Assembly (NCBI RefSeq): GCF_004346035.1
Contig: NZ_SLZN01000007.1
Span: 62,001-126,000, forward strand
Origin: Acidomonas methanolica
GTDB lineage: Bacteria; Pseudomonadota; Alphaproteobacteria; Acetobacterales; Acetobacteraceae
Reading direction: 5' to 3'
DNA: 64,000 nt
Part shown: positions 1-64,000 of the stretch, in pieces
Numbering within the stretch: the first letter of the stretch is position 1
Layout: every line of letters starts with the position of its first letter
The notes under the pieces: model-generated
Seen by the model: the letters and a program-made list of their open reading frames with translations, nothing else
Database searches by the model: none
Told to the model about the DNA's origin: nothing
Translations under genes and position numbers: made by a program

Positions 1-579
1 GACCTGACCGCCCGTCAGGCTCCCGTACCGCAGCCCCGCCGCGCCGTAGCCATAGCCGCCCCCGGCTGCCGCCGCGTTCGCCGCGCCGAAGGCATGACAA
101 TCCGCCGCGTTCATCGCCTCGATCACCCGCGGCGCCATCCCCGTCACGCCCTGCACCGCCGCCGACACCGCCGCCCGCGTGTTGCGCGTCGCCACCAGAC
201 TCGCCGCGATGCGCGCGCGATAGGCGGCATCGCTCTCGCCCGCCTGACGCAGCACATCGTCGGCCCCAAAGAAATCCGCCGCCGCCATGTCGAGGAACGG
301 CCCGCCCATCGTCGCCAGCCGCGTCTGCGCCGCGACCGCCCCGATCAGCGCCCAGAACCCCGCCAGCACGGAGCCGAACCCAAGCAGCATCGCCGCCAGG
401 ACCGGGGCCTGCTCGGTCTGGAGATCCTGCGGCGGCGCGGGAAACCACCCGGACGGCAGAAGAACACGCAGCCGCCGCGCGAAATCCTGCGCCGAGCCGG
501 GAACCGGCCCCGTATCCCAGAGCGGCTTGCCGTCGGACGCGTCTTCCCTGCCGAGCGCCACATCATCGAGAAGCGTCAT
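1..579 (-). CDS. Phage tail protein, 3' end cut by window edge
   Basis: Open for 193 codons from an ATG at 579 to the window edge with no stop. The start overlaps the stop of the upstream gene (TGATG). The protein begins MTLLDDVALGRED, has a predicted hydrophobic alanine-rich segment near residues 65-85, and later a stretch YRARIAASLVATRNTRAA that recalls tail proteins encoded after baseplate J (gpI or YmfQ position). A glycine/alanine-rich tail follows. The position just downstream of the J-like wedge and a putative tail protein supports a role at the baseplate or fibre base; the family is not recognised with certainty. Confidence 0.7.
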   Translation of the reverse strand, partial: MTLLDDVALGREDASDGKPLWDTGPVPGSAQDFARRLRVLLPSGWFPAPPQDLQTEQAPVLAAMLLGFGSVLAGFWALIGAVAAQTRLATMGGPFLDMAAADFFGADDVLRQAGESDAAYRARIAASLVATRNTRAAVSAAVQGVTGMAPRVIEAMNAADCHAFGAANAAAAGGGYGYGAAGLRYGSLTGGQV

Positions 580-1814
580 CAGCCGCCCGCCTGCGTCGCG
601 GTGAAGAGAGGAATGCGGTAATCCTCCCCGTTCACATTGATATGCAGGAACCCGCCCCCCACGCTCGCCGGGAGCGCCGAGCCCGCCTCGGTCACGGGGG
701 AGGTGATCTGCAACTCGCCGCCCGAGGCCGGAAAGAGGCCGAGATTGGGCGAGCCGCCCGCGCCCTCCTGCACATAGATCCCCGCCGCCTGCTGCCCCGC
801 CCCCGCCTGCACCTGCAGGACATTGGTCGGTTCGGCGCCGATGCCGATCGAGAATACGGCATTCCCGCTCGCATTCTCGAAGGCCAGGACGGAATCGAGG
901 AACTGGATGCGCGATCCTTCCGACGCCGTATCGACGGTCGAATAGATCATCGCCCCCGCATTGACGCCCTGGACGTTCTGCACCGTCTCCGGCGTCTGCC
1001 ACTGGATGCCGTGATTGCGCGACATGGCGATCGCCGTGCCGTATCCGCCATCCGTCCCGTCCGTGCCGTGCAGGGCGTCGGAGCCGAAAATAATGCCGGT
1101 ATTGAAGGCGTCGGGATTGTTGACGAACACGATCCCCGCCTCGGCGACCGAGGTACCCGCGCTCTGCCCGCCGCCCGCGCCGAGCTGAAGGCAATACGTT
1201 CCGCCGCCGCAATTCGGATGAAACGGCGTGGACTGGCCGGACGCCGCCCCGCCGAGATTGACCGCCTCCAGCTCCATGGCGAAGGTCGGCTGATAATTCA
1301 CCCCGGCCATGCGCCAGCCTTCGCCATAGAAGGCATAGGCCGTCGTGGTGGTGGGAGAGCTCGTGTCATCCGCGACCCCCCAGGACGCGACGCCGATCGA
1401 ACTCGGCACGAAGCCGAGCAGCGCGCTCGACGCTCTGGCGTCCGACGTGCGCGACCCGCCCAGAAACCCCGTCGAGCCGAAATTCGCCAGAGACGCGCCC
1501 TGGGCGCTTTCCATCGCCCACGGCCCGATCGAGGTCGTCGCCATGAGCGTGGAGAGCCAGTCCTCCGGCGTCACGTTCCGCGACGTATCCGCCGGATACG
1601 CCGCCGCCGCGCCGATGAAGAGCCGGTCCCCGTAGCGGCTGACCCGCGCCCCCGCATCGGCGTAGAATTCCCCGGTCGCCGGAGCGTCGGCGGGCGCGCC
1701 CGCCACCTGGCTCGTCGTCACGTTGAGCGTCTGGACCCCCGACGCATCGGCGACGACGAGAACTTCCTCTCCCGTGACCGTCGCCAGCCTGGGATAGCTG
1801 TTGAATGCCGGCAT
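579..1814 (-). CDS. Putative phage tail structural protein (411 aa)
   Basis: A 411-residue protein rich in Gly, Ala, Ser and Thr and poor in Lys, starting MPAFNSYPRLATVTG. Its low charge and beta-type composition suit an extended tail or fibre-like virion protein. It lies between the baseplate J homologue (15-base gap) and the tail gene running off the left edge (stop and start overlap), so it is almost certainly virion structural. The region near residues 200-215 carries two cysteines (CGGGTYC). I do not recognise a named family; a fibre or receptor-binding role is inferred from position only. Confidence 0.65.
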   Translation of the reverse strand: MPAFNSYPRLATVTGEEVLVVADASGVQTLNVTTSQVAGAPADAPATGEFYADAGARVSRYGDRLFIGAAAAYPADTSRNVTPEDWLSTLMATTSIGPWAMESAQGASLANFGSTGFLGGSRTSDARASSALLGFVPSSIGVASWGVADDTSSPTTTTAYAFYGEGWRMAGVNYQPTFAMELEAVNLGGAASGQSTPFHPNCGGGTYCLQLGAGGGQSAGTSVAEAGIVFVNNPDAFNTGIIFGSDALHGTDGTDGGYGTAIAMSRNHGIQWQTPETVQNVQGVNAGAMIYSTVDTASEGSRIQFLDSVLAFENASGNAVFSIGIGAEPTNVLQVQAGAGQQAAGIYVQEGAGGSPNLGLFPASGGELQITSPVTEAGSALPASVGGGFLHINVNGEDYRIPLFTATQAGG

Positions 1815-1829
1815 CTTGCTTCCTCACCT

Positions 1830-2969
1830 TCACGCCTGAACCACCAGAACCGAAATCGTCCCCGCGACGATCGCCTGCGTCGCAAGCGCGGGAATATCCG
1901 CCTGCGCGCCGTCGAGCCGCACATCCGTCACGGACAGCACCGGCGTCCCCGCCTCGACATAGGCGAGATAGGAAAGGCGGCTGTAGGCGTAGCCGCTTCC
2001 CACCGCGCAGGCGTCGATATCCGCCGCGATCGCCGCCTGAAGCGCCGTCTGCACGGCCGACGCATCCGCGCTCTCCGCCACCGTCACCGTCATCGACACG
2101 TCGAGCGTCAGCACCGTGGGACGCTGGACCGCGAACCCGATCCCGCAGGCCCGCACCGCATCCACCGCCGCATAGACGGAGCTCACCAGCGCATCGGACG
2201 GCGCACCCGTGCCGTCATTCACGACGACGGTGAAATATCCCGCCCGCGCCGTCCCGTCCGGCGCGGCCCCGTCCATCAGCGCACTGGTCAGATCGTCCTG
2301 CACACCCGCCACCGCACTGCCAACGGCCGCAGCACAGCCCGTCGCCTTCGCCGCCAGCCAGAGCGGAAACCGCGCCCGCAGGGCCGCGTCCGTCTCCGCG
2401 TCCGACCCGTTCACGAAAGCCGCCGGATTGGTCACGGTGTCGATCCCGGCGACCGACGTGCCCATGAGGCAGATCGCCCCCGCCGCCACATTGCCCGAAC
2501 TTCCCGCGACCTGCGCCTGAACCGGCACGGACATCGTCGCGGCCCCCGCGGGACGGACATACCCCCCCTGCGCCGCCGACCAGTTCGCCGCCGCGCTGTC
2601 CTCCACCACGCTGAACGTCACGCCCGCGACCGTCCGCACCGTCACCCCGGCCGGCACCACCGCCGATTGTCCGGCGGGCGAAAAACAGGTCATGGTCACA
2701 TAGCCGGTCGCCGCCGTGCCCGGCAGCCGCGTCATGCCGAAATCATTGACGAAACTGTCGCAATCCGTTCCCGCCGACGTCGCCAGCCGCGTCCGCGACA
2801 GCACCTGCAACCCCAGATACTGCAACCACAATCCCAGCCCCGCCACGCTTTCCATCAGCGCGCGGCCCGCCGTGCCTATCCCCATGTCCAGTAATTGCGC
2901 GCAGGATGCCTGCGCCGTCGCGACCGCCGTGGACACGGTCGTCGCGAAAGATCGAAGAGTTATCGACAT
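1830..2969 (-). CDS. Baseplate J-like wedge protein
   Basis: This 379-residue protein fits the baseplate J family (Mu gp47, P2 gpJ): wedge subunit linking tail hub and fibres. Visible marks are the mid-protein run GSSGNVAAGAI, then VTNPAAFVNGSDAETDAALRARF, which I shorten to the family hallmark NGSDAETDAALRARF (about residues 187-201). The N-terminus carries helices typical of the family, the C-terminus alternates Val/Ala strands. It follows the gp25/W-like gene in the canonical W-J order. A partial composite repeat separates the two. The start at 2969 (MSITLRSF) is the first good ATG after that repeat. Confidence 0.9.
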   Translation of the reverse strand: MSITLRSFATTVSTAVATAQASCAQLLDMGIGTAGRALMESVAGLGLWLQYLGLQVLSRTRLATSAGTDCDSFVNDFGMTRLPGTAATGYVTMTCFSPAGQSAVVPAGVTVRTVAGVTFSVVEDSAAANWSAAQGGYVRPAGAATMSVPVQAQVAGSSGNVAAGAICLMGTSVAGIDTVTNPAAFVNGSDAETDAALRARFPLWLAAKATGCAAAVGSAVAGVQDDLTSALMDGAAPDGTARAGYFTVVVNDGTGAPSDALVSSVYAAVDAVRACGIGFAVQRPTVLTLDVSMTVTVAESADASAVQTALQAAIAADIDACAVGSGYAYSRLSYLAYVEAGTPVLSVTDVRLDGAQADIPALATQAIVAGTISVLVVQA

Positions 2970-2991
2970 GTCCGTATCCAGTTCGCCTTCC

Positions 2992-3063
2992 CTTCCTTTT
3001 CTGAAGAAAAAGAAGCAAAAGGACTTTTGGCCATTTAAACGCGAAGTCCCGCGAGAAACTCCA
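2992..3063 (+). repeat. Composite intergenic repeat, module A plus middle stem
   Basis: Partial copy of the composite element seen at ten places in this window. Present are the stem CTTCCTTTTCTGAAGAAAAAG, here slightly diverged (quoted in pieces: CTTCCTTTTCT / GAAGAAAAAG), the link CAAAAGGACTTTT, and a middle stem GAAGTCCCGCGAGAAACTCC. The poly-T module B is missing. It lies between the gp25/W-like and J-like baseplate genes. Confidence 0.8.
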
Positions 3064-3068
3064 AACCC

Positions 3069-3428
3069 CTACCCGCCCAGCAGCAGCGTCTGCATTTCCT
3101 GCGTCGCGGCATCGACATAGGAAATCGCACAGGAGACCACGCCGCCCGCCGAGGAGGACACCGACACCTCCACCGGCTGCGTCTGGTCCACCCCGCTTTC
3201 CAGCGCCATCTGGGCCAGAACGACACTTTTGATCGTTCCCGAAACGACCGGACTCCCGATCATCGCCGGCAAGCCCGCGCCATAGCCGATCTGCCAGATA
3301 TAGCCGCCCGGATTGGTGCAAAGCCGCCGCAACAGACGTTGCCGCACCTCCTCCGCCCCATCCACGACCGCCAGCCCGCCGCCCGAGAGCGACAGATCCG
3401 CCCCCATCACATGCCCAACGGCGCTCAT
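3069..3428 (-). CDS. Baseplate assembly protein, gpW/gp25-like
   Basis: A 119-residue protein starting MSAVGHVMGADLSLSG. The stretch VRQRLLRRLCTNPGGYIWQ (residues about 29-47) followed by a short Gly-rich turn is typical of W/gp25 lysozyme-like baseplate subunits, where the conserved core reads IxQxLxTxPGE. The ATG at 3428 overlaps the stop of the spike gene as ATGA, which fixes the start; a longer reading upstream is arginine-rich shadow. The order V-W-J is as in P2 and Mu relatives. Function: structural subunit joining the sheath initiator to the wedge. Confidence 0.8.
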   Translation of the reverse strand: MSAVGHVMGADLSLSGGGLAVVDGAEEVRQRLLRRLCTNPGGYIWQIGYGAGLPAMIGSPVVSGTIKSVVLAQMALESGVDQTQPVEVSVSSSAGGVVSCAISYVDAATQEMQTLLLGG

Positions 3429-4054
3429 CCCTGCGGCCCTCCCGTCACCTGACCGCCCAGCGGATGCACATGCCCGTTGAGCGAATGCAGATCCGTCCGC
3501 ACATCCCCGCCCGAGACGACCAGCCCCGAGGAATCGAAGGTCAGGCTCGCCGCCCCCGCCACGCAAGCAAGACCAGACGCGCTCACCGCCACCCGCGTCC
3601 CGCCCGCGCCGAGAAAGACGCCGCCCGCCGTGACATGCAGCCATCCAGCCCCCGGCGTCGCCTCACCCGCACTTTCCTCGGCACTCCCGGCCGCCGGCGG
3701 CGCGCCGCACCCGGCCATGACCAGAATTTCCCCCGGCTGCGCCACGGCCCCCGTCCAGGGCGACACCGGCGCGGCCATCACCGTGTCGTACACCACCCCC
3801 GCCAGAACGAAATGCTCGCCATCGCCCTCCAGCGGCTGCAACACCACATGCGTCCCCACCGCGCTCGGACAGGCGATCCGCAAATCCCCGGCCTGCGCGA
3901 ACGCCGCATCGGCGATCCAGCCCGTCTCCACATTCTCCGGCTGAACCCGGACCTTCACCGCATGATTGACCGGATCGACCGCCGAGACGATGCCATGCAC
4001 CGTATGCGCCACCCGGTTCGCCATCGCCGCGGCGACGAAACGCGCCTCGCTCAC
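3425..4054 (-). CDS. Baseplate spike protein, gpV-like
   Basis: A 209-residue protein of the phage baseplate assembly V (Mu gp45) type. An N-terminal helix and OB-like domain (residues about 1-110, with VKVRVQPENVETGW and VGTHVVLQPLEGDGEHFVLAGV) is followed by a beta-helical region, and the C-terminus ends NGHVHPLG with His195 and His197 as the H-x-H iron-binding pair of membrane-piercing spikes. It overlaps the hub gene by 4 bases upstream and the W-like gene downstream. It is the tip that punctures the outer membrane. Confidence 0.85.
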   Translation of the reverse strand: MSEARFVAAAMANRVAHTVHGIVSAVDPVNHAVKVRVQPENVETGWIADAAFAQAGDLRIACPSAVGTHVVLQPLEGDGEHFVLAGVVYDTVMAAPVSPWTGAVAQPGEILVMAGCGAPPAAGSAEESAGEATPGAGWLHVTAGGVFLGAGGTRVAVSASGLACVAGAASLTFDSSGLVVSGGDVRTDLHSLNGHVHPLGGQVTGGPQG

Positions 4055-5130
4055 GCCAAACCTCCCATCCGATCCCGCAACACCACCTCCTGGACGAACC
4101 CCTCCTCCGGCTTCATCCGCGACACCACCTCATCCACCGCCAGAATCCCGGGAAATGCCGATACCCCCGACACAACGCCCCGCGCGAAATGCCGCGGCCT
4201 CAGCGCCTCATTCCCCGGAATCCGCACCCGCGCCTCCAGACGATGCGCCGCGATCCGTGCATATTTCCATCTCGCAATGGATTTCACCTCGTCCAGCCGC
4301 CGTCCCGGCACGCGAAAGCTGTGAACCAGCCCGCTCCCCGGCGCCGTGGCCGAAAAGCCCGACCCGTCATAGAAAATCTCCGACCGGCTCCGCTGCCGCC
4401 CGTCCCAGGACGCGACATGCACCACCAGCCCCTGCGTCGCCGTCAGATCCCGCCGCACATCATGCGCCATCGCCAGCCCCGACAGATCATGCACCACCGC
4501 CGTCCCGTCATCCGGCGCCAGCATGGGCGAAGCCGTCAGAACGGTTCCGTCCGCGTAAAGATCGCAACAGGCTTCCCGCGCCAGGAAAAACGCCAGATCG
4601 AACGCCGTCTGGAAGCGATGCTGCGCCAGCACCGCCATGCGCTTGTGCTCGATCTGCCAGAACTGCCCCGTCATTCCCGCCGCCGCGCCGAAATCCACCG
4701 ACGCGCCCAGCCCCGCCGCCGAAGCCATCGCCGCGACCAGCTCGGGCGCGGTGAAATTCAGCCACGCCTCCTGAACGCGCAAATCCAGCAGCCGCGACAG
4801 ATAATCCCGGCACGCCACCACCGCCCTCCCATCCTCGGGACGCCAGACCACCGCATCCGCCACGCCCCGGAACAGCGTGACCCAGGACGCACCCGGCCGA
4901 TCCGCCCGAAGAACCTGCACGGAAATATCCAGCCCGCTCGCCGTCTCCGCCGCGAACCACGGCGTGGCTCCGCCCAGCGCCGTCTGATCGACCGCCAGCG
5001 CGATCTCCGCCGTATCGCAGCGTTCATACCGGCTCGCCCGGATCTCGAACCCCGTCACCGGCGTCCCCGCCGACACCGCCCCCGCCACCAGAAGCCGCAC
5101 CGACCAGACACGAGACGCCGTCCCGCTCAC
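4051..5130 (-). CDS. Tail hub protein, gpD / gp44-like
   Basis: A 359-residue protein with a GTG start whose first base pairs overlap the stop of the X-like gene. The domain layout matches phage late-control D / hub proteins (T4 gp27 fold): N-terminal barrel with SRYERCDTAEIAL, a segment LSRLLDLRVQEAWLNFTA, then FQTAFDLAFFLAREACCDLYADG typical of hub domain III, seen here as two separate short motifs (FDLAFFLAREACCDL). It lies directly between X-like LysM protein and spike, the usual X-D-V order, supporting a hub ring that holds the spike. Confidence 0.8.
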   Translation of the reverse strand: MSGTASRVWSVRLLVAGAVSAGTPVTGFEIRASRYERCDTAEIALAVDQTALGGATPWFAAETASGLDISVQVLRADRPGASWVTLFRGVADAVVWRPEDGRAVVACRDYLSRLLDLRVQEAWLNFTAPELVAAMASAAGLGASVDFGAAAGMTGQFWQIEHKRMAVLAQHRFQTAFDLAFFLAREACCDLYADGTVLTASPMLAPDDGTAVVHDLSGLAMAHDVRRDLTATQGLVVHVASWDGRQRSRSEIFYDGSGFSATAPGSGLVHSFRVPGRRLDEVKSIARWKYARIAAHRLEARVRIPGNEALRPRHFARGVVSGVSAFPGILAVDEVVSRMKPEEGFVQEVVLRDRMGGLA

Positions 5131-5330
5131 GCCGAACGCTCCGGCAAGCCCGTCGTCAGAACCGTGGACACCGGCGGCATCTCCAGAAAGACCGGCGCCG
5201 CGAGAACGGTGAGATCAGGGTCCGTCATTCCGTTGAGCTGGGCAATCCGCCACCACTGCGTCGCATCCCCCAGTTGAACCGCCGCCACATGATAAAGCGA
5301 CACATCCGCCGCCGTGACCTGCACCGCCAT
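5127..5330 (-). CDS. Tail protein X-like (LysM-type) small protein
   Basis: A 67-residue protein beginning MAVQVTAADVSLYHVAAVQLGD. The pattern with TQWWRIAQLNGMTDPDL is the LysM-like core of P2 gpX-type tail proteins (WWRIAQLNG). An ATG at 5330 is preferred; a reading from 5441 would run through non-coding sequence. The stop overlaps the GTG of the hub gene. About 115 bases upstream hold no gene but include a degenerate relative of the repeat stem near 5408-5433. Confidence 0.75.
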   Translation of the reverse strand: MAVQVTAADVSLYHVAAVQLGDATQWWRIAQLNGMTDPDLTVLAAPVFLEMPPVSTVLTTGLPERSA

Positions 5331-5445
5331 CGTTCCCCATACCCCCGATGCCTTCAATGTCGCTCTCGCCGGATCGTCAGAAGCCTCTTCGCTTCGCGAG
5401 CCGATCATTCTTCCTCGGAAACAGAAGAAACCCGTCCCCAAAACA

Positions 5446-6348
5446 TCATCCGACCGGCACGGATGGCGTCACACCCCCGGCCAGCGCGACATTGGCCGCC
5501 GCACGATTGACCAGCCCCGCCGCATCCGCCGCCGCACTTGCCAGCCCGGCATTCTGCGTCGCCGCCCCGAGCGAAGCTCCGTCGCTTAGCACGATCCCTT
5601 CGAGATTCGCCCCCGTCTGCCCCAGAAGCGTGGAAAGCCCGCTCCCCGCCGCCGAAAGTCCGGACAACAGCGTGCTGACGACCGACGGCGCTCCCGCCAG
5701 ATCGACGCCCGCCTGCGCCGCGCCATTGACCGCCGCGAGCGCATTCGTCACCGTGGCCACCGCCCCGCCCGCCCCCAGCAAGGCCGCCACCGGCGTCACC
5801 TGCCCGACGATCGTGCCGACCTGCCCGGCCAGCGTATAGACGCCGCCGGACACATCGCTCACGACCGCGCTCAACCCGGACAGCGCCCCGCCCACATCGC
5901 CGGAAATCGCGCCCCCGACATCCTCCGCCGCCGCAGCCGCCAGATCGGCCCGCTCCAGCACGAGCATATAGGCGCACACCGCCCCCCGCGCCTGATAGGA
6001 ATAGGCGAACTGCGCGATCCAGACCTGACAGGACAGACCCGCCGCCGAAAACGCCACCGCCGCACCCGCCGCCCGCATCCGCTCGACCATCCGCGCCCGC
6101 GCCTGCGCCTGCGGCCCGACGAACCGGCCGCGCAGGATCAGCCGGTCGGGATCGTTCCCCAACACGTCGATCACCCGTCCGCCGCCCAGGAGGCGATGCA
6201 CGGTCAACTGCTGCTGCCCGCCCACCACCAGCTCGTCAGGCACCTCGAGCCCGGTCAGCACCATCCCGCCGATCACGACCGGCGCGGTCGCGCCCATGCG
6301 CCCGACCGCCCCCACCGCCGCCTCGATTTCCGTGAAGCTTACGCTCAT
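5446..6348 (-). CDS. Putative tail/baseplate protein (300 aa)
   Basis: Begins MSVSFTEIEAAVG at an ATG at 6348; a GTG at 6357 in frame is possible. The first 140 residues hold GGQQQLTVHRLLGGGRVIDV and SCQVWIAQFAYSYQARGAVC, which resemble the N-terminal domain of Mu gp43-type DNA circularisation/tail proteins that sit between tape measure and hub. The C-terminal half is a long low-complexity Ala/Gly/Val/Leu region, likely helical and able to contact the tail tube or membrane. Position between the broken tail gene and the X-like gene supports a virion role; exact family unsure. Confidence 0.6.
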   Translation of the reverse strand: MSVSFTEIEAAVGAVGRMGATAPVVIGGMVLTGLEVPDELVVGGQQQLTVHRLLGGGRVIDVLGNDPDRLILRGRFVGPQAQARARMVERMRAAGAAVAFSAAGLSCQVWIAQFAYSYQARGAVCAYMLVLERADLAAAAAEDVGGAISGDVGGALSGLSAVVSDVSGGVYTLAGQVGTIVGQVTPVAALLGAGGAVATVTNALAAVNGAAQAGVDLAGAPSVVSTLLSGLSAAGSGLSTLLGQTGANLEGIVLSDGASLGAATQNAGLASAAADAAGLVNRAAANVALAGGVTPSVPVG

Positions 6349-6362
6349 CGCCCGCACCGTCC

Positions 6363-7201
6363 TCAGAACCCCACACTCGCCCCCGCGAATTGCGGCCAGG
6401 CGATTTCGTCGAACGCCGCCGAGGACGTCCGCAAATGAAACGCGCCCAGCCCGTCCAACGCCGGAGCCGACCGCCGACCATGCGCCGCATCAACCCGGGC
6501 CGCCGTCCCGGCTTCCGGCCCCGCGCGATCCGCCCCCGGCCGCCGCGCGTCCTCCGCCACGCCGGGATCGCGGCCCGACCCATAGGCCACCCCGTCACGC
6601 CCGGACCACGGCGGAACGACGGCGCGTCGCCGACGGGATGGCGGCAAAACCCCCGCGCCTCCAGGCCGACCATCACGCCGGACCGGCACAGCCGAACGCG
6701 CCCGCGCCACAGGCGGAAGAGCAACGCCCGCCATCCGCACCAACCGCGCGGACACGCCTGAAACCCTTCCCACCGCACCAACCGCGCGGACACGCCTGAA
6801 ACCCTTCCCACCGCCGATCCGCGCCTCATGCGCCCGCTCTCCGCGGCGGGACGAAAGCTCTTCCGCCCCACCCCCGCCGCCCCGACCAGACCACGCCAGA
6901 AACCACCTGACGGAAACGCCCCGCCCCCCACGACATCGCCCCGCCGCCGCTCGACGGCAAATCGCTCCATTCCACCGACCGGCAGCCCCCGCGTCGCGAA
7001 CCGCCGCCCGCTCCCGACGCGCCCAACGGACTCCCCGGCCGCCGCAACCGCACCGGACCGCCCGCGCACCAGCGGCCGCGCCCGAACCCGCCCAACCCGC
7101 CCAACCGGCACGACCCGCGCCTGCCGCCGTCCCGCCAGCCGTACGACCCAACCCAGCCGCGCCGCCGCCGGAACGGCCCGTTTCCTCACACGCTCACCCA
7201 T
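6363..7201 (-). pseudogene. Tail gene in tape-measure position, broken by a 38-bp tandem duplication
   Basis: Starting MGERVRKRAVPAAARLG at 7201 (the ATG overlaps the stop of the chaperone extension), the frame runs about 130 codons to a perfect 38-bp tandem duplication at 6735-6814. Removing one unit joins this frame exactly to the frame that ends AFDEIAWPQFAGASVGF at 6363, five bases from the next gene. The restored protein would be about 267 residues, rich in Arg and Gly. In myophages this slot normally holds the tape measure, so this would be either a very short or a remnant one. As it stands the reading is shifted by +2. Family not recognised; the frame argument is direct from sequence. 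Confidence 0.6.
6735..6814. repeat. 38-bp tandem duplication (2.1 copies)
   Basis: Bases 6735-6776 and 6773-6814 match perfectly at an offset of 38. Each unit starts CCGCACCAACCGCGCG. The flanking bases differ (6734 T versus 6772 A; 6777 A versus 6815 C), so the copy is a clean duplication. Thirty-eight is not a multiple of three, and the event shifts the reading frame of the tail gene it lies in. Confidence 0.95.
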
Positions 7202-7690
7202 CGCGATACCGCATCGCCTCCCAGTCGAAGACCGCCCCGAGCTGCTCGGCGATCGCCACGCAAGCCGCCATCCGCCGCACCCGCGACCAGCCCCGCACAA
7301 CCTCCCACGGCACCCCATGACGCAGGAGATAGAGCACCTCCCCGAACACAGGGTGCCGACTCAGTTTTTTGCCGCGTTCTCCAGGCCGTCCGGCGCGCTC
7401 CCGCCATCCTCCGCGTCGAAGAGCGGACGCAGCGCCGCGATCCCGTCCGTCCCGATCCGCCGCGCCAGCGCCTTCACCTCGTCCTTGGACAACGGCATCT
7501 GGACGGGCACGCCGTCGATCGCCGTCACGGAACAGACCATCTCCGCATAGGCCAGCCAGGACGAGGCCGAGGCCCCGTTCATGGCCGAGCCCGCCGCCTC
7601 GATCAGATCCAGCATGTCGCCCGGATCGATCTCCCGCACCGCCAGCCTGCGCCCCGCCGACGTCACGACCTCCACCGGCAGCGCGCTCAC
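7194..7690 (-). CDS. Tail assembly chaperone E-E' fusion by -1 frameshift
   Basis: Reading E from 7690 to the heptamer A AAA AAC at 7370-7364 and slipping back one base continues in frame for 56 codons, giving LSRHPVFGEVLYLLRHG and ending FDWEAMRYRDG at a stop at 7194. The fused product is about 165 residues. This is the conserved strategy of contractile and siphophage tail assembly chaperones (lambda G/GT, P2 E/E', Mu gp41/42), which coat the tape measure. The heptamer touches the 0-frame stop, and a short hairpin GCACC/GGTGC (7356-7334) begins 7 bases after it. The extension has a normal amino acid make-up, unlike a random frame. Confidence 0.85.
7361..7690 (-). CDS. Tail assembly chaperone E, 0-frame product
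   Basis: A 109-residue protein with a GTG start (VSALPVEVVTSAGRRL) that overlaps the stop of the tube gene as GTGA. The core VREIDPGDMLDLIEAAG and the segment LAYAEMVCSVTAIDGVPV are like Mu-type gp41/E chaperones that follow the tail tube. It ends FDAEDGGSAPDGLENAAKN, the last two Lys/Asn codons being part of the slippery site. Together with the longer frameshift product it is expected to chaperone the tape measure before tube polymerisation. Confidence 0.8.
   Translation of the reverse strand: MSALPVEVVTSAGRRLAVREIDPGDMLDLIEAAGSAMNGASASSWLAYAEMVCSVTAIDGVPVQMPLSKDEVKALARRIGTDGIAALRPLFDAEDGGSAPDGLENAAKN
7364..7370 (-). promoter_or_regulatory. Slippery heptamer A AAA AAC
   Basis: On the minus strand the codons read GCA AAA AAC TGA, so the heptamer is in the correct 0-frame phase for tandem -1 slippage and abuts the stop codon. 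A 5-bp stem GCACC (7356-7352) / GGTGC (7338-7334) starts after a 7-base spacer, the usual distance for a stimulatory structure. Confidence 0.85.
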
Positions 7691-8112
7691 GAGATCTTCA
7701 CCCGCGTCGAGGCGAAGAACTGCACCGTGTAATGCATCATCTCCTCCGCCGCCCAGCGATCCGTCTCCAGCGTCATGGTGACATTGGTGTATTCCCATGT
7801 CGTCTGGCTGCCGTCCGGCTCGCTGATATACTGGTAGATCGTCCCGCTGCCGAGAATGCCGCCATTCCAGAACGCGGCCTCCACCGCCGCCACGAGACTG
7901 TCCAGCGTCGCGTCCGCCCGCACCACGCCGAACGATCCGCGCCAGCCGCCCGGCGTATTGAACACCACCGGCACGCTGTTGAGCGGATCGGCCCGCTGCG
8001 CCCGCGTCACCTGCGACGCCTGGAACGACGTCACATCCCGCATGTCGACGCGCGACCCGTTCCACAGCAGCGTCACCCGGCAATTCCGCCCGATACTATA
8101 CGGATTGGCCAT
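7687..8112 (-). CDS. Phage tail tube protein
   Basis: A 141-residue protein starting MANPYSIGRNCRVTLLWNG. Size, beta-rich make-up and position directly after the sheath gene (2-base gap) match myophage tail tube proteins (Mu gpM-like). The middle holds PLNSVPVVFNTPGGWRGSFGV and the end TVQFFASTRVKIS. It polymerises into the inner tube through which DNA passes. Its stop overlaps the chaperone GTG, so translation is probably coupled. Confidence 0.8.
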   Translation of the reverse strand: MANPYSIGRNCRVTLLWNGSRVDMRDVTSFQASQVTRAQRADPLNSVPVVFNTPGGWRGSFGVVRADATLDSLVAAVEAAFWNGGILGSGTIYQYISEPDGSQTTWEYTNVTMTLETDRWAAEEMMHYTVQFFASTRVKIS

Positions 8113-8114
8113 GC

Positions 8115-9605
8115 TCAGACGCTCCCGCCGGACGTGGACGTCGTGACCGTCACGGACGTCCCGCCCTGAAGATTGACGATGAATTTCTCGTTGATGCCCT
8201 GGTAGCGGACCTGAATATCCGCCTGCACATATCCCAGCGCCGTCCGCGCCTGCGGATTGTTCGTGGAATCACACACCACCGCATAAGGCAGCGCGCCGCC
8301 CTGCACCCCCAGAATTCCCTGCGACACCAGAGAGGACAGGAACCCGAGCAACGTCGCGCGGATATCGCCGAAGAGCGTGTCGTTGATGACGCTGCCCACA
8401 TACGCGCCCATGCCGCCCGCCAGAGACGTCGCCAGATAATTCGTCAGCCGCGTGTAGTTGTCACCCTGGATCGTCACGCTGCCGGACGTATTATGCCCGC
8501 ACCGCACCGCCCAGTACGATCCCCCCGGCGCCGGATTGCAGATCACGTCGATCCCGGCCTGGAACAGCACGGCCAGATCGGCGGAGGAATAACTCCCCGT
8601 CCCGCCCGTCAGCCCCGCCTTCTGACTCCCCACGACGCCATAAAGCTGCTTGTTGAGGCTCGACTGCTCGGGCGAGAGCGCCGCCAGCTTCCCCGCCGCG
8701 AAACCCTGCGGCGACACCAGCATCAGCCCGTTCGTGTCGTCGTTCCACCAGATCCAGTCGCCGAACATCAGCTTGACGGCACAGGAGTCCAGCCCCGCCG
8801 CCGCCTTCACCGCCACGGCGTCGGTGAGCGTGTCCCCCGCCGGCCCGCAGGCCACCATATAGACGCCCTCGCCCAGCCCGAACGCCGCCTGCGCCGTCCA
8901 GGTCGCGGAATCCGAAATTCCGTGCAGCACCGCGACCGAACATCCCTGTCCCCGCAAGGCATACATGCCCGTCCGCGCCGTCGCGTCGGAGCCGAGAAAA
9001 GCCGCGCTCGACGGCACGCCGCCATCCGCGCCGCCCGCCAGCGTCACCGTCCCCACTGCGACGGCCGGAACCGTCGCCGGCACGGACAGCGCCACCAGCG
9101 CGCCCGAATCCGCCGCCACCGCCGCCGCCAGAGCCGTCCAGCTCGCACCGGCATAATAGGACGCGCCCAGAACCGGATGCGCCACCGTCAACGCCCAGCC
9201 CTGATTCGCCGCACTCGCCGTCACGACGATGCCGTTGCCCGACGAGCCGGTATGAACCGCCGTCACCGTCACGCCCTCCAGCGTGGCGGACGCCGCCTCA
9301 TCCGTCCCGTCCGTCACCCGCACGATCCGGAACGACGACGCGCCCTGCATGAGCGCGATATCCACCGCCAGCCCCGCATCCGTCACCAGAGACTGCTTGG
9401 CCCCGAAGGACTGGAGATAATCCCCCATGCCGCCCACGGGCACCGGCATGTTCACCGGCCCCCAGGACGCCGTCCCGACAACCCCCATCACGCCCCAGCC
9501 CACCCCGGAAAGCGCCAGGGTCTGCGGCTGCGCGATCTGCACATAGAGATCGGGCACCACAAGCGCCGTCGTATTCAGCGCCCCCGCCTGATAAATCCGC
9601 GACAT
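8115..9605 (-). CDS. Phage tail sheath protein
   Basis: A 496-residue protein starting MSRIYQAGALNTTALVVPD. Sheath hallmarks are the N-terminal region with VGTASWGPVNMPVPVG, the central WIWWNDDTNGLMLVSPQGF segment, and the C-terminal YLATSLAGGMGAYVGSVIN and IQVRYQGINEKFIVNLQGG, where the closing strand engages neighbouring subunits. Length and order (sheath then tube) fit Mu gpL relatives. It defines this prophage as contractile. A full composite repeat lies just upstream, which is unusual inside a tail operon. Confidence 0.92.
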   Translation of the reverse strand: MSRIYQAGALNTTALVVPDLYVQIAQPQTLALSGVGWGVMGVVGTASWGPVNMPVPVGGMGDYLQSFGAKQSLVTDAGLAVDIALMQGASSFRIVRVTDGTDEAASATLEGVTVTAVHTGSSGNGIVVTASAANQGWALTVAHPVLGASYYAGASWTALAAAVAADSGALVALSVPATVPAVAVGTVTLAGGADGGVPSSAAFLGSDATARTGMYALRGQGCSVAVLHGISDSATWTAQAAFGLGEGVYMVACGPAGDTLTDAVAVKAAAGLDSCAVKLMFGDWIWWNDDTNGLMLVSPQGFAAGKLAALSPEQSSLNKQLYGVVGSQKAGLTGGTGSYSSADLAVLFQAGIDVICNPAPGGSYWAVRCGHNTSGSVTIQGDNYTRLTNYLATSLAGGMGAYVGSVINDTLFGDIRATLLGFLSSLVSQGILGVQGGALPYAVVCDSTNNPQARTALGYVQADIQVRYQGINEKFIVNLQGGTSVTVTTSTSGGSV

Positions 9606-9649
9606 TCACCCTTCCTTTGATTTCTTCGCGCGCGGCAAAAAGGGGGCTC

Positions 9650-9768
9650 CTTCTTTTTCTGAAGAAAAAGAAGCAAAAAGACTTTCAATCATTCAGCGTC
9701 GGAGTTCCCCAGCGAAACTCCGCGGCCAAGTCAAAAAAGTTTTTTGGTTCTTTTTTTCAAAAAAGAAC
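9650..9768 (+). repeat. Composite intergenic repeat, full copy
   Basis: Complete element: stem CTTCTTTTTCTGAAGAAAAA, link with CAAAAAGACTTTC, middle stem GGAGTTCCCCAGCGAAACTCC read as GGAGTT / AACTCC arms, then AAAAAAGTTTTTTG and stem GTTCTTTTTTT / AAAAAAGAAC. The stretch from the first stem to the last is the same as the copy at 15204-15322. It separates the sheath gene from the gene at 9776-10753. Confidence 0.9.
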
Positions 9769-9775
9769 GACCCCA

Positions 9776-10753
9776 CTACCCCACCGCGCACACAGTCCCG
9801 AACGCATCCACCGACAACCCCGCATAGGGCGACGCCGCCGTCACTCCCTGCACGGCCGCCGCCTCCGCCGCCAACGCGGCGGCGCCCGATTGCCCGGCCG
9901 CCGCCATCACCGCATCCCCGAACGCCACCTCGAATTCCGGGCCGGAAAACGCCCCGGCCCCGAACAGCATCTGCGCCGCCCATTGCGATTCGATCGTGTC
10001 GAACAGGACATTGAAAACGAGATCCCGCCGATACAGCGACTGCACCTGCAAGGTATCGACATCCCCCGCCCCGTCGAAGGAGAGTAGCGCCTCGCCGCCA
10101 TCCAGCGTGGCGAGCCAGCTCATCCCCGCCAGAGCCGTATCCAGCGCGCTTCCCAACGCATCCCGCGCCATCGCGCTGCCCGTCCAGATCGAAAGCCGCA
10201 CCTTCTGGCTCTGCCGCCGCGTCACCCGCACCGACTGGCCATATCCCGCGACCTGCCCCGTCAAAACGCCGGACGCCACGCCGATCGAAGCCCCCCGCGC
10301 CGTCGCCCCCGGAAAACCCGCCGCCAGACCCGCCGCGATACTGGCCGCCGTATCGCCGGACGACGCCGCATAAGCCGCCGTCACCGCCGTCGCCGCGCCC
10401 GTCTCCCACCGCAGCCCGACGACGCCGCACACCGCGCCGGAGGACGGCGCCGTCACATTCGCCACTGCCCCGGCACAGGACACGCCGACCGTCGGGGCGA
10501 TCGTCGCCCCCTCCCGCCACGGCCAGCCCAGCGGCTCCGCGACGGGCCGAAACCCCTCCAGCGCCGCCGTGACTGTGACGTAATCCACACTGTCCCGCAC
10601 CGATTGCGCGGAATACATGTCATTCGGCAGCAGCCAGCCCCGCCGGATCACCGTCTGACGCCCGGTAACGGATGCCGCCGACAAACCCTGCGGATAGATC
10701 GCCCGCGCGCAGACATAAGCCAGCGCCAGCGACACCTGGGAAATATCCGTCAT
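9776..10753 (-). CDS. Phage virion-associated protein (325 aa), family not recognised
   Basis: Begins MTDISQVSLALAYVCARAIYP at an ATG at 10753, one base after the stop of the upstream gene; a longer reading from 10813 lies inside that gene and is rejected. The sequence is rich in Ala, Gly, Ser and Val with few charged residues except GQSVRVTRRQSQKVRLSIW (residues about 165-185). It lies in the connector-to-sheath interval, where neck, terminator or decoration proteins are found. No catalytic motif is visible. I infer a structural neck or tail-terminator role from position only. Confidence 0.6.
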   Translation of the reverse strand: MTDISQVSLALAYVCARAIYPQGLSAASVTGRQTVIRRGWLLPNDMYSAQSVRDSVDYVTVTAALEGFRPVAEPLGWPWREGATIAPTVGVSCAGAVANVTAPSSGAVCGVVGLRWETGAATAVTAAYAASSGDTAASIAAGLAAGFPGATARGASIGVASGVLTGQVAGYGQSVRVTRRQSQKVRLSIWTGSAMARDALGSALDTALAGMSWLATLDGGEALLSFDGAGDVDTLQVQSLYRRDLVFNVLFDTIESQWAAQMLFGAGAFSGPEFEVAFGDAVMAAAGQSGAAALAAEAAAVQGVTAASPYAGLSVDAFGTVCAVG

Positions 10754-10754
10754 C

Positions 10755-11351
10755 TCACACCTGTTGCGTCGCGATGGTGCAGCGGAGTCCGAAAGGCGAC
10801 ACCTCGACCGCAACCACGGTATAGGACGTCCCCAGATCGGTCGTGACGACCATGTACGGCGTCAGAACCACCCCCGGCAGCCCCGGCATGATCATCAGGA
10901 ACTCCCCCGGCCGCAGCGATCCCGGCATGCCGGTATTCATATGCTCGCCATGCGCCCGCATGATGATCGAGACCGGACAACCCGCCACCACCTGCGCCGC
11001 GCTCCCGGCGGCCCCGGCCACCGAAACCACCCGGTCGCACAGGACGCAAAGCGGCGGCCGCAACGGCTCGACACGCGCCACGAAATACGTGTCCGCCCCG
11101 CTGACGAGCACATCCCCCGCCAGCACATCCGTCGAATCCATCAACGCATGCCGCATCGGCGCGCCCCAGTCGGCCGGCGCGGAAAACCCGAACGCCGCCG
11201 GGCTGTCGAACGCCATCATCGGCGTCGCATGCACCTCGGCCAGCGGCGTCAGCGCGCTGACCGGCCGATATTGCGTCCCCACGCTCCCCAGCCGCGCCAC
11301 CGCCGCCGCATAGCCGGCCTCCACACGCTGCTGAATCGTCGCAAGCTGCAC
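10755..11351 (-). CDS. Phage head-tail region protein (198 aa), unknown family
   Basis: Starts MQLATIQQRVEAGYAAAVARL. The N-terminal 30 residues form an amphipathic helix; a later part with YFVARVEPLRPPLCVLCDRVV and MIMPGLPGVVLTPYMVVTTD is beta-rich. It sits between a 133-residue connector-type protein and the 325-residue protein, 19 bases from the former and 1 from the latter. Proteins in this slot usually close the head-tail junction. No motif proves a named function. Confidence 0.6.
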   Translation of the reverse strand: MQLATIQQRVEAGYAAAVARLGSVGTQYRPVSALTPLAEVHATPMMAFDSPAAFGFSAPADWGAPMRHALMDSTDVLAGDVLVSGADTYFVARVEPLRPPLCVLCDRVVSVAGAAGSAAQVVAGCPVSIIMRAHGEHMNTGMPGSLRPGEFLMIMPGLPGVVLTPYMVVTTDLGTSYTVVAVEVSPFGLRCTIATQQV

Positions 11352-11370
11352 CGCATGCCTCCAGAAAAAA

Positions 11371-11772
11371 TCAGACCACGATCCGCGACCCGTCCGCCAT
11401 GTCCGGCCCCGGCGGCACGCCGAGAAACCCGCACAGACGGCGACGCCAGAGCACGTAAAGCTCCATCCGGTCGCGCACCTCGTTCGGGTTGTGCGTCCAG
11501 ACCGCCGCCTTCCCGGTATCGAGATTGGCCGAAGCCCCGACCACCGCCGTCTCCAGCGGATAGATCTGCGAAAGATAAAGCCTCACCTGCATCAGTTCGC
11601 TGGAAGACAGATTGTTCATCCGCCATTCCAGCGAGCCATAGGCGGTAAAGAACCGCCACGAATCCTCGCCGCTCGCCACGCTTCCGATCGCCGGATAGCC
11701 GCAGAACCGGCGCACATCCGTCTTCTCCGCATCGGCAAGCGGCGCATCGGAGAAAGCCGAGCTTCCGGACAC
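11371..11772 (-). CDS. Putative head-tail connector protein (133 aa)
   Basis: Starts MSGSSAFSDAPLADAEKTDVRRFCGYP. Mostly alpha-helical: VRRFCGYP, SSSELMQVRLYLSQIYPLE and VRDRMELYVLWRRRLCGFLG look like the helices of gp6/gp15-type connectors. It follows the capsid gene by 12 bases, the normal place of the first head completion protein. The end PGPDMADGSRIVV is short and flexible. Function is inferred from order and helix content. Confidence 0.55.
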   Translation of the reverse strand: MSGSSAFSDAPLADAEKTDVRRFCGYPAIGSVASGEDSWRFFTAYGSLEWRMNNLSSSELMQVRLYLSQIYPLETAVVGASANLDTGKAAVWTHNPNEVRDRMELYVLWRRRLCGFLGVPPGPDMADGSRIVV

Positions 11773-11784
11773 GCCACACCCCCG

Positions 11785-13164
11785 TCAGTTGATCAGGCCG
11801 AGCGCATCCGTGCCCAGGCTCTCGATCACCACACCACGCTTGAGATAAGCGTTCGTCGCCGTCGGAATGACGTTGACGTTCGCCGTCACGTCCGTCGGCA
11901 GCGCGAAGCCGCCGATCCAGTACCAGGACTGCGCGATGATCTGCCGCAGACGGTCCAGCGGCTCGCGCGTCACCATCGCCACCCCGTCGACGATTTCGAT
12001 CAGCGAACGGTCCAGCTCGGGAATGTCGCTATGCCCCACGAAGGAGCAATCCCCCTCGACCAGCGCCCCCTGGCCGACCAACAACGCACGATGGACCGGA
12101 CCAGCCCCCAGAGAGGCCTGCTGCGGCGCTTCCGTCGTCGGAATGAAGCGCACGCCCAAAAGCTCTATGACGTTTCCGGAACGATACTCTTCCGATCCAT
12201 ACGCGCCACGGTAGAGATATTTGAAATCCGCGTCGCGGAAGAGCGAGAGAAGCTGGAGATCGTCGAGATAGCAATGATACGCCCCGTCGATCATCGGCAC
12301 GTTGTTGCGCCGCAGCGCCGCCACCCCCGCCAGCACGTTCTGGATTCCCAGCGTATCCGCCGGACCCGACGCACTCGCCGTCGCCAGCGCCGCCGTCGTC
12401 AGACGCCCGTTGGGGCGGATCACCAGCGGCGCGATCGATGCCACCACCGCATTCCCCGCCGTCCCGTCCGAGACCGACACACCGGACGAGAACACGAGCT
12501 GACCGGAAATCCCTCCCGGCGCCGTGGACATATTGGTCGCATCCGCCTCCGTCCCCACCAGCGTGTAGACGTCCGATCCCACCGTCACCGTCATGCCGTT
12601 GGTCGCGGAAACGCTGACCACCTGACCATTGACGATGACATTCTGGAAGCCGCGGATATCGTCCACCTCCACGCTCGTCCCCGCCGAACCCAGCGTGGTG
12701 ACGACACGCGTATTGCCGCCGAGATACCCGCCCACGCCGCTCGACGCCCCGCCGAACAGCGTATTGCGCGCCAGCCGGTCCAGCGACTGCATCGCCTGAA
12801 TGCCGTTGGTGTTCGCATTCGCCAGAAACTGCGAGGCGATGCCGACCCCCGACGTCACCATGTTCAGGTCGATCGTGTCGCCATACTGGTTGATCGACAG
12901 CGTATATTGCTCGATCGACCAGCCGCTCGGCGAAAGACCATTGTCGAAATTCGTATTCGTCGTCGGCGTCATGGGCGTCGTCACCGGCGCCTTGAGGCTC
13001 TTGCGCGTCTTGGTCAGCGTTTCACCGATGGCATTGGGAAACACCTCGCGATCCGCCACCTGGCGAAACCCCAGGCGCGACCGCAATCCGTTCTCGAATT
13101 CGCGCGCCAGAAAACCCTGCTGAATGGCAGCCTGAAGCTGCACCGGAAAATTCTCGATGCCCAT
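11785..13164 (-). CDS. Major capsid protein
   Basis: A 459-residue protein starting MGIENFPVQLQAAIQQGF at 13164. A longer reading to 13236 runs through the composite repeat and is rejected. The order portal, scaffold, capsid and the motifs RKSLKAPVTTPMTPTTNTN, LSINQYGDTIDLNMV and, near the end, WYWIGGFALPTDVTANVNV are as in HK97-fold coat proteins of the P22/N4-gp56 kind. A mid-protein Gly/Ser/Thr/Val region (about 170-300) could be an inserted surface domain. It forms the icosahedral head. The size and alignment-free motifs support the call; the exact subfamily is open. Confidence 0.8.
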   Translation of the reverse strand: MGIENFPVQLQAAIQQGFLAREFENGLRSRLGFRQVADREVFPNAIGETLTKTRKSLKAPVTTPMTPTTNTNFDNGLSPSGWSIEQYTLSINQYGDTIDLNMVTSGVGIASQFLANANTNGIQAMQSLDRLARNTLFGGASSGVGGYLGGNTRVVTTLGSAGTSVEVDDIRGFQNVIVNGQVVSVSATNGMTVTVGSDVYTLVGTEADATNMSTAPGGISGQLVFSSGVSVSDGTAGNAVVASIAPLVIRPNGRLTTAALATASASGPADTLGIQNVLAGVAALRRNNVPMIDGAYHCYLDDLQLLSLFRDADFKYLYRGAYGSEEYRSGNVIELLGVRFIPTTEAPQQASLGAGPVHRALLVGQGALVEGDCSFVGHSDIPELDRSLIEIVDGVAMVTREPLDRLRQIIAQSWYWIGGFALPTDVTANVNVIPTATNAYLKRGVVIESLGTDALGLIN

Positions 13165-13209
13165 CTGTTCCGTTCCAATGTTTTTCTGAAAAGTCAAAAA
13201 AGAGAAGAC

Positions 13210-13328
13210 CTTCTTTTTCTGAAGAAAAAGAAGCAAAAAGACTTTTGATCCTTCCGCCGCGGAGTTCCCCGAAGAAACTCCACAGCCAGGTCAAAAAAGT
13301 TTTTTGGTTCTTTTTTTCAAAAAAGAAC
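13210..13328 (+). repeat. Composite intergenic repeat, full copy
   Basis: All three modules are present: CTTCTTTTTCTGAAGAAAAA, a middle stem GGAGTTCCCCGAAGAAACTC (arms GGAGTT/AACTCC), and GTTCTTTTTTT / AAAAAAGAAC. It lies between scaffold and capsid genes, so it splits what is normally a tight pair. Confidence 0.9.
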
Positions 13329-13336
13329 GCCCACCC

Positions 13337-13771
13337 CTATTTCCCGGCCAAAAACTGCCACTTCCGCGCCGCATAATCCGTGTCGGACAGCTTGCGCGCA
13401 TCGAAAGGCGGCGCCTCGCCCGGCCGCGGCGCGGCAACGGCGAAGGTGCTCCCGCTCGCCGTCCCCGGCACGCCGCCTGCGGAAAACAGATAGCCCCGCT
13501 CGCGCCGGCACCGCTCGATCGCCGCGGCGACGCCACGCACCTCGCCGTCATCCCCGCGCGCCACCTCGCTGCGATCCATCAGCCGCACCACGTCGTCCGG
13601 ATTATGCGCGCCCAACCGCATGGCTTCGGCCCGCAGGCTCGCGGCAATCACCGCCTGATCGCCCTCGGCCCGAACCCTGGCCAGCGCCGCCTCATGCACG
13701 TCACGCATCGCCGACAACTCGCCCTGCGCCGACTCCAGCGCCCGCCGCAATTCCTCAACGTCCTCGCTCAT
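13337..13771 (-). CDS. Capsid scaffold-like protein (GP20-type)
   Basis: A 144-residue protein starting MSEDVEELRRALESAQGELS with an N-terminal coiled coil (residues 1-40) and then LRAEAMRLGAHNPDDVVRLMD, the segment GAHNPDDVVRL being characteristic of minor structural GP20/scaffold proteins. The C-terminus ends DTDYAARKWQFLAGK with basic residues that could contact the capsid. The gene overlaps the portal gene by 4 bases and precedes capsid, the classic scaffold slot. It guides procapsid assembly and should leave or be cleaved at maturation. Confidence 0.7.
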   Translation of the reverse strand: MSEDVEELRRALESAQGELSAMRDVHEAALARVRAEGDQAVIAASLRAEAMRLGAHNPDDVVRLMDRSEVARGDDGEVRGVAAAIERCRRERGYLFSAGGVPGTASGSTFAVAAPRPGEAPPFDARKLSDTDYAARKWQFLAGK

Positions 13772-15189
13772 TCCGCCCCCTCATCCCCTGCTCCGGCGCC
13801 AATCCGCTCCCACTCCGCCGCCGGATCGGCACAGCCCGTCGACGCCGCGAACACCCGCGACGCCGTCTCGCGGCTGAGAATGCCGCCCGCGCACGCCGCC
13901 ACCAGCCCGGAGGCCAACGACGACACCTCGTTTTCCGACGCGGCGAACCAGGGCGGCCATTGCAGGGCCAACCCGGCGGGATCGAGATTCCGCACGAGCC
14001 CCCCGCCCAGCCGCACCCCCTCCTCGACCACCGAGGAAAAGCGGCACAACATCCGGCAAAGCGGCACCAGCCCGCCCTCGCCATAAGCATGACGCAAACG
14101 ATCCGCCAGCCAGATCAGCGGCTGGCACATCATCTCCATTGCCCGCCCGGACTGCCCGGCCGAGATCCGGTCGCCATGCGCCCGGTTGCCATGCAACTGC
14201 TCCAGCACGAGCTGCCGCAACTCCCGGTAATGCGCGAGCACCGCCCCCGCCGCATTGCCGTTGATTTCCAGCAGCTTGGCATCCCCTTCCGGCGGCAGAG
14301 TCAACGCCGTCGCCGCCCCGCCCTGCCGCGCATCCCCCTCGGGAAATCCCCCGGTCTTGAGAACGAGCGTCGGATCGGAGCCGTATTTCAGCCCGCGCCC
14401 GGCCTGCGACATGAGATAATCCGCCTCGATGACGGTATCGATCGCCCGCTCGAACGTGCATTCCCCGTCCAGCTCGCCCGCCCCGCTCCGGCCCGGATTG
14501 CGGATCCAGACCAGCGGCACGAACCCCAGCCCATGCCGGACCGAACGGACAGGATCGCGCGCCGACGGCTCCTCCCCCAGCGGACAGGGCAGAAACACCG
14601 CACAGTCATCCCGGTCCCAGACCCGCTGCCACCAGAACCGCGTCTCCATCCTCTCCGGCGCGATCGCATAACCCTGCGCCGCAAGATCACGCCCCGCCAC
14701 CGGATAACGCTCCGTCACGGACAGCAACGCCCCCGTCGCCATGTCCCGGACCGGCGTCAGATACGCCGTCTCCAGCACGGTCAGACGCGGCGCATGATCC
14801 ACCAGCTCGACCAGAATCGCGACGGACCCCACCGAACCCAGGATCGCCGCCTCGGTCATGAGCGAGGCCAGCCCCGCCTCCCGGGCGAACATCCCCAGCG
14901 CCCGCACCGTCCGTGCATCCTCCGCCATCACCGCCGGCCAGTGCGTGTCGCCGAACAGCAGGGAAACGGACTCGTCCACCACCGTCCGGCACAAATTCGT
15001 CCGCACGGACGGACGCCGCATCGCCAGCGGAATATACTCCCCCGCCCCGGACCGCTCCCGCGCGAACGGATTGGGCAACACGTCATATTGCGTGCCCGCG
15101 AGAACCCGCCCGAGCGCCAGCAATCGCCCCGCGCGCGCAGGCAAACCCGCAGGCGTCACGTAATGACGCTGCAATGACAGCCAATCCAT
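13768..15189 (-). CDS. Portal protein
   Basis: A 473-residue protein starting MDWLSLQRHYVTPAGLPA at 15189 with ribosome site GGGAGAA seven bases upstream; longer readings pass through the repeat. Portal features: NLCRTVVDESVSLLFGD (wing entry), FWWQRVWDRDDCAVFLP, LVWIRNPGRSGAGELDGEC, and a long helical crown region AGAVLAHYRELRQLVLEQL, typical of SPP1 gp6-like portals. It lies between large terminase and scaffold. As dodecamer it forms the DNA gate and docks terminase and connector. Confidence 0.88.
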   Translation of the reverse strand: MDWLSLQRHYVTPAGLPARAGRLLALGRVLAGTQYDVLPNPFARERSGAGEYIPLAMRRPSVRTNLCRTVVDESVSLLFGDTHWPAVMAEDARTVRALGMFAREAGLASLMTEAAILGSVGSVAILVELVDHAPRLTVLETAYLTPVRDMATGALLSVTERYPVAGRDLAAQGYAIAPERMETRFWWQRVWDRDDCAVFLPCPLGEEPSARDPVRSVRHGLGFVPLVWIRNPGRSGAGELDGECTFERAIDTVIEADYLMSQAGRGLKYGSDPTLVLKTGGFPEGDARQGGAATALTLPPEGDAKLLEINGNAAGAVLAHYRELRQLVLEQLHGNRAHGDRISAGQSGRAMEMMCQPLIWLADRLRHAYGEGGLVPLCRMLCRFSSVVEEGVRLGGGLVRNLDPAGLALQWPPWFAASENEVSSLASGLVAACAGGILSRETASRVFAASTGCADPAAEWERIGAGAGDEGAE

Positions 15190-15203
15190 AAATTCTCCCT
15201 CTT

Positions 15204-15322
15204 CTTCTTTTTCTGAAGAAAAAGAAGCAAAAAGACTTTCAATCATTCAGCGTCGGAGTTCCCCAGCGAAACTCCGCGGCCAAGTCAAAAAAGTTTTTTG
15301 GTTCTTTTTTTCAAAAAAGAAC
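15204..15322 (+). repeat. Composite intergenic repeat, full copy
   Basis: Full element, same bases as the copy at 9650-9768 over the whole length as far as I can compare by eye. It separates large terminase from portal. Confidence 0.9.
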
Positions 15323-15342
15323 GAAACCCAACCACCCGCCCG

Positions 15343-16647
15343 TCACCGGGCGAAACTCACTCCCCCGCCCCAGCGCGCCTCACCGCCAGACTCCAGCATC
15401 AACGTGCTCACTCCCCAGACCATGGCATCCGCCCGGTCCGGCGATTTCGCCCCGCGATAGCCCTGCGCGGAAAAGCGGCAAAGCTGATCCTCCAACACCT
15501 CGAACCGTCCATGATGAAAGACCTTTCCCATCTCGTAGAGCGCCGCCACCGGCTCCGCCCGCGCGGATTTCCCGCGCGCCGCCACCACGCTCCGCACAGG
15601 CGCCGCCGCCCGCACGCCGCGGATCGTCGCCTCCACCAGCGCCCCGCCGAAATTCCGCTCGGCCACGATGCGCTCGGCCCGCCATTCGTCGAACGCCTTC
15701 AGCGCCCGCGCGGCCCAGGCCGCCGGCCCGTCCCGCAAGGACGCATCCTCCAGAACATGCCCGTTCCCTTCCGCATCGACGCCACACACCACGATGCCGA
15801 TCTCATCGGAACGGACATCCTCCGGCCCCGACGCCCCGGACGGATCGACCGCAACGACGATCCGCCGCATCGACCGCGCGACCTCCTCGCGCGACCCCGC
15901 CGAAATGACGGGGCGCCTGCGGAACATCTCGATCCGCCACAGCGCCCCGTCCACCACGGCCTGATATTCCCCCAGCAGAAACCGCCGCCGTTCCCGCTCC
16001 GGCAAAGCCTCCAGCTGACTCAGATAGTGCGCGCTCAAATTCTCCCGGTTGCTGTCCGGATTCAAAATCATCGTCGCATATAAATGCCGGTCCGCGAGCG
16101 CCTCCCCGGATTTCGGATCGACACCCGCCTCGAATAATGCGTAAAGCCAGTGATCCGTCGCGGGCGGATTGGCGTCGATATATTCGCGCACCTCCAGACC
16201 GCAACGCTGCGCCAGCCGCGTCAGCAAAACATTGCGCGCGCCATAGCTGATCTGACTGGCCTCGTTCAGAAACACCGTCGCGAATTCCAGCCCGAGAATC
16301 TTCTCGGTCCGCTGCGCATCGTCCAGCCCCCCGAAAAAGATCGAGGAACCGTTGGGAAACCGCACGAGATTGTCCTCCCGGTCGAGCCGGTACGGCACGC
16401 CCGGAAAACACAACCGCATCACCTTCGGAAACGTGTCGAGCAGAATGCTCGCCCGCAACGCCACCAATCGATAGCGGAACACCCCGTGCCGACTCCCCTC
16501 CGCCTTCAACGCCCGGATCACCATCGCCCGCAGCAGGAGAAACGTCTTGCCCGACCGCGATCCCCCCCGAAGCAGAATATGCCGCGCCCCGCCCGCAAGG
16601 AGCCCGTTCGCCGCCACCTGCCCGGGATTGAGCCTAAAGCCCGTCAT
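15343..16647 (-). CDS. Large terminase subunit
   Basis: A 434-residue packaging ATPase/nuclease. Walker A is GGSRSGKT (residues 28-35), Walker B lies in FATVFLNEASQ (about 118-128), with a coupling segment YIDANPPATDHWLY after it. The nuclease half has VVAVDPSGASGPEDVRSDE (about 260) with the first Asp, ERNFGGALV, and DRADAMVWG near the end with the last Asp. It overlaps the small subunit by 14 bases. It cuts the concatemer and pumps DNA through the portal. Length is normal. Confidence 0.93.
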   Translation of the reverse strand: MTGFRLNPGQVAANGLLAGGARHILLRGGSRSGKTFLLLRAMVIRALKAEGSRHGVFRYRLVALRASILLDTFPKVMRLCFPGVPYRLDREDNLVRFPNGSSIFFGGLDDAQRTEKILGLEFATVFLNEASQISYGARNVLLTRLAQRCGLEVREYIDANPPATDHWLYALFEAGVDPKSGEALADRHLYATMILNPDSNRENLSAHYLSQLEALPERERRRFLLGEYQAVVDGALWRIEMFRRRPVISAGSREEVARSMRRIVVAVDPSGASGPEDVRSDEIGIVVCGVDAEGNGHVLEDASLRDGPAAWAARALKAFDEWRAERIVAERNFGGALVEATIRGVRAAAPVRSVVAARGKSARAEPVAALYEMGKVFHHGRFEVLEDQLCRFSAQGYRGAKSPDRADAMVWGVSTLMLESGGEARWGGGVSFAR

Positions 16648-17083
16648 CGTCCCGCGTCAGCCGGACGACCACCTCCCCGTTGCGCCCCTCCTTCTCCTCC
16701 ATCTCCCGGAACCGCGACGGCCGATGCGCCCGCAACAGCACCCGCATCAGACCATCGCTGTACCGCCGCCTCATCAGCGGGTTCCCCGTCGCCGGATCGG
16801 CGACGACCTTCCCTCCCGACAGGATCGGCTCCTCCACCCCCTCGACTGCCCGCCGCCGCGCCTCCGCCTCCAGCGCATCCGTCGCCGCCTCCAGCGCATC
16901 CGCCCACCCCGCCGCAAAGACGGGATCGGCGTCGCGCCAATGATAGATCGTCCCCCGCTCGACCCCCGCCACACGGGCGGACGCCGTCACATTCGCCGTC
17001 AATGCGAGATGATCGAGAAAAATCCGCTTCGACCGCCTCATCAGAATATCCTTCAGAGGCCCGATCCTCGCCGTCTCCTCCAT
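16634..17083 (-). CDS. Small terminase subunit
   Basis: A 149-residue protein starting MEETARIGPLKDILMRRSKR (an in-frame GTG at 17104 is possible). An N-terminal helix-turn-helix reads FLDHLALTANVTASARVAGVE then RGTIYHWRDAD, the DNA-recognition layout of small terminases. The middle (EAATDALEAEARRRAVEGVEE) is a coiled-coil oligomerisation part, and the acidic/basic tail ends VVVRLTRDDDGL. Adjacent and overlapping the large subunit. It chooses the packaging site on phage DNA. Confidence 0.85.
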   Translation of the reverse strand: MEETARIGPLKDILMRRSKRIFLDHLALTANVTASARVAGVERGTIYHWRDADPVFAAGWADALEAATDALEAEARRRAVEGVEEPILSGGKVVADPATGNPLMRRRYSDGLMRVLLRAHRPSRFREMEEKEGRNGEVVVRLTRDDDGL

Positions 17084-17122
17084 GCCCCAAGAACCTTTCC
17101 GCACACCGGAGCCGCCGCACCT

Positions 17123-17530
17123 TCAGAACACCATCGACCGCACCGCCCCCCGGCGCTTCACCGGGCCACCGCTCCCGTCCCGCACGGACCAGACCGGCGC
17201 ATGCGGCACCTCCCGCGCCCGCGCGGCCATTTCCGCATCCAGCGCAAGACGCAACCGCGCCAGCACCGCCTCGCCGACAACCCCCACGGGCGTCACCGCC
17301 CGCCCGCGCCGCCGGCACAACACCCCGCGCAACCGCATGTCCGGATGCGGCAGCCCCGCCTCGCTCAACTCCGTCCAGGACACGCCGACATCCCGCCGGT
17401 GCCGCGGCTCGCTCGTGGTCACGAAGGGCGACGCGAGAACGAATTCCCCCTCCCGACCCACCACGACCATGTATTGCCAGCCTGAAAAAATCACATCGCC
17501 TTCAGAAATATCCGAATCGAACAGAGACAT
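17123..17530 (-). CDS. Phage protein of unknown function, first gene of late operon
   Basis: A 135-residue protein starting MSLFDSDISEGDVIFSGWQY at 17530, with ribosome site AGAGG six bases ahead; a longer in-frame start at 17560 lies in the terminator. The first half is beta-rich (VIFSGWQYMVVVGREGEFVLA), the rest basic and helical (VVGEAVLARLRLALDAEMAAR), ending RGAVRSMVF. It precedes small terminase by 40 bases. No family recognised. A packaging-accessory or regulatory role is possible; only its place at the head of the structural genes is certain. Confidence 0.6.
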   Translation of the reverse strand: MSLFDSDISEGDVIFSGWQYMVVVGREGEFVLASPFVTTSEPRHRRDVGVSWTELSEAGLPHPDMRLRGVLCRRRGRAVTPVGVVGEAVLARLRLALDAEMAARAREVPHAPVWSVRDGSGGPVKRRGAVRSMVF

Positions 17531-17544
17531 ATGGACCTCTGGAC

Positions 17545-17571
17545 ACAAAAAAACCGCCACGAGGGCGGTTT
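17545..17571 (-). terminator. Strong intrinsic terminator ahead of late genes
   Basis: On the minus strand: AAACCGCC, loop CTCGT, GGCGGTTT, then a run of seven T in total (GGCGGTTTTTTT). The stem is 8 bp with no mismatch. It lies 15 bases upstream of the first late gene and about 30 bases past a promoter-like pair, so leftward transcription would stop unless the polymerase is modified. Confidence 0.85.
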
Positions 17572-17601
17572 GTTCAAATGCAGTTTTTCCATTATGAGAA
17601 A

Positions 17602-17630
17602 AACATAAATCAAATGCGCGCGGAACGCAA
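17602..17630 (-). promoter_or_regulatory. Candidate late promoter
   Basis: On the minus strand TTGCGT (17630-17625), 17 bases, TATGTT (17607-17602). This would start a transcript near 17595 that meets the terminator within about 25-50 bases. The region is notably AT-rich against its surroundings. Prediction by eye only. Confidence 0.45.
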
Positions 17631-17633
17631 TAT

Positions 17634-18125
17634 TTAATTCTTCATTCCCGCTTCTTTTTTTTGCATTCCGTAAAAATGCGCCAGCATCTCAAGAAGAAAC
17701 GCCGATTGCGCCGAAACCTTCATGCGCGCACGCGCCTCGGAAAGATCCGGATAAAGACACCGCGCCATGGCGGAAAACGACATCTCGCGCCCCAGCATCA
17801 TCTCCAGCCGCACATGCGCCGCCAGCCCGAGCGTCTCCCGAATCCGGCTCAACCGCGCCGCGCATTTCCCGCGATTGAGCATCCAGCTATGCACATCCCC
17901 CTTCAACGCATCGGGGCGCGGCGCGGCCGGACGATCCACCACCCCCAGCGACGCGAAGACATATTCCCGACTCCACCGCTCCGCCGCCGCTACCTCCTCA
18001 TCGCCGATATCGCCCGCCTCCCGCAGCACCTGCACCGTGCCCAGCACGCGATGCGTCGCCCCCACGCGCCGGAAACCGTCCCGCGCCAGTCGCTCCGGCG
18101 TCGGCTCCATCACAGCATCCCTCAT
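17634..18125 (-). CDS. Candidate late regulator / Q-like antiterminator (163 aa)
   Basis: Starts MRDAVMEPTPERLARDGFRR at an ATG overlapping the stop of the upstream gene (ATGA). All-helical and basic, with LNRGKCAARLSRIRETLGLA and FSAMARCLYPDLSEARARMKV as possible DNA-contact helices, ending FYGMQKKEAGMKN. No family is recognised. It is the last early gene and is followed directly by a promoter-like pair and a strong terminator, which is where lambdoid Q and similar late activators are encoded. The role is inferred from that layout; a plain late activator or an unrelated protein is possible. Confidence 0.5.
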   Translation of the reverse strand: MRDAVMEPTPERLARDGFRRVGATHRVLGTVQVLREAGDIGDEEVAAAERWSREYVFASLGVVDRPAAPRPDALKGDVHSWMLNRGKCAARLSRIRETLGLAAHVRLEMMLGREMSFSAMARCLYPDLSEARARMKVSAQSAFLLEMLAHFYGMQKKEAGMKN

Positions 18126-18385
18126 TCCACCTCGTCCCCCAGAACCGCCCCGATCGGCCGCAAGCCGGGAAAGAGCGGCACGGCCTCGCCGGCCCACACC
18201 GCCGCCCAACTGACCCGATGCCCCGCGGGCAACGCCTCGAATCGATCGCGCTCCGAAATAAACCGGACCCTTTCCAAGGAACGCGGCCGGGCCGGCCTCC
18301 ACTCCTCGGAAGCCAGCATCGCCGCCAGCGACTCCGCCGATACCCTCCGCCGCCCGAAAGCGTGCTCATTCCCGTGCGCTTTCAT
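18122..18385 (-). CDS. Small early phage protein (87 aa), unknown
   Basis: Starts MKAHGNEHAFGRRRVSAESL at 18385 and ends VLGDEVE. Ribosome site CGAGG lies nine bases before the ATG. Divergent from the XRE repressor, with operator O1 15-35 bases upstream, so it is probably the first repressed early gene. The sequence has a basic N-terminus (FGRRRVSAESLAAMLASEEW) and a Trp-rich end, with no known motif. Overlaps the next gene by 4 bases. A Cro-like role would fit the location but no helix-turn-helix is evident. Confidence 0.55.
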   Translation of the reverse strand: MKAHGNEHAFGRRRVSAESLAAMLASEEWRPARPRSLERVRFISERDRFEALPAGHRVSWAAVWAGEAVPLFPGLRPIGAVLGDEVE

Positions 18386-18402
18386 AACAACCTCGTTACA
18401 AT

Positions 18403-18417
18403 ATGGCAATTTGCCAT
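18403..18417. promoter_or_regulatory. Repressor operator O1
   Basis: ATGGC-AATTT-GCCAT inside the larger perfect palindrome 18400-18420 (AATATGGCAA, T, TTGCCATATT). It sits just upstream of the leftward early gene. The same half-sites with the same 5-base spacer occur at 18445 and 19047. Confidence 0.75.
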
Positions 18418-18444
18418 ATTCAATGTTAAAAAAACAGTCTGGAT

Positions 18445-18459
18445 TTGGCAAAGAGCCAT
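18445..18459. promoter_or_regulatory. Repressor operator O2
   Basis: TTGGC-AAAGA-GCCAT, one half-site base off the O1 form. It lies eight bases upstream of the repressor ATG at 18468, a position suited to autoregulation. Confidence 0.65.
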
Positions 18460-18467
18460 TGCTATGA

Positions 18468-18866
18468 ATGGCCATGGCCAAACACAAACGCCCCGACTCC
18501 CTCGCCACGATACAGCGCGCTATCGGCACACGCATCGCCTGGGCCCGAGAACTCGTGATTCCCAACCAGAGCGAGTGCGCCCGCCTGCTGGGCGTGGACG
18601 CCTCGACCCTGAACAAGATCGAGAAAGGCGATCGGGCGCCCAGTGTGTTTCTCATTGCCGCTCTATCGAATCGCCTCCGGGTATCAACGGATTTCCTCCT
18701 GAAAGGAGTACTGAACGGTCGAACGGACGAAGAATTGGCTCTCCGCCTTGCAGCCCTGCACCCAGAGCTGGTGCTCCAGCGACAAGACACAGATCCGCAC
18801 ACGGACAAAAACACGCCTTCCGACACGCCTGCGCAGCCCAGGAGACCAGGCGGGGATCTTCATTAG
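18468..18866 (+). CDS. XRE-family phage repressor
   Basis: A 132-residue protein with a single helix-turn-helix of the XRE type in residues about 20-75: RIAWARELVIPNQSECARLLG (helix 2-turn-helix 3: SECARLLGVDASTLNKIE) and the usual end of the fold, KGDRAPSVFLIAALSNRLRVS. The C-terminal 50 residues are polar and Pro/Asp-rich with no LexA-type peptidase Ser/Lys pair, so SOS self-cleavage is unlikely. It is divergent from the early leftward genes over 82 bases that carry operators O1 and O2. Likely keeps the prophage silent. Confidence 0.85.
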   Translation: MAMAKHKRPDSLATIQRAIGTRIAWARELVIPNQSECARLLGVDASTLNKIEKGDRAPSVFLIAALSNRLRVSTDFLLKGVLNGRTDEELALRLAALHPELVLQRQDTDPHTDKNTPSDTPAQPRRPGGDLH

Positions 18867-18938
18867 ACGTCCCGTTTTCATCACCCATTCTGGCCTCTCT
18901 TCGCCTTCTTCTTGCGCATTTTCGCGAAACCAAAACTG

Positions 18939-18953
18939 GAACAAAACGAGAAC
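18939..18953. promoter_or_regulatory. Candidate LexA (SOS) box
   Basis: GAAC-AAAACGA-GAAC, a direct repeat with 7-base spacer, as in the alphaproteobacterial LexA site GTTC-N7-GTTC (read on the other strand). It lies 73 bases past the repressor stop. An 8-base fixed pattern can occur by chance about once per window, so support is moderate. Confidence 0.5.
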
Positions 18954-19046
18954 AATTGCAATCCCGATTCACACATCCAATCACGACACCCCGTCCCCAA
19001 TAACGGAAAAAATCCAACAGGATTCTCCGCCATTAACGGTAAATTA

Positions 19047-19061
19047 ATGGCAATGAGCCAT
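19047..19061. promoter_or_regulatory. Operator-like site O3
   Basis: ATGGC-AATGA-GCCAT: same half-sites and spacer as O1, 600 bases away on the far side of the repressor gene. It overlaps the arm of the inverted repeat at 19029-19051, and further single half-sites lie at 19029 and 19079. Confidence 0.6.
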
Positions 19062-19316
19062 GAAGTCAAGGCGGAAAAATGGCATCGCGTCATTCGTCCG
19101 AGTCGCGAGGAGAGGTGGTTGCAGACGCGCCCTTCCTAAAATAACATTTACGCGACTTTCCTTCGATCACCCCCTATTTTCGATTGAACCGGGGCAACAT
19201 AAAAATACGGGCAAGATGCGGCCAAAGCAGAACCTAATCACGCGATACACACGTCACAAACTCGCAAGACGAACTGCGGCGGACCGAAATAAAAAAGCCA
19301 ACGGATACCAGAACCG

Positions 19317-22300
19317 ATGAATGCAATTGTCGTCACCGCCCTGCGGCGACCCCTCACCTTCGTCGTCCTGTCGATTCTGATCCTGCTTTTCGGCGTCCTC
19401 TCGATCTTCAAGACTCCAACGGACGTGTTCCCGGAGATCAAGGTGCCCGTGGTCGCCGTCGTATGGACCTATAACGGCCTCCTGCCCGAGCAATTCGCAG
19501 GCCGCATCACCTATAATTTCGAGCTCGCCGTCACCACGACGGTGCAGAACATCGAGCACATGGAGTCGAACTCCTATTACGGCCGCTCGATCGTCGACAT
19601 CTACTTCCAGCCCGGCACCCCGATCGGCACCGCCGAGGCGGAAGTGACGTCGATCGCCCAGACCATCCTCCTCGGCCTGCCGCCCAAAGTGCCGGCCCCG
19701 ATGATCGTGGCCCTGAATCCGTCACAGGTGCCCGTCATCTCGCTCCAGATCACCTCGGAGAAGGAGACCCCGTCGGATCTGTTCAAGCTCGGCGTCATCC
19801 GCGTGAGGCCGCTGCTGGCCACCGTCCCCGGCGCCGTCGTCGCCCATCCCTATGGCGGCATGGACAGCTTCGTGATGGTGTCGCTCAACCAGCAGCAGCT
19901 CCGCGCGCACCACCTCTCCGCCTCCGACGTCCAGGCCGCTCTGACCGACCAGAACATCGTCCTTCCCGCCGGCGACCAGAAAATCGACGCCACGGACTGG
20001 ATGGTGCAGACGAACGCCACCGCCGAGTCGATGGAGGATATCGCCAACCTCCCCGTCAAGCGCGTCGGCAACGCCGTGATCTACGTCCGCGACGTCGCGG
20101 ACGTGTATCGCGGCGGCCACCCGCAGACGAACCTCGTCCTCGTGAAGGGACGTCAGGCCGTGGAGGTCATCACCCAGAAGGGCGGCACCGCCTCCACGCT
20201 CGACGTCGTCTCCGCCACCAAGGCGCTTCTCCCCCGTCTGCGCGCCATCCTTCCGGAAGACGTCCACGTCTCGGTCCTCCAGGACGCCTCGATCATGGTG
20301 AAGGACCAGATCAAGGACGTCGTCCGCGAGATGGTCACGGCCTCGTTCCTCACCGGCATCGTCGTGCTGCTCTTCCTCGGCTCCTGGCGCTCGACCATCA
20401 TCATCGCGACCTCCATCCCGCTTGCGATCCTCTCCTCGATCATCGGCCTCGGATGGGCCGGGCAGTCGATCAACGTGATGACGCTCGGCGGCCTGGCGCT
20501 CGCCGTCGGCATCCTCGTCGACGACGCGACCGTCATGATCGAGAACATCGACACCCATCTGGAGATGGGCAAGGAACTCGAACTCGCCATCATCGACGCG
20601 GCCAACCAGATCGTCATCCCGACCTTCGTCTCGACGACATGCATCTGCATCGTCTGGCTGCCGCTCTTCGAGCTGTCCGGCGTCTCGGGCTATCTGTTCA
20701 TGCCGATGGCGCTGGCCATCATGTTCGCGATGATCGCCTCGTTCATCCTGTCGCGGACCCTCGTGCCGACGATGGCGAAATACCTCCTCGCCGGCCAGAT
20801 CCATCACGGCGGCCACGCCGAAGCGCCGGACCCGCACGGCATCGACGACCAGGCCGTCGATGCCGTCGACATGGCCCATTCACACGCCAAACCGCCCCCG
20901 AAGAGCATCTTCGGCCGCTTCCAGCAGGGGTTCGAGGCCCGCTTCACCCGCTTCCGCAACGGGTACGGCCACGTTCTCGAAAACTGCGTGGCGCGCAGAA
21001 AGACCTTCGTCGGCGTCTTCCTTCTCATCTCCGTCGGCTCGATGGGCCTCTATCTGATCGCGGGGCGCGACTTCTTCCCCGAGGTCAAGTCCGACACGCT
21101 CCAGATGCACATGCGCGCGCCCCTCGGCACACGTATCGAGGTCGCGGGACGCATTTCCGCCCTGGTCGTCGATCGCATCCGCGCCGATCTGCCCGACAAG
21201 ACCGATAACATCATCTCGAATTGCGGCCTGCCGGAAGGCCCGCACAACCAGGCCTTCATGCCCTCGCCAACCGTCGGCACGCAGGATTGCGACATCACCG
21301 TCGCGCTGAAAGACGAGCAGTCGCCCGTATGGGACTACCGCGCCCTGCTGCGCAAGGACCTCTCCAGGCGCTTCCCCGGCACGGTCTTCACCTTCCAGCC
21401 CGCCGACCTGACGGACAAGATCCTGAATTTCGGCTCGTCCGCGCCGATCGACATCCAGCTTTCCGGCCCGGATTCGAAGGCCAACTACGAATACGCCAAG
21501 CACCTGATCAGCCTGATCCGCCACATCCCGGGCACGGCGGACGTCAACATCCAGCAGACCATGTCCACGCCGACCCTGCTGGTGAACGGCAAGCGCACCT
21601 TCATGCAGGCCACGGGCATGACGGAAACGGATCTCGCCAACAACGAACTGCTGACCCTCGCCGGCTCGGTCGTCGTCCATCCGCAATTCTGGCTCGATCC
21701 GGTCGACCACGTGACCTTCCCGCTGAACGTCTACACATCGCAGGATCAGCTCACCCATCTCAACGACCTGCTGACCACCCCGGTGGACAAAGGCGACGGC
21801 GACCCCCATGACAATGCCCAGCTCATGGGCGCCATCGCCGAAGTGGTCGCGACCGGCACGCCGGGCGAGGTCTCGCACTACAACTCCATGTCCGAGATGG
21901 ACATCTACGTGAACATCGAAGGAACGGATATGGGGTCCGTGCTGGATGCGGTCCGCCAGGTGATCAGGAAGGACGCCCACAACGTCCCGCGCTCGACCGC
22001 CGTGGACGTCCGCGGGCAGGCCACCACCATGGCCAGCGCCTATACCCAGCTCATCTTCGGCCTCTGCATCTCGATCGTCCTGATCTACCTGCTGATCGTG
22101 GTGAACTTCCAGTCGTGGCTGGACCCGTTCATCATCATCACCGCGTTGCCGGGCGCCCTCGGCGGCATCGCCTGGGCGCTCTTCCTCACCGGAACACGCC
22201 TCTCCGTCCCGGCCCTGACCGGCGCGATCATGTGCATGGGCACCGCGACCGCCAACTCGATCCTCGTCGTCTCCTTCGCCCGCGAACGCATCGAGATCCA

Positions 22301-22541
22301 CGGCGACGCGCTGAAAGCCGCCGTCGAGGCCGGTTTCGGCCGCATCCGCCCCGTCCTCATGACCGCCCTGGCCATGGTCGTCGGCATGATCCCGATGGCG
22401 ACCTCCAACTCCACCAACGCCCCGCTCGGCCGCGCCGTCATCGGCGGGCTGATCGTGGCCACCCTCTCCACCCTCCTCTTCGTCCCCTGCGTCTACGCAA
22501 TCCTTCACAACCGCGCACCGCGTCATAAGGAACACGCCTGA
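19317..22541 (+). CDS. RND efflux permease
   Basis: A 1074-residue inner-membrane proton antiporter of the resistance-nodulation-division superfamily. The N-terminal membrane helix is followed by TPTDVFPEIKVPVVAVVWTY, the porter domain, and TM4 with GILVDDATVMIENI (Asp pair about residues 402-403) that carries protons. A second repeat ends GTATANSILVVSFARERIE. The cytoplasmic link between halves (about 494-525) is His/Asp-rich (HHGGHAE, DMAHSHAK), which hints at metal contact or tuning. First gene of an operon with adaptor and outer-membrane factor, each overlapping. Substrate unknown; no local repressor gene except the phage one. Confidence 0.92.
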   Translation: MNAIVVTALRRPLTFVVLSILILLFGVLSIFKTPTDVFPEIKVPVVAVVWTYNGLLPEQFAGRITYNFELAVTTTVQNIEHMESNSYYGRSIVDIYFQPGTPIGTAEAEVTSIAQTILLGLPPKVPAPMIVALNPSQVPVISLQITSEKETPSDLFKLGVIRVRPLLATVPGAVVAHPYGGMDSFVMVSLNQQQLRAHHLSASDVQAALTDQNIVLPAGDQKIDATDWMVQTNATAESMEDIANLPVKRVGNAVIYVRDVADVYRGGHPQTNLVLVKGRQAVEVITQKGGTASTLDVVSATKALLPRLRAILPEDVHVSVLQDASIMVKDQIKDVVREMVTASFLTGIVVLLFLGSWRSTIIIATSIPLAILSSIIGLGWAGQSINVMTLGGLALAVGILVDDATVMIENIDTHLEMGKELELAIIDAANQIVIPTFVSTTCICIVWLPLFELSGVSGYLFMPMALAIMFAMIASFILSRTLVPTMAKYLLAGQIHHGGHAEAPDPHGIDDQAVDAVDMAHSHAKPPPKSIFGRFQQGFEARFTRFRNGYGHVLENCVARRKTFVGVFLLISVGSMGLYLIAGRDFFPEVKSDTLQMHMRAPLGTRIEVAGRISALVVDRIRADLPDKTDNIISNCGLPEGPHNQAFMPSPTVGTQDCDITVALKDEQSPVWDYRALLRKDLSRRFPGTVFTFQPADLTDKILNFGSSAPIDIQLSGPDSKANYEYAKHLISLIRHIPGTADVNIQQTMSTPTLLVNGKRTFMQATGMTETDLANNELLTLAGSVVVHPQFWLDPVDHVTFPLNVYTSQDQLTHLNDLLTTPVDKGDGDPHDNAQLMGAIAEVVATGTPGEVSHYNSMSEMDIYVNIEGTDMGSVLDAVRQVIRKDAHNVPRSTAVDVRGQATTMASAYTQLIFGLCISIVLIYLLIVVNFQSWLDPFIIITALPGALGGIAWALFLTGTRLSVPALTGAIMCMGTATANSILVVSFARERIEIHGDALKAAVEAGFGRIRPVLMTALAMVVGMIPMATSNSTNAPLGRAVIGGLIVATLSTLLFVPCVYAILHNRAPRHKEHA

Positions 22542-23722
22542 TGGCCACCTCTCCCAGACTCTTCGCCATCGCGGGAGGGTGCATCCTCGCGTTCTACGTC
22601 GGCTATATCTTTGTCGAACGCGGCCGCGCCGCCGTCGTGCTGAAGCAGACGACCGAGGAAAGCGCCATCCCTGACGTGGCGGTCGTCACGCCCATCAAAT
22701 CGCCGGACAAGGTCTCCCTGACCCTGCCTGGCACGATCGACGCCTGGTACCAGGCGCCGATCTACCCGCAGGTCTCGGGCTACGTGAAAATGTGGTACAA
22801 GGACTACGGCGCCCATGTGAAGGCCGGCGACGTCCTGGCCGAAATCAACGCCCCGGCCCTGGACGCCCAGTACGCACAGGCCAAGGCGACCCTCGCCTCG
22901 GTCACGGCGAAATACAACCTCGCCGTCGTGACGCTGCAACGCTGGCAGAACATGGGCAAATCCCACGCCGTCTCGGGGCAGTCCGTCTCCGTCGCCCAGG
23001 CGAACGAACAATCCGCCAAGGCCGAGGTCGACGCCGCCCAGCGCAATGTCGATCACTTCGTGGCGCTGGAGAAATTCAAGATCATCGTCGCCCCGTTCGA
23101 CGGCGTCGTCACCGCGCGTGAAATCAGCGTGGGCGACTACGTGCGTAACGGCGGCGGCAACCTGACCTCAGCGGGCTCCGCCTCGGAACTCTTCACCGTG
23201 GCCGACGTCCACAGGCTCCGCCTCTTCGTCTCGGTGCCGGAAGTCATCTCCTACATCCTCCAGCCGGATCTCTCCGCCAAGGTCAGCGTCCCGCCATATC
23301 TGGGCCGCACGTTCGACGCCCACTTCCTGACCACGGCGCGCGGATACGACCCCAACACCCGCACCGCCGTCACCGAATTCACGATGGACAACCCCAACGA
23401 GGTTCTCTGGCCCGGCACCTTCGCCTCCGTGGCGTTCACGGCCCATAACGAACACTCCCATCTGTATGAACTGCCCACCTCCGCCCTGGTCTTTCAGGAG
23501 AAAGGCATGCAGGTCGTGCTCGTGAAGCCGGACAACACCGTTCATTTCCAGGATATCGTCGTGGGCCGCATGGCCGACACCTCGACGGAAATCCAGTTCG
23601 GCATCGATTCGAGCGACCGCGTCATCGCCAACCCCCCCGCCGACCTCCTCGAAGGTGACAAGGTCAACGTCGTCGTGCCCGACCGCGGCTACAACCAGTC
23701 GGGTTTCGGAAAATCAGAATGA
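22541..23722 (+). CDS. RND periplasmic adaptor (membrane fusion protein)
   Basis: A 393-residue HlyD/AcrA-type adaptor. N-terminal signal anchor FAIAGGCILAFYVGYIFVE, then a beta-barrel/lipoyl start YPQVSGYVKMWYKDYGAHV, VKAGDVLAEINAPALDAQY, a helical hairpin (about 110-170), and the return lipoyl half IVAPFDGVVTAREISVGDYV. The start overlaps the permease stop (TGATG) and the end overlaps the next gene (ATGA), so the three are made together. It links permease and outer-membrane channel in the periplasm. Length is typical. Confidence 0.92.
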   Translation: MATSPRLFAIAGGCILAFYVGYIFVERGRAAVVLKQTTEESAIPDVAVVTPIKSPDKVSLTLPGTIDAWYQAPIYPQVSGYVKMWYKDYGAHVKAGDVLAEINAPALDAQYAQAKATLASVTAKYNLAVVTLQRWQNMGKSHAVSGQSVSVAQANEQSAKAEVDAAQRNVDHFVALEKFKIIVAPFDGVVTAREISVGDYVRNGGGNLTSAGSASELFTVADVHRLRLFVSVPEVISYILQPDLSAKVSVPPYLGRTFDAHFLTTARGYDPNTRTAVTEFTMDNPNEVLWPGTFASVAFTAHNEHSHLYELPTSALVFQEKGMQVVLVKPDNTVHFQDIVVGRMADTSTEIQFGIDSSDRVIANPPADLLEGDKVNVVVPDRGYNQSGFGKSE

Positions 23723-25347
23723 TCCCCAGCCGTCTTCTCCGTCAGGTCCTGTCCGCCGGCTCCGCCCTGTCTCTCGCGGGATTGTCCGCCTGCGACCTCG
23801 CCCCGGCCTACAAACCGCCGACCTTCATCGTCCCCGCCAGCTGGCACGGCCAGGCCCCCTTCGCCGAGGCCACGCCGGCGGACGCCGCCCTGCCGAAAGA
23901 CTGGTGGACCCTCCTGCGTGACCCGACGCTGAACGATCTGGAAGCCAGGCTGACCGCGAGCAACCCGGATCTGCAAGCCGCCGCCGAGCGCTTCATCCAG
24001 GCGCGTGCCATGGTCGTGCAGGCCCGCTCCCAGTTGCTGCCCCATTTCGGCCTCGCCGCCGGCGCGTCGGACAACAAACAATCCGCGGACCGCCTCTTCC
24101 GCTACAAGGGCGAGACGACGGCAACGGACGAGAGCTATCAGGGCCTCGCCAGTTGGGAGCCCGACTTCTGGTCCCGGATTCGCAACAACATCCGCGCCCA
24201 GAAACAGTACGCCCAGGAGAAGGCCGCCGATTACGCGATGTCGCGCCTGAGCCTCCAGGCGGAACTCGCCTCGGATTACGTCCAGCTTCGCGGCTATGAC
24301 GCCCAGATCGCCATCTACTCGCAGTCGATCAGCTACTACCAGAAGGCGCTGGACATCACCCGCATCCAGTTCAAGAACCAGGCCGCGCCGCGTCTGGACG
24401 TGATGCGCGCCATGACCCAGCTCTACAATACACAGGCCGCCAGACTCGACATCGAGGCCGCCCGTCAGGTCACCGAGCACGCCATCGCCGTCCTGACCAA
24501 CGCCTCGCCGTCGAATTTCCATATCCAGCCGACGGAAATCCTCGGCTTCAGCCAGCCGCATATCCCGACCGGCATCCCCTCGGCGCTCCTCCAGCGCCGC
24601 CCGGACATCGCCAGCGCCGAGCGCGAAATGGCTCAGGCCAACCGCCGGATCGGCATCGCCCGCGCCGCCTTCTATCCGCATATCTCACTCGCGGCCGGCG
24701 GCGGCTTCGACCAGAACGGGTTCGATCTCGCCAATCTGGCGAACTCGCTCTGGACCTACGGCGCCTCCTTCTCGCTGCCGATCTTCGAAGGCGGCCTCCG
24801 CCGCGCCGAGCTGCAACGCTCCTGGTCCGCCTATCGCGAGACGCTGGACGATTACCGCTCCAAGGTCCTCGCCTCCTTCAAGGAGGTGGAGGACGGCCTC
24901 TCCCTGACCGACCGTCTGTACAGGGAGAACGACGCGCTGAAAAAGGCCGTGGACGCAACGCTGCAAACCCAGCAGATGACCATGACCCTCTATCAGGGCG
25001 GCGTCGGCACCTATCTCGAAGCCATCTTCTCACAGGTCCAGACGCTCGAGACCCGCATCAACCAGGTCCAGATCGCCACCCGTCTCTTCCAGGCGGATGT
25101 CAGCCTCGTCCGCGCCCTCGGCGGCGGATGGGACGTCAAGCTCCTGCCCACCATGGACCAGACCTTGTCCATCGAGCCGCTGCAATATGACGATCTTCAC
25201 CACCCCAGCCCCATCGGCGACGTGAACGCGTCCCAGCACCCCGAACGGTTCAACAATCTCGGCGGCGCCGCCCCGATCGCCGCCACTGCGGCGGGCAACC
25301 GGAAACTCACCCCGCTCGCCAGCCCCGGCCCCATGCCGTCCAACTGA
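23719..25347 (+). CDS. RND outer-membrane channel lipoprotein (NodT family)
   Basis: A 542-residue TolC-like outer-membrane factor. Signal with lipobox LAGLSAC (Cys25), then paired helical repeats: DWWTLLRDPTLNDLEARLTA, YVQLRGYDAQIAIYSQSI, and in the second half PSALLQRRPDIASAEREMAQ and RIGIARAAFYPHISLAAGGG, both NodT hallmarks. The last 60 residues are a polar Pro/Ala-rich extension beyond the usual barrel-tunnel end. Third gene of the efflux operon. It completes the tripartite pump. Confidence 0.92.
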   Translation: MIPSRLLRQVLSAGSALSLAGLSACDLAPAYKPPTFIVPASWHGQAPFAEATPADAALPKDWWTLLRDPTLNDLEARLTASNPDLQAAAERFIQARAMVVQARSQLLPHFGLAAGASDNKQSADRLFRYKGETTATDESYQGLASWEPDFWSRIRNNIRAQKQYAQEKAADYAMSRLSLQAELASDYVQLRGYDAQIAIYSQSISYYQKALDITRIQFKNQAAPRLDVMRAMTQLYNTQAARLDIEAARQVTEHAIAVLTNASPSNFHIQPTEILGFSQPHIPTGIPSALLQRRPDIASAEREMAQANRRIGIARAAFYPHISLAAGGGFDQNGFDLANLANSLWTYGASFSLPIFEGGLRRAELQRSWSAYRETLDDYRSKVLASFKEVEDGLSLTDRLYRENDALKKAVDATLQTQQMTMTLYQGGVGTYLEAIFSQVQTLETRINQVQIATRLFQADVSLVRALGGGWDVKLLPTMDQTLSIEPLQYDDLHHPSPIGDVNASQHPERFNNLGGAAPIAATAAGNRKLTPLASPGPMPSN

Positions 25348-25375
25348 TCTCAACGGAGGAGGGCCGCCCCGGGCC

Positions 25376-27445
25376 TTACTCCGCCGGCGCCAAAGGCAGG
25401 TTCGGCCGTCCCCGCCCGCCGGGCGGGGGCACCCAGAGTCGCTCCCCTCTCCAGGACCGATCGGACACCAGCCGCCACCCGTCGCCGTCCCTGTACGCGG
25501 CATAGGCCCCGTCTCTCCACACCGAGAACCGGTCCACCACGGGACGCCCCGCACAGGCCCCCCGCGCCGGCGACACGCTGACAAACAGCGTCACCCCGTC
25601 ACATACCGGCAAAACATCCCCGTCCGACCGGTCGCGAACCCGCAGCAAGATCCCGCCGACCCGACAGAGCCCCTGCTCACACCCCGCCAAAACCCCGCGC
25701 GGCAACGCCAGACTCCGCAGCCAGTCCGCTTCCACCCCACGGTCCAGCCCGCCAACCGGCCCGAAGGCCAGAACGCCCCCCTCCCGCACAGCCATCACAC
25801 CCGCATCCGGCGCCACCAGCACGACAGGCCGCGCCACCAGCCACGGCGACGCCAGCGCCAGCAGCACGGGACCGATCCCCGCCAGCCGCAACCGCCCCAC
25901 CCCGAGACACACCAGACACAACCCGAGGAAATACGCCCCAATCCCCCATCCCGGCATCGCAGGCACCGCCGTCTGCGCCAGAGGCAGCCCCGCCACCGCA
26001 TGCGCCAGCCGCATGACAAGCGCGATCCCCGCCCCCATCGCCGCCAGCGCCCCACCGGCCAGATGCAGCGGCATCAGCAACAACGCCGCCAGCCCCAACG
26101 GCATGATCCACACCGCCGCCAACGGCACCGCCACCAGATTCGCCAGTACGAACCATGGCTGCAACACCCCGAAATGCGCCAGACTCACCGGCAGCGTCGC
26201 ACTCCCCGCCAGCAGACTCGTCAATACGAGCGCAAGACCATGCCCCGCGAGCCACGACCTCGCCCGGCGCAGCCACGGTCGCACCGCGTCATACCCGGCA
26301 ATCAGCCCCATCACCGCGGCAAAGGACATCTGAAACGACACGTCGAGCACCGATTCCGGCGCGACGACCAACACCCCGAGCGCCACCAGCGCCAAGGCCC
26401 GCATGGACAGCACCCGCCGCCCCGTCAGCACCGCCAGAACCCCGACCGCCGCCATGCCCAGCGCCCGCACCGCCGGCAGATGCGCACCCGTCAGCAGCAC
26501 ATAGCCCGCCCCCGCCACGAACCCGGCGCAAACCGCGATCTCCTTGCATGGCCAATGATCCGCCGCCCGCCGCCATAACGCCAAACCGAGCCGCAGCGTC
26601 ACGATCACCGCCGCCATCACCAGCCCGAGATGCAGCCCCGCCACAGCCAGCAGATGCGAGAGCCCTGACGCCGCGAAATCCTGCCGCACCGCCCGGTCGA
26701 TCCGCTCACCTTTTCCCGCGAGCAGCGTCGCCGCGATCGCCCCCACCTGCCCCGGCAGCGCCGCCGCCACCCGCGCGGCCACCGCCTCGCGCAGGCTCTC
26801 CAGCCCCCCGCCGGACCCGGGCGAAAAAAGCGTCACCGGCCCCAGCGCCCGCCCGCTCCCCGCCAGACCGCTGAACCACGCCTCCCGCTGGACATCCCGC
26901 CCGCCCGGCACGGCAGGCGGCGCAGGCGGCCGCAATAGGGCGCGCAGCCTGACCCGCGCCCCCACCTCCGGACGCGCCGGATCGTCGGCCCGCTGCATCA
27001 CCCGCAGCATCCGCCGCAACGGCGCCATGCCGATATCCACCCCGCTCTCGAACACCCCGTCCCGCAGCACGAGCCTCCGCCGCGGCTCCCCGTCATCGCG
27101 CGACACCGTCTCGGTCGCCGCCACGACCGCATGGAGAACCACCGCCCGGGACGGCAGGAACGGCATGGGCTCCCGGCGATGCGCGCTCCATACCGCATCC
27201 AGAAACCCCAGCGATCCCAGCAGCAGCAGGACGGGCAGCACAGCGGCGACCCCGCGTCCGCGCAGCACCGCAACACCCGCCGCCGCGAGACAGAGCCCCA
27301 GCAGCGCGGGCCACGCCGCAGGCTCGAACGCCGGGAGAAAATACGCCGCCGCCCCGGCCCCGAAACAGACCGGCAGCCACGGCGTCAGCCCTCCACCCGT
27401 CGGCACGCCCGGACGAGAGGGATCAGGGTTTTCTTTCCACCCCAA
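25376..27445 (-). CDS. comEC: ComEC/Rec2-type DNA uptake channel protein
   Basis: A 689-residue polytopic membrane protein. N-terminal DUF4131-like part (residues about 25-180), then the competence core with LSHLLAVAGLHLGLVMAA (shorter hallmark: SHLLAVAGLHLGL) near 265 and several membrane helices to about 540. The C-terminus is short and carries no HxHxDH metallo-beta-lactamase motif, as in many alphaproteobacterial forms. It would pass single-stranded DNA over the inner membrane. It is convergent with the efflux operon (28-base gap) and stands alone. Confidence 0.88.
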   Translation of the reverse strand: MGWKENPDPSRPGVPTGGGLTPWLPVCFGAGAAAYFLPAFEPAAWPALLGLCLAAAGVAVLRGRGVAAVLPVLLLLGSLGFLDAVWSAHRREPMPFLPSRAVVLHAVVAATETVSRDDGEPRRRLVLRDGVFESGVDIGMAPLRRMLRVMQRADDPARPEVGARVRLRALLRPPAPPAVPGGRDVQREAWFSGLAGSGRALGPVTLFSPGSGGGLESLREAVAARVAAALPGQVGAIAATLLAGKGERIDRAVRQDFAASGLSHLLAVAGLHLGLVMAAVIVTLRLGLALWRRAADHWPCKEIAVCAGFVAGAGYVLLTGAHLPAVRALGMAAVGVLAVLTGRRVLSMRALALVALGVLVVAPESVLDVSFQMSFAAVMGLIAGYDAVRPWLRRARSWLAGHGLALVLTSLLAGSATLPVSLAHFGVLQPWFVLANLVAVPLAAVWIMPLGLAALLLMPLHLAGGALAAMGAGIALVMRLAHAVAGLPLAQTAVPAMPGWGIGAYFLGLCLVCLGVGRLRLAGIGPVLLALASPWLVARPVVLVAPDAGVMAVREGGVLAFGPVGGLDRGVEADWLRSLALPRGVLAGCEQGLCRVGGILLRVRDRSDGDVLPVCDGVTLFVSVSPARGACAGRPVVDRFSVWRDGAYAAYRDGDGWRLVSDRSWRGERLWVPPPGGRGRPNLPLAPAE

Positions 27446-27511
27446 CTAGGTTAAGCATCCAATATAGAGTTTTCCGAAATACCCTGTAGACACTATAGAA
27501 ATTATCATCAG

Positions 27512-28618
27512 ATGGCTACTGATTCACAGGCATTGAATTTTAATATTTCGGAAACGGATGTCGCGCACGATCCCGGCGCCTGGCATTATGTCACCCATCA
27601 TGACATGACGACGCTGATGGCGGCTTTTACGCTGGCCAACATCCTCCATACCGACAGCAAACCCTTCGAAGCCAGCCGTTTCTACCGCCTCGCCTTCGAC
27701 CGCCACTCCGGCAGCCCGACCGAATATCCCCGCCCGGAATCGCTCCTTCAGGCCCGCCTGCTCTGCCTGCTGAAGGCAGGCCACACCCTGCCGGAACACG
27801 AACTGGCCGAACTCTACGCCCTCAGCCACCCGATGGGGGACTACATCTCGGGCATCCGCATGGCCTGGACGAACGGCGCGCACGCCCAGGCCCTCCAGTT
27901 CATCGGCAACGCCTATGAATCCTTCCACACCGGCGAGGAGGCGGACTGCCGCTATCTCGAAGTCGCGCTCCAGACGAAATATGCCAGCTTCGCCCCTGCG
28001 GCGCGCACCATCCCGCCCCATCTCTACATGTTCTGGGACAAGGCCCCGCCTCCGGAAATCGAAGACAATATCGACTATCACGAGACCCTCGACGGCCTCG
28101 CCCGGTTCAAGACCTACGATCGCGACGAGGCGGCGGACCTCCTTTACGATTCCTACGGCATCGAAGCCCGCACCCTCTTCCTCGAAAGCAGACACCCCGC
28201 CGAGGCCGCCGATTTCTTCCGCGTCCACGCCATCGCCCTGCATGGCGGCTGGTGGCTCGACGCCGATCTCCGCCTCCGCTCGGCCGACAGCCTGGCCTCG
28301 ACCGCCGAACACCAGTTCTTCATCACGCCGAATTTCTACGTCCACAACGATTTTTTCGGCGCGATTCCCGGCTCCCCGGTGCTGAACGACTGCCTGCTCT
28401 CGCTCTATCGCAACAGCTACCAACACAGGAATCTCTTCATCGCCTACAAGACCGGCCCCGGCATCTTCAACCGCGCCGTCAACCGCATGATCCATCGCAA
28501 TATCCGCGCGCCACAGCCCCTCTCGATGCTCATCAGCCCGCCGGACCGCTTTTCGGACGCCGTGGAGGAATTCGAGACCCCCTACAAGCTGGTCTCCCCC
28601 AACTGGCAAACCGCCTGA
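27512..28618 (+). CDS. DXD glycosyltransferase (GT32/TcdA-like)
   Basis: A 368-residue cytoplasmic protein. The hallmark is ALHGGWWLDADLRLRSA (Asp-x-Asp near residues 249-251), the sugar-nucleotide metal site of the Gly_transf_sug family, preceded by IPPHLYMFWDKAPPPEIE, the N-terminal beta strand of that fold. The first 160 residues are helical repeats not needed for catalysis, perhaps for substrate or partner binding. The leader is AT-rich, without a clear ribosome site. It stands alone between comEC and a LysE exporter; acceptor unknown. Sugar transfer to surface polysaccharide or protein is inferred. Confidence 0.75.
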   Translation: MATDSQALNFNISETDVAHDPGAWHYVTHHDMTTLMAAFTLANILHTDSKPFEASRFYRLAFDRHSGSPTEYPRPESLLQARLLCLLKAGHTLPEHELAELYALSHPMGDYISGIRMAWTNGAHAQALQFIGNAYESFHTGEEADCRYLEVALQTKYASFAPAARTIPPHLYMFWDKAPPPEIEDNIDYHETLDGLARFKTYDRDEAADLLYDSYGIEARTLFLESRHPAEAADFFRVHAIALHGGWWLDADLRLRSADSLASTAEHQFFITPNFYVHNDFFGAIPGSPVLNDCLLSLYRNSYQHRNLFIAYKTGPGIFNRAVNRMIHRNIRAPQPLSMLISPPDRFSDAVEEFETPYKLVSPNWQTA

Positions 28619-28643
28619 CCATCCCCGGCACGGCGCCGTTCGT

Positions 28644-29267
28644 TCAGGATCGCCCGCGCAGCAACACAGCCCCGAACCCCAGAAACACCGTCCCCGTCAC
28701 CCGATTGAACAGCCGTTTCATGCGCGGCGTGCCGATCAGGCGCGCCAGCTTCCGTCCCCCCAACCCATACAGCAGCAGCCAGAAGGACTCGATCCCCACG
28801 AAGGTCGCGATCAGAATGGCGAACTGCCCCGCCACCGCCGCATGACGATCGATGAATTGCGGAAAGAACGCCGCCGCGAACAGCAACAGCTTCGGATTGC
28901 TGATCCCGGTCAGAAATCCGCCCCGATACACGCCCCAACCCGTCATCCCCGGCCCGACGACCGCCGCCTCGCCCGCGTCATGCACCGGCGCCATCCAGGC
29001 CCGAACCCCCAGCCACAGCAGATACCCGGCCCCCGCATAGCGGATCACGTCGAACAGGCGCGGCAACGCCGCCAGCAGCGTCCCCACCCCCGCCGCCGAC
29101 AGCACCAGCACGCAGAACACCGCCGAGAGACACCCCGCGAATGCCGGCGCCGCCCGCCTGAATCCCAGATGCACGCTCCGCGTCAACGCATGCAGCATGT
29201 TCGGCCCCGGCGTCGCGCTCAGCAGGAACACCGTCACCGCGAACAGCCACCACACATGAATCGTCAC
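28644..29267 (-). CDS. LysE/RhtB-family exporter
   Basis: A 207-residue membrane protein with six helices. Family marks: FAVTVFLLSATPGPNMLHAL with the PGPN motif, GYLLWLGVRAWMAP, and GGFLTGISNPKLLLFAAAFFPQF with NPK. The GTG start at 29267 overlaps the aminotransferase stop (GTGA); an upstream ATG at 29297 is less likely. Coupling with a PLP aminotransferase suggests export of an amino acid or its product. Substrate unknown. Confidence 0.88.
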   Translation of the reverse strand: MTIHVWWLFAVTVFLLSATPGPNMLHALTRSVHLGFRRAAPAFAGCLSAVFCVLVLSAAGVGTLLAALPRLFDVIRYAGAGYLLWLGVRAWMAPVHDAGEAAVVGPGMTGWGVYRGGFLTGISNPKLLLFAAAFFPQFIDRHAAVAGQFAILIATFVGIESFWLLLYGLGGRKLARLIGTPRMKRLFNRVTGTVFLGFGAVLLRGRS

Positions 29268-30412
29268 GCCCCCGCCTCCATCCGCGCCGCGAACCACGGC
29301 GTCATCCGCCGGATCGCCTCCTCCACCCGATCGGTCGAGACGGCGAAGCTGAAGCGCATGAAACGCCGCCCCTCCACCGGGTCGAAATCCACCCCCGGCG
29401 CGGTCGCCACCCCCGTTTCGCGCAGCAACGCCTCGCAGAATGCAAGGCTGTCATCCGTCAGATGCCCGATATCCGCCCAGAGATAGAACGCCCCGTCCGG
29501 CGGCGCGATCCGCCGCACCCCCCATCCCGGCAACGCCTCCAGCATGAGATCGCGATTGCGCCGATAGACCGCCAGATGCCCCTCCAGCTCCTCGCGGCAC
29601 TCGAACGCCACAAGCCCCGCATGCTGGCTCAGCGCGGGCGGCGTGAGAAACAGATTGCCCATCCGAGCCCGCGCCGCCGCGACCCTGTCCTCCGGCGCCA
29701 CGAGCCAGCCCAGCCGCCACGGCGCCATGCTGAAATATTTGGAGAAGCTGTTCACCACCAGCGCCTCCGGATCGAATTCCAGCACCGACCGCGCGGGCTC
29801 GCCGAAACTCAGCCCATGATAGATCTCGTCCGAAACGATCCGGATGCTCCGCGCCCGGCACACCTCCACGATCGCCGCCAGCGCCGCGCCGGACAGGATC
29901 GTCCCCGTCGGATTGGCCGGACTCGCCACGATGAGCCCCTCCGGCGCAGGCTCCAGCGCCGCCACCGCCCCGGCCGTCAACTGAAAACGCTCCGCCGCCC
30001 CGCAGGCGATCTCCACCGGCTCCATATGCAGCGCCCGCAACGTATTGCGATACGCCACATAGCCGGGCCGCGCCACAGCCACCCGCGCGCCCGGCGCAAA
30101 GCAACTGCTCAAGGCCAGAACCAGCGCGGGCGACGCCCCGCAGGTCAGCACGATCCGCTCCGGCGCGACATCGACGCCATATTGCGCCCGATAATGCCGC
30201 GCGATCCGCTCCTTGAGCGGCTGGCTCTCCCAATACCCCATCGGATCGGTGTCCAGCACATGATGCGCCCGCGCGATCGCCTCGCGCGGCGCCCCCGTCG
30301 AAGGCTGGCCGAACTCCATATGAATGACGCTCCGCCCCTCCGCCGCCAGGCGATGCGCCAGCGCGCTCAACGTGATGGCATGAAACGGATCGATCTCGGG
30401 AACACGCGTCAC
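29264..30412 (-). CDS. Class I/II aminotransferase
   Basis: A 382-residue PLP enzyme starting at a GTG (VTRVPEIDPFHAITLSA); earlier starts run through the composite repeat. Key elements: FGQPSTGAPREAIARAH, ASPANPTGTILSGAALAAI with the NPTG cofactor loop, SDEIYHGLSFG, and the Schiff-base lysine in VVNSFSKYFSMAPWRLGW. It ends with a C-terminal arginine region RRFMRFSFAVS for the carboxylate. Fold type I, MalY/aspartate aminotransferase branch. Co-transcribed with the LysE exporter. Exact amino acid not set. Confidence 0.85.
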   Translation of the reverse strand: MTRVPEIDPFHAITLSALAHRLAAEGRSVIHMEFGQPSTGAPREAIARAHHVLDTDPMGYWESQPLKERIARHYRAQYGVDVAPERIVLTCGASPALVLALSSCFAPGARVAVARPGYVAYRNTLRALHMEPVEIACGAAERFQLTAGAVAALEPAPEGLIVASPANPTGTILSGAALAAIVEVCRARSIRIVSDEIYHGLSFGEPARSVLEFDPEALVVNSFSKYFSMAPWRLGWLVAPEDRVAAARARMGNLFLTPPALSQHAGLVAFECREELEGHLAVYRRNRDLMLEALPGWGVRRIAPPDGAFYLWADIGHLTDDSLAFCEALLRETGVATAPGVDFDPVEGRRFMRFSFAVSTDRVEEAIRRMTPWFAARMEAGA

Positions 30413-30424
30413 AGCACCGGCCTT

Positions 30425-30545
30425 CGTTCCTTTATTGAAAAAAAGAACCAAAAACTTTTCCGACCTGGCGACGAAATCCCCCGGCGAGACTCCCGAACCC
30501 AAGCGATCGAACGTCTTTTTGCTTCCTTTTCTTCAGAAAAAGAAG
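30425..30545 (-). repeat. Composite intergenic repeat, inverted copy 1
   Basis: Module B first (GTTCCTTTATTGAAAAAAAG, diverged arm), middle, then module A (CTTCCTTTTCTTCAGAAAAAG in parts CTTCCTTTTCT / AGAAAAAGAAG). Orientation is opposite to the prophage copies. A second copy follows 33 bases on. Confidence 0.85.
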
Positions 30546-30577
30546 ACCCTCCCCATTCCCCACCCGGCTTCGGTGTC

Positions 30578-30694
30578 GTTCTTTTTTGAAAAAAGAACCA
30601 AAAAACTTTTTCGACCTTGCCTGGGAGTCCCCAGTGAAGCTCCGTCGCCAAAGAACCAAAAGTCTTTTTGCTTCTTTTTCTTCAGAAAAAGAAG
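30578..30694 (-). repeat. Composite intergenic repeat, inverted copy 2
   Basis: Full element: GTTCTTTTTT / AAAAAAGAAC perfect stem, middle GGGAGTCCCCAGTGAAGCTCC, and CTTCTTTTTCT / AGAAAAAGAAG perfect stem. Together with the previous copy it fills the 390-base gap between the aminotransferase and the next gene; I see nothing else there except a possible promoter near 30775. Confidence 0.9.
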
Positions 30695-30825
30695 AAACAC
30701 CCCCGACAAATCGCACCACAAACTGGCGCACCCGACCATTCACCCCTGCAAAAACCAGCCAAACCCATCATGGCATGATTTTTGCTTACAGTCTGGCAAC
30801 GCCCATGACTGAAAGATCAGTTCCT

Positions 30826-31224
30826 ATGAGAAACGACTATACCGACACGTTCTCCACCAGCCGATGGGCACCGCACCCGGCGCTCGACCGCAAGGGCCGC
30901 TTCTGGGCCATGACGATCTACGTGCTCTACATCTTCGCGTTCTTCACCGTGATCACGGCCCCGATCGGCGCATTCCTCGCCTATCGTCACCGCTTCCGCC
31001 ACGGCCCGCTCCTGCGCGCCAGCTTCGATTGGCAGATCCGCATCTTCTGGACCGGCCTCTTCGCCACGCTCGCCATCGCGCTGACCCACACGATCGTGAC
31101 CGGACTGGCCGCCATCACCTTCGGCGCGGGCGCCGTGCTCATGGTCGTGCCCTGGGCCATGACTGCCGCCTGGTGGCTCTGGACCGGCTGGGCGATCCTG
31201 CGCGGCCTCGCGGCCGTGGAGTAA
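30826..31224 (+). CDS. Small inner-membrane protein, unknown
   Basis: A 132-residue protein starting MRNDYTDTFSTSRWAPHPAL (in-frame ATG at 30805 also possible). Three hydrophobic stretches: MTIYVLYIFAFFTVITAPIG, IFWTGLFATLAIALTHTIV, and VLMVVPWAMTAAWWLWTGWA, with a basic loop YRHRFRHGP after the first. This looks like the small DUF4870-like membrane proteins of unknown job. Alone in its unit; convergent with folC. Function not known. Confidence 0.65.
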   Translation: MRNDYTDTFSTSRWAPHPALDRKGRFWAMTIYVLYIFAFFTVITAPIGAFLAYRHRFRHGPLLRASFDWQIRIFWTGLFATLAIALTHTIVTGLAAITFGAGAVLMVVPWAMTAAWWLWTGWAILRGLAAVE

Positions 31225-31243
31225 AGCCCAAAGCCCGGCCCCG

Positions 31244-32560
31244 TCACTCCGGCGTCACGCCGTCCCGCGCCAGCACCACCCCCGCGAGATACAGGCTCCC
31301 GCAGATCAGCACCCGCCCCGGCGCGCCGCCGTCCTGCCGCAGCCTGTCCAGCGCCGCCTCCACGACCGGCCCGGCCACCGCCCGCCCCCGCGCGGCCGCC
31401 AGAATCTCCTCCACCGGCGCGGCCAGATGCTGCCCTGTCTCCGCCACCGCCTGAATCGTATCGGCCAGATCCAGCAACGGATCGAGAAACCCGCTCGCAT
31501 CCTTGCTCTGCTTCATGCCGATGACGAGATGCAAGGGACGGTCCCGCCACTCGCGCAGCATCTCCGCCAACGCCTCCCCGGCCCCCGGATTATGGCCGCC
31601 ATCCAGCCAGAGTTCCCACCCCTCGGGCAACCGCGCCGCCAGCGCGCCCCGCAAACGCTGCATCCGCGCGGGCCATTCCGCCCGCGCGACACCCGCCCAG
31701 GCATGGTCCGGCACGCCCAGCCCGCTCGCCCGCAACGCCGCCACCGCCAGCGCCGCGTTCCGCACCTGATGCGGCCCCGCCAGACCCGGCAACGGCAGAA
31801 CCAGCATCCCCTTCGGATCGCGATATGTCAGCCCGTCCGGACCCGCCTCCACCCGCACCGAGTCCCCGAACCGCCAGAGCGGCGCGCCGACACGCGCCGC
31901 CGTCTCCCGCAACACGGCCTCGACCTCCGGCGCCTGCGCCGCCGCCACGACCGGCACGCCCGGCTTCATGATCCCGGCCTTCTCCGCCGCGATCGCCGCC
32001 AGCGTCTCCCCCAGAAACGCCTGATGATCGAGGCTGATCGACGCGATCGCACAGGCCACGGGCGTCACCACGTTCGTCGCGTCCAGCCGCCCGCCCAGCC
32101 CGACCTCGATGATCGCCAGATCGGCCGGCTCCCGCGCGAAGATCAGGAACCCCGCCGCCGTCAGCACCTCGAACACCGTGATCGGCGCACCGTCATTGAC
32201 GCGGACCACCTCTTCGAGCGCCGCCACCAACGCCTCTTCCGTCACCAGCGTCCCGCCGACGCGGAACCGCTCCGTCACGCTGACCAGATGCGGACTGGTC
32301 ATGACATGCACCCGCCATCCCGCCGCCTCCGCGATCGCCCGCAAGACGGCGCAGGTGCTGCCCTTGCCGTTCGTCCCCGCCACATGAATCACCGGCGGCA
32401 GCGCCCGCTCGGGATGGCCCAGCTTCTCCAGCAGGACACACAGCCGGTCGAGCGAAAGATCGATCAGCTTGGGATAAAGATCCTGCAACCGCGCCAGAAC
32501 CTCTCCCGCGCGGCCCGTATATTCATCAGCCAGCCGCGCGGGCGCTCCCATGACACTCAT
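31244..32560 (-). CDS. folC: Bifunctional folylpolyglutamate synthase / dihydrofolate synthase
   Basis: A 438-residue ATP-dependent ligase adding glutamate to dihydropteroate and folates. P-loop HVAGTNGKGSTCAVL (about residues 59-73), the omega-loop MTSPHLVSVTERFRV, GLGGRLDATNVVTP and, later, WLDGGHNPGAGEALAEML are all hallmarks. Start chosen at MSVMGAPARLADEY, 10 bases after the accD stop; an ATG at 32587 would overlap accD. accD-folC is the usual pair in Alphaproteobacteria. Cytosolic, folate pathway. Confidence 0.93.
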   Translation of the reverse strand: MSVMGAPARLADEYTGRAGEVLARLQDLYPKLIDLSLDRLCVLLEKLGHPERALPPVIHVAGTNGKGSTCAVLRAIAEAAGWRVHVMTSPHLVSVTERFRVGGTLVTEEALVAALEEVVRVNDGAPITVFEVLTAAGFLIFAREPADLAIIEVGLGGRLDATNVVTPVACAIASISLDHQAFLGETLAAIAAEKAGIMKPGVPVVAAAQAPEVEAVLRETAARVGAPLWRFGDSVRVEAGPDGLTYRDPKGMLVLPLPGLAGPHQVRNAALAVAALRASGLGVPDHAWAGVARAEWPARMQRLRGALAARLPEGWELWLDGGHNPGAGEALAEMLREWRDRPLHLVIGMKQSKDASGFLDPLLDLADTIQAVAETGQHLAAPVEEILAAARGRAVAGPVVEAALDRLRQDGGAPGRVLICGSLYLAGVVLARDGVTPE

Positions 32561-32570
32561 GAAAAAAGCG

Positions 32571-33458
32571 TCAGGCGGGTTCGGCAACAGGCAACGCGGG
32601 GAGAGCGGCCGACGTGCCGCTCATCAGCAACCCGATGAGCCGCGCCAGCTCCCCCGTCAGCTCCCCGCGCGGCACGACACGATCCACCATGCCGTGATCC
32701 AGCAGATATTCCGCGCGCTGGAACCCCTCCGGCAGCTTCTCGCGCACCGTGTCCTGAATCACGCGCGGCCCGGCAAAGGCGATCTGCGCATTCGGCTCGG
32801 CCAGATGAATGTCCCCGAGCATGGCGAAAGACGCCGAAACCCCGCCCGTCGTCGGATGCGTCAGCACCACGATATAAGGCAGTTTCGCATCGTTGAGCAT
32901 CTCCACGCCGATGGTGGTGCGCGGCATCTGCATCAGAGAGAGCATCCCCTCCTGCATCCGCGCCCCGCCCGAGGCGGTGAACACGATCAGCGGCGCCTTC
33001 TGCAGGACCGCCAGACGGCAGGCGGACAGAAACGCCTCGCCCGTCGCGGTGCCCATCGACCCCGCCATGAACTCGAAGGCCATGACCGCCACGACCGCGT
33101 CATGCCCGCCGATCTTCCCATGCGCGACCACCAGCGCATCGTCGAGATGCGACTTGGCGCGCGCCTCCTTGAGCCGGTCCGTATACCGTTTGCCGTCGCG
33201 GAACCCGAGCGGATCGGACGGCGTCTTCGGCAGCTCGATCCGCGTGAACTCGCCGTTGTCGAACGTCCAGCCCAGCCGCTCCAGCGCGCCCGCCGACATG
33301 TGATGACCGCAATAGGGGCAGACCTTGTGGAATTTCTCGAGATCGCGGTTCAGGATCATCTGGGAGCACGCCTCGCAGCTCGTCCAGAGATTGTCGGGAA
33401 CCTCGCGCTTCAGCAGCCCCCGGATCTTGGGGCGGACATATTCGGTCAGCCAGCTCAT
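32571..33458 (-). CDS. accD: Acetyl-CoA carboxylase carboxyltransferase beta subunit
   Basis: A 295-residue subunit that with AccA moves the carboxyl from biotin to acetyl-CoA, first step of fatty acid synthesis. The N-terminal zinc finger is C28-x2-C31 and C47-x2-C50 (CEAC, CPYC). The crotonase-like core has VVAVMAFEFMAGSMGTATGE, FTASGGARMQEGMLSL and HPTTGGVSASFAMLGD, the CoA and biotin pockets. ATG at 33458 (MSWLTEYVRPKIRG) preferred; a GTG two codons upstream is also well placed after AGGAA. Upstream gene of folC. Usual partner trpBA lies 8 kb away here. Confidence 0.95.
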   Translation of the reverse strand: MSWLTEYVRPKIRGLLKREVPDNLWTSCEACSQMILNRDLEKFHKVCPYCGHHMSAGALERLGWTFDNGEFTRIELPKTPSDPLGFRDGKRYTDRLKEARAKSHLDDALVVAHGKIGGHDAVVAVMAFEFMAGSMGTATGEAFLSACRLAVLQKAPLIVFTASGGARMQEGMLSLMQMPRTTIGVEMLNDAKLPYIVVLTHPTTGGVSASFAMLGDIHLAEPNAQIAFAGPRVIQDTVREKLPEGFQRAEYLLDHGMVDRVVPRGELTGELARLIGLLMSGTSAALPALPVAEPA

Positions 33459-33552
33459 CGTCACATCGTTCCTGCCACACCCGGACCAGCCCGGACGCCG
33501 AAACGGGTTGTCTAACCCCGTTTCGGACGGATGACCAGCCGCCTCGCGCCCC

Positions 33553-35826
33553 TTACCAGCTATACCCTATGCTCGCCTGCGCATTCCGCTGCGCGCCGTA
33601 ATAGCAATATTCCTGATTATAGGACGCATAGCTCAGGCAGTTGGCGATGTAGTTCCTGTCGAAGAGATTCCGCACGCTCGCCCGCAGCTTCCACCGCTTG
33701 AGCGACGGATCGAGAGTGCCGAGATCGTAGGAGGCGGAAGCGTCGAACACCACATAGCTCGGGACATTCACCGCGCCATAGGTCGCCTGGCCGCCATAGG
33801 CGCGCGCCGCGTAGCGCAACCCGCCGCCAATGCCGAACCCCTTCATCCACCCCGATGGCATCGTATAGAAGGCGAAGAGCGAGGCATTGCCCTTGCCGGA
33901 CTGGATCAACGGCTTGCCGGTCGAATCGTCATGGACGTCCTGCGTGCTGAAGGCCGCCGTGACCATCAGGTTCTTATAGGCATCGATATGGGCCTCGAAC
34001 TCGAAGCCGTCCGAATGAACCAGCCCGCTTTGCGTGCTGTAGGCATTGGTGGCCGAGGAAACGAGCACGTTGGTCTGCTCGATATGGAAGGCCGCGGCGG
34101 TCAGCAGGATCGGCGTTCCCGGAATCTGGTATTTCACCCCGCCTTCCAGCTGCTTGCCCAGGGACGGATCGGCCTGGTGGAAGGACTTGCCGCCGTCATT
34201 GGAAACGATGCCCGCCTGCGGCTGGAAGGACGTGGAGTAGCTGATATACGGCGCCAGGCCGAAATCGAAATGATACAGGCCCGAGGCGCGCCAGGTGATC
34301 TGCGTCGGCGTCTCCTTCGTGCTGGATCCTTGGAAGGTTTCCGCCTGATGCGACCGGTACCAGTCATTGCGCAGGCTGCCGGTCAGGATCAGATTGCGCC
34401 AGCGGACCTCGTCCTGCGCGTAGATGCCGATCTGATGCTGCTGCGTCAGGTAGTGCATATAAGGATAGCTCGTGATCGCCTGATCATAGTTCGGATCACG
34501 GACGTCCAGCGGCGGCGCCGAGCCGGAAATCTCGAGATTCGTCGCGCTCTGCTGCATGTAGTCAAAGCCGAACATCAGCGCATGACTCAACGGCCCCGTG
34601 CGGACATGACCGTTGAAATGACTGTCGAAGGCCAGATTATGCGTGTGCTCGCTCGCCCCCCAGACATAGCGCGGGAGCGTATACGGCCCGCTCCAGTACC
34701 CCGCGTTATAGACGCTGCGATAGATGGTCCTGATATCGTCATAGCGCCCGCGCGAGGTGAAGCTCCAGTCCTTGTCGAACTGATGATCGAAGAGATAGGT
34801 GATCGCGCCCTGCCTGCGGTTGAACTTCTCGAAGGACACGTCCCCGTCATAGAAGTTCCGCGGCAGATAGCCGAAGGCGGCGGGCTTGAGCGAGCCGATC
34901 AGCGGAACGCCGCCATAGCTGCCGTTCTCGGGATCGTATTGATAATTGCCGAGCAGCGTCAGCGTCGTCGGGCCGCCGCCGCCGAAAGTGACGGCCGGAC
35001 TGATGGAGAAGCGGCGACTCCCCGTGCGGCTGAGCTGGCTGTGCTGGCCGTTGACCGTGCCGTAGATGCGATAGCGGACGAAGCCGTTCTCCGTCGCATA
35101 GCCGCCGGCATCGGCATCCACGCGATAGAGGTCGAAGCTCCCGCCCGTCGCCGTCACCCCGCCATAGAACCTCTTGTCCAGCGGCAGCTTGCTCGACAGC
35201 GCCACCAGCCCGCCGGGGCTGGACTGGCCGTACAGCGCGGAAGCCGGCCCCTTGAGGATCTCGACGCGCTCCAGACGCGAGGTGTCGGTCTGCGCGGTCG
35301 CATAGCCGGTGGGGCTCGGTTGCAGCTTCAACCCGTCGAGAAAGGTCGGCACCGTGAAGCCGCGCAGCTGGAACAGGTCGTAGCGCGTGCCGACTCCGCC
35401 GCCGCGCAGATTCGCCGTGATGCCCGCCGCGTAACGCACCGCCTGATTGAGATTCAACACCCCGCGCACGTCCATCTCGTTGCGTGTGATGACCGTGACC
35501 GACTGCGCCGTGTCCACCAGCGGCGTGTCCGACTTGGTGGCCGAGGACGCCATCGTCGAGACATAGTGGCCCTGCACCCGGATGTGTTCCGCCACCGGCT
35601 TCGGCACGGTGCCACTTCCGGCCGTCCTGCCCGTCTCCATTTGCGCCGCTCGACGTTCGGCGTTCCGGTGGACGGCTTTCTCCCCCGAGCGCGTCTCCGC
35701 CGCTTCGCCCGCCGCAGACCCTCCTGCCGGACCGGCGGCGAGCAGCCCGATGACGCAAAGCGCAGCCTTGCGCCGCTGATCCCGGCGCCACTGATTCCTG
35801 CGCCGCTGATAATGGATCGCCCGCAT
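33553..35826 (-). CDS. TonB-dependent siderophore receptor
   Basis: A 757-residue outer-membrane receptor of the FpvA/FhuA type. Start MRAIHYQRRRNQWRRDQ at 35826 with ribosome site GAAGGGG. A signal region (ALCVIGLLAAGPAGGSAAG) is followed by a TonB box region, plug with QSVTVITRNEMDVRGVLNL and RLERVEILKGPASALYGQS, and a 22-strand barrel ending in aromatic GYSW. It takes up Fe(III)-chelate with TonB energy. Alone, with a Fur-like box at 35865-35879 upstream. Substrate unknown. Confidence 0.93.
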   Translation of the reverse strand: MRAIHYQRRRNQWRRDQRRKAALCVIGLLAAGPAGGSAAGEAAETRSGEKAVHRNAERRAAQMETGRTAGSGTVPKPVAEHIRVQGHYVSTMASSATKSDTPLVDTAQSVTVITRNEMDVRGVLNLNQAVRYAAGITANLRGGGVGTRYDLFQLRGFTVPTFLDGLKLQPSPTGYATAQTDTSRLERVEILKGPASALYGQSSPGGLVALSSKLPLDKRFYGGVTATGGSFDLYRVDADAGGYATENGFVRYRIYGTVNGQHSQLSRTGSRRFSISPAVTFGGGGPTTLTLLGNYQYDPENGSYGGVPLIGSLKPAAFGYLPRNFYDGDVSFEKFNRRQGAITYLFDHQFDKDWSFTSRGRYDDIRTIYRSVYNAGYWSGPYTLPRYVWGASEHTHNLAFDSHFNGHVRTGPLSHALMFGFDYMQQSATNLEISGSAPPLDVRDPNYDQAITSYPYMHYLTQQHQIGIYAQDEVRWRNLILTGSLRNDWYRSHQAETFQGSSTKETPTQITWRASGLYHFDFGLAPYISYSTSFQPQAGIVSNDGGKSFHQADPSLGKQLEGGVKYQIPGTPILLTAAAFHIEQTNVLVSSATNAYSTQSGLVHSDGFEFEAHIDAYKNLMVTAAFSTQDVHDDSTGKPLIQSGKGNASLFAFYTMPSGWMKGFGIGGGLRYAARAYGGQATYGAVNVPSYVVFDASASYDLGTLDPSLKRWKLRASVRNLFDRNYIANCLSYASYNQEYCYYGAQRNAQASIGYSW

Positions 35827-35864
35827 CACATCCCCTTCCATTCCTGTCCGGAGGGGAGAGATAC

Positions 35865-35879
35865 TGAATATGATATTCA
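35865..35879 (-). promoter_or_regulatory. Fur-like box of TonB receptor
   Basis: Perfect 7-1-7 palindrome TGAATAT-G-ATATTCA, close to the TGATAAT-N-ATTATCA core of Fur sites. It lies 39 bases upstream of the receptor ATG. Next to it a direct repeat GCAATAGCGT (35883 and 35901) may mark a second protein site. Confidence 0.65.
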
Positions 35880-36007
35880 TTCGCAATAGCGTAACGGGCG
35901 CAATAGCGTGCGGCCGCCGGGAGTCGAAGGATGGTGGCGTTCCCTCGCCTCTTCTGCCATGTTCCCTTCACGTCGCTACATCGAAACGCCAAGAAGCGAG
36001 AGACCCA

Positions 36008-36586
36008 ATGTCCGGCTCGAACCCCTTCCCATCCTTCTCCCCATCCCTGCCCACCGTCACCCTGAAACCGGGCTGGCTCATCGCTCTGGGCGTGGTCCTC
36101 CTCCTGCTCGGCATGCTCGCGCTCGGCGAGGCATGGCTGCTGACGCTGACCAGCGTCCTGGCGATCGGCATGCTGCTGGTGATCGCCGGCATCGTCCAGC
36201 TCGCGCAATCCTTCGCCCATTCCAGCGCCTCGACGGGCAATCGCTGGCTCGCGGCGCTGGGCGGCGTGCTGTATATCGTGGCCGGCCTGCTGCTGATCGA
36301 CGAACCCGTCACCGGCTCCATCTTCCTCACCGCCTTCGTCGCGGGGCTGCTGATCATCTCCGGCGTTGCGCGCGCGATCTGGGCCTTCGGCCATCGCTAT
36401 CTGGCGACATGGTGGCTGGCCCTGCTGAGCGGCGTGGTCTCGGTGGTGCTCGGCGTGCTGATCTACGCAATGCTGCCCTGGTCCGGGCTCTGGCTGATCG
36501 GCACCTTCATCGGCGTGGAACTCATTTTCGCGGGCGTCACGATGCTGTCGCTCGGCTTCACGGCGAAGCGGGCGCTCGGCAGCTAG
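36008..36586 (+). CDS. HdeD-family membrane protein
   Basis: A 192-residue inner-membrane protein with six helices and DUF308-type repeats: WLIALGVVLLLLGMLALGEAW, VLAIGMLLVIAGIVQLAQSF, LYIVAGLLLIDEPVTGSIFL, WWLALLSGVVSVVLGVLIYA. This pattern is that of HdeD, linked with acid tolerance, which suits an acetic acid bacterium. Start MSGSNPFPSFSPS at 36008. Not in an operon with its neighbours. Function known only by family. Confidence 0.8.
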   Translation: MSGSNPFPSFSPSLPTVTLKPGWLIALGVVLLLLGMLALGEAWLLTLTSVLAIGMLLVIAGIVQLAQSFAHSSASTGNRWLAALGGVLYIVAGLLLIDEPVTGSIFLTAFVAGLLIISGVARAIWAFGHRYLATWWLALLSGVVSVVLGVLIYAMLPWSGLWLIGTFIGVELIFAGVTMLSLGFTAKRALGS

Positions 36587-36752
36587 ATCCCGCCGCCCCG
36601 CAAAATTTCACGCCACCCCCTTGCCTGAGCCGTTTTGACCGCCACCTCAGGTCACTGGACAGGCCGGGACCACCGGGCCATCCCCTCGCGGGGGAGACCA
36701 TCCCGGAGAAAAATCCGCCCGGCGCGCTCATGACGAGGCGCCGGGCCAGAGC

Positions 36753-37364
36753 ATGAGAGGTCGCACGACACAGATGACGACGGAACAGGACGTTCGGACG
36801 GAAGTCCCGCAGGAAACCTCCGGCGCGGAAACACCGGACACGCCCCCCCATGCCGGTGCGGAAGAAACCATGCAGGCCGCCACGGCCCGGATTCGCGAGC
36901 TGGAAACGCAGGCCGAGGAATTCCGCGACAAATGGATGCGCGCCGAGGCGGAGTTGCAGAATTTCCGCGCCCGCGCCAAGCGGGACGTGGACGACGCGCG
37001 CCAGTACGCGGTGCAGAAATTCGCGCGCGACATCGTCGAGGCCGCCGAGAACCTTCAGCGCGGCCTGGCCTCCCTCCCGGCGAAAATCGAGGGCGAAGAC
37101 GGGTTGCTGGTCAAGCTGCGCGAGGGTTTCGAGGGCACGGAACGCAGCCTGCTCGGCATTCTGGAGCGGCATGGCGTCGTCCATCGCCACCCCGCCGGAC
37201 AGAGCTTCGACGCCAACCTGCATCAGGCCATGGCGGAACAGCCCAGCGCCGAGCACCCGGCCGGCACCGTCATCCAGGCCTGGACGCCGACCTGGCTGCT
37301 GCACGGACGCCTGCTCAAACCCGCCATGGTCGTCGTGTCCAAAGGGCCGGAAGAGTCGAAATGA
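36753..37364 (+). CDS. grpE: GrpE nucleotide exchange factor
   Basis: A 203-residue co-chaperone that frees ADP from DnaK. Long N-terminal coiled coil (MQAATARIRELETQAEEFRD, about residues 40-80), then DKWMRAEAELQNFRARAKRD and the beta wing with GQSFDANLHQAMAEQPSAEH and GTVIQAWTPTWLLHGRLLKPA (key AMVVVSK end). ATG at 36753 overlaps the stop of an eight-codon leader frame; MTTEQ at 36774 is an alternative. 145 bases ahead of dnaK. No CIRCE element seen in front. Confidence 0.93.
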   Translation: MRGRTTQMTTEQDVRTEVPQETSGAETPDTPPHAGAEETMQAATARIRELETQAEEFRDKWMRAEAELQNFRARAKRDVDDARQYAVQKFARDIVEAAENLQRGLASLPAKIEGEDGLLVKLREGFEGTERSLLGILERHGVVHRHPAGQSFDANLHQAMAEQPSAEHPAGTVIQAWTPTWLLHGRLLKPAMVVVSKGPEESK

Positions 37365-37509
37365 GCGGAAAAGCGTCGCGGAGAGTTGAATCCCGCCCGG
37401 CGCTCCCCTACATCGTCACTCGGAACGAATCTCCCGGAAAGGGAGCCCCGAATAGGACGGTTTCCGGTGCCTCTGAGGGCCGGTTTCCGCCGCTGAAAGG
37501 AAAGAGAAT

Positions 37510-39417
37510 ATGAGCAAAGTCATCGGTATCGACCTCGGCACGACCAACTCCTGCGTCGCGATCCGCGAGGGCGACGAAACCCGCGTGATCGAGAACAGCG
37601 AAGGCGCGCGCACCACCCCCTCCATGGTCGCCTTCACCCCGGGCGGCGAGCGCCTCGTCGGCCAGGCCGCCAAGCGTCAGGCCGTCACCAACCCGTCCAA
37701 CACCTTCTACGCGGTCAAGCGCCTGATCGGCCGCCGCTACGACGATCCCACCGTCGAGAAGGACAAGGCGATGGTCCCCTACGCCATCGTCAAGGGCGAC
37801 AACGGCGACGCATGGGTCGAGGCCACGGTGGACGGGAAGCCGGAGAAATTCGCCCCGTCCCAGATCTCGGCCTTCGTGCTCGGCAAGATGAAGGAGACCG
37901 CCGAGGCCTATCTCGGCGAGAAGGTCTCGCAGGCGGTCATCACCGTCCCGGCCTACTTCAACGACGCGCAGCGTCAGGCCACGCGCGACGCCGGCCGCAT
38001 CGCCGGGCTCGAGGTTCTGCGCATCATCAACGAGCCCACGGCGGCGGCCCTGGCCTACGGCCTCGGCAAGCGCGATTCCGGCACCATCGCGGTCTATGAC
38101 CTCGGCGGCGGCACGTTCGACGTCTCCGTGCTCGAGATTTCCGACGGCGTGATCGAGGTGAAGTCCACCAACGGCGACACCTTCCTCGGCGGCGAGGATT
38201 TCGACAACCGCGTGATCGGCTACCTGGCCGACGAGTTCAAGCGCGAGCAGGGCATCGACCTGCGCGGCGACAAGCTCGCCCTCCAGCGCCTGAAGGAAGC
38301 CGCCGAGAAGGCGAAGATCGAACTCTCCTCCGCCAAGGAGACGGAGATCAACCTCCCCTTCATCACGGCGGACGCCACCGGGCCGAAGCACCTCGTCGTC
38401 AAATTGTCCCGCGCGAAGCTGGAGAGCCTCGTGGACGATCTGGTCCAGCGCACGCTCGGCCCGTGCCAGGCCGCGCTGAAGGATGCGGGCGTCTCCGCCG
38501 CGCAGATCGACGAGGTCATCCTCGTCGGCGGCCAGACGCGCATGCCCAAGGTCGTCGAGACCGTGAAGCAGTTCTTCGGCAAGGAGCCCGCCCGCAACGT
38601 CAACCCCGACGAAGTGGTGGCCATCGGCGCGGCGGTCCAGGGCGCGGTGCTCAAGGGCGACGTGAAGGACGTCCTGCTGCTCGACGTGACCCCGCTCTCG
38701 CTGGGCATCGAGACGCTGGGCGGCGTGTTCACCCGTCTGATCGACCGTAACACGACGATCCCGACGAAGAAGAGCCAGACCTTCTCGACGGCCGAGGACA
38801 ACCAGAACGCCGTGACCATCAAGGTCTATCAGGGCGAGCGCGAGATGGCGGCGGACAACAAGCTGCTCGGCAATTTCGACCTGACCGGCATCGCCCCCGC
38901 CCCGCGCGGCGTGCCGCAGATCGAGGTCACGTTCGACATCGACGCGAACGGCATCGTCAACGTCTCCGCCAAGGACAAGGCGACGGGCAAGGAGCAGCAG
39001 ATCAAGATCCAGGCCTCCGGCGGCCTGTCGGAGTCGGATATCGACCGGATGGTCAAGGAGGCCGAGGCCAACGCCGCCGCCGACAAGGCCCGCCGCGAAC
39101 TGGTCGAGCAGCGCAACAGCGCCGAGGCGCTCGTCCACCAGACCGAGAAGTCCCTCTCCGAGGCGGGCGACAAGGTTCCGGCGGCCGACAGGTCCGAGGC
39201 CGAGGCCGCCATCGCCGCCGTCAGGGAGGCGCTCAACGGCACGGATGTCGAGGCCGTCAAATCCGCCGCCGAGCGCCTGACGCAGGCGGCGATGAAGGTC
39301 GGTCAGGCCGCCTACGCCGCCCAGCCGGACGGCGAGGCCGGGGCTCACGCCTCCGGCGCGCCGAAGGACGACAACGTCGTCGATGCCGATTTCGAGGAAA
39401 TCGACGACAAGAAGTGA
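37510..39417 (+). CDS. dnaK: Hsp70 chaperone DnaK
   Basis: A 635-residue Hsp70. ATPase domain with [14 protein letters not shown] (start), [32 protein letters not shown], and [14 protein letters not shown]; linker [16 protein letters not shown]; substrate domain; Ala/Glu-rich lid; the end [13 protein letters not shown] matches the conserved EEVKDDK-like tail. Ribosome site AAAGGA six bases upstream of ATG. Between grpE and dnaJ. Heat-shock expression expected. Confidence 0.97.
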
Positions 39418-39425
39418 GGTTCTTC

Positions 39426-39543
39426 GTTCTTTTTTGAAAAAAGAACCGGAAGGCTTTTGCGACTTTGACTGCGGAGTCCATAACGGGCTTCCGCAGTCAA
39501 AAGATTGAAAGTCTCTTTTCTTCTTTTTCTTCGGAAAAAGAAG
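39426..39543 (-). repeat. Composite intergenic repeat between dnaK and dnaJ
   Basis: Inverted copy: perfect GTTCTTTTTT / AAAAAAGAAC stem, diverged middle (CTGCGGAGTCC / TTCCGCAG arms), and CTTCTTTTTCTTCGGAAAAAGAAG, with TTCG loop change. It lies in the 160-base dnaK-dnaJ gap, so it would be transcribed if the two are one unit. Confidence 0.88.
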
Positions 39544-39577
39544 AAGCCCAGACCTCCCTCTGAAGCCCGGACCGCCC

Positions 39578-40723
39578 ATGGCCACCCAGCTCGATTTCTA
39601 CGCCGTCCTCGAAGTCTCCCGCGACGCCTCGCCGGACGATCTCAAGAAGGCCTACCGCAAGCAGGCGATGCGCTGGCACCCCGACCGCAATCCGGGCGAC
39701 GCGGAGGCGGAGGAAAAGTTCAAGGCCGTCAATGTAGCCTATGACGTGCTGAAGGACGAGCAGAAGCGCGCGGCCTATGACCGCTTCGGCCATGAGGCGT
39801 TCACCCAGGGCGGCATGGGGAGCGGCGGCGGCGGATTCGGCGGGTTCGGCGCAGGCGGTCTGGGCGACATCTTCGAGCAGATGTTTGGCGACATGATGGG
39901 CGGCCGCCGAAGCGGCGGGCGTCACACGGGAGCCGACATCCAGATCCAGGTCGAAATCAGCCTGTTCGAAGCCTTCTCCGGCGTCTCGAAAGAGGTCAGC
40001 TTCCGCACCCGCATGACCTGCGACGTCTGCGGCGGCTCAGGCTCCGCCGACCCCGACGCCGGCCCCTCGACCTGCCCGACCTGCCACGGCGCGGGCAAGG
40101 TCCGCGCGCAGCAGGGCTTCTTCCTCGTCGAACGCCCCTGCCCGACCTGCCACGGCAGCGGCACGACGGTCAGCAATCCCTGCCGTGCCTGTCAGGGCAC
40201 GGGCGCGAAGCAGACCACCCGCACGCTGAGCGTCACCATCCCCGCGGGCGTGGAGGACGGCTCGCGCATCCGCCTCTCCGGCGAGGGCGAATCCGGCGGC
40301 AAAGGCGCGCAGCCGGGCGATCTCTACGTCCATCTCGCCATCGCCCGGCACGACATGTTCGAGCGCGACGGCGCACACATCCACATGCGCGTCCCCCTGC
40401 GCATGACACAGGCGGCGCTCGGGACCGACATCGAGGTGCCGGTCATCGACGGCAGCATGGCCATGCTGAAAATCCCCGCCGGCACCCAGTCCGGCGACCA
40501 GCTCCGCCTGCGCGGCAAGGGCTTCTCCGTCCTGCGCTCCTCCGCCCGCGGCGACATGTATATCCACGTCGCCGTCGAGACGCCGCAGCACCTCACGAAG
40601 CGCCAGCGCGAACTCCTGGAGGAATACGAGGCCGAGGCCGGCGAGCAGGACCGCGCCAAGGCCAGCCCGGAACACGCCAGCTTCTTCGCCCGCGTGAAGG
40701 ATTTCTTCGAAGGCAAGGGCTGA
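39578..40723 (+). CDS. dnaJ: Co-chaperone DnaJ
   Basis: A 381-residue J protein. J domain [20 protein letters not shown] with His-Pro-Asp at residues 34-36, Gly/Phe-rich linker [17 protein letters not shown], then four zinc-finger repeats [32 protein letters not shown], then two barrel domains and dimer tail. It stimulates DnaK ATPase and delivers clients. Same strand as dnaK, 160 bases after it, with a composite repeat between. Confidence 0.96.
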
Positions 40724-40753
40724 AAAACCGGGGGCCCCGACTTCACCCGCACC

Positions 40754-41497
40754 TTACTTGCGCCATTTCCAGCTCCTGAACGTCACGGGCAAGGGCAGAT
40801 CGACGGCCATGATCGCCCTCGTCGCGGAGAAGACGGCGTCGTCGGAAAAATCGGCGGGCCTGAAACTGTAGCGCCACGGCGCATCGCCATGATTGATCAC
40901 CAAAGGCCGCGCCGCGCCGCCTTCCATGACATCCAGTTCCGAGCGCGGCGCCACGGTGACCGTCACCACCTGCGCATCCGGCACGAAGAGCGCGAAGATC
41001 ACGCCCGCCCAGGCCGCCATCCTGGCGTCGAGCAGATGCAGCCAGCCGCGCGCCTGCCGATCGGTGAACCCCGCGCCGGGCGGCTGATCGAGACTGGCCA
41101 CCGCCTTGAAGGTCAATGTCTCGTCAGGCGTCAGCGCCGCCACCACATCGGGATTTTCCGCCAGCAATGCCGGAGAGGACGGCACCATGATCTCCGCCCC
41201 ATCCCCCTGCAACCCATTTCCCTGCGCATCGGCTCCCCGCAGCAGCGGCATTTTCCCCGACGTCGCGGCCAGATAGACATGCGCATCCTGCGGCCGCCGA
41301 TCCCCCGGCTCCAGCAGGGCAAAGACATGCAGCGTCAGACCGCTCGGCTTCCCGTCAACCTGGCCGATTGCCGTGCAGGCCGCCGCCATGCGCCGCAGAT
41401 TGGACACCACGACAGGCCGATACGCGGCATGGACGTCGATTTCATCCGCCATCGCAGGCGTGAACATCAGCATCGACAGCAAAACCAGATAACGCAT
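40754..41497 (-). CDS. Secreted protein of unknown function (247 aa)
   Basis: Signal peptide [20 protein letters not shown], likely cut after AMA. The mature part has [20 protein letters not shown] and ends [11 protein letters not shown]. No catalytic motif, no lipobox. It is convergent with dnaJ and divergent from trpB. Hydrophobic stretch near 160-180 could be a domain core. Family not recognised. Confidence 0.65.
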
Positions 41498-41669
41498 CGG
41501 CCGCTCTCCCTTCCGAAACCCGCCTCACCTTGCCTCAGGATCGCCACCCTGTCAGCCGCTCCCGCGCGAAGTGCCCGCGCGAAGTCATAGACGAGTCCGC
41601 CCCCCTCTGATATCGCAGACACCCGCGATCACGGGACTCCGCACCGCACAGAACGACCAGAGGACGACG

Positions 41670-42899
41670 ATGCCAGCTTCCGACCCCCAGACCCAGCCCA
41701 ACAGCCTGCGCGCCGGGCCGGACTGGCGCGGGCGGTTCGGCACGTTCGGCGGCCAGTTCGTGGCGGAAACGCTGATCCCCCTCGTCAAGGATCTCGAAAC
41801 CGCCTATGAAGCGGCGCGCAACGACCCGTCCTTCCATGAGACGCTGGCCTATTATTTCCGCGATTACGTGGGCCGCCCGAGCCCGCTCTGGTTCGCGGAA
41901 CGCCTGACGCAGGAGCTCGGCGGCGCGAAAATCTACCTCAAGCGCGAAGAGCTGAACCACACCGGCTCGCACAAGCTCAACAACGTGATGGGCCAGATCC
42001 TGCTCGCCCGCCGCATGGGCAAGACGCGCATCGTCGCCGAAACCGGCGCCGGACAGCACGGGGTGGCGACGGCCACGGTCTGCGCGCTGTTCGGGCTGAA
42101 ATGCGTGATCTACATGGGCGCGACCGATGTCGAGCGGCAGAAGCCCAACGTCTTCCGCATGCATCTCCTCGGCGCGGAGGTGAAACCCGTCACGGCGGGG
42201 GCGGGCACGCTCAAGGACGCGATGAACGAGGCGATGCGCGACTGGGTCGCCAATGTCGCCGACACGTATTTTCTCGTCGGCACCGTCGCCGGACCGCACC
42301 CCTACCCGCGCATGGTCCGCGATTTCCAGTCGATCATCGGCGAGGAAACGCGCGAACAGATCCTCGAGGCCGAAGGGCGCCTGCCGGACTACATCGTGGC
42401 GGCGATCGGCGGCGGCTCGAACGCCATGGGCATCTTCCACCCCTTCCTCGACGAGCCCTCGGTGAAACTGATCGGCGTCGAGGCGGCCGGGCTGGGGCTG
42501 GAGTCCGGCAAGACGGCGGCCTCCATCTCGCGCGGACGCTCCGGCGTGCTGCACGGCAACCGCACCTACCTGCTTCAGGACGGAAACGGCCAGATCGAGG
42601 AGGCGCATTCCATCAGCGCCGGGCTGGACTATCCGGGCATCGGCCCGGAACATTCCTGGCTGCACGAGATCGGCCGCGCCACCTATGTCGGCGCGACGGA
42701 CCAGGAGGCGCTGGACGCGTTCCAGCTCCTGACCCGCACGGAAGGCATCATCCCGGCGCTCGAATGCGCCCACGGGCTGGCCCATGTCATGACGCTCGCC
42801 CCGAAACTCCCGCAGGACCGGATCATCGTGCTCAATCTCTCGGGCCGCGGGGACAAGGACATCTTCACCGTGGCGCAACATCTGGGAGTGACCCTGTGA
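41670..42899 (+). CDS. trpB: Tryptophan synthase beta chain
   Basis: A 409-residue PLP enzyme joining indole and serine. Start [16 protein letters not shown] at 41670 with GAGGA upstream; earlier starts are shadow. Hallmarks: [29 protein letters not shown] with the PLP Lys in [25 protein letters not shown] for phosphate, and C-terminal [10 protein letters not shown]. Its stop overlaps the trpA GTG, so the complex is made stoichiometrically. trpF is not adjacent in this window. Confidence 0.97.
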
Positions 42900-43708
42900 G
42901 CCGGATCGCCGCGCGCTTCGCCGCGCTGAAGTCGGAAGGGCGCGGCGCGCTCATCCCCTATCTCCAGGCCTTCGACCCCGACGCCGAGACCTCCCTCGCC
43001 CTCCTGCGCGGCATGCCCGCGGCAGGGGCCGACCTGATCGAGATCGGCGTCCCCTTCTCCGACCCCGCCGCCGACGGCCCGACGATTCAGGCCGCCGCCC
43101 TGCGCGGCCTGGCGGCGGGCGCGACGCTGCGCAAGGTGCTGGAGATGGTCCGCCGCTTCCGCGAGGAGGACCGGGACACGCCGGTCATCCTCATGGGCTA
43201 TCTCAACCCGATCGACAGCTACGGCCCACGCCGGTTCTGCGCCGACGCGGCGGCGGCGGGCGTGGACGGGCTCATCGTCGTGGACATGCCGCCCGAGGAA
43301 TCCGACCTGCTGGCGGCGGACGCGGCGGCGAACGGGCTGGACGTCATCCGCCTCGTCGCCCCCAACACCTCGGACGCCCGCCTGCGCGAGATCCTGCCCG
43401 AGGCGCGCGGCTTCATCTATTACGTCGCCATCACCGGCATCACCGGCACGCGCAGCGCCTCGGCGGACGAACTCGCCGCCGCCATCCCGCGCATCCGGGC
43501 GGCGAGCGACCTGCCCGTCGCCATCGGCTTCGGCATCCGCACGCCGGAACAGGCGGCACACGCCTCCCGCACGGCGGACGCCGCCGTTGTCGCCTCCGCG
43601 CTGATCCACACCCTCGCCGGAACGCTGGATAACGGCCGCGCGACGAAGGACACCGTCCCGGCGGTGCTGCATCAGTTGCGGGACCTGGCCACGGCGGTCC
43701 GGAAATAG
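42896..43708 (+). CDS. trpA: Tryptophan synthase alpha chain
   Basis: A 270-residue TIM barrel that splits indole-3-glycerol phosphate. GTG start overlaps the trpB stop (GTGA). Catalytic Glu in [19 protein letters not shown] and Asp in the same motif are present; phosphate loop [11 protein letters not shown] near 215. The usual AGDP after strand 1 reads [10 protein letters not shown] here, Gly to Phe, an oddity next to the active site. Works as alpha2beta2 with TrpB, indole passing through a tunnel. Confidence 0.96.
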
Positions 43709-43758
43709 CGGCCCGTTCCATGCGACGGCGCGGCCTCACCGGGAGCCCGCACCCCTCT

Positions 43759-43832
43759 CTTCTTTTTCTGAAGAAAAAGAAGCAAAAAGACTTTTGATCG
43801 TCCGGCTGCGGAGTCTCGCCGGCGGGACTCCG
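43759..43832 (+). repeat. Composite intergenic repeat, A plus middle
   Basis: CTTCTTTTTCT / GAAGAAAAAG stem, CAAAAAGACTTTTGATC, and middle stem GGAGTCTCGCCGGCGGGACTCC given as arms GGAGTC/GACTCC. Module B is missing. It lies between trpA and chvI. Confidence 0.85.
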
Positions 43833-43840
43833 AGGCAAAG

Positions 43841-44578
43841 ATGGAAAACAGGCAGTCGATGATGGAACCCACCACCAGGCACACGATCGCTCTCGTGGAC
43901 GACGACCGCAACATCCTGACCTCGGTGCAGATGGCGCTGGAGGCGGAGGGCTTCATCGTCCACACCTATACGGACGGCGAGGCCGCGTTGCAGGGGATCG
44001 GCGCGCGCCCGGTCAGCCTCGCGGTGCTGGACATCAAGATGCCCCGCATGGACGGGATGGAACTCCTGCAAAGACTCCGCGCCCGTTCGGCCCTGCCGGT
44101 GATCTTCCTCACCTCGAAGGACGAGGAGCTGGACCAGCTCATGGGCCTGCGCCTCGGCGCGGACGACTACATCACCAAACCCTTCTCGCAGCGCCTGCTG
44201 CTGGAACGCATCCGCGCGCTGCTCCGGCGGCAGGAAGCCAGCCGCGCCGAGGCCAACGGCGCCCCCGGCGCGGCGAGCGCCCTGTTGCGCGGCAGCCTGA
44301 CGCTGGACGAAACCCGCCATCAATGCCTCTGGGCCGGGAAGGACATCCCGCTGACGGTGACGGAATTCCTGCTGGTCAAGGCGCTCGCCCTGCGCCCCGG
44401 CATGGTCAAATCGCGCGACCAGCTCATCGACGCCGCCTATGGCGACAACATCTATGTCGATGACCGGACGATCGACAGCCATATCAAGCGCGTCCGCAAG
44501 AAATTCCGCCAGGTGGACGAGGCCTTCAACCAGATCGAGACGCTCTACGGCATCGGCTACCGCTACAAGGAAGACTGA
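43841..44578 (+). CDS. chvI: Response regulator, ChvI family
   Basis: A 245-residue OmpR-type regulator. Receiver: [15 protein letters not shown] acidic pair, phospho-acceptor Asp64 in [22 protein letters not shown], and Lys in [10 protein letters not shown]. Winged helix: [20 protein letters not shown] and [20 protein letters not shown], ending [11 protein letters not shown]. Followed by the kinase gene after 6 bases. In Alphaproteobacteria ChvG/ChvI governs acid and envelope stress. Start could be ATG 43859 or 43862. Confidence 0.93.
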
Positions 44579-44584
44579 CCGCCC

Positions 44585-46456
44585 GTGTCCCCGATGGAGC
44601 CGCCGCGCGAACAGCTCCTGAACGCCACGCCGGCGACACGGCGACGGCGCGTCTGGGACGATCCGCTCGGCCTTCTCCGCCATCTTTTCCGGCTGATACG
44701 GTGGAAGCGGCTGGCCCGCCGCCGTCACCGCATGAACGGGGCGTTCGATCCCGGCCCGGACACGACCACGCCGCGCCTCTCCGCCGCCTATCTGCGCCGC
44801 CCGCGCCTGGCCTCACCGCTCATGCGGCGGCTGCTGCTGGTCAACACGCTGCCCCTCGCGCTGCTCGCGGTCACGCTGCTCTTCCTCAACGATTTCCAGA
44901 ACAGCCTGCTGGAAACGGACGTGAACGCCCTGCGCGAACAGGCGCATATCTACGCCAACGCGATCGGCCAGCTCGACGCGGAACGCTCGACGGAACGGCA
45001 TCCGCTGCCGGGCGCGGAATACGTGCTCGACGCGGCCCGCGCCAAGCCGCTGCTCCTGCGGCTGACGGAGCCGAGCCCGCACGCCCATGCGCGGCTGGTC
45101 GGGCCGGACGGCAAGCTGATCGCCGACAGCCGGGAGGAAGCGGCACTCGCGCGCCACCGGCCCAGGCGCGCCCTGAAACCCGGCGTGACGGAAGAGCCTC
45201 TGCCGCCTCCCATCCCGCCCGCCTGGACGCCGCCGCGCAACAACATCGTCGAGATCGCCTATGACTGGCTGCTCTCCCTCCTGCCGCTGAGTTCGCGCGA
45301 AGGCATCGTGACGCTGGACGTGCCCGAGCCGCCCGCGCCGCAGGCCAGCAGCGTCACCCCCTCCGGCATCGTGGAAGCCGCCCCCTATATCCGCCGCACA
45401 CCGGACCACCAGCTCGTGATCACCGTGGCCGAACCCGTCATCCATGACGGGCAGACCGTGGGCGTCATCCAGTTGACCCGCCAGGCGCAGGAGGTGGACC
45501 GCTCGCTCTTCACCGTCCGGTCCTCGATCCTGTCGCTGTTCCTCGTCGCCCTGATCGTCACCGTGCTGCTCTCGTGGTACCTGTCGCTGACCATCGCCCG
45601 CCCGCTGCTCCGCCTGGCCGCCGCAAGTCACCAGATGCGCGACGAGTCCGGCCGCGTCGACGCGGTGCCGGAGAACCTGCTCGCGCGGCGCGACGAGATC
45701 GGCGTGCTGGCGCGCGCCCTGCGCGGCTCCGTGCTGGCGCTCTGGGCGCGGATGGACGCGATCGAGCGCTTCGCCGCCGATGTCAGCCATGAGCTGAAGA
45801 ACCCGCTCTCCTCCATCCGCTCCGCCATCGAGACGCTGCCCCGCATAGAAAACCGCGAGCGCCAGACCCGCCTGCTCGGCATCATCGGCAACGACGTGCG
45901 GCGGATGGACCGGCTGATCACCGATATCTCGGATGCCAGCCGTCTCGACGCCGAAATGTCACGCATCCGGCCGGAACCCGTGGACGTGACCAACCTCCTC
46001 GCCCTGCTGACCGAGATGCACCAGACGACACGGGGGGTGAACGCCCCCATCCTGCAACTGGAGGACAGCGGGGAAGACGAGCCCCTGCGCGTCTTCGCCG
46101 TCGAGGACCGGCTGGTCCAGGTGCTGCGCAACCTGATCGGCAACGCGATCTCCTTTTCGCCGCGACGCGGCCTCATCACCCTGGGCGCGACGGCGCGCGG
46201 CAGCCAGCAGGTGGAGATTTTCGTCAGCGACGAGGGACCGGGCATTCCCGAAGGCAAGCTGGAAGATATTTTCGATCGATTCTATTCGGAACGTCCGCAT
46301 TCGGAACATTTCGGGCAACATTCGGGGCTCGGTCTGGCGATCAGCCGGCAGATCATCGAGGCGCTGCACGGCACGCTCCACGCGGAGAACCGCCTGGACG
46401 GCGACGGACAGGTGCAGGGCGCGCGCTTCGTGATTCGCCTGCCGCGCTCGCCCTGA
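44585..46456 (+). CDS. chvG: Sensor histidine kinase, ChvG family
   Basis: A 623-residue membrane kinase starting at GTG (ATG at 44594 is an alternative). Basic N-terminus of about 75 residues, helix one LLLVNTLPLALLAVTLLFLN, periplasmic sensor of about 220 residues, helix two ILSLFLVALIVTVLLSWYLS, HAMP, phospho-His in FAADVSHELKNPLSSI (about residue 402), ATPase boxes NLIGNAISFSP, DEGPGIPEGKLEDIF, GLGLAISRQIIEALHG. Partner of the ChvI next door. Cytoplasmic N-terminus longer than usual. Confidence 0.93.
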   Translation: MSPMEPPREQLLNATPATRRRRVWDDPLGLLRHLFRLIRWKRLARRRHRMNGAFDPGPDTTTPRLSAAYLRRPRLASPLMRRLLLVNTLPLALLAVTLLFLNDFQNSLLETDVNALREQAHIYANAIGQLDAERSTERHPLPGAEYVLDAARAKPLLLRLTEPSPHAHARLVGPDGKLIADSREEAALARHRPRRALKPGVTEEPLPPPIPPAWTPPRNNIVEIAYDWLLSLLPLSSREGIVTLDVPEPPAPQASSVTPSGIVEAAPYIRRTPDHQLVITVAEPVIHDGQTVGVIQLTRQAQEVDRSLFTVRSSILSLFLVALIVTVLLSWYLSLTIARPLLRLAAASHQMRDESGRVDAVPENLLARRDEIGVLARALRGSVLALWARMDAIERFAADVSHELKNPLSSIRSAIETLPRIENRERQTRLLGIIGNDVRRMDRLITDISDASRLDAEMSRIRPEPVDVTNLLALLTEMHQTTRGVNAPILQLEDSGEDEPLRVFAVEDRLVQVLRNLIGNAISFSPRRGLITLGATARGSQQVEIFVSDEGPGIPEGKLEDIFDRFYSERPHSEHFGQHSGLGLAISRQIIEALHGTLHAENRLDGDGQVQGARFVIRLPRSP

Positions 46457-46463
46457 TCCCGCC

Positions 46464-46808
46464 TCATCCACGCGGCGCATGCGCGGTGGCGGCGAAACGG
46501 GTTTTCGCCATGGTTTCCTGCCGGGCCAGCGCCGCCTTCATCTGCTCATGGGCGTCCTGACGGGCCCGCTTCTCGCAGCTCTCGATATCGAAATAGCGAT
46601 CGTCCTCCGGCACGACGCGCTCGCAGACTTCCGCCGCCGCCGCCGCGACCTGGTCGCTCACGCGATCCCAGTTCGCATCATTGCTCAGATCGACGGAGGA
46701 AATGTCGATGGACGTGCTGACCGTATCCGGCGCGGGAGCGGGAGCGGCAACGGCAGCGACGGGAAGGGCCGCGAAAAGCATGGCGGCGAAAAAGGACGTG
46801 CGGATCAT
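46464..46808 (-). CDS. UrcA-family secreted protein
   Basis: A 114-residue exported protein, signal MIRTSFFAAMLFAALPVAAV (cut likely AVA-AP). Family core: VSTSIDISSVDLSNDANWDRV, then AAAAEVCERVVPEDDRYFDI and ESCEKRARQDAHEQM, the two Cys forming a likely disulfide. UrcA proteins are common in Sphingomonads and acetic acid bacteria; function unknown. Convergent with chvG, ending eight bases from it. Confidence 0.8.
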   Translation of the reverse strand: MIRTSFFAAMLFAALPVAAVAAPAPAPDTVSTSIDISSVDLSNDANWDRVSDQVAAAAAEVCERVVPEDDRYFDIESCEKRARQDAHEQMKAALARQETMAKTRFAATAHAPRG

Positions 46809-46979
46809 GGGACTCTCCTGAAACTCTGCCCCATGGCGGAAGCGCCGGGGTGACTATCCCTATGCAAATGCCGTGCCAAATCGAAATACGTGGATTTATT
46901 GTGCTATTTTCACTACTATAGGTCGAAATTCGCCCATAAACGGCAAATTTGGCCATTTAGGCAGCCCACACCCTGTCCG

Positions 46980-47933
46980 CTAACCCCGCAACGTGCCGAG
47001 CCAGAGCCGGACATCGATGGAACCGTCGAGCGTCGCAATCGCGATATTGCCGAATCCGGCCTCGGCGAGCCAGCCGCGCATCCGGTCGTCCGAGAAGCCG
47101 AGCCAGGCATGCGCGTCGCGGTCGCGCAGTTCGATCCGGTCATGGGCGGCGAAATCGACCACCAGCAGACGTCCGCCGGGACGCAGAATGCGCGCGGCCT
47201 CCGCGATGGCCGGGCCGGGATGCGTCACGTAATGCAGCACCTGATGCATGATCGCGGTATCCACGCCGGCGGCCGGTAGCGGAAGGGCCGAGAGGTCGCC
47301 CTGCCGCCAGGTGATCTTCGACCCGGCGATCTGCTGCCCCGCGACCGGCTCCGACGGATCGCCGAACTTGCTGCGGGCGACGCGGAGCATGGCGGGGCTG
47401 CGGTCGATGCCGATGGCGCGATCGGCCAGCGGGGCGAGAAGCTGGATCATGCGGCCCGTGCCGGTGCCGAGATCGGCCAGCGTGCCGAGCGTCGGGCCGG
47501 AGAGGGTGCGGAGGATCGCCTCCTCCACCTCGGCCTCGGCGACATGGAGGGAGCGGATGGCGTCCCATTCGGCGGCATGGGATTCGAAATAATCCTCCGC
47601 CTCGGTCACGCGCAGGGATTTGATCGCGGCCAGACGGGCGCTGTCCGCCTCGGCCTGGGGATCGCCCTCCTCCTGCCAGGCGTCGATCGCGGCGAAGGCG
47701 GGTTCGACGAGCCGCGCCGGGCCGGGGGCAAGGAACACCCAGTTGCCTTCCTTGCGGCGGGAGACGAGCCCGGCCTCGACCATGACGCGCAGATGGCGGG
47801 AGACGCGGGGCTGGCTCTGGCCGAGCACCTGGGCAAGCTCGCCGACGGAGAGTTCCATCTGGCGCAGCAGGGCGAGAATGCGCAGGCGGGTCGGATCGGC
47901 GAGAGACTGGAAGAGACTGAGCGGATCGGGCAT
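46980..47933 (-). CDS. ArsR-type regulator fused to SAM-dependent methyltransferase
   Basis: A 317-residue fusion. N-terminal winged helix (residues 1-95) of the ArsR kind: LADPTRLRILALLRQMELSV, LGQSQPRVSRHLRVMVEAGL, RRKEGNWVFLAP. C-terminal methyltransferase: LADLGTGTGRMIQLLAPLAD (SAM loop), AIGIDRSPAMLRVA, HQVLHYVTHPGPAIAEAARI. It is divergent from the B12-riboswitch metE unit over 75 bases with an inverted repeat TATATAA-N8-TTATATA right at its start. Likely senses SAM/SAH or methionine status and controls metE and itself; inferred. Confidence 0.85.
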   Translation of the reverse strand: MPDPLSLFQSLADPTRLRILALLRQMELSVGELAQVLGQSQPRVSRHLRVMVEAGLVSRRKEGNWVFLAPGPARLVEPAFAAIDAWQEEGDPQAEADSARLAAIKSLRVTEAEDYFESHAAEWDAIRSLHVAEAEVEEAILRTLSGPTLGTLADLGTGTGRMIQLLAPLADRAIGIDRSPAMLRVARSKFGDPSEPVAGQQIAGSKITWRQGDLSALPLPAAGVDTAIMHQVLHYVTHPGPAIAEAARILRPGGRLLVVDFAAHDRIELRDRDAHAWLGFSDDRMRGWLAEAGFGNIAIATLDGSIDVRLWLGTLRG

Positions 47934-47941
47934 GACGTATC

Positions 47942-47963
47942 TATATAATGATTTCCTTATATA
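47942..47963. promoter_or_regulatory. Inverted repeat in regulator-metE divergent region
   Basis: TATATAA, 8 bases TGATTTCC, TTATATA: perfect 7-bp arms, nine bases from the ATG of the ArsR-type regulator and eleven upstream of the -35 of the metE promoter. A fitting operator for that regulator. Confidence 0.55.
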
Positions 47964-47973
47964 CGCAAGTTGT

Positions 47974-48001
47974 TTGACAGCGTCTCTCCTCCCGGTCTAG
48001 G
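47974..48001 (+). promoter_or_regulatory. Candidate promoter of the metE riboswitch transcript
   Basis: TTGACA at 47974-47979, 16 bases, TCTAGG at 47996-48001. It lies just upstream of the riboswitch P1 stem. The -35 is consensus; the -10 is poor. Confidence 0.5.
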
Positions 48002-48007
48002 AAGCGT

Positions 48008-48187
48008 GTCGTCATGGTTCCGCGCGCCGTTCCGGCGTGAGGCCAAGAGGGAAGCCGGTGGAAATCCGGCGCTGCCCCCGCAACTGTCAGCGGCGAATCG
48101 CGCGCCATGATGTCACTGGGTCCGCGAGGGCCCGGGAAGACGGCGCGAGGATGACGACCCGCGAGCCAGGAGACCTGCCATGACGAC
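48008..48187 (+). ncRNA. Cobalamin (B12) riboswitch
   Basis: Adenosylcobalamin riboswitch ahead of metE. P1 is a perfect 10-bp pair GTCGTCATGG (48008-48017) / CCATGACGAC (48178-48187). Conserved core: GGGAAGCCGGTGGAAATCCGG region, GCTGCCCCCGCAACTGTCA, TGTCACTGGG, and the B12 box AGCCAGGAGACCTGCC. Between it and the ATG a hairpin of CCGG-GAGGG with CCCTCCGG lies close to the ribosome site GGGAGAG, with no T run, so control is probably on translation. B12 would turn off the B12-independent synthase. Confidence 0.95.
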
Positions 48188-48270
48188 AGACATGCCTCCG
48201 GTGGAGGGTCCGGGCGGCGGGAGCGTCCGGCCGTTTCGAACCCCCTCCGGTCACTTCGGGAGAGAATGAC

Positions 48271-50535
48271 ATGGGCGTCAGCGTCGCCACACTCGGGTTT
48301 CCGCGCATCGGGCCGCGCCGGGAACTGAAAACGGCCCTCGAATCCTACTGGTCCGGCAAGGCGCCGCGCCAGACGCTGCTCGACACCGCGGCGGCGTTGC
48401 GGGCGGAGAACTGGAAACGCCAGCAGGAGGGCGGGGCGGACATCGTGCCGTCCAACGATTTCTCGCTGTACGATCATGTGCTGGACAATTCCGCACTGTT
48501 CGGCGTGGTGCCGGAGGCCTATGGCTGGGACGGCGGAACGGTCGGGCTCGACACGTATTTCGCCATGGCCCGCGGCGCGGCCGGGGTGACGGCGGGCGAG
48601 ATGACGAAGTGGTTCGACACGAACTATCATTATCTCGTGCCGGAATTTTCCGCCGGTCAGGCGTTCCGCCTCGCCTCCACGAAGATCGTGGACGAGTTTC
48701 TGGAAGCGAAGGCGCAGGGACTCGTCACGCGGCCCGTGCTGCTCGGACCCGTGACCTATCTGCTGCTGGGCAAGGCGCGGGACGGGGCGGACCCGCTGAC
48801 GCTGTTGCCGAAGCTGCTGCCGGCCTATGCCGAGGTGCTGGGCCGCCTGGCGGACGCCGGGGCGGAGTGGGTGCAGATCGACGAACCGGCGCTGGTGCTC
48901 GACCTGACGGCGGAAGCGCGGGCGGCGTTCGGCGCGGCCTACACGCATCTGACGCGCGCCGCCCCGTCGCTGAAGCTGATGCTGGCGACCTATTTCGGCG
49001 CGCTGGGGGACAATCTCGCCACCGCGCTGGCGCTGCCGGTGCAGGGGCTGCATGTCGATCTCGCGCGCGCGCCGGAGCAACTCGCGGCGGTCGTGGCGGG
49101 CGCGCGGCCCGACCTGCTGCTGTCGCTGGGAGTGATCGACGGCCGCAACATATGGCGGGCCGATCTCTCGGCGCTGCTGGACCGGCTGGAGCCGGTGGTG
49201 AAGGCGCGCGGGAATGTGGTGATCGCGCCGTCCTGCTCGCTGATCCACGTGCCGATCGACCTCGCGCGGGAGACCGATCTGGACCCGGACGTGGCGTCCT
49301 GGCTCGCCTTCGCGGTGCAGAAGATCGAGGAGCTGCGCATTCTGGCGCTGGCGCTGAACGAGGGGCGCGACGCCGCGACCGAGGCGCTCGCGGCGTCGGA
49401 CCGGGCGCGGGACGCCCGGCGGATCTCGCCGAAGATCCACGATCCGGCGGTGCGGGACCGTCTGGCGACGCAGGGAGAGCACGATTCGCGGCGGGCCTCG
49501 CCCTTCGGCACGCGCCGCGAGGCGCAGCGGGCGGCGCTCGGCCTTCCCGCCTGGCCGACGACGACGATCGGCTCCTTCCCGCAGACGCCGGAAGTGCGGC
49601 GCGCCCGGGCGGACCACGCGAAAGGCGCGCTTTCCGACGAGTCCTACACCGCGTTCCTGCGCGAGGAAACGGCGCGGGCGGTGCGCTGGCAGGAGGAGGT
49701 CGGGCTCGACGCGCTGGTGCATGGCGAGTTCGAGCGCAACGACATGGTGCAGTATTTCGGCGAGCAACTGGCCGGATTCGTGTTCACCAAGCATGGCTGG
49801 GTGCAGTCCTACGGCTCGCGCTACGTCCGTCCGCCGATCATTTTCGGCGACGTGTCGCGCCCCGCGGCGATGACGGTCGAATGGTGGCGCTACGCCCAGT
49901 CACTGACGGAACGGCCGCTCAAGGGCATGCTGACCGGCCCGGTGACGATCCTCAACTGGTCTTTCGTGCGGGACGACCAGCCGCGCAGCGTGACGTGCCG
50001 GCAGATCGCCTTCGCCATTCGCGACGAGGTGCTCGATCTGGAGAAGGCGGGCGCGCGCATGATCCAGATCGACGAGGCGGCGCTGCGCGAGGGCCTGCCG
50101 CTGCGCCGGGCGGAGTGGCGGAATTATCTCGACTGGGCGGTGGAGAGCTTCCGCATCGCGGCCTCGGGCGTCGCGGACGCAACACAGATCCACACCCATA
50201 TGTGCTACTCGGAGTTCAACGACATCATCGCCGCGATCGGGGCGATGGACGCGGACGTGATCTCCATCGAGACGGCGCGCTCCAGGATGGAACTGCTCGA
50301 TGCGTTCGCCGAATACGCCTACCCGGCGGAGATCGGGCCGGGCGTGTATGACATCCACTCCCCCCGCGTGCCGGACGTCGAGGAGATGGTGGCGCTGTTG
50401 CGGGCGGCGCGGAAACGGCTGGATGACGACCAGATCTGGGTCAATCCCGATTGCGGGCTGAAGACGCGCAAATGGGAGGAAGTCCGCCCGGCCATCGTCA
50501 ACATGGTGAGCGCGGCGCGCATGCTGCGCGGCTGA
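48271..50535 (+). CDS. metE: Cobalamin-independent methionine synthase
   Basis: A 754-residue zinc enzyme passing methyl from 5-methyltetrahydrofolate-triglutamate to homocysteine. N-terminal barrel starts [21 protein letters not shown]-terminal barrel has [17 protein letters not shown], and zinc ligands in HTHMCYSEF (His and Cys) and [11 protein letters not shown] (last Cys). Start GTG-free ATG at 48271 after GGGAGAG. Under the B12 riboswitch, so used when B12 is lacking; the cell probably also has metH elsewhere. Length is usual. Confidence 0.97.
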
Positions 50536-50608
50536 GACAGTCCCGCGCGCCGAGTTGGCGCGCGGGGCGGCGCAGCCTATCATGGGGCCTCAGTCCAGGG
50601 AGGCACCG

Positions 50609-50818
50609 GTGGATGAGTGTGAAATTCAGGCGATCCTGAAACGGATCGACGATCTGGAGGCGCAGGTCGAGGCCCTGTCGCGGAAACTGGCGGGTGTGAA
50701 CCCGCGGGAGAACGCGCGCAAGATCCGGCTTCTGTCCCGGATCATCGAGGGGCTGGCGCAGACGATCCGCCGGATCACCGCGCAGATCGACCTGCTGCGA
50801 GGGCGCTCCAGCGCGTGA
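50609..50818 (+). CDS. Small coiled-coil protein, unknown (69 aa)
   Basis: GTG start with GGGAGG seven bases ahead. Sequence VDECEIQAILKRIDDLEAQV then ALSRKLAG and LLSRIIEGLAQTIRRITAQI: heptad pattern over most of the length, predicted to form two helices. No membrane segment or Cys pair of note. Lies between metE and adenine deaminase with near 90-base gaps. Function unknown; coding is supported by ribosome site and codon bias. Confidence 0.55.
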   Translation: MDECEIQAILKRIDDLEAQVEALSRKLAGVNPRENARKIRLLSRIIEGLAQTIRRITAQIDLLRGRSSA

Positions 50819-50911
50819 GCGTCCTTCCCTTCCTGAAGAAGCACGCTGATCCCGTTGGCAAGTCCGGCGGCAGGCGCGAGAATGACGGAAACGGAACAGG
50901 AAGGACCGCTC

Positions 50912-52609
50912 ATGCACGGGACGCTCGCGCGACGCATTCGTCAGGGACAGGGGCTGGAACCGGCGGACTGCGTCGTGCGCGACGTGCGGCTGCTGGATGT
51001 CGTGACCGGCGAGTTGGTGCCGACGGATATCGCGCTCTGCGGGGACACGATCGTCGGCACATACGGGCGCTATGAGGGGCGGCGCGTCATCGACGGGCGC
51101 GGGCGCGTGGCGGTGCCGGGATTCATCGACACGCATCTGCATGTGGAATCCTCGCTGGTCACGCCCTTCGAGTTCGATCGCTGCGTCTTGCCGCACGGGG
51201 TGACGACGGCGATCTGCGATCCGCACGAGATGGCGAATGTGCTGGGGGTGGCGGCGTTCGACTATTTCCTCGCCTGCGCCGGGCGGACGGTGATGGATCT
51301 GCGGGTCAATCTGTCGAGCTGTGTGCCGGCGACGCCGATGGAGACCTCCGGCGCCGTGCTGGAGGCGTCGGATCTGCTGCGCTTCCGCGATCATCCGAAG
51401 GTGATCGGGCTGGCGGAGTTCATGAATTTCCCCGGCGTGCTGGGCGGGGATGCCGGATGCCTCGACAAGCTGGCGGCGTTCGCGGGCGGGCATGTGGACG
51501 GCCATGCGCCCCTGCTGCGGGGAACCGCGCTGAACGGGTATCTCGCGGCGGGAATCCGGACGGATCATGAAGCCACCTCGGCGGAGGAGGCGCTGGAGAA
51601 GATCCGCAAGGGGATGACCGTGCTGATCCGCGAGGGGTCCGTCTGCAAGGATCTGCGCGCGCTGATCCCGCTCCTGACGCCGCAGACGGCGCCGTTCCTG
51701 TGTTTCTGCACGGATGACCGCAATCCGCTGGAGATCGCGCATGAGGGGCATCTGGATTTCATGATCCGGACGGCGATCGCGCGCGGCGTGGCGCCGGTGG
51801 CGGCCTATCGGGCGGCGTCGCTCTCCGCCGCGACGGCGTTCGGGCTGCGCGACCGGGGGATGATCGCGCCGGGATGGCGGGCGGATATCGTGCTGCTGGA
51901 CGCGCTGGAATCGTGCCGCGTCTCCGACGTGATCGCGGGCGGCCGGCTGGTGGACGATGCGCTCTTCGCCGCGCGGGAGGTGATCGCGCCGGTAGGGCTG
52001 GAGAGCGTGAAGCTGGCGCGGAGGCTGGTCGCGGAGGATCTCGCCGTCACCGGGTCCGGCGCGGCGCGGTCGGTGATCGGGGTGATTCCGGGGCAGATCA
52101 TCACGACGTTCCTGCGGATCGACCTGCCCGAGCGCGACGGGATCGTCCTGCCCGATCCGGCGGCGGATGTCGCCAAGGTGGTGGTGGTCGCGCGACATGG
52201 GGTGAACGACAATATCGGCCGGGGATTCGTGAAGGGATTCGGGCTGACGGGCGGGGCGCTGGCCTCCTCCGTCGGGCATGACAGCCATAATCTCTGCGCG
52301 GTGGGGCTGGATGACGCGGACATGGCGCGGGCGCTGAACCGACTGGCGGAAATCGGCGGCGGATTCGTGGCCGTACGGGACGGCGTGGTACTGGCGGAAC
52401 TGCCGCTGCCCGTCGCGGGGCTGATGAGCGACCAGCCCTACGAGGCGGTGCGGGACGCGCTGGTGGTGCTGCGCGACGTGGCGCGCGGGCTGGGCGGAAC
52501 GCTGGAGGAGCCGTTCCTGCAACTCGCCTTCCTGCCGCTGCCGGTGATCCCGCATCTGAAGATCACCGACCGGGGCATGCTGGACGTGGACCGGATGGCG
52601 TTCGTCTGA
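50912..52609 (+). CDS. ade: Adenine deaminase
   Basis: A 565-residue metal amidohydrolase turning adenine to hypoxanthine. Start [19 protein letters not shown] preferred by AGGAAGGA six bases upstream; ATG 50882 also open. Marks: [18 protein letters not shown] (metal His pair), [41 protein letters not shown], and C-terminal [20 protein letters not shown], the Ade family end. Cytosolic purine salvage. Own unit. Confidence 0.93.
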
Positions 52610-52644
52610 AGAGAAGCAAGACCCCCCGATATTGCGGCGCCTCC

Positions 52645-54024
52645 TTACCTCCGCTCCTCGATCTCCGTCCTGAGTTCCTCGCGCCGCGTGACGGGCGCGC
52701 GCTCCACGGCCTCCATGAAGCGCTCCGCCAGGGCGGTATAAAGCGGGCGGGGGCAGATGCTGCGGGAAATGCCGAAAGCGAGGAAGGACGTGGCCATCAG
52801 CGCGAGCGTCACCTGCTGGTTGTCGCACATTTCCATGACGATGACGGTCGCCGTCAGCGGCGCCTGCACGACGGCGGAGAAATAGGCGACGGTGCCCAGC
52901 AGGACGACCGCGCCCGGCGTGCTGTGCGGCAGGAATTGCTGGATCCAGCCGCCGATTCCCGCGCCGATGGAGAGCGAGGGCGCGAAGAGGCCGCCGGGAA
53001 TTCCGGACAGGTAGGACACGATGGTGGCGGCGAATTTATAGAGGAAGAAGGAGGCGGGGTAATGCTCGGTTCCGTCGATGATGGCGCGGGCCTGGCCGTA
53101 TCCGGTGCCGTAGGTCGCGCCATGGCTGGCGAGGCCGATCAGGGCGAGGACGAGGCCGCAGCTCGCGGCGAAGGCGACCGGCCGCCGCATGGCGAAGCGC
53201 CCCAGCAGGCCCGGAATGCCGCGCGAGGCGCGCACGAGAATGGCGGAGAAGGAGCCGCCCGCGACACCGCCGATGATGGCGCAGGCCAGCACGGCGATCC
53301 ACGCGGTGCCGATGGGCACATCCACGTCCGTATGGCCGAAATAGGTGTAGTTGCCGACCAGCGCGATGGCGGTGACGCCGGAGAGGACGACACCGGCCAG
53401 CATGGTGCCCGAGGTGCGCTGCTCGAAGGAATGGGAGAGTTCCTCGATGGCGAAGACGATTCCGGCAAGCGGCGTGTTGAAGGCGGCCGAGACGCCCGCC
53501 GCGCCGCCCGCGAGGATGGCCCCGCGCTTCATGGTGACGTTGGAGATGCCGAGCAGGCGGGAGAAGGCGTGCATGATCGAGGCGCCGATCTGCACAGTCG
53601 GCCCCTCGCGGCCGATGGACGCGCCGCAGAGCAGCCCGAAGATGGTGAGGATGATCTTGCCGATGGCGGTCTTCAGCGCAAGCACGCGATCGACGGCGGC
53701 GAAATTGTCGATATGCAGCATCGCGATGGTCTGGGGGATGCCGCTGCCCTGCGCGCCCTTGAAGAACCGGCGGGTGAGCCAGGTGGACAGGGCGAGTCCC
53801 GCGGGCAGGACGGCGAGCATGACGCAGGGATTCCAGTGGACCATCCGCGCGCACAGGAGCCCCGCCTTGTCGGAAAGCGCGGCGAAGGAGACCGCGACGA
53901 CGCCGACGAGCACGGCGCCGAGCCACCATGTGAGGGCGCGGCGCCACTGTGTGGTCGTCACCCACGCGGAGCGGCGGAGGTGATCGAGTCGGTGCTGATG
54001 CAGGAGGGCCGTTCCGGGGCGCAT
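52645..54024 (-). CDS. ClC-type chloride channel/antiporter
   Basis: A 459-residue ClC protein with about 16-18 helices. Selectivity motifs are GSGIP (93-97), GREGP (138-142, gating Glu140) and GIPGGLFAPSLSIGAG. A second Glu in TVIVMEMCDN fits the internal proton glutamate of antiporters. No CBS domains at the C-terminus. Such antiporters aid acid resistance, sensible in an acid-forming bacterium. Divergent/convergent neighbours suggest own promoter. Confidence 0.92.
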   Translation of the reverse strand: MRPGTALLHQHRLDHLRRSAWVTTTQWRRALTWWLGAVLVGVVAVSFAALSDKAGLLCARMVHWNPCVMLAVLPAGLALSTWLTRRFFKGAQGSGIPQTIAMLHIDNFAAVDRVLALKTAIGKIILTIFGLLCGASIGREGPTVQIGASIMHAFSRLLGISNVTMKRGAILAGGAAGVSAAFNTPLAGIVFAIEELSHSFEQRTSGTMLAGVVLSGVTAIALVGNYTYFGHTDVDVPIGTAWIAVLACAIIGGVAGGSFSAILVRASRGIPGLLGRFAMRRPVAFAASCGLVLALIGLASHGATYGTGYGQARAIIDGTEHYPASFFLYKFAATIVSYLSGIPGGLFAPSLSIGAGIGGWIQQFLPHSTPGAVVLLGTVAYFSAVVQAPLTATVIVMEMCDNQQVTLALMATSFLAFGISRSICPRPLYTALAERFMEAVERAPVTRREELRTEIEERR

Positions 54025-54157
54025 TGTCGTCCTTCAACCGGGAATGTGCGCGCGGAGACCACGCATCCCCGCTCCTGACAGCGCGGATGCGCCAGGGTCA
54101 AGCATGCTGCGGATTAATTCGAAATAATGGTGGCGGAATGGCGGAGGCGGGACGGTT

Positions 54158-55050
54158 TCAGGGAAGCACGAGGACGCCGGAATGCTTGGCCTTTTCCTCG
54201 GGTTCGACATGGATGTGGATGAGCGCGCGGCCAAGCTGGCGGCGCAGGGCGTGCTCGACCCGATCACAGATCGTGTGAGCGTCCTGGACGGTCATCGCGC
54301 CGGGAACGACGAGATGGAACTCGATGAAGCTGGTGTCGGCGGCGCGGCGGAAGCGGAGATCATGCGCCTCGATCGCGCCCTCCGCCGTCTCGGCGATCAC
54401 GGCGCGGACCAGCTCGACCGTCTCGGCGTCGGGCGCCTCGTCCATCAACCCGCCGATGGACTGGCGCGTCATGCCGAACCCCATGCGCAGCACGTTGAAG
54501 GCGACGAGGGCGGAAAGGACGGAGTCGAGTCGCTCCCATCCCGTGAGGGGAATGAGGGCGACTCCGGTGACGAGGGCGACGGTGGTCCAGACATCGGAGA
54601 GGACATGCGTGCCGCTGGCGCTGAGCGCGGGAGAGCGGTGGCGGCGTCCGGCCCGCCGGAGTGTCAGGCCCCAGACGAGATTCACCCCCCCGCGGCGGCG
54701 TTGAGCGCGATGCCCAGCCAGGGCGCGCGCAGGGGATGCGGATCGTGCCAGGCGCGCCAGGCGATGTCGGCAATGCCGATGGCGGTGAGGATGACGAGCA
54801 CGCTCTCCATGACGGCGGAGAGATATTCGGCCTTGCCGTGGCCGTAGGTGTGGTTCTCGTCGGGCGGCCGATCGGCGAAGGACAGCGCCCAGAGCGCCCC
54901 GATGGCGGCGGCGATGTTGATGACCGTCTCCATCGCGTCGGACAGCAGGGCGTCGCTGCCGCTGACGCGCCAGGCGAGATATTTCAGCGCGAAGGCGATG
55001 ACGGCGACCGCGAGCGAGGTGAGGCCGAGGCGGTTCTTGGAACTGCTCAT
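54158..55050 (-). pseudogene. Cation diffusion facilitator, frameshifted at a G7 tract
   Basis: Two frames make one CDF protein. The first (54682-55050, 122 residues) has MSSSKNRLGLTSLAVAVIAF, LLSDAMETVINIAAA with the metal Asp/Glu, and HTYGHGKAEYLSAVMES, and stops at TGA after GIALNAAAGG. The second (from GTG 54685 to 54158) continues NLVWGLTLRRAGRRH, SASGTHVLSDVWTTVAL and the cytoplasmic domain. Adding one G to the run at 54685-54691 would join them. The heptamer G GGG GGG next to the stop would also allow a -1 slip. Loss of function, phase variation, slippage or a read error remain open. Confidence 0.8.
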
Positions 55051-55068
55051 GGGGAACTGCTCATGGGG
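55041..55068. repeat. 14-bp tandem duplication at CDF start
   Basis: AACTGCTCATGGGG twice in a row. It copies the start ATG: the upstream copy starts a five-codon frame (MSSSP) overlapping the stop of the previous gene, the downstream copy is the start in use. Confidence 0.9.
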
Positions 55069-56113
55069 AGCCGTTCAGGGGGGGGCCGTCCTGAGCGTCG
55101 GCCCGGCCCGGACAGGTCATGTGGGCGGCGCAGGCGGTCCGCTCGATCTGCAACGTGGGATGGTCGATGTCGAAGCGGGCGGCCAGCATCTCGGCGGCCC
55201 TCTTGAGGAGAAAATCCGGCCCTGCGGCCTCTGCTCCGGACACGGGCGCGGGATCGGCGACGATATGGGCCGTCAGCGCGGTCTCCGTGGTGCTGAGCGC
55301 CCAGATATGCAGGTGATGCACGTCGCGCACGCCGTCGAGGCCCAGCAGCGCGGTCGTGACGGCGGCAGGGTCGATCCCGGCGGGCACGGCGTCCAGCGCC
55401 ATGCCCAGCGCGCCGCGCAGGAAGGACCAGGTTCCGGCGATGATGACGGCGGAAACGAACAGGCTGACGAGGGGATCGAGGATCATCCGCCCGGTCAGGG
55501 CGATCGCGATGCCGGTGAGGACGACCGCCAGCGCGAGCAGCGCGTCATAGACCATGTGGAGGAAGGCGCCGCGCACATTCATGTCGTCTTCGCTGCCCCT
55601 CATGAGCAGGAGGGCGGTGCCGCCGTTCACGGCGATGCCGATCGCGGCGACGATGGTGACGGTCCATCCCGCGACGGGAGCGGGATGAAGCAGCCGCAGG
55701 ATCGCCTCCCAGGCGATGCCGCCGGTGACGAGGAGGATGAGAATGGCGTTGCCCAGCGCGGAGAGGATGGTGGAACGCTTGAGCCCGTAGGTGAAGCGGG
55801 CGGAGGGAGAGCGGCGCGCGAGGACGGTGGTGAGCCAGGCCACGCCGAGACCCAGCACGTCGGAGAGGTTGTGGCCGGCATCGGCGAGGAGGGCGAGCGC
55901 ATGGGCGCGCAGGCCCCAGACGACCTCGCCGACGATATAGATCGTGTTGAGCGCCATGCCCACGGCGAAGGCCGCGCCGAAGCGCGCGGGAACGTGATGA
56001 TGGCCATGATGGTGCCCGGACTCGTGCCCGTGATCATGCCCGTGATCGTGACGATGGCCGGGCGCGGGCGGATGATCGTGATCGTGGGTGTGATCGTGGG
56101 GCATGGGCGACAC
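55061..56113 (-). CDS. Cation diffusion facilitator, CzcD/ZitB-like
   Basis: A 350-residue metal/proton antiporter. His-rich N-terminus (HDHTHDHDHPP, HRHDHGHDHGHESGHHHGHH) for metal handling. TM2 carries ADAGHNLSDVLGLGVA, TM5 HMVYDALLALAVV, the H-x3-D pair of zinc transporters. Cytoplasmic domain ends DIDHPTLQIERTACAAH with Cys/His. Exports Zn or related ion. The second CDF gene follows directly. Start at 56113; MPHDHTH four residues on is possible. Confidence 0.93.
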   Translation of the reverse strand: MSPMPHDHTHDHDHPPAPGHRHDHGHDHGHESGHHHGHHHVPARFGAAFAVGMALNTIYIVGEVVWGLRAHALALLADAGHNLSDVLGLGVAWLTTVLARRSPSARFTYGLKRSTILSALGNAILILLVTGGIAWEAILRLLHPAPVAGWTVTIVAAIGIAVNGGTALLLMRGSEDDMNVRGAFLHMVYDALLALAVVLTGIAIALTGRMILDPLVSLFVSAVIIAGTWSFLRGALGMALDAVPAGIDPAAVTTALLGLDGVRDVHHLHIWALSTTETALTAHIVADPAPVSGAEAAGPDFLLKRAAEMLAARFDIDHPTLQIERTACAAHMTCPGRADAQDGPPLNGSP

Positions 56114-56285
56114 TTGCAGCGGCAGGGAGTTGTCCCGGATAGCGCAAGAGACGGGAGGACGCCACCGTCAGGACTCCCTGATGCGCGCCCGGGTTCGCTT
56201 CGCGCGCTCAGGTTGCCCTAATCCGGCCCGGACGATAGCCTGCCCCGGGATTTGGGCCATGTGCCTCATGTCAGGGAAAGTGCCG

Positions 56286-57740
56286 ATGGAACCCTCGATT
56301 TTCGACGCCGTGAATGAAGAGAAGAAGCGTGTTCTTTCGAATTTCGCGACAACTCCCAGGGCCATTGTCGAAAATGACGGGGAGCGGCCCGCGCCGGTCC
56401 ATACATACGCCATCGCCGCCTGCGCGCGATGGGAAACGCCCTATATCGTCGAATGGGTCAATTATCATAGGTCGATCGGATTCGACCATATTTATATCTA
56501 CTCGAATGACGACGACCCGACGGAAATTTACGAGGCCCTGCTGCCGTTCCTGAAGGAAAAGGAACCGTACGTCACCTTCGTCCATTATGGTTTCATCGGC
56601 CTTCAGTATCAGATGTATTTTCATTTCCTCTGGAGATACTCCACGGAGACGGAATACGTCATGTTTCTGGACGTGGACGAATTCCTGTGCCTCAAGGGCG
56701 TCGATCATATCGGCCGCTTCATGCGCGATTTTCGCGCCTGGGACGCGGTCTATTTCAACTGGTGCTGCTTCGGAAATAACGGACACAGAACACGCCCCGG
56801 CGGAAGCGTTCTGCGGAATTACACACGGCGGGAAATCGGCGCCAGCCCGCTCACGAAAGTCCTCGTCAAGACGGAAAAGATCGGCTATGCGGATTTCTAC
56901 GTAAGAAACGACATCCCCATCAATCACGATCCCTTTTCCCTGAATAAATCCATCAAGGCGTGCAATGTCATCTATGACGACATGACGGATTACTACACGA
57001 ATTTTGCCGAATCCGCCTGGGCGCTCCTGAACACGGATGACAGACGGACGAGACTCGCCGATAAGGCGTTCATCGCCCATTACAACATCAAATCGGAGGA
57101 AGATTTCGATTTGCGCGTGAAGCGCAGTCTCTCGGGGTGTTTCGCCTCGCAGTCGATCTGGGGCGACCTGTCTTCCGACGAGCGGCAGAATTTCATCCGC
57201 CTCACCAATGAGGTGGAGGACACGTATCTGGCCGATTACTGGTCGCGGATCCTCGCCCAGGGCTGGCGCGCGGCGCTCTTTCCCCCGTCGCGCTGGTCCA
57301 ATCTGTGCCGGATCGCCCTCAGGGTCACGCAGTCCTCCACGATTCACGATCGCACCACGGACGAGGACGCGCGCGCCCTGATCAACGGCGCGATTTGCGG
57401 CAAGGCGCAGAACCATACGGCGTTGGAAGACAATCCCTGGTGGATGATCGATTTCGGCCAGACCTGCTTCGTGCATGAGATGCGGCTGTTCAACAGGCTG
57501 GACGACGCGCTGGATCGCATGGCGAATTTCCGGCTGGAAGCATCGCCGGACGGCGAGAAATGGTTCGCCATCATGATCAAGAACGATTCCCTCGTGTTCG
57601 GCGGTGCGGACGGTTCCCCCTATGTCTGGCTCAATGTCACCGGAATCCGGGCGCGCTGCGTGCGCCTCACCATTCCGGGACGATCCTGCCTGCATTTCGA
57701 CCAGATCGAATTTTACGGCAGGATCGCAAGCGACGCCTGA
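56286..57740 (+). CDS. Glycosyltransferase (family 92 / GT2-like) with discoidin-type C-domain
   Basis: A 484-residue protein starting MEPSIFDAVNEEKKRVLS with GGGAAAG upstream. The transferase half (about 45-300) has ETPYIVEWVNYHRSIGFDHI, YSNDDD, and YVMFLDVDEFLCL with Asp-Val-Asp near residue 129, then HYNIKSEEDF. The last 130 residues (about 355-484) look like an F5/8 type C domain: WWMIDFGQTCFVHEMRLFNR, FRLEASPDGEKWFAI, FDQIEFYGR. This fusion suggests sugar binding of its acceptor. Codon use is less GC-rich than neighbours, possible transfer. Confidence 0.8.
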   Translation: MEPSIFDAVNEEKKRVLSNFATTPRAIVENDGERPAPVHTYAIAACARWETPYIVEWVNYHRSIGFDHIYIYSNDDDPTEIYEALLPFLKEKEPYVTFVHYGFIGLQYQMYFHFLWRYSTETEYVMFLDVDEFLCLKGVDHIGRFMRDFRAWDAVYFNWCCFGNNGHRTRPGGSVLRNYTRREIGASPLTKVLVKTEKIGYADFYVRNDIPINHDPFSLNKSIKACNVIYDDMTDYYTNFAESAWALLNTDDRRTRLADKAFIAHYNIKSEEDFDLRVKRSLSGCFASQSIWGDLSSDERQNFIRLTNEVEDTYLADYWSRILAQGWRAALFPPSRWSNLCRIALRVTQSSTIHDRTTDEDARALINGAICGKAQNHTALEDNPWWMIDFGQTCFVHEMRLFNRLDDALDRMANFRLEASPDGEKWFAIMIKNDSLVFGGADGSPYVWLNVTGIRARCVRLTIPGRSCLHFDQIEFYGRIASDA

Positions 57741-57897
57741 GCGCGCGGGCTTTACGCTGGGAGATTCCTAAAGTATCTGTAATCAGCAGGCGATGGCGAC
57801 ATCTGCCACGCACCGCCGTTTTTCTGCGCTAACGCCTTGTTTCGGCCCCGATCTGCGCCTATGGCTGCGCGGAGGTTACACCACAAAGAGGAATGAC

Positions 57898-58173
57898 ATG
57901 AAGTCCACCGATTTGATCGACCGCATCGCCACAGCCACCGGCAGCACCAAGGCTGACGCCAAGACTGCTCTGGACACGGTGTTCAGCAGCATCGTCGAAG
58001 CCGCCGTGAAGGGCGATGAGGTTTCGATTCCGGGCTTCGGCAAGTTCGAGGTTCGTGAGACGGCCGCGCGCCAGGGCCGCAACCCCCGCACAGGCGAGAC
58101 GATCGAGATCGCCGCGTCGAAGAAGCTGGCCTTCTCGCCGGCCAAGCACGTCAAGGACGCGCTGGCGAAGTAA
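57898..58173 (+). CDS. hup: DNA-binding protein HU
   Basis: A 91-residue nucleoid protein starting MKSTDLIDRIATATGSTKAD after GAGG. Core IPGFGKFEVRETAARQGRNP then RTGETIEIAASKKLAFSPAK, with the Pro at the tip of the DNA-bending arm. Ends HVKDALAK. Standalone unit; the 157-base gap before it probably has its promoter. Typical length of HU-beta. Confidence 0.95.
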   Translation: MKSTDLIDRIATATGSTKADAKTALDTVFSSIVEAAVKGDEVSIPGFGKFEVRETAARQGRNPRTGETIEIAASKKLAFSPAKHVKDALAK

Positions 58174-58228
58174 CCGGCACGGGGCGCGTGTCATCACGCA
58201 CGACGCCCCACCCGAAGCCTCCGACGCC

Positions 58229-58269
58229 AACCAAAAGACGTTTTCTGGTTCTTTTTTCCAAAAAAGAAC
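58229..58269 (-). repeat. Composite intergenic repeat, module B only
   Basis: AAAAGACGTTTTCTG then the stem GTTCTTTTTT / AAAAAAGAAC with CC loop. It lies 50 bases after hup and ends four bases from the stop of the convergent gene, where it may act as a two-way end signal. Confidence 0.75.
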
Positions 58270-58273
58270 GAGT

Positions 58274-58741
58274 TCAGAGATCCACCCCCGCCACGATCGC
58301 GGCGATCGCCTCCATCATCTCCCGCTCCGCATCGCCGAAGCGCGCCTTGCGCGGGCTATCCACATCCAGCACGCCCACGAGGCGCTCGCCGGCAATGACC
58401 GGAACGACGATCTCCGAGGCGGAGGCGGCGTCACACGCGATATGGCCGGGAAAGGCGTGGACGTCCTCGACCACGATCGTCTCGCGCCGCGCCGCCGCCG
58501 TGCCGCAGACGCCGCGCCCGAGCGGGATGCGTGTGCAGGCGAGGCGGCCCTGGAACGGGCCGAGAACGAGTTCGCCCTCCTTGAAGAGATAGAACCCGGC
58601 CCAGTTCAGATCGGGAAGCGCCTCGTAGATCATCGCGGACACATTCGCCATGGTGGCGATCAGGTCCCGCTCGCTCCCGACCACCGAGCCGATGGCGGCG
58701 ACGAGGTCCTCAGGCGCGAGACGTTCGGAAGGCGCGCTCAC
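58274..58741 (-). CDS. msrC: Free methionine-(R)-sulfoxide reductase
   Basis: A 155-residue GAF-fold enzyme (YebR/fRMsr). Hallmarks: NWAGFYLFKEGELVLGPF, FQGRLACTRIPLGRGVCGTA and FPGHIACDAASASEIVVPV. The three Cys (CTRI, GVCG, IACD) are the resolving and catalytic ones. Reduces free Met sulfoxide in the cytosol, part of oxidative repair. It lies 4 bases from the SQR-like gene upstream, likely one unit with it. Confidence 0.9.
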   Translation of the reverse strand: MSAPSERLAPEDLVAAIGSVVGSERDLIATMANVSAMIYEALPDLNWAGFYLFKEGELVLGPFQGRLACTRIPLGRGVCGTAAARRETIVVEDVHAFPGHIACDAASASEIVVPVIAGERLVGVLDVDSPRKARFGDAEREMMEAIAAIVAGVDL

Positions 58742-58745
58742 CAGC

Positions 58746-60359
<1,614 letters not shown>

Positions 60360-60494
60360 GGCGGTCCTGATGTCTTCCGTGGCCGGGTCGCGCGCCAGAG
60401 CAGTGTCGCGCCGGGCCGGAGGGTAACTCCCGCCCGGCGGGGAAGCAACCGCGCGATGGCGCCGACGGGAGTCCCCGGGCCGTTCGGGAGTGTT

Positions 60495-60530
60495 CTTCTT
60501 TTTCTGAAGAAAAAGAAGCAAAAAGACTTT
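60495..60530 (+). repeat. Composite intergenic repeat, module A only
   Basis: CTTCTTTTTCT / GAAGAAAAAG stem and CAAAAAGACTTTT. It abuts the 175-bp tandem repeat that follows. Confidence 0.8.
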
Positions 60531-60540
60531 TAAAAGAAAG

Positions 60541-60879
60541 TGTTTCAGAAATCGCGACTCACGCCGATCAGGGCTCTGCCCTTCACCCCATGAATTTCAA
60601 CAAATTCAATTAAAGGGTTTCCAAAGGGCGACCGCCCTTTGGCAGGGTCCGGGGCAGAGCCCCGGAAGCGTCGCCTTCATGATACAACAACTTTCGAGAC
60701 AGCCTTTATAGAGAGTGTTTCAGAAATCGCGACCCACGCCGATCAGGGCTCTGCCCTTCCCCCCATGAATTTCAACAAATTCAATTAAAGGGTTTCCAAA
60801 GGGCGACCGCCCTTTGGCGGGGTCCGGGGCAGAGCCCCGGCAGCGCCGCCCCCATGACCCAACGACTTTCGAGACAGCC
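60541..60879. repeat. 175-bp unit in two tandem copies
   Basis: Copies at 60541-60704 and 60716-60879, offset 175, differing by scattered single bases. Each begins TGTTTCAGAAATCGCGAC and ends CTTTCGAGACAGCC. Each holds palindromes AAAGGGCGACCGCCCTTT and GGGGCAGAGCCCC, and GGGCTCTGCCC. The type with CCGGGGCAGAGCCCCGG is found between genes in many acetic acid bacteria. No gene in this 390-base gap. Confidence 0.92.
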
Positions 60880-60920
60880 GCCAAGGGTTTGGCGACGGCG
60901 CCCGACGTTTTTGGGAGCGT

Positions 60921-62102
60921 TCAGCCGAAAGCGGCGCGCAGGCGGATGAGAGCGTCCTGCAGCACGTCGTGCCTTTTGCAGAAGGCGAAGCGGATGAGGT
61001 TGCGCGGCGGTTCCGGCCCGTCAGGGGCGTAGAAGGCGGAAACCGGGATGGCGGCGACGCCCGCCTGCCTGACCATATCGCGGCAGAAGGTCACATCGTC
61101 GCGGCCGTTCGCATGGCGGGAAATATCGGTCACGAGGAAATAGCTGCCGTCGGCGGGAAGGGTCGGGAAGCCGAGACCATGCAGGCCATCCGCCAGCAGA
61201 TCGCGCCTGGCGCGCAATTCCTCCGCCAGCGCCCGGAAGTAGCTCTCGCCCAGTCCCAACCCTACGGCGACGGCGCGCTGGAGGTTGGGCGCGGTGGAGA
61301 AGACGAGGATCTGATGCGCCTTGGCGACGAGGGCGGCGAGCGGAGCCGGAGCGGTGACGTAGCCGACCTTCCATCCGGTAAGAGAGAAACTCTTGCCCGC
61401 ACTGCCGATCCGCATGCAGCGCTCGCGCATCTCCGGCAGCGTCATCAGCGGGATGTGCTTCACGCCGAAGGTGAGATGCTCATACACCTCGTCGCAGATG
61501 GCATAGGCATCGAACGCCGTCACCAGCCCGGCGATGAGGCCGAGTTCCTCGCGGGTGAAGACCTTGCCGCTGGGGTTCATCGGCGAGTTGAGCAGGATCG
61601 CCTTGGTGCGGGGACCGAAAGCGGCGCGCAACTCGGCGGGATCGAGCGACCAGCCGGGCGGATGCAGACGGACGCAGCGAGGCGTCGCGCCGATCATGCG
61701 CAGCACCGGCAGATAGGTGTCATAAAGAGGCTCGATCAGCACCACCTCGTCGCCGGGTTCCACGACGGCCATGAGACAGGCGGCGATGGCTTCCGTCGCG
61801 CCGGAGGTGACGACGACCTCCGTGGCCGGATCGACGGCGAGTCCATAGGACTCCCGATTGCCGCGGGCGACGGCCTCGCGCAGTTCGGGCAGGCCGGTCA
61901 GGGGAGCGTATTGGTTGCGGTCGTCGCCCAAGGCGGCGGCGGCGGCCTCGATGAGTTCCCTCGGCCCTTCGGTATCGGGAAAGCCCTGGCCCAGATTGAT
62001 GGCCCCGTGCTCGGCGGCGAGTTGCGACATGACGGTGAAGATCGTCGTCGGCAGACCGGCGAGATAGGCGTTGGGGGCGGGCATGGCGTGTTTCCGGGGC
62101 AT
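60921..62102 (-). CDS. Aminotransferase, YbdL/KAT-type
   Basis: A 393-residue fold-type-I PLP enzyme. Marks: GAINLGQGFPDTEGPRELIE, YAPLTGLPELREAVA, LLNSPMNPSGKVFTREELGL, AICDEVYEHLTFGV and the PLP Lys in SAGKSFSLTGWKVGYV, end RNLIRFAFCKR. The GQGFPD and FSLTGWKVGY forms match methionine/kynurenine aminotransferases. Start 62102 or MPAPNAYLAGL at 62084. Own unit after the tandem repeat. Probably Met or aromatic transamination. Confidence 0.9.
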   Translation of the reverse strand: MPRKHAMPAPNAYLAGLPTTIFTVMSQLAAEHGAINLGQGFPDTEGPRELIEAAAAALGDDRNQYAPLTGLPELREAVARGNRESYGLAVDPATEVVVTSGATEAIAACLMAVVEPGDEVVLIEPLYDTYLPVLRMIGATPRCVRLHPPGWSLDPAELRAAFGPRTKAILLNSPMNPSGKVFTREELGLIAGLVTAFDAYAICDEVYEHLTFGVKHIPLMTLPEMRERCMRIGSAGKSFSLTGWKVGYVTAPAPLAALVAKAHQILVFSTAPNLQRAVAVGLGLGESYFRALAEELRARRDLLADGLHGLGFPTLPADGSYFLVTDISRHANGRDDVTFCRDMVRQAGVAAIPVSAFYAPDGPEPPRNLIRFAFCKRHDVLQDALIRLRAAFG

Positions 62103-62300
62103 AAGGCGGATGGAACGGGATAAAAAAAGATCGAGAAACAGACAACAAAAAAGGAGAAGAGGGCAGAAGCTGAATTAAAATTAATTCTATCGCGCCCGGC
62201 CGCCTTGTCATCCCCGGCCCATGACGAAGTGTGATCGAGATGTCACATATCGACCCAATCGGGGGTTCTAAAATCCAATTTAATTTGTTGCCGCCGATGC

Positions 62301-62352
62301 ACATAATAGCGTCGAAACATTCCGGATAACGATCCGAACACACCGATTATGT
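62301..62352 (+). promoter_or_regulatory. Nested inverted repeat in leader of TonB receptor
   Basis: ACATAAT (62301-62307) pairs with ATTATGT (62346-62352); inside lies TTCCGGAT-AACG-ATCCGAA. The second arm ends right before ATG 62354. Could be a protein site or an RNA hairpin covering the start. Confidence 0.35.
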
Positions 62353-62365
62353 AATGGTATTTTTC

Positions 62366-64000
62366 ATGACTTACCCGAAACGAACGACCTATCGTCGCGC
62401 GCTGCTGACCTGCGTCACGACGATCGGCTCCTGTGTGTTGCTCCCACCCGTCACGGCGCAGGCCGCGACGTCACATCATAAATCCCGCCATGCGAAAGCG
62501 GCACCGGTCACCGCCACGCCGGCCCCTGCCGCCACGGCGCAGACTTCCACGACCCTTCCTCCCGTCACGACACAGCGCAACGCCGCGGCCCAGGCCTCGA
62601 TCGACAACAGCAGCCCGGAAAGCATCCAGGTCCGGGCCTTGCGCCGCCTGATCCGCGAGAAGGACAGCCCCTCCGCCGTCACCGAACTCGGAGCGAAGCA
62701 GATCTCCGCGAACGGCTCGATGGGCAGCATCGTGACGCTGCTGCGTCAGGCGCCTTCGGTCTATGTCTATCAGCAGGGGCCGGGCAACAACGAGCCGGTC
62801 TTCACCATCCGCGGCACGCGCGGGATGGAAGTCGCGCAGACGCTCGACGGCATTCCGATGCAGGATCTGCTGAACGGCGGATCGGGCAGCTATCTGCAAG
62901 GCATCGCGGGATATTATTTCAATACCGATCAGATCAGCGGCGTTTCGCTCTATCCGGGCGTCGCCTACCCCGATCAGTCCACCTTCGGCACGATCGGCGG
63001 CACGGTGGCCTACAAGTCGATGCGGCCTTCGACGAAGCGGGGGCTCGACGTGTTCGGCGGGGTCGGATCATTCGGCACCTGGAAGGAAGGATTCAAGGTC
63101 GATTCCGGCGGTCTGGACGGCGCGCTCGGCCGCGGCGTCGATGCGCCACGCCTGATGCTGCAATATTCCAACATGCAGACGAAGGGCTATATCGAGAACA
63201 CGCCTGCGCGCTTCAACTCGATGGAGGCGGCGTTCGACAAGCCGTATGATTCGGGCCAGTCGATGTTCCAGGCCACCGTGCTCTACAACACGGGCAGCTC
63301 GAACTACATTCCGGAGCCGATTCCGAGCATCTATCAGCAGAAATACGGAAATTACTTCAATTACCCCAAGAGCGAGCAATACGCCTATACGCGTAACGAT
63401 TATTTCACGATCATGCTGAAGAACGACACCTATATCAACGACTATATTTCCGTCGGTCTTTCCGGATTCTATCGTTACAACAACAGCTATTCCGATTATT
63501 ACAGCAACATCAACACCTTCGCCCCGGCCGGGCAGTGGCCGGCCTATTCCATGAACGGGGTGACGCTGTTCAACCAGACGCTTGCAAATTTCGCCTATCA
63601 GCAGGTTTACGGCTACGGCAACCCCTATTACCAGCCCGGCGTCGTCACTTATGACGGCAACGCGCTCTACAACAACACCTCATCCTGCCCCTCGTCCTAT
63701 GTGGCGCAATATGCGGGCGCCCCCACGCCGTGCGGATATAACTCGGAACAACAATATATTCACACGAATACTTACGGAATCCAGCCGCGCATCTCGATCA
63801 CGCCGCCGGATATTTTCGGCATCCGCAACACCATTCACGTCGGCGCGCTGATCGCCCGCGAAACGCAGAACAATCTGGCCAGCTATGCGGGCGTCACACC
63901 CTATATCCCGCATGACGAGCAGAACCGGATTCCCGGCTATGGCGGCACCTTCCGCAATATCTATTCCGGATATGCGCAGGATCGTATCGATCTGCTGCAT
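62366..64000 (+). CDS. TonB-dependent receptor, 3' end cut by window edge
   Basis: Open to the window end for 545 codons from ATG 62366 (in-frame ATG at 62354 adds four residues). Signal MTYPKRTTYRRALLTCVTTI and cut after TAQA; a Thr/Ala/Pro-rich spacer; plug with SIVTLLRQAPSVYVYQQGPG and FTIRGTRGMEVAQTLDGIPM, YPGVAYPDQSTFGTIGG; barrel strands rich in Tyr/Asn after 200. TonB box is not clear. Plug form differs from the FpvA-like receptor at 33.5 kb, so a different substrate (chelate, vitamin or glycan) is likely. Confidence 0.9.
   Translation, partial: MTYPKRTTYRRALLTCVTTIGSCVLLPPVTAQAATSHHKSRHAKAAPVTATPAPAATAQTSTTLPPVTTQRNAAAQASIDNSSPESIQVRALRRLIREKDSPSAVTELGAKQISANGSMGSIVTLLRQAPSVYVYQQGPGNNEPVFTIRGTRGMEVAQTLDGIPMQDLLNGGSGSYLQGIAGYYFNTDQISGVSLYPGVAYPDQSTFGTIGGTVAYKSMRPSTKRGLDVFGGVGSFGTWKEGFKVDSGGLDGALGRGVDAPRLMLQYSNMQTKGYIENTPARFNSMEAAFDKPYDSGQSMFQATVLYNTGSSNYIPEPIPSIYQQKYGNYFNYPKSEQYAYTRNDYFTIMLKNDTYINDYISVGLSGFYRYNNSYSDYYSNINTFAPAGQWPAYSMNGVTLFNQTLANFAYQQVYGYGNPYYQPGVVTYDGNALYNNTSSCPSSYVAQYAGAPTPCGYNSEQQYIHTNTYGIQPRISITPPDIFGIRNTIHVGALIARETQNNLASYAGVTPYIPHDEQNRIPGYGGTFRNIYSGYAQDRIDLLH

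Follow-up and report, generated by a model that had tools for sequence, protein, structure and literature searches.

Intrastrand triplex motifs have been known in bacterial genomes since 2000, and Holder et al. (2015) described such motifs (ITxF) in 5246 prokaryotic sequences (PMC4666352). According to that text, an ITxF comprises three segments of 6-15 nt of one triplex class with loops of 1-6 nt, purine-motif triplexes cannot form in RNA, and a comparison with scrambled genomes was read as a more integral role for G/C-rich motifs; in vitro folding is known for one G/C-rich motif, and a function has yet to be established (PMC4666352). The motif TM-ECO (BoxC, PIT) of Escherichia coli is G/C-rich, with the consensus CCCTCNCCC-GGGNGAGGG-GGGNGAGGG, and folds into a triplex in vitro that footprinting failed to show in vivo; in E. 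coli, TM-ECO is linked to genome instability. The same text describes TM-ECO/BoxC as always intergenic and without strand bias, and refers to earlier work on BoxC/PIT that found DNA polymerase arrest in vitro, yet neither an effect in vivo nor any promoter or terminator activity (PMC4666352).

Here, a repeat is described from a 64-kb stretch of the Acidomonas methanolica genome (64,000 nucleotides of NZ_SLZN01000007.1; hereafter, the window). Its modules belong to this known kind of sequence, the intrastrand triplex motif: the purine strings are mostly 6-8 nt with a tract of equal length, and the loops are 2-4 nt, or 5 nt by inspection, as in the ITxF rule, below which purine strings of 5 nt (10 sources) fall. 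Also common to both (PMC4666352) are the strand orders of class II (pyrimidine arm, purine arm, tract) and class IV (tract, pyrimidine arm, purine arm), segments of at least 6 nt in most modules, short loops, and numbers that differ sharply between relatives. Unlike the ITxF set, the present modules form a defined A/T-rich family in G+C-rich genomes, with tract-hairpin covariation across copies, a lean towards 3' ends, and inverted pairs around a stem. A/T-rich modules of this type may be contained, unremarked, in the Holder et al. database; the main text mentions neither Acidiphilium, Acetobacter, Gluconacetobacter, or Ruminococcus nor covariation (PMC4666352), and in a literature search on the module sequence and on repeats of Acetobacteraceae, Komagataeibacter, and Acidiphilium, no title or abstract opening described this family.

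With TM-ECO/BoxC, the modules share the hairpin plus third tract and the intergenic location. Membership of that family was rejected because the modules are A/T-rich, do not fit its consensus, and the element has no match in E. coli genomes. TM-ECO/BoxC is moreover found more often upstream than downstream of genes and at loci rearranged among strains (PMC4666352), whereas the copies described here lean to 3' ends and their alignable sites are mostly kept between two species. Like REP/BIME sequences, the modules are small, palindromic, intergenic, and single or in inverted pairs (partly after PMC3733652). Unlike REP/BIME systems with RAYT, the genome to which the window belongs lacks a Y1 transposase domain. 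To our knowledge, no third-tract rule is known for REPs. REP palindromes carry a GTAG or CGTC tag at one end, and the modules described here have ends of the CTTC/GTTC types. ERIC repeats measure ~120 bp, and the full element resembles MITEs and ERIC-like repeats in being an imperfect inverted repeat of that size, with inverted modules at both ends in the manner of MITE terminal inverted repeats; it differs from them in that no target duplication and, in one species pair, no clean insertion polymorphism was found, and in that its ends obey a structural rule.

Anatomy and distribution of the repeat

A preliminary description, made from the letters of the window, had proposed ten sites of a composite three-stem repeat with separable modules. 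BLAST, a profile search, and inspection of the sequence found full or partial copies at 10/10 sites, six of them full, and single modules without a partner end do exist (Table 1). A full copy (~119 bp) consists of two inverted hairpin modules flanking a variable central stem, in the order left hairpin, tract C-AAAAAGAC, central stem, tract GTTTTTTG, and right hairpin; its right half repeats the left half in inverted and diverged form. The ends are sharp in 16 aligned full copies, which start with CTTCTTTTTCTGAAG and end with AAAAAAGAAC, with small variations, and have differing flanks. For instance, the copies at 9650 and 15204 share 99% identity over 124 bp between unlike flanks. The copy at 9650 ends 6 nt before the stop of gene 9776-10753 (- strand). 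A strict module pattern matched six times in the window and never in 100 shuffles of it; BLAST matches in the whole genome numbered 45, and 416 kb of that genome held 32 profile loci, 31 of which have no overlap above 30 nt with a called gene.

Table 1. Window coordinates of the repeat copies and of the parts of the copy at 9650
Feature	Position	Strand	Basis
Full copy 9650 (left module, central stem, right module)	9650..9769	+	nhmmer profile match 1-120 and sequence
Copy 9650, left hairpin CTTCTTTTTC-TGAA-GAAAAAGAAG	9650..9673	+	sequence; covariation of such hairpins
Copy 9650, left third tract AAAAAGA	9675..9681	+	sequence; tract-hairpin coupling
Copy 9650, central stem core GGAGT...ACTCC	9701..9721	+	sequence and fold
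Copy 9650, right third tract TTTTTT, opposite purine string AAAAAA	9740..9745	+	sequence; coupling
Copy 9650, right hairpin GTTCTTTTTTTCAAAAAAGAAC	9747..9768	+	sequence; hairpin covariation
Partial copy: left module and part of centre	2992..3062	+	profile search
Full copy, 7 nt from stop of gene 13337-13771 (-)	13210..13329	+	profile search
Full copy, 99% identical to copy 9650	15204..15323	+	profile search
Full copy	30426..30545	-	profile search
Full copy, 32 nt from the copy at 30426..30545	30578..30694	-	profile search
Full copy, 8 nt past stop of gene 37510-39417 (+)	39426..39543	-	profile search
Left module and central stem, without right module	43759..43847	+	profile search
Right end only, inside a convergent spacer	58208..58270	+	profile search
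Left module only; second repeat family directly after	60495..60532	+	profile search

The window also contains a prophage (~1830-16647) with terminase, portal, major head, sheath, and baseplate genes (PHROGs; 8/10 proteins with a family match), and an IMG/VR contig (L062) carries three copies at the same spacing as in this prophage. An exact 38-bp tandem duplication is present at 6735-6810. The only Rfam family at gathering score in the window is a cobalamin riboswitch, located away from the repeat (47998-48196, 132 bits, upstream of called gene 48271-50535 on the + strand); every Rfam match to copy 9650 scored below the gathering score, and five Ruminococcus/Rikenella loci had no Rfam match.

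The repeat is not limited to this strain. Within Acetobacteraceae, the strict pattern was found in 74/299 genomes and 29/102 genera; the highest count per genome is 469 (G134), and a reversed control pattern matched none of the 299 genomes. Numbers are patchy, e.g., 0 to 132 strict matches per genome within one genus (g74). In a survey of the class Alphaproteobacteria, 2/385 genomes had strict matches, both from the family, and 0/380 genomes outside the family did. A scan of named genomes gave at least 80 loci, and the matches listed include Acidiphilium rubrum, Gluconacetobacter liquefaciens, G. tumulicola, G. aggeris, Asaia MAGs, Neokomagataea thailandica, Roseomonas sp. GC11, Rhodovarius crocodyli, and Pseudoroseomonas aestuarii. 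Also among those listed are five loci outside the family, from MAGs labelled Rikenellaceae, Rikenella, or Ruminococcus (L100, L126, L135, L158, L138); these labels are the depositors' own, and locus G+C, the only contamination indicator, is 0.52-0.60, and 0.39 for Ruminococcus. Three such assemblies contained 15, 11, and 73 matches; two of the three are Rikenella- and one is Ruminococcus-labelled. The phage collection gave one Microviridae record for the element (MG945182.1, with 34 bases identical to the right module) and none for the prophage region, and the plasmid collection gave two Pseudoroseomonas cervicalis records for element and prophage region alike. Given its presence in these MAGs and in one Microviridae record, the pattern is therefore not confined to the family.

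Pairing in the hairpins and the central stem, and a covarying third tract

It had been proposed that all three stems are kept as pairing while the bases between vary. All three stems are present, but the end hairpins are nearly invariant in the window, which therefore cannot by itself show their covariation. Over all fetched DNA, covariation is present: all four outer arm positions pair in 657/708 distinct modules, against a permuted mean of 332 and a maximum of 368 (2000 permutations), in a parse that did not require these four letters to be complementary. The arms include CTTC/GAAG (412), GTTC/GAAC (221), CTAC/GTAG (7), CTGC/GCAG (5), TTTC/GAAA (5), CTCC/GGAG (4), and GTCC/GGAC (2), next to unpaired combinations such as CTTC/GAAA (8). 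Wobble-type exceptions at the outer pair favour no strand (C-A 10, T-G 8), and within a genome the outer arms show no copy-specific covariation. In 195 elements with C or G ends, C-G, C-C, and G-G combinations number 128, 64, and 3 (expected 88, 84, and 23); the excess of C-end/G-end pairs (128/195) resembles the close inverted pairs of TM-ECO/BoxC, which always join a type A and a type B (PMC4666352). Pairing of the two end hairpins into one long hairpin was rejected, as the ends often differ and each hairpin pairs with itself.

Pairing of the middle stem (GGAGT/ACTCC in copy 9650) is maintained between lineages and not copy by copy in one genome. When one element was taken from each of 31 genomes, arms paired at -21.4 kcal/mol in cis and -14.1 kcal/mol in trans, and in 200 resamplings trans pairing was never as strong as cis pairing; this comparison used named and G-handle sources and left out viral contigs and other loci. 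Within genomes, the corresponding values are -20.5 (61) and -19.7 (342). Compensatory evolution specific to each copy was rejected: own arms pair no better than those of another copy. This was the case both in the genome of the window (G000, n = 9) and in Acidiphilium (n = 17, being the 17/33 full elements that the parser could cut, with 16 dropped). Since the stem sequence is replaced while the pairing is kept, amplification of a separate palindrome in each lineage seems likely, with decay of the copies afterwards. Purines prevail in the outer left flank and pyrimidines in the outer right one, with a cis excess that is weak at most.

What the three-stem anatomy missed is a third tract next to each hairpin, covarying with it (AAAAAGA and TTTTTT in copy 9650; the left tract reads TCTTTTT on the other strand, opposite the purine string AGAAAAA). 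On the strand that reads G, tract, G, hairpin, the tract is the complement of the hairpin's purine string, base by base and in parallel. The parser looked for a near-perfect hairpin with a 3-11-nt pyrimidine tract; agreement between the two was no requirement. Purine strings of 5, 6, 7, and 8 nt occur, and tract length equals purine-string length in 646/665 parsed modules, and the exact triplex rule (T.A-T, C.G-C, and T over an inverted C) is followed in 619/665. T is the base favoured opposite an inverted C-G pair in pyrimidine-motif triplexes, and a triple helix of the pyrimidine motif requires just such a mirror relation at fixed register.

Several comparisons bear on how far this coupling exceeds chance. 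In the eight genomes with at least 8 modules, 239/259 modules are exact (permuted mean 108, maximum 131); six of these genomes exceed all of their own 500 permutations, and G071 (10, maximum 10) and G070 (8, maximum 8) do not. Two of the genomes used, G111 and G303, are not independent because orthologous modules are common to both. When modules with a purine string starting in AC are set aside, 526/540 modules agree in length (permuted mean 255, maximum 293) and 503/540 are exact. The register is fixed: after removal of the commonest haplotype, counts of C over G are 26 at shift 0 and drop to 4, 2, 1, and 1 at shifts of one or two. Distinct informative sequences alone give 11 against 4.6, a value reached by 14/5000 permutations. 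C lies over G at 199 positions; mismatches amount to 29 positions where a C is not over G and 23 where a G is not under C. By eye, five Rikenella modules (L135, L377, L385, L387, L388) keep the same triplex register although their arms are quite different. Part of the coupling could nevertheless reflect a few inherited haplotypes, as related and orthologous copies are not independent.

Placement relative to genes and possible function

Among 201 module clusters in 2.4 Mb from seven genomes, none is centred in a called gene; 113 lie in tandem, 61 in convergent, and 24 in divergent spacers, and 3 at sequence edges. This corresponds to 0.75, 1.13, and 0.28 clusters per kb of tandem, convergent, and divergent spacer, respectively. 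Distances to stops and starts, as given in the following, carry some error because the gene calls come from a simple script. In tandem spacers, 95/113 clusters are closer to the stop than to the next start, and 74/113 lie within 25 nt of the stop, compared with 35 at random placement. The lean persists when the last 40 nt before the start are forbidden (58/97 vs 38, maximum 50) and is not significant when the last 80 nt are (36/73 vs 29, maximum 39). In convergent spacers, 48/61 clusters are within 25 nt of a stop (38.8 expected, maximum 48), as are 14/26 in those with at least 80 nt free (6.7 expected, maximum 14, 2000 permutations).

The reading that we prefer, with a probability of about 0.55, is that the modules are A/T-rich intrastrand triplex elements, most likely acting on DNA at the ends of transcription units. 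The hairpin, with ~9-11 bp between a pyrimidine arm and a purine arm, would accept the adjacent tract in its major groove. The strand carrying tract and then hairpin would form a pyrimidine-motif triplex (T.A-T, C.G-C) of class IV, with the tract parallel to the purine arm, and the opposite strand a purine-motif triplex of class II. The basic unit would be the single module, and the full element two inverted modules around a lineage-specific stem. Folding may occur where a transcription unit ends and a strand is exposed, and the folded module, whatever its orientation, could then act on a polymerase or nuclease as a structural stop or boundary. This role as a boundary on DNA is a far weaker claim than the structural one. 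The triplex rule is kept in 70/73 parsed single modules (27/100 unparsed) and in 143/154 parsed paired modules (34/188 unparsed), as well as in 27/28 single modules of tandem spacers whose sense RNA could form the purine motif only. As the rule is thus conserved in both orientations and purine-motif triplexes cannot form in RNA, an action at the DNA level is suggested.

The preliminary description also considered a terminator or processing site. In such a model, which we hold to be rather doubtful, the element is a bidirectional transcription terminator or a stabiliser of mRNA 3' ends: a transcript from either direction would meet the central stem, a U-rich tract, and the second hairpin, and selection for termination or for protection from 3' exonucleases would keep the element. 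The location fits, with copies near stops and in convergent spacers, and so does the rarity of copies in short tandem spacers, given that less than 25 nt remain besides the element in 9/113 element-bearing tandem spacers, compared with a length below 25 nt in 296/963 tandem spacers without one. Full elements, in which the central stem is present, resemble a bidirectional terminator, and that stem is replaced between lineages yet still paired; three matches of a terminator scan touch or adjoin repeat copies, and the Microviridae copy follows, by eye, a long GC-rich inverted repeat. The single modules argue otherwise. In the 50 nt before the T tract of 100 single modules, the median end-stem energy is 0 and the mean -6.3, as in shuffles, and a stem below -15 kcal/mol precedes the tract in 17/100 of them, which is more than the 6% of shuffles and less than the 33% of other spacer DNA. 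A general terminator stem upstream of single modules was accordingly rejected, and terminator function is unproven because a stem ahead of the T tract is missing in most single modules. The orientation of single modules in tandem spacers is likewise without clear preference (33 L-sense, 21 R-sense), the simple terminator scan over 39,001/64,000 window bases was not enriched (19 vs 15.6 expected; 8 vs 11.3 expected), four module copies lie between same-strand genes of the prophage, and PIT elements are described as having no terminator activity (PMC4666352).

Turnover, mobility, and related repeats

The suggestion of a small mobile element found no support as regards current mobility: target duplications are lacking, sites are mostly orthologous, and the Y1 domain is mostly absent. 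Over 224 elements, target duplications of 2-10 nt never exceeded the permutation maximum, and 0/224 had one of at least 6 nt. Orthologous sites were compared in G111 and G303 (~92.5% identity in the first regions compared). Alignable flanks on both sides were available for 30/65 G111 clusters (35/65 without), and 26/30 keep a module at the orthologous place in G303; the other four sites look by eye like decayed copies, three clearly and one (C34:121719) weakly. In the reverse direction, 27/50 G303 clusters were alignable (23/50 without) and 26/27 keep the module in G111; a candidate empty site for a G303 module on C23 proved to be a paralogue mis-pairing. The alignable sites of this pair thus hold no clean insertion polymorphism. 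G168 lacks one of the G303 elements, with no duplication, and in three species of genus g78 the spacer after one gene has a full element (G077) or shorter versions (G200 and G238). Turnover is slow but real.

In the 26 conserved clusters (19 full), substitutions amount to 54/1365 in modules (4.0%), 106/817 in interior cores (13.0%), and 2266/32504 in flanks beyond 60 nt. The module value is a lower bound because the four decayed sites are excluded, so that its gap to the flanks is unreliable, and it also profits from the choice of pattern-matching G111 copies. The IS200/RAYT-type Y1 transposase domain (PF01797), the only transposase family searched, had 0 matches in the genome of the window, was absent from 11/13 genomes searched, and gave single matches in G077 and G111; a RAYT/REP origin was rejected on the absence in 11/13 genomes.

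A selfish or neutral MITE-like repeat, spread by an unknown enzyme or by template switching during replication and surviving best in 3' spacers, is an unlikely explanation. The inverted terminal modules, the patchy copy number inside genus g74, the lineage-specific interiors that decay without compensation, and the same module under labels of three phyla are what such a repeat would offer. The missing target duplications, the lack of clean insertions in the G111/G303 comparison, and the rarity of Y1 speak against it, as do modules that are better conserved than interiors and a tract-hairpin coupling that has no role in such a model. That the tract is a Watson-Crick copy of the purine arm (a slipped or alternative hairpin, or a direct repeat) with no triplex is very improbable: a copy exists somewhere in the arm in 510/665 modules, many of them T/A-only and fitting every model, but copying needs a different offset for each variant, fits 0/125 modules with a purine string AC... 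(116/125 obey the triplex rule), and by eye fails in the five Rikenella modules with other arms that fit the triplex register.

For the intrastrand triplex reading, the base-by-base and length covariation of tract and hairpin offers evolutionary evidence for conserved three-stranded pairing. The coupling provides a testable mutational design, i.e., breaking one triple and restoring it via the third tract, and a search grammar independent of sequence. The repeats suggest the evolutionary preservation of a DNA structure of a kind that is little understood. At 60530-60879, the window has a second palindromic repeat, which is G/C-rich, directly adjoining the module at 60495; it comprises two 175-bp tandem units that are 93% alike, and its form GGGTTT-CC-AAAGGG-loop-CCCTTT-GG also fits an intrastrand triplex. 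Over all fetched DNA, a predicted antiparallel third tract is present in 55/253 mixed CC-purine hairpins, against a permuted mean of 19 and a maximum of 28 (500 permutations), and 198/253 do not fit. Tentatively, and short of an even chance, A/T-rich intrastrand triplexes, together with this reverse-Hoogsteen second family, may be real DNA structures maintained in evolution, on the grounds that one module type with the same allowed triples is found in Alphaproteobacteria and in Ruminococcus (Clostridia) and Rikenella (Bacteroidota) MAGs, and that the G/C-rich family in the window obeys a reverse-Hoogsteen version of the rule. If true, functional structured DNA in bacterial spacers would have a general signature, triple-helix covariation, that can be searched for.

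Units like the second repeat follow A/T modules in the Ruminococcus MAG and were observed at two loci of G681 (L376, L389), and a related 165-bp unit occurs in G111 (C44 ~88226, L313) and not in G303. In Rikenella-labelled loci (L377, L381, L385, L387, L388) and their relatives, the module comes after other long palindromes, often with a GGATGCGC...GCATCC hairpin as well, forming a larger composite repeat.
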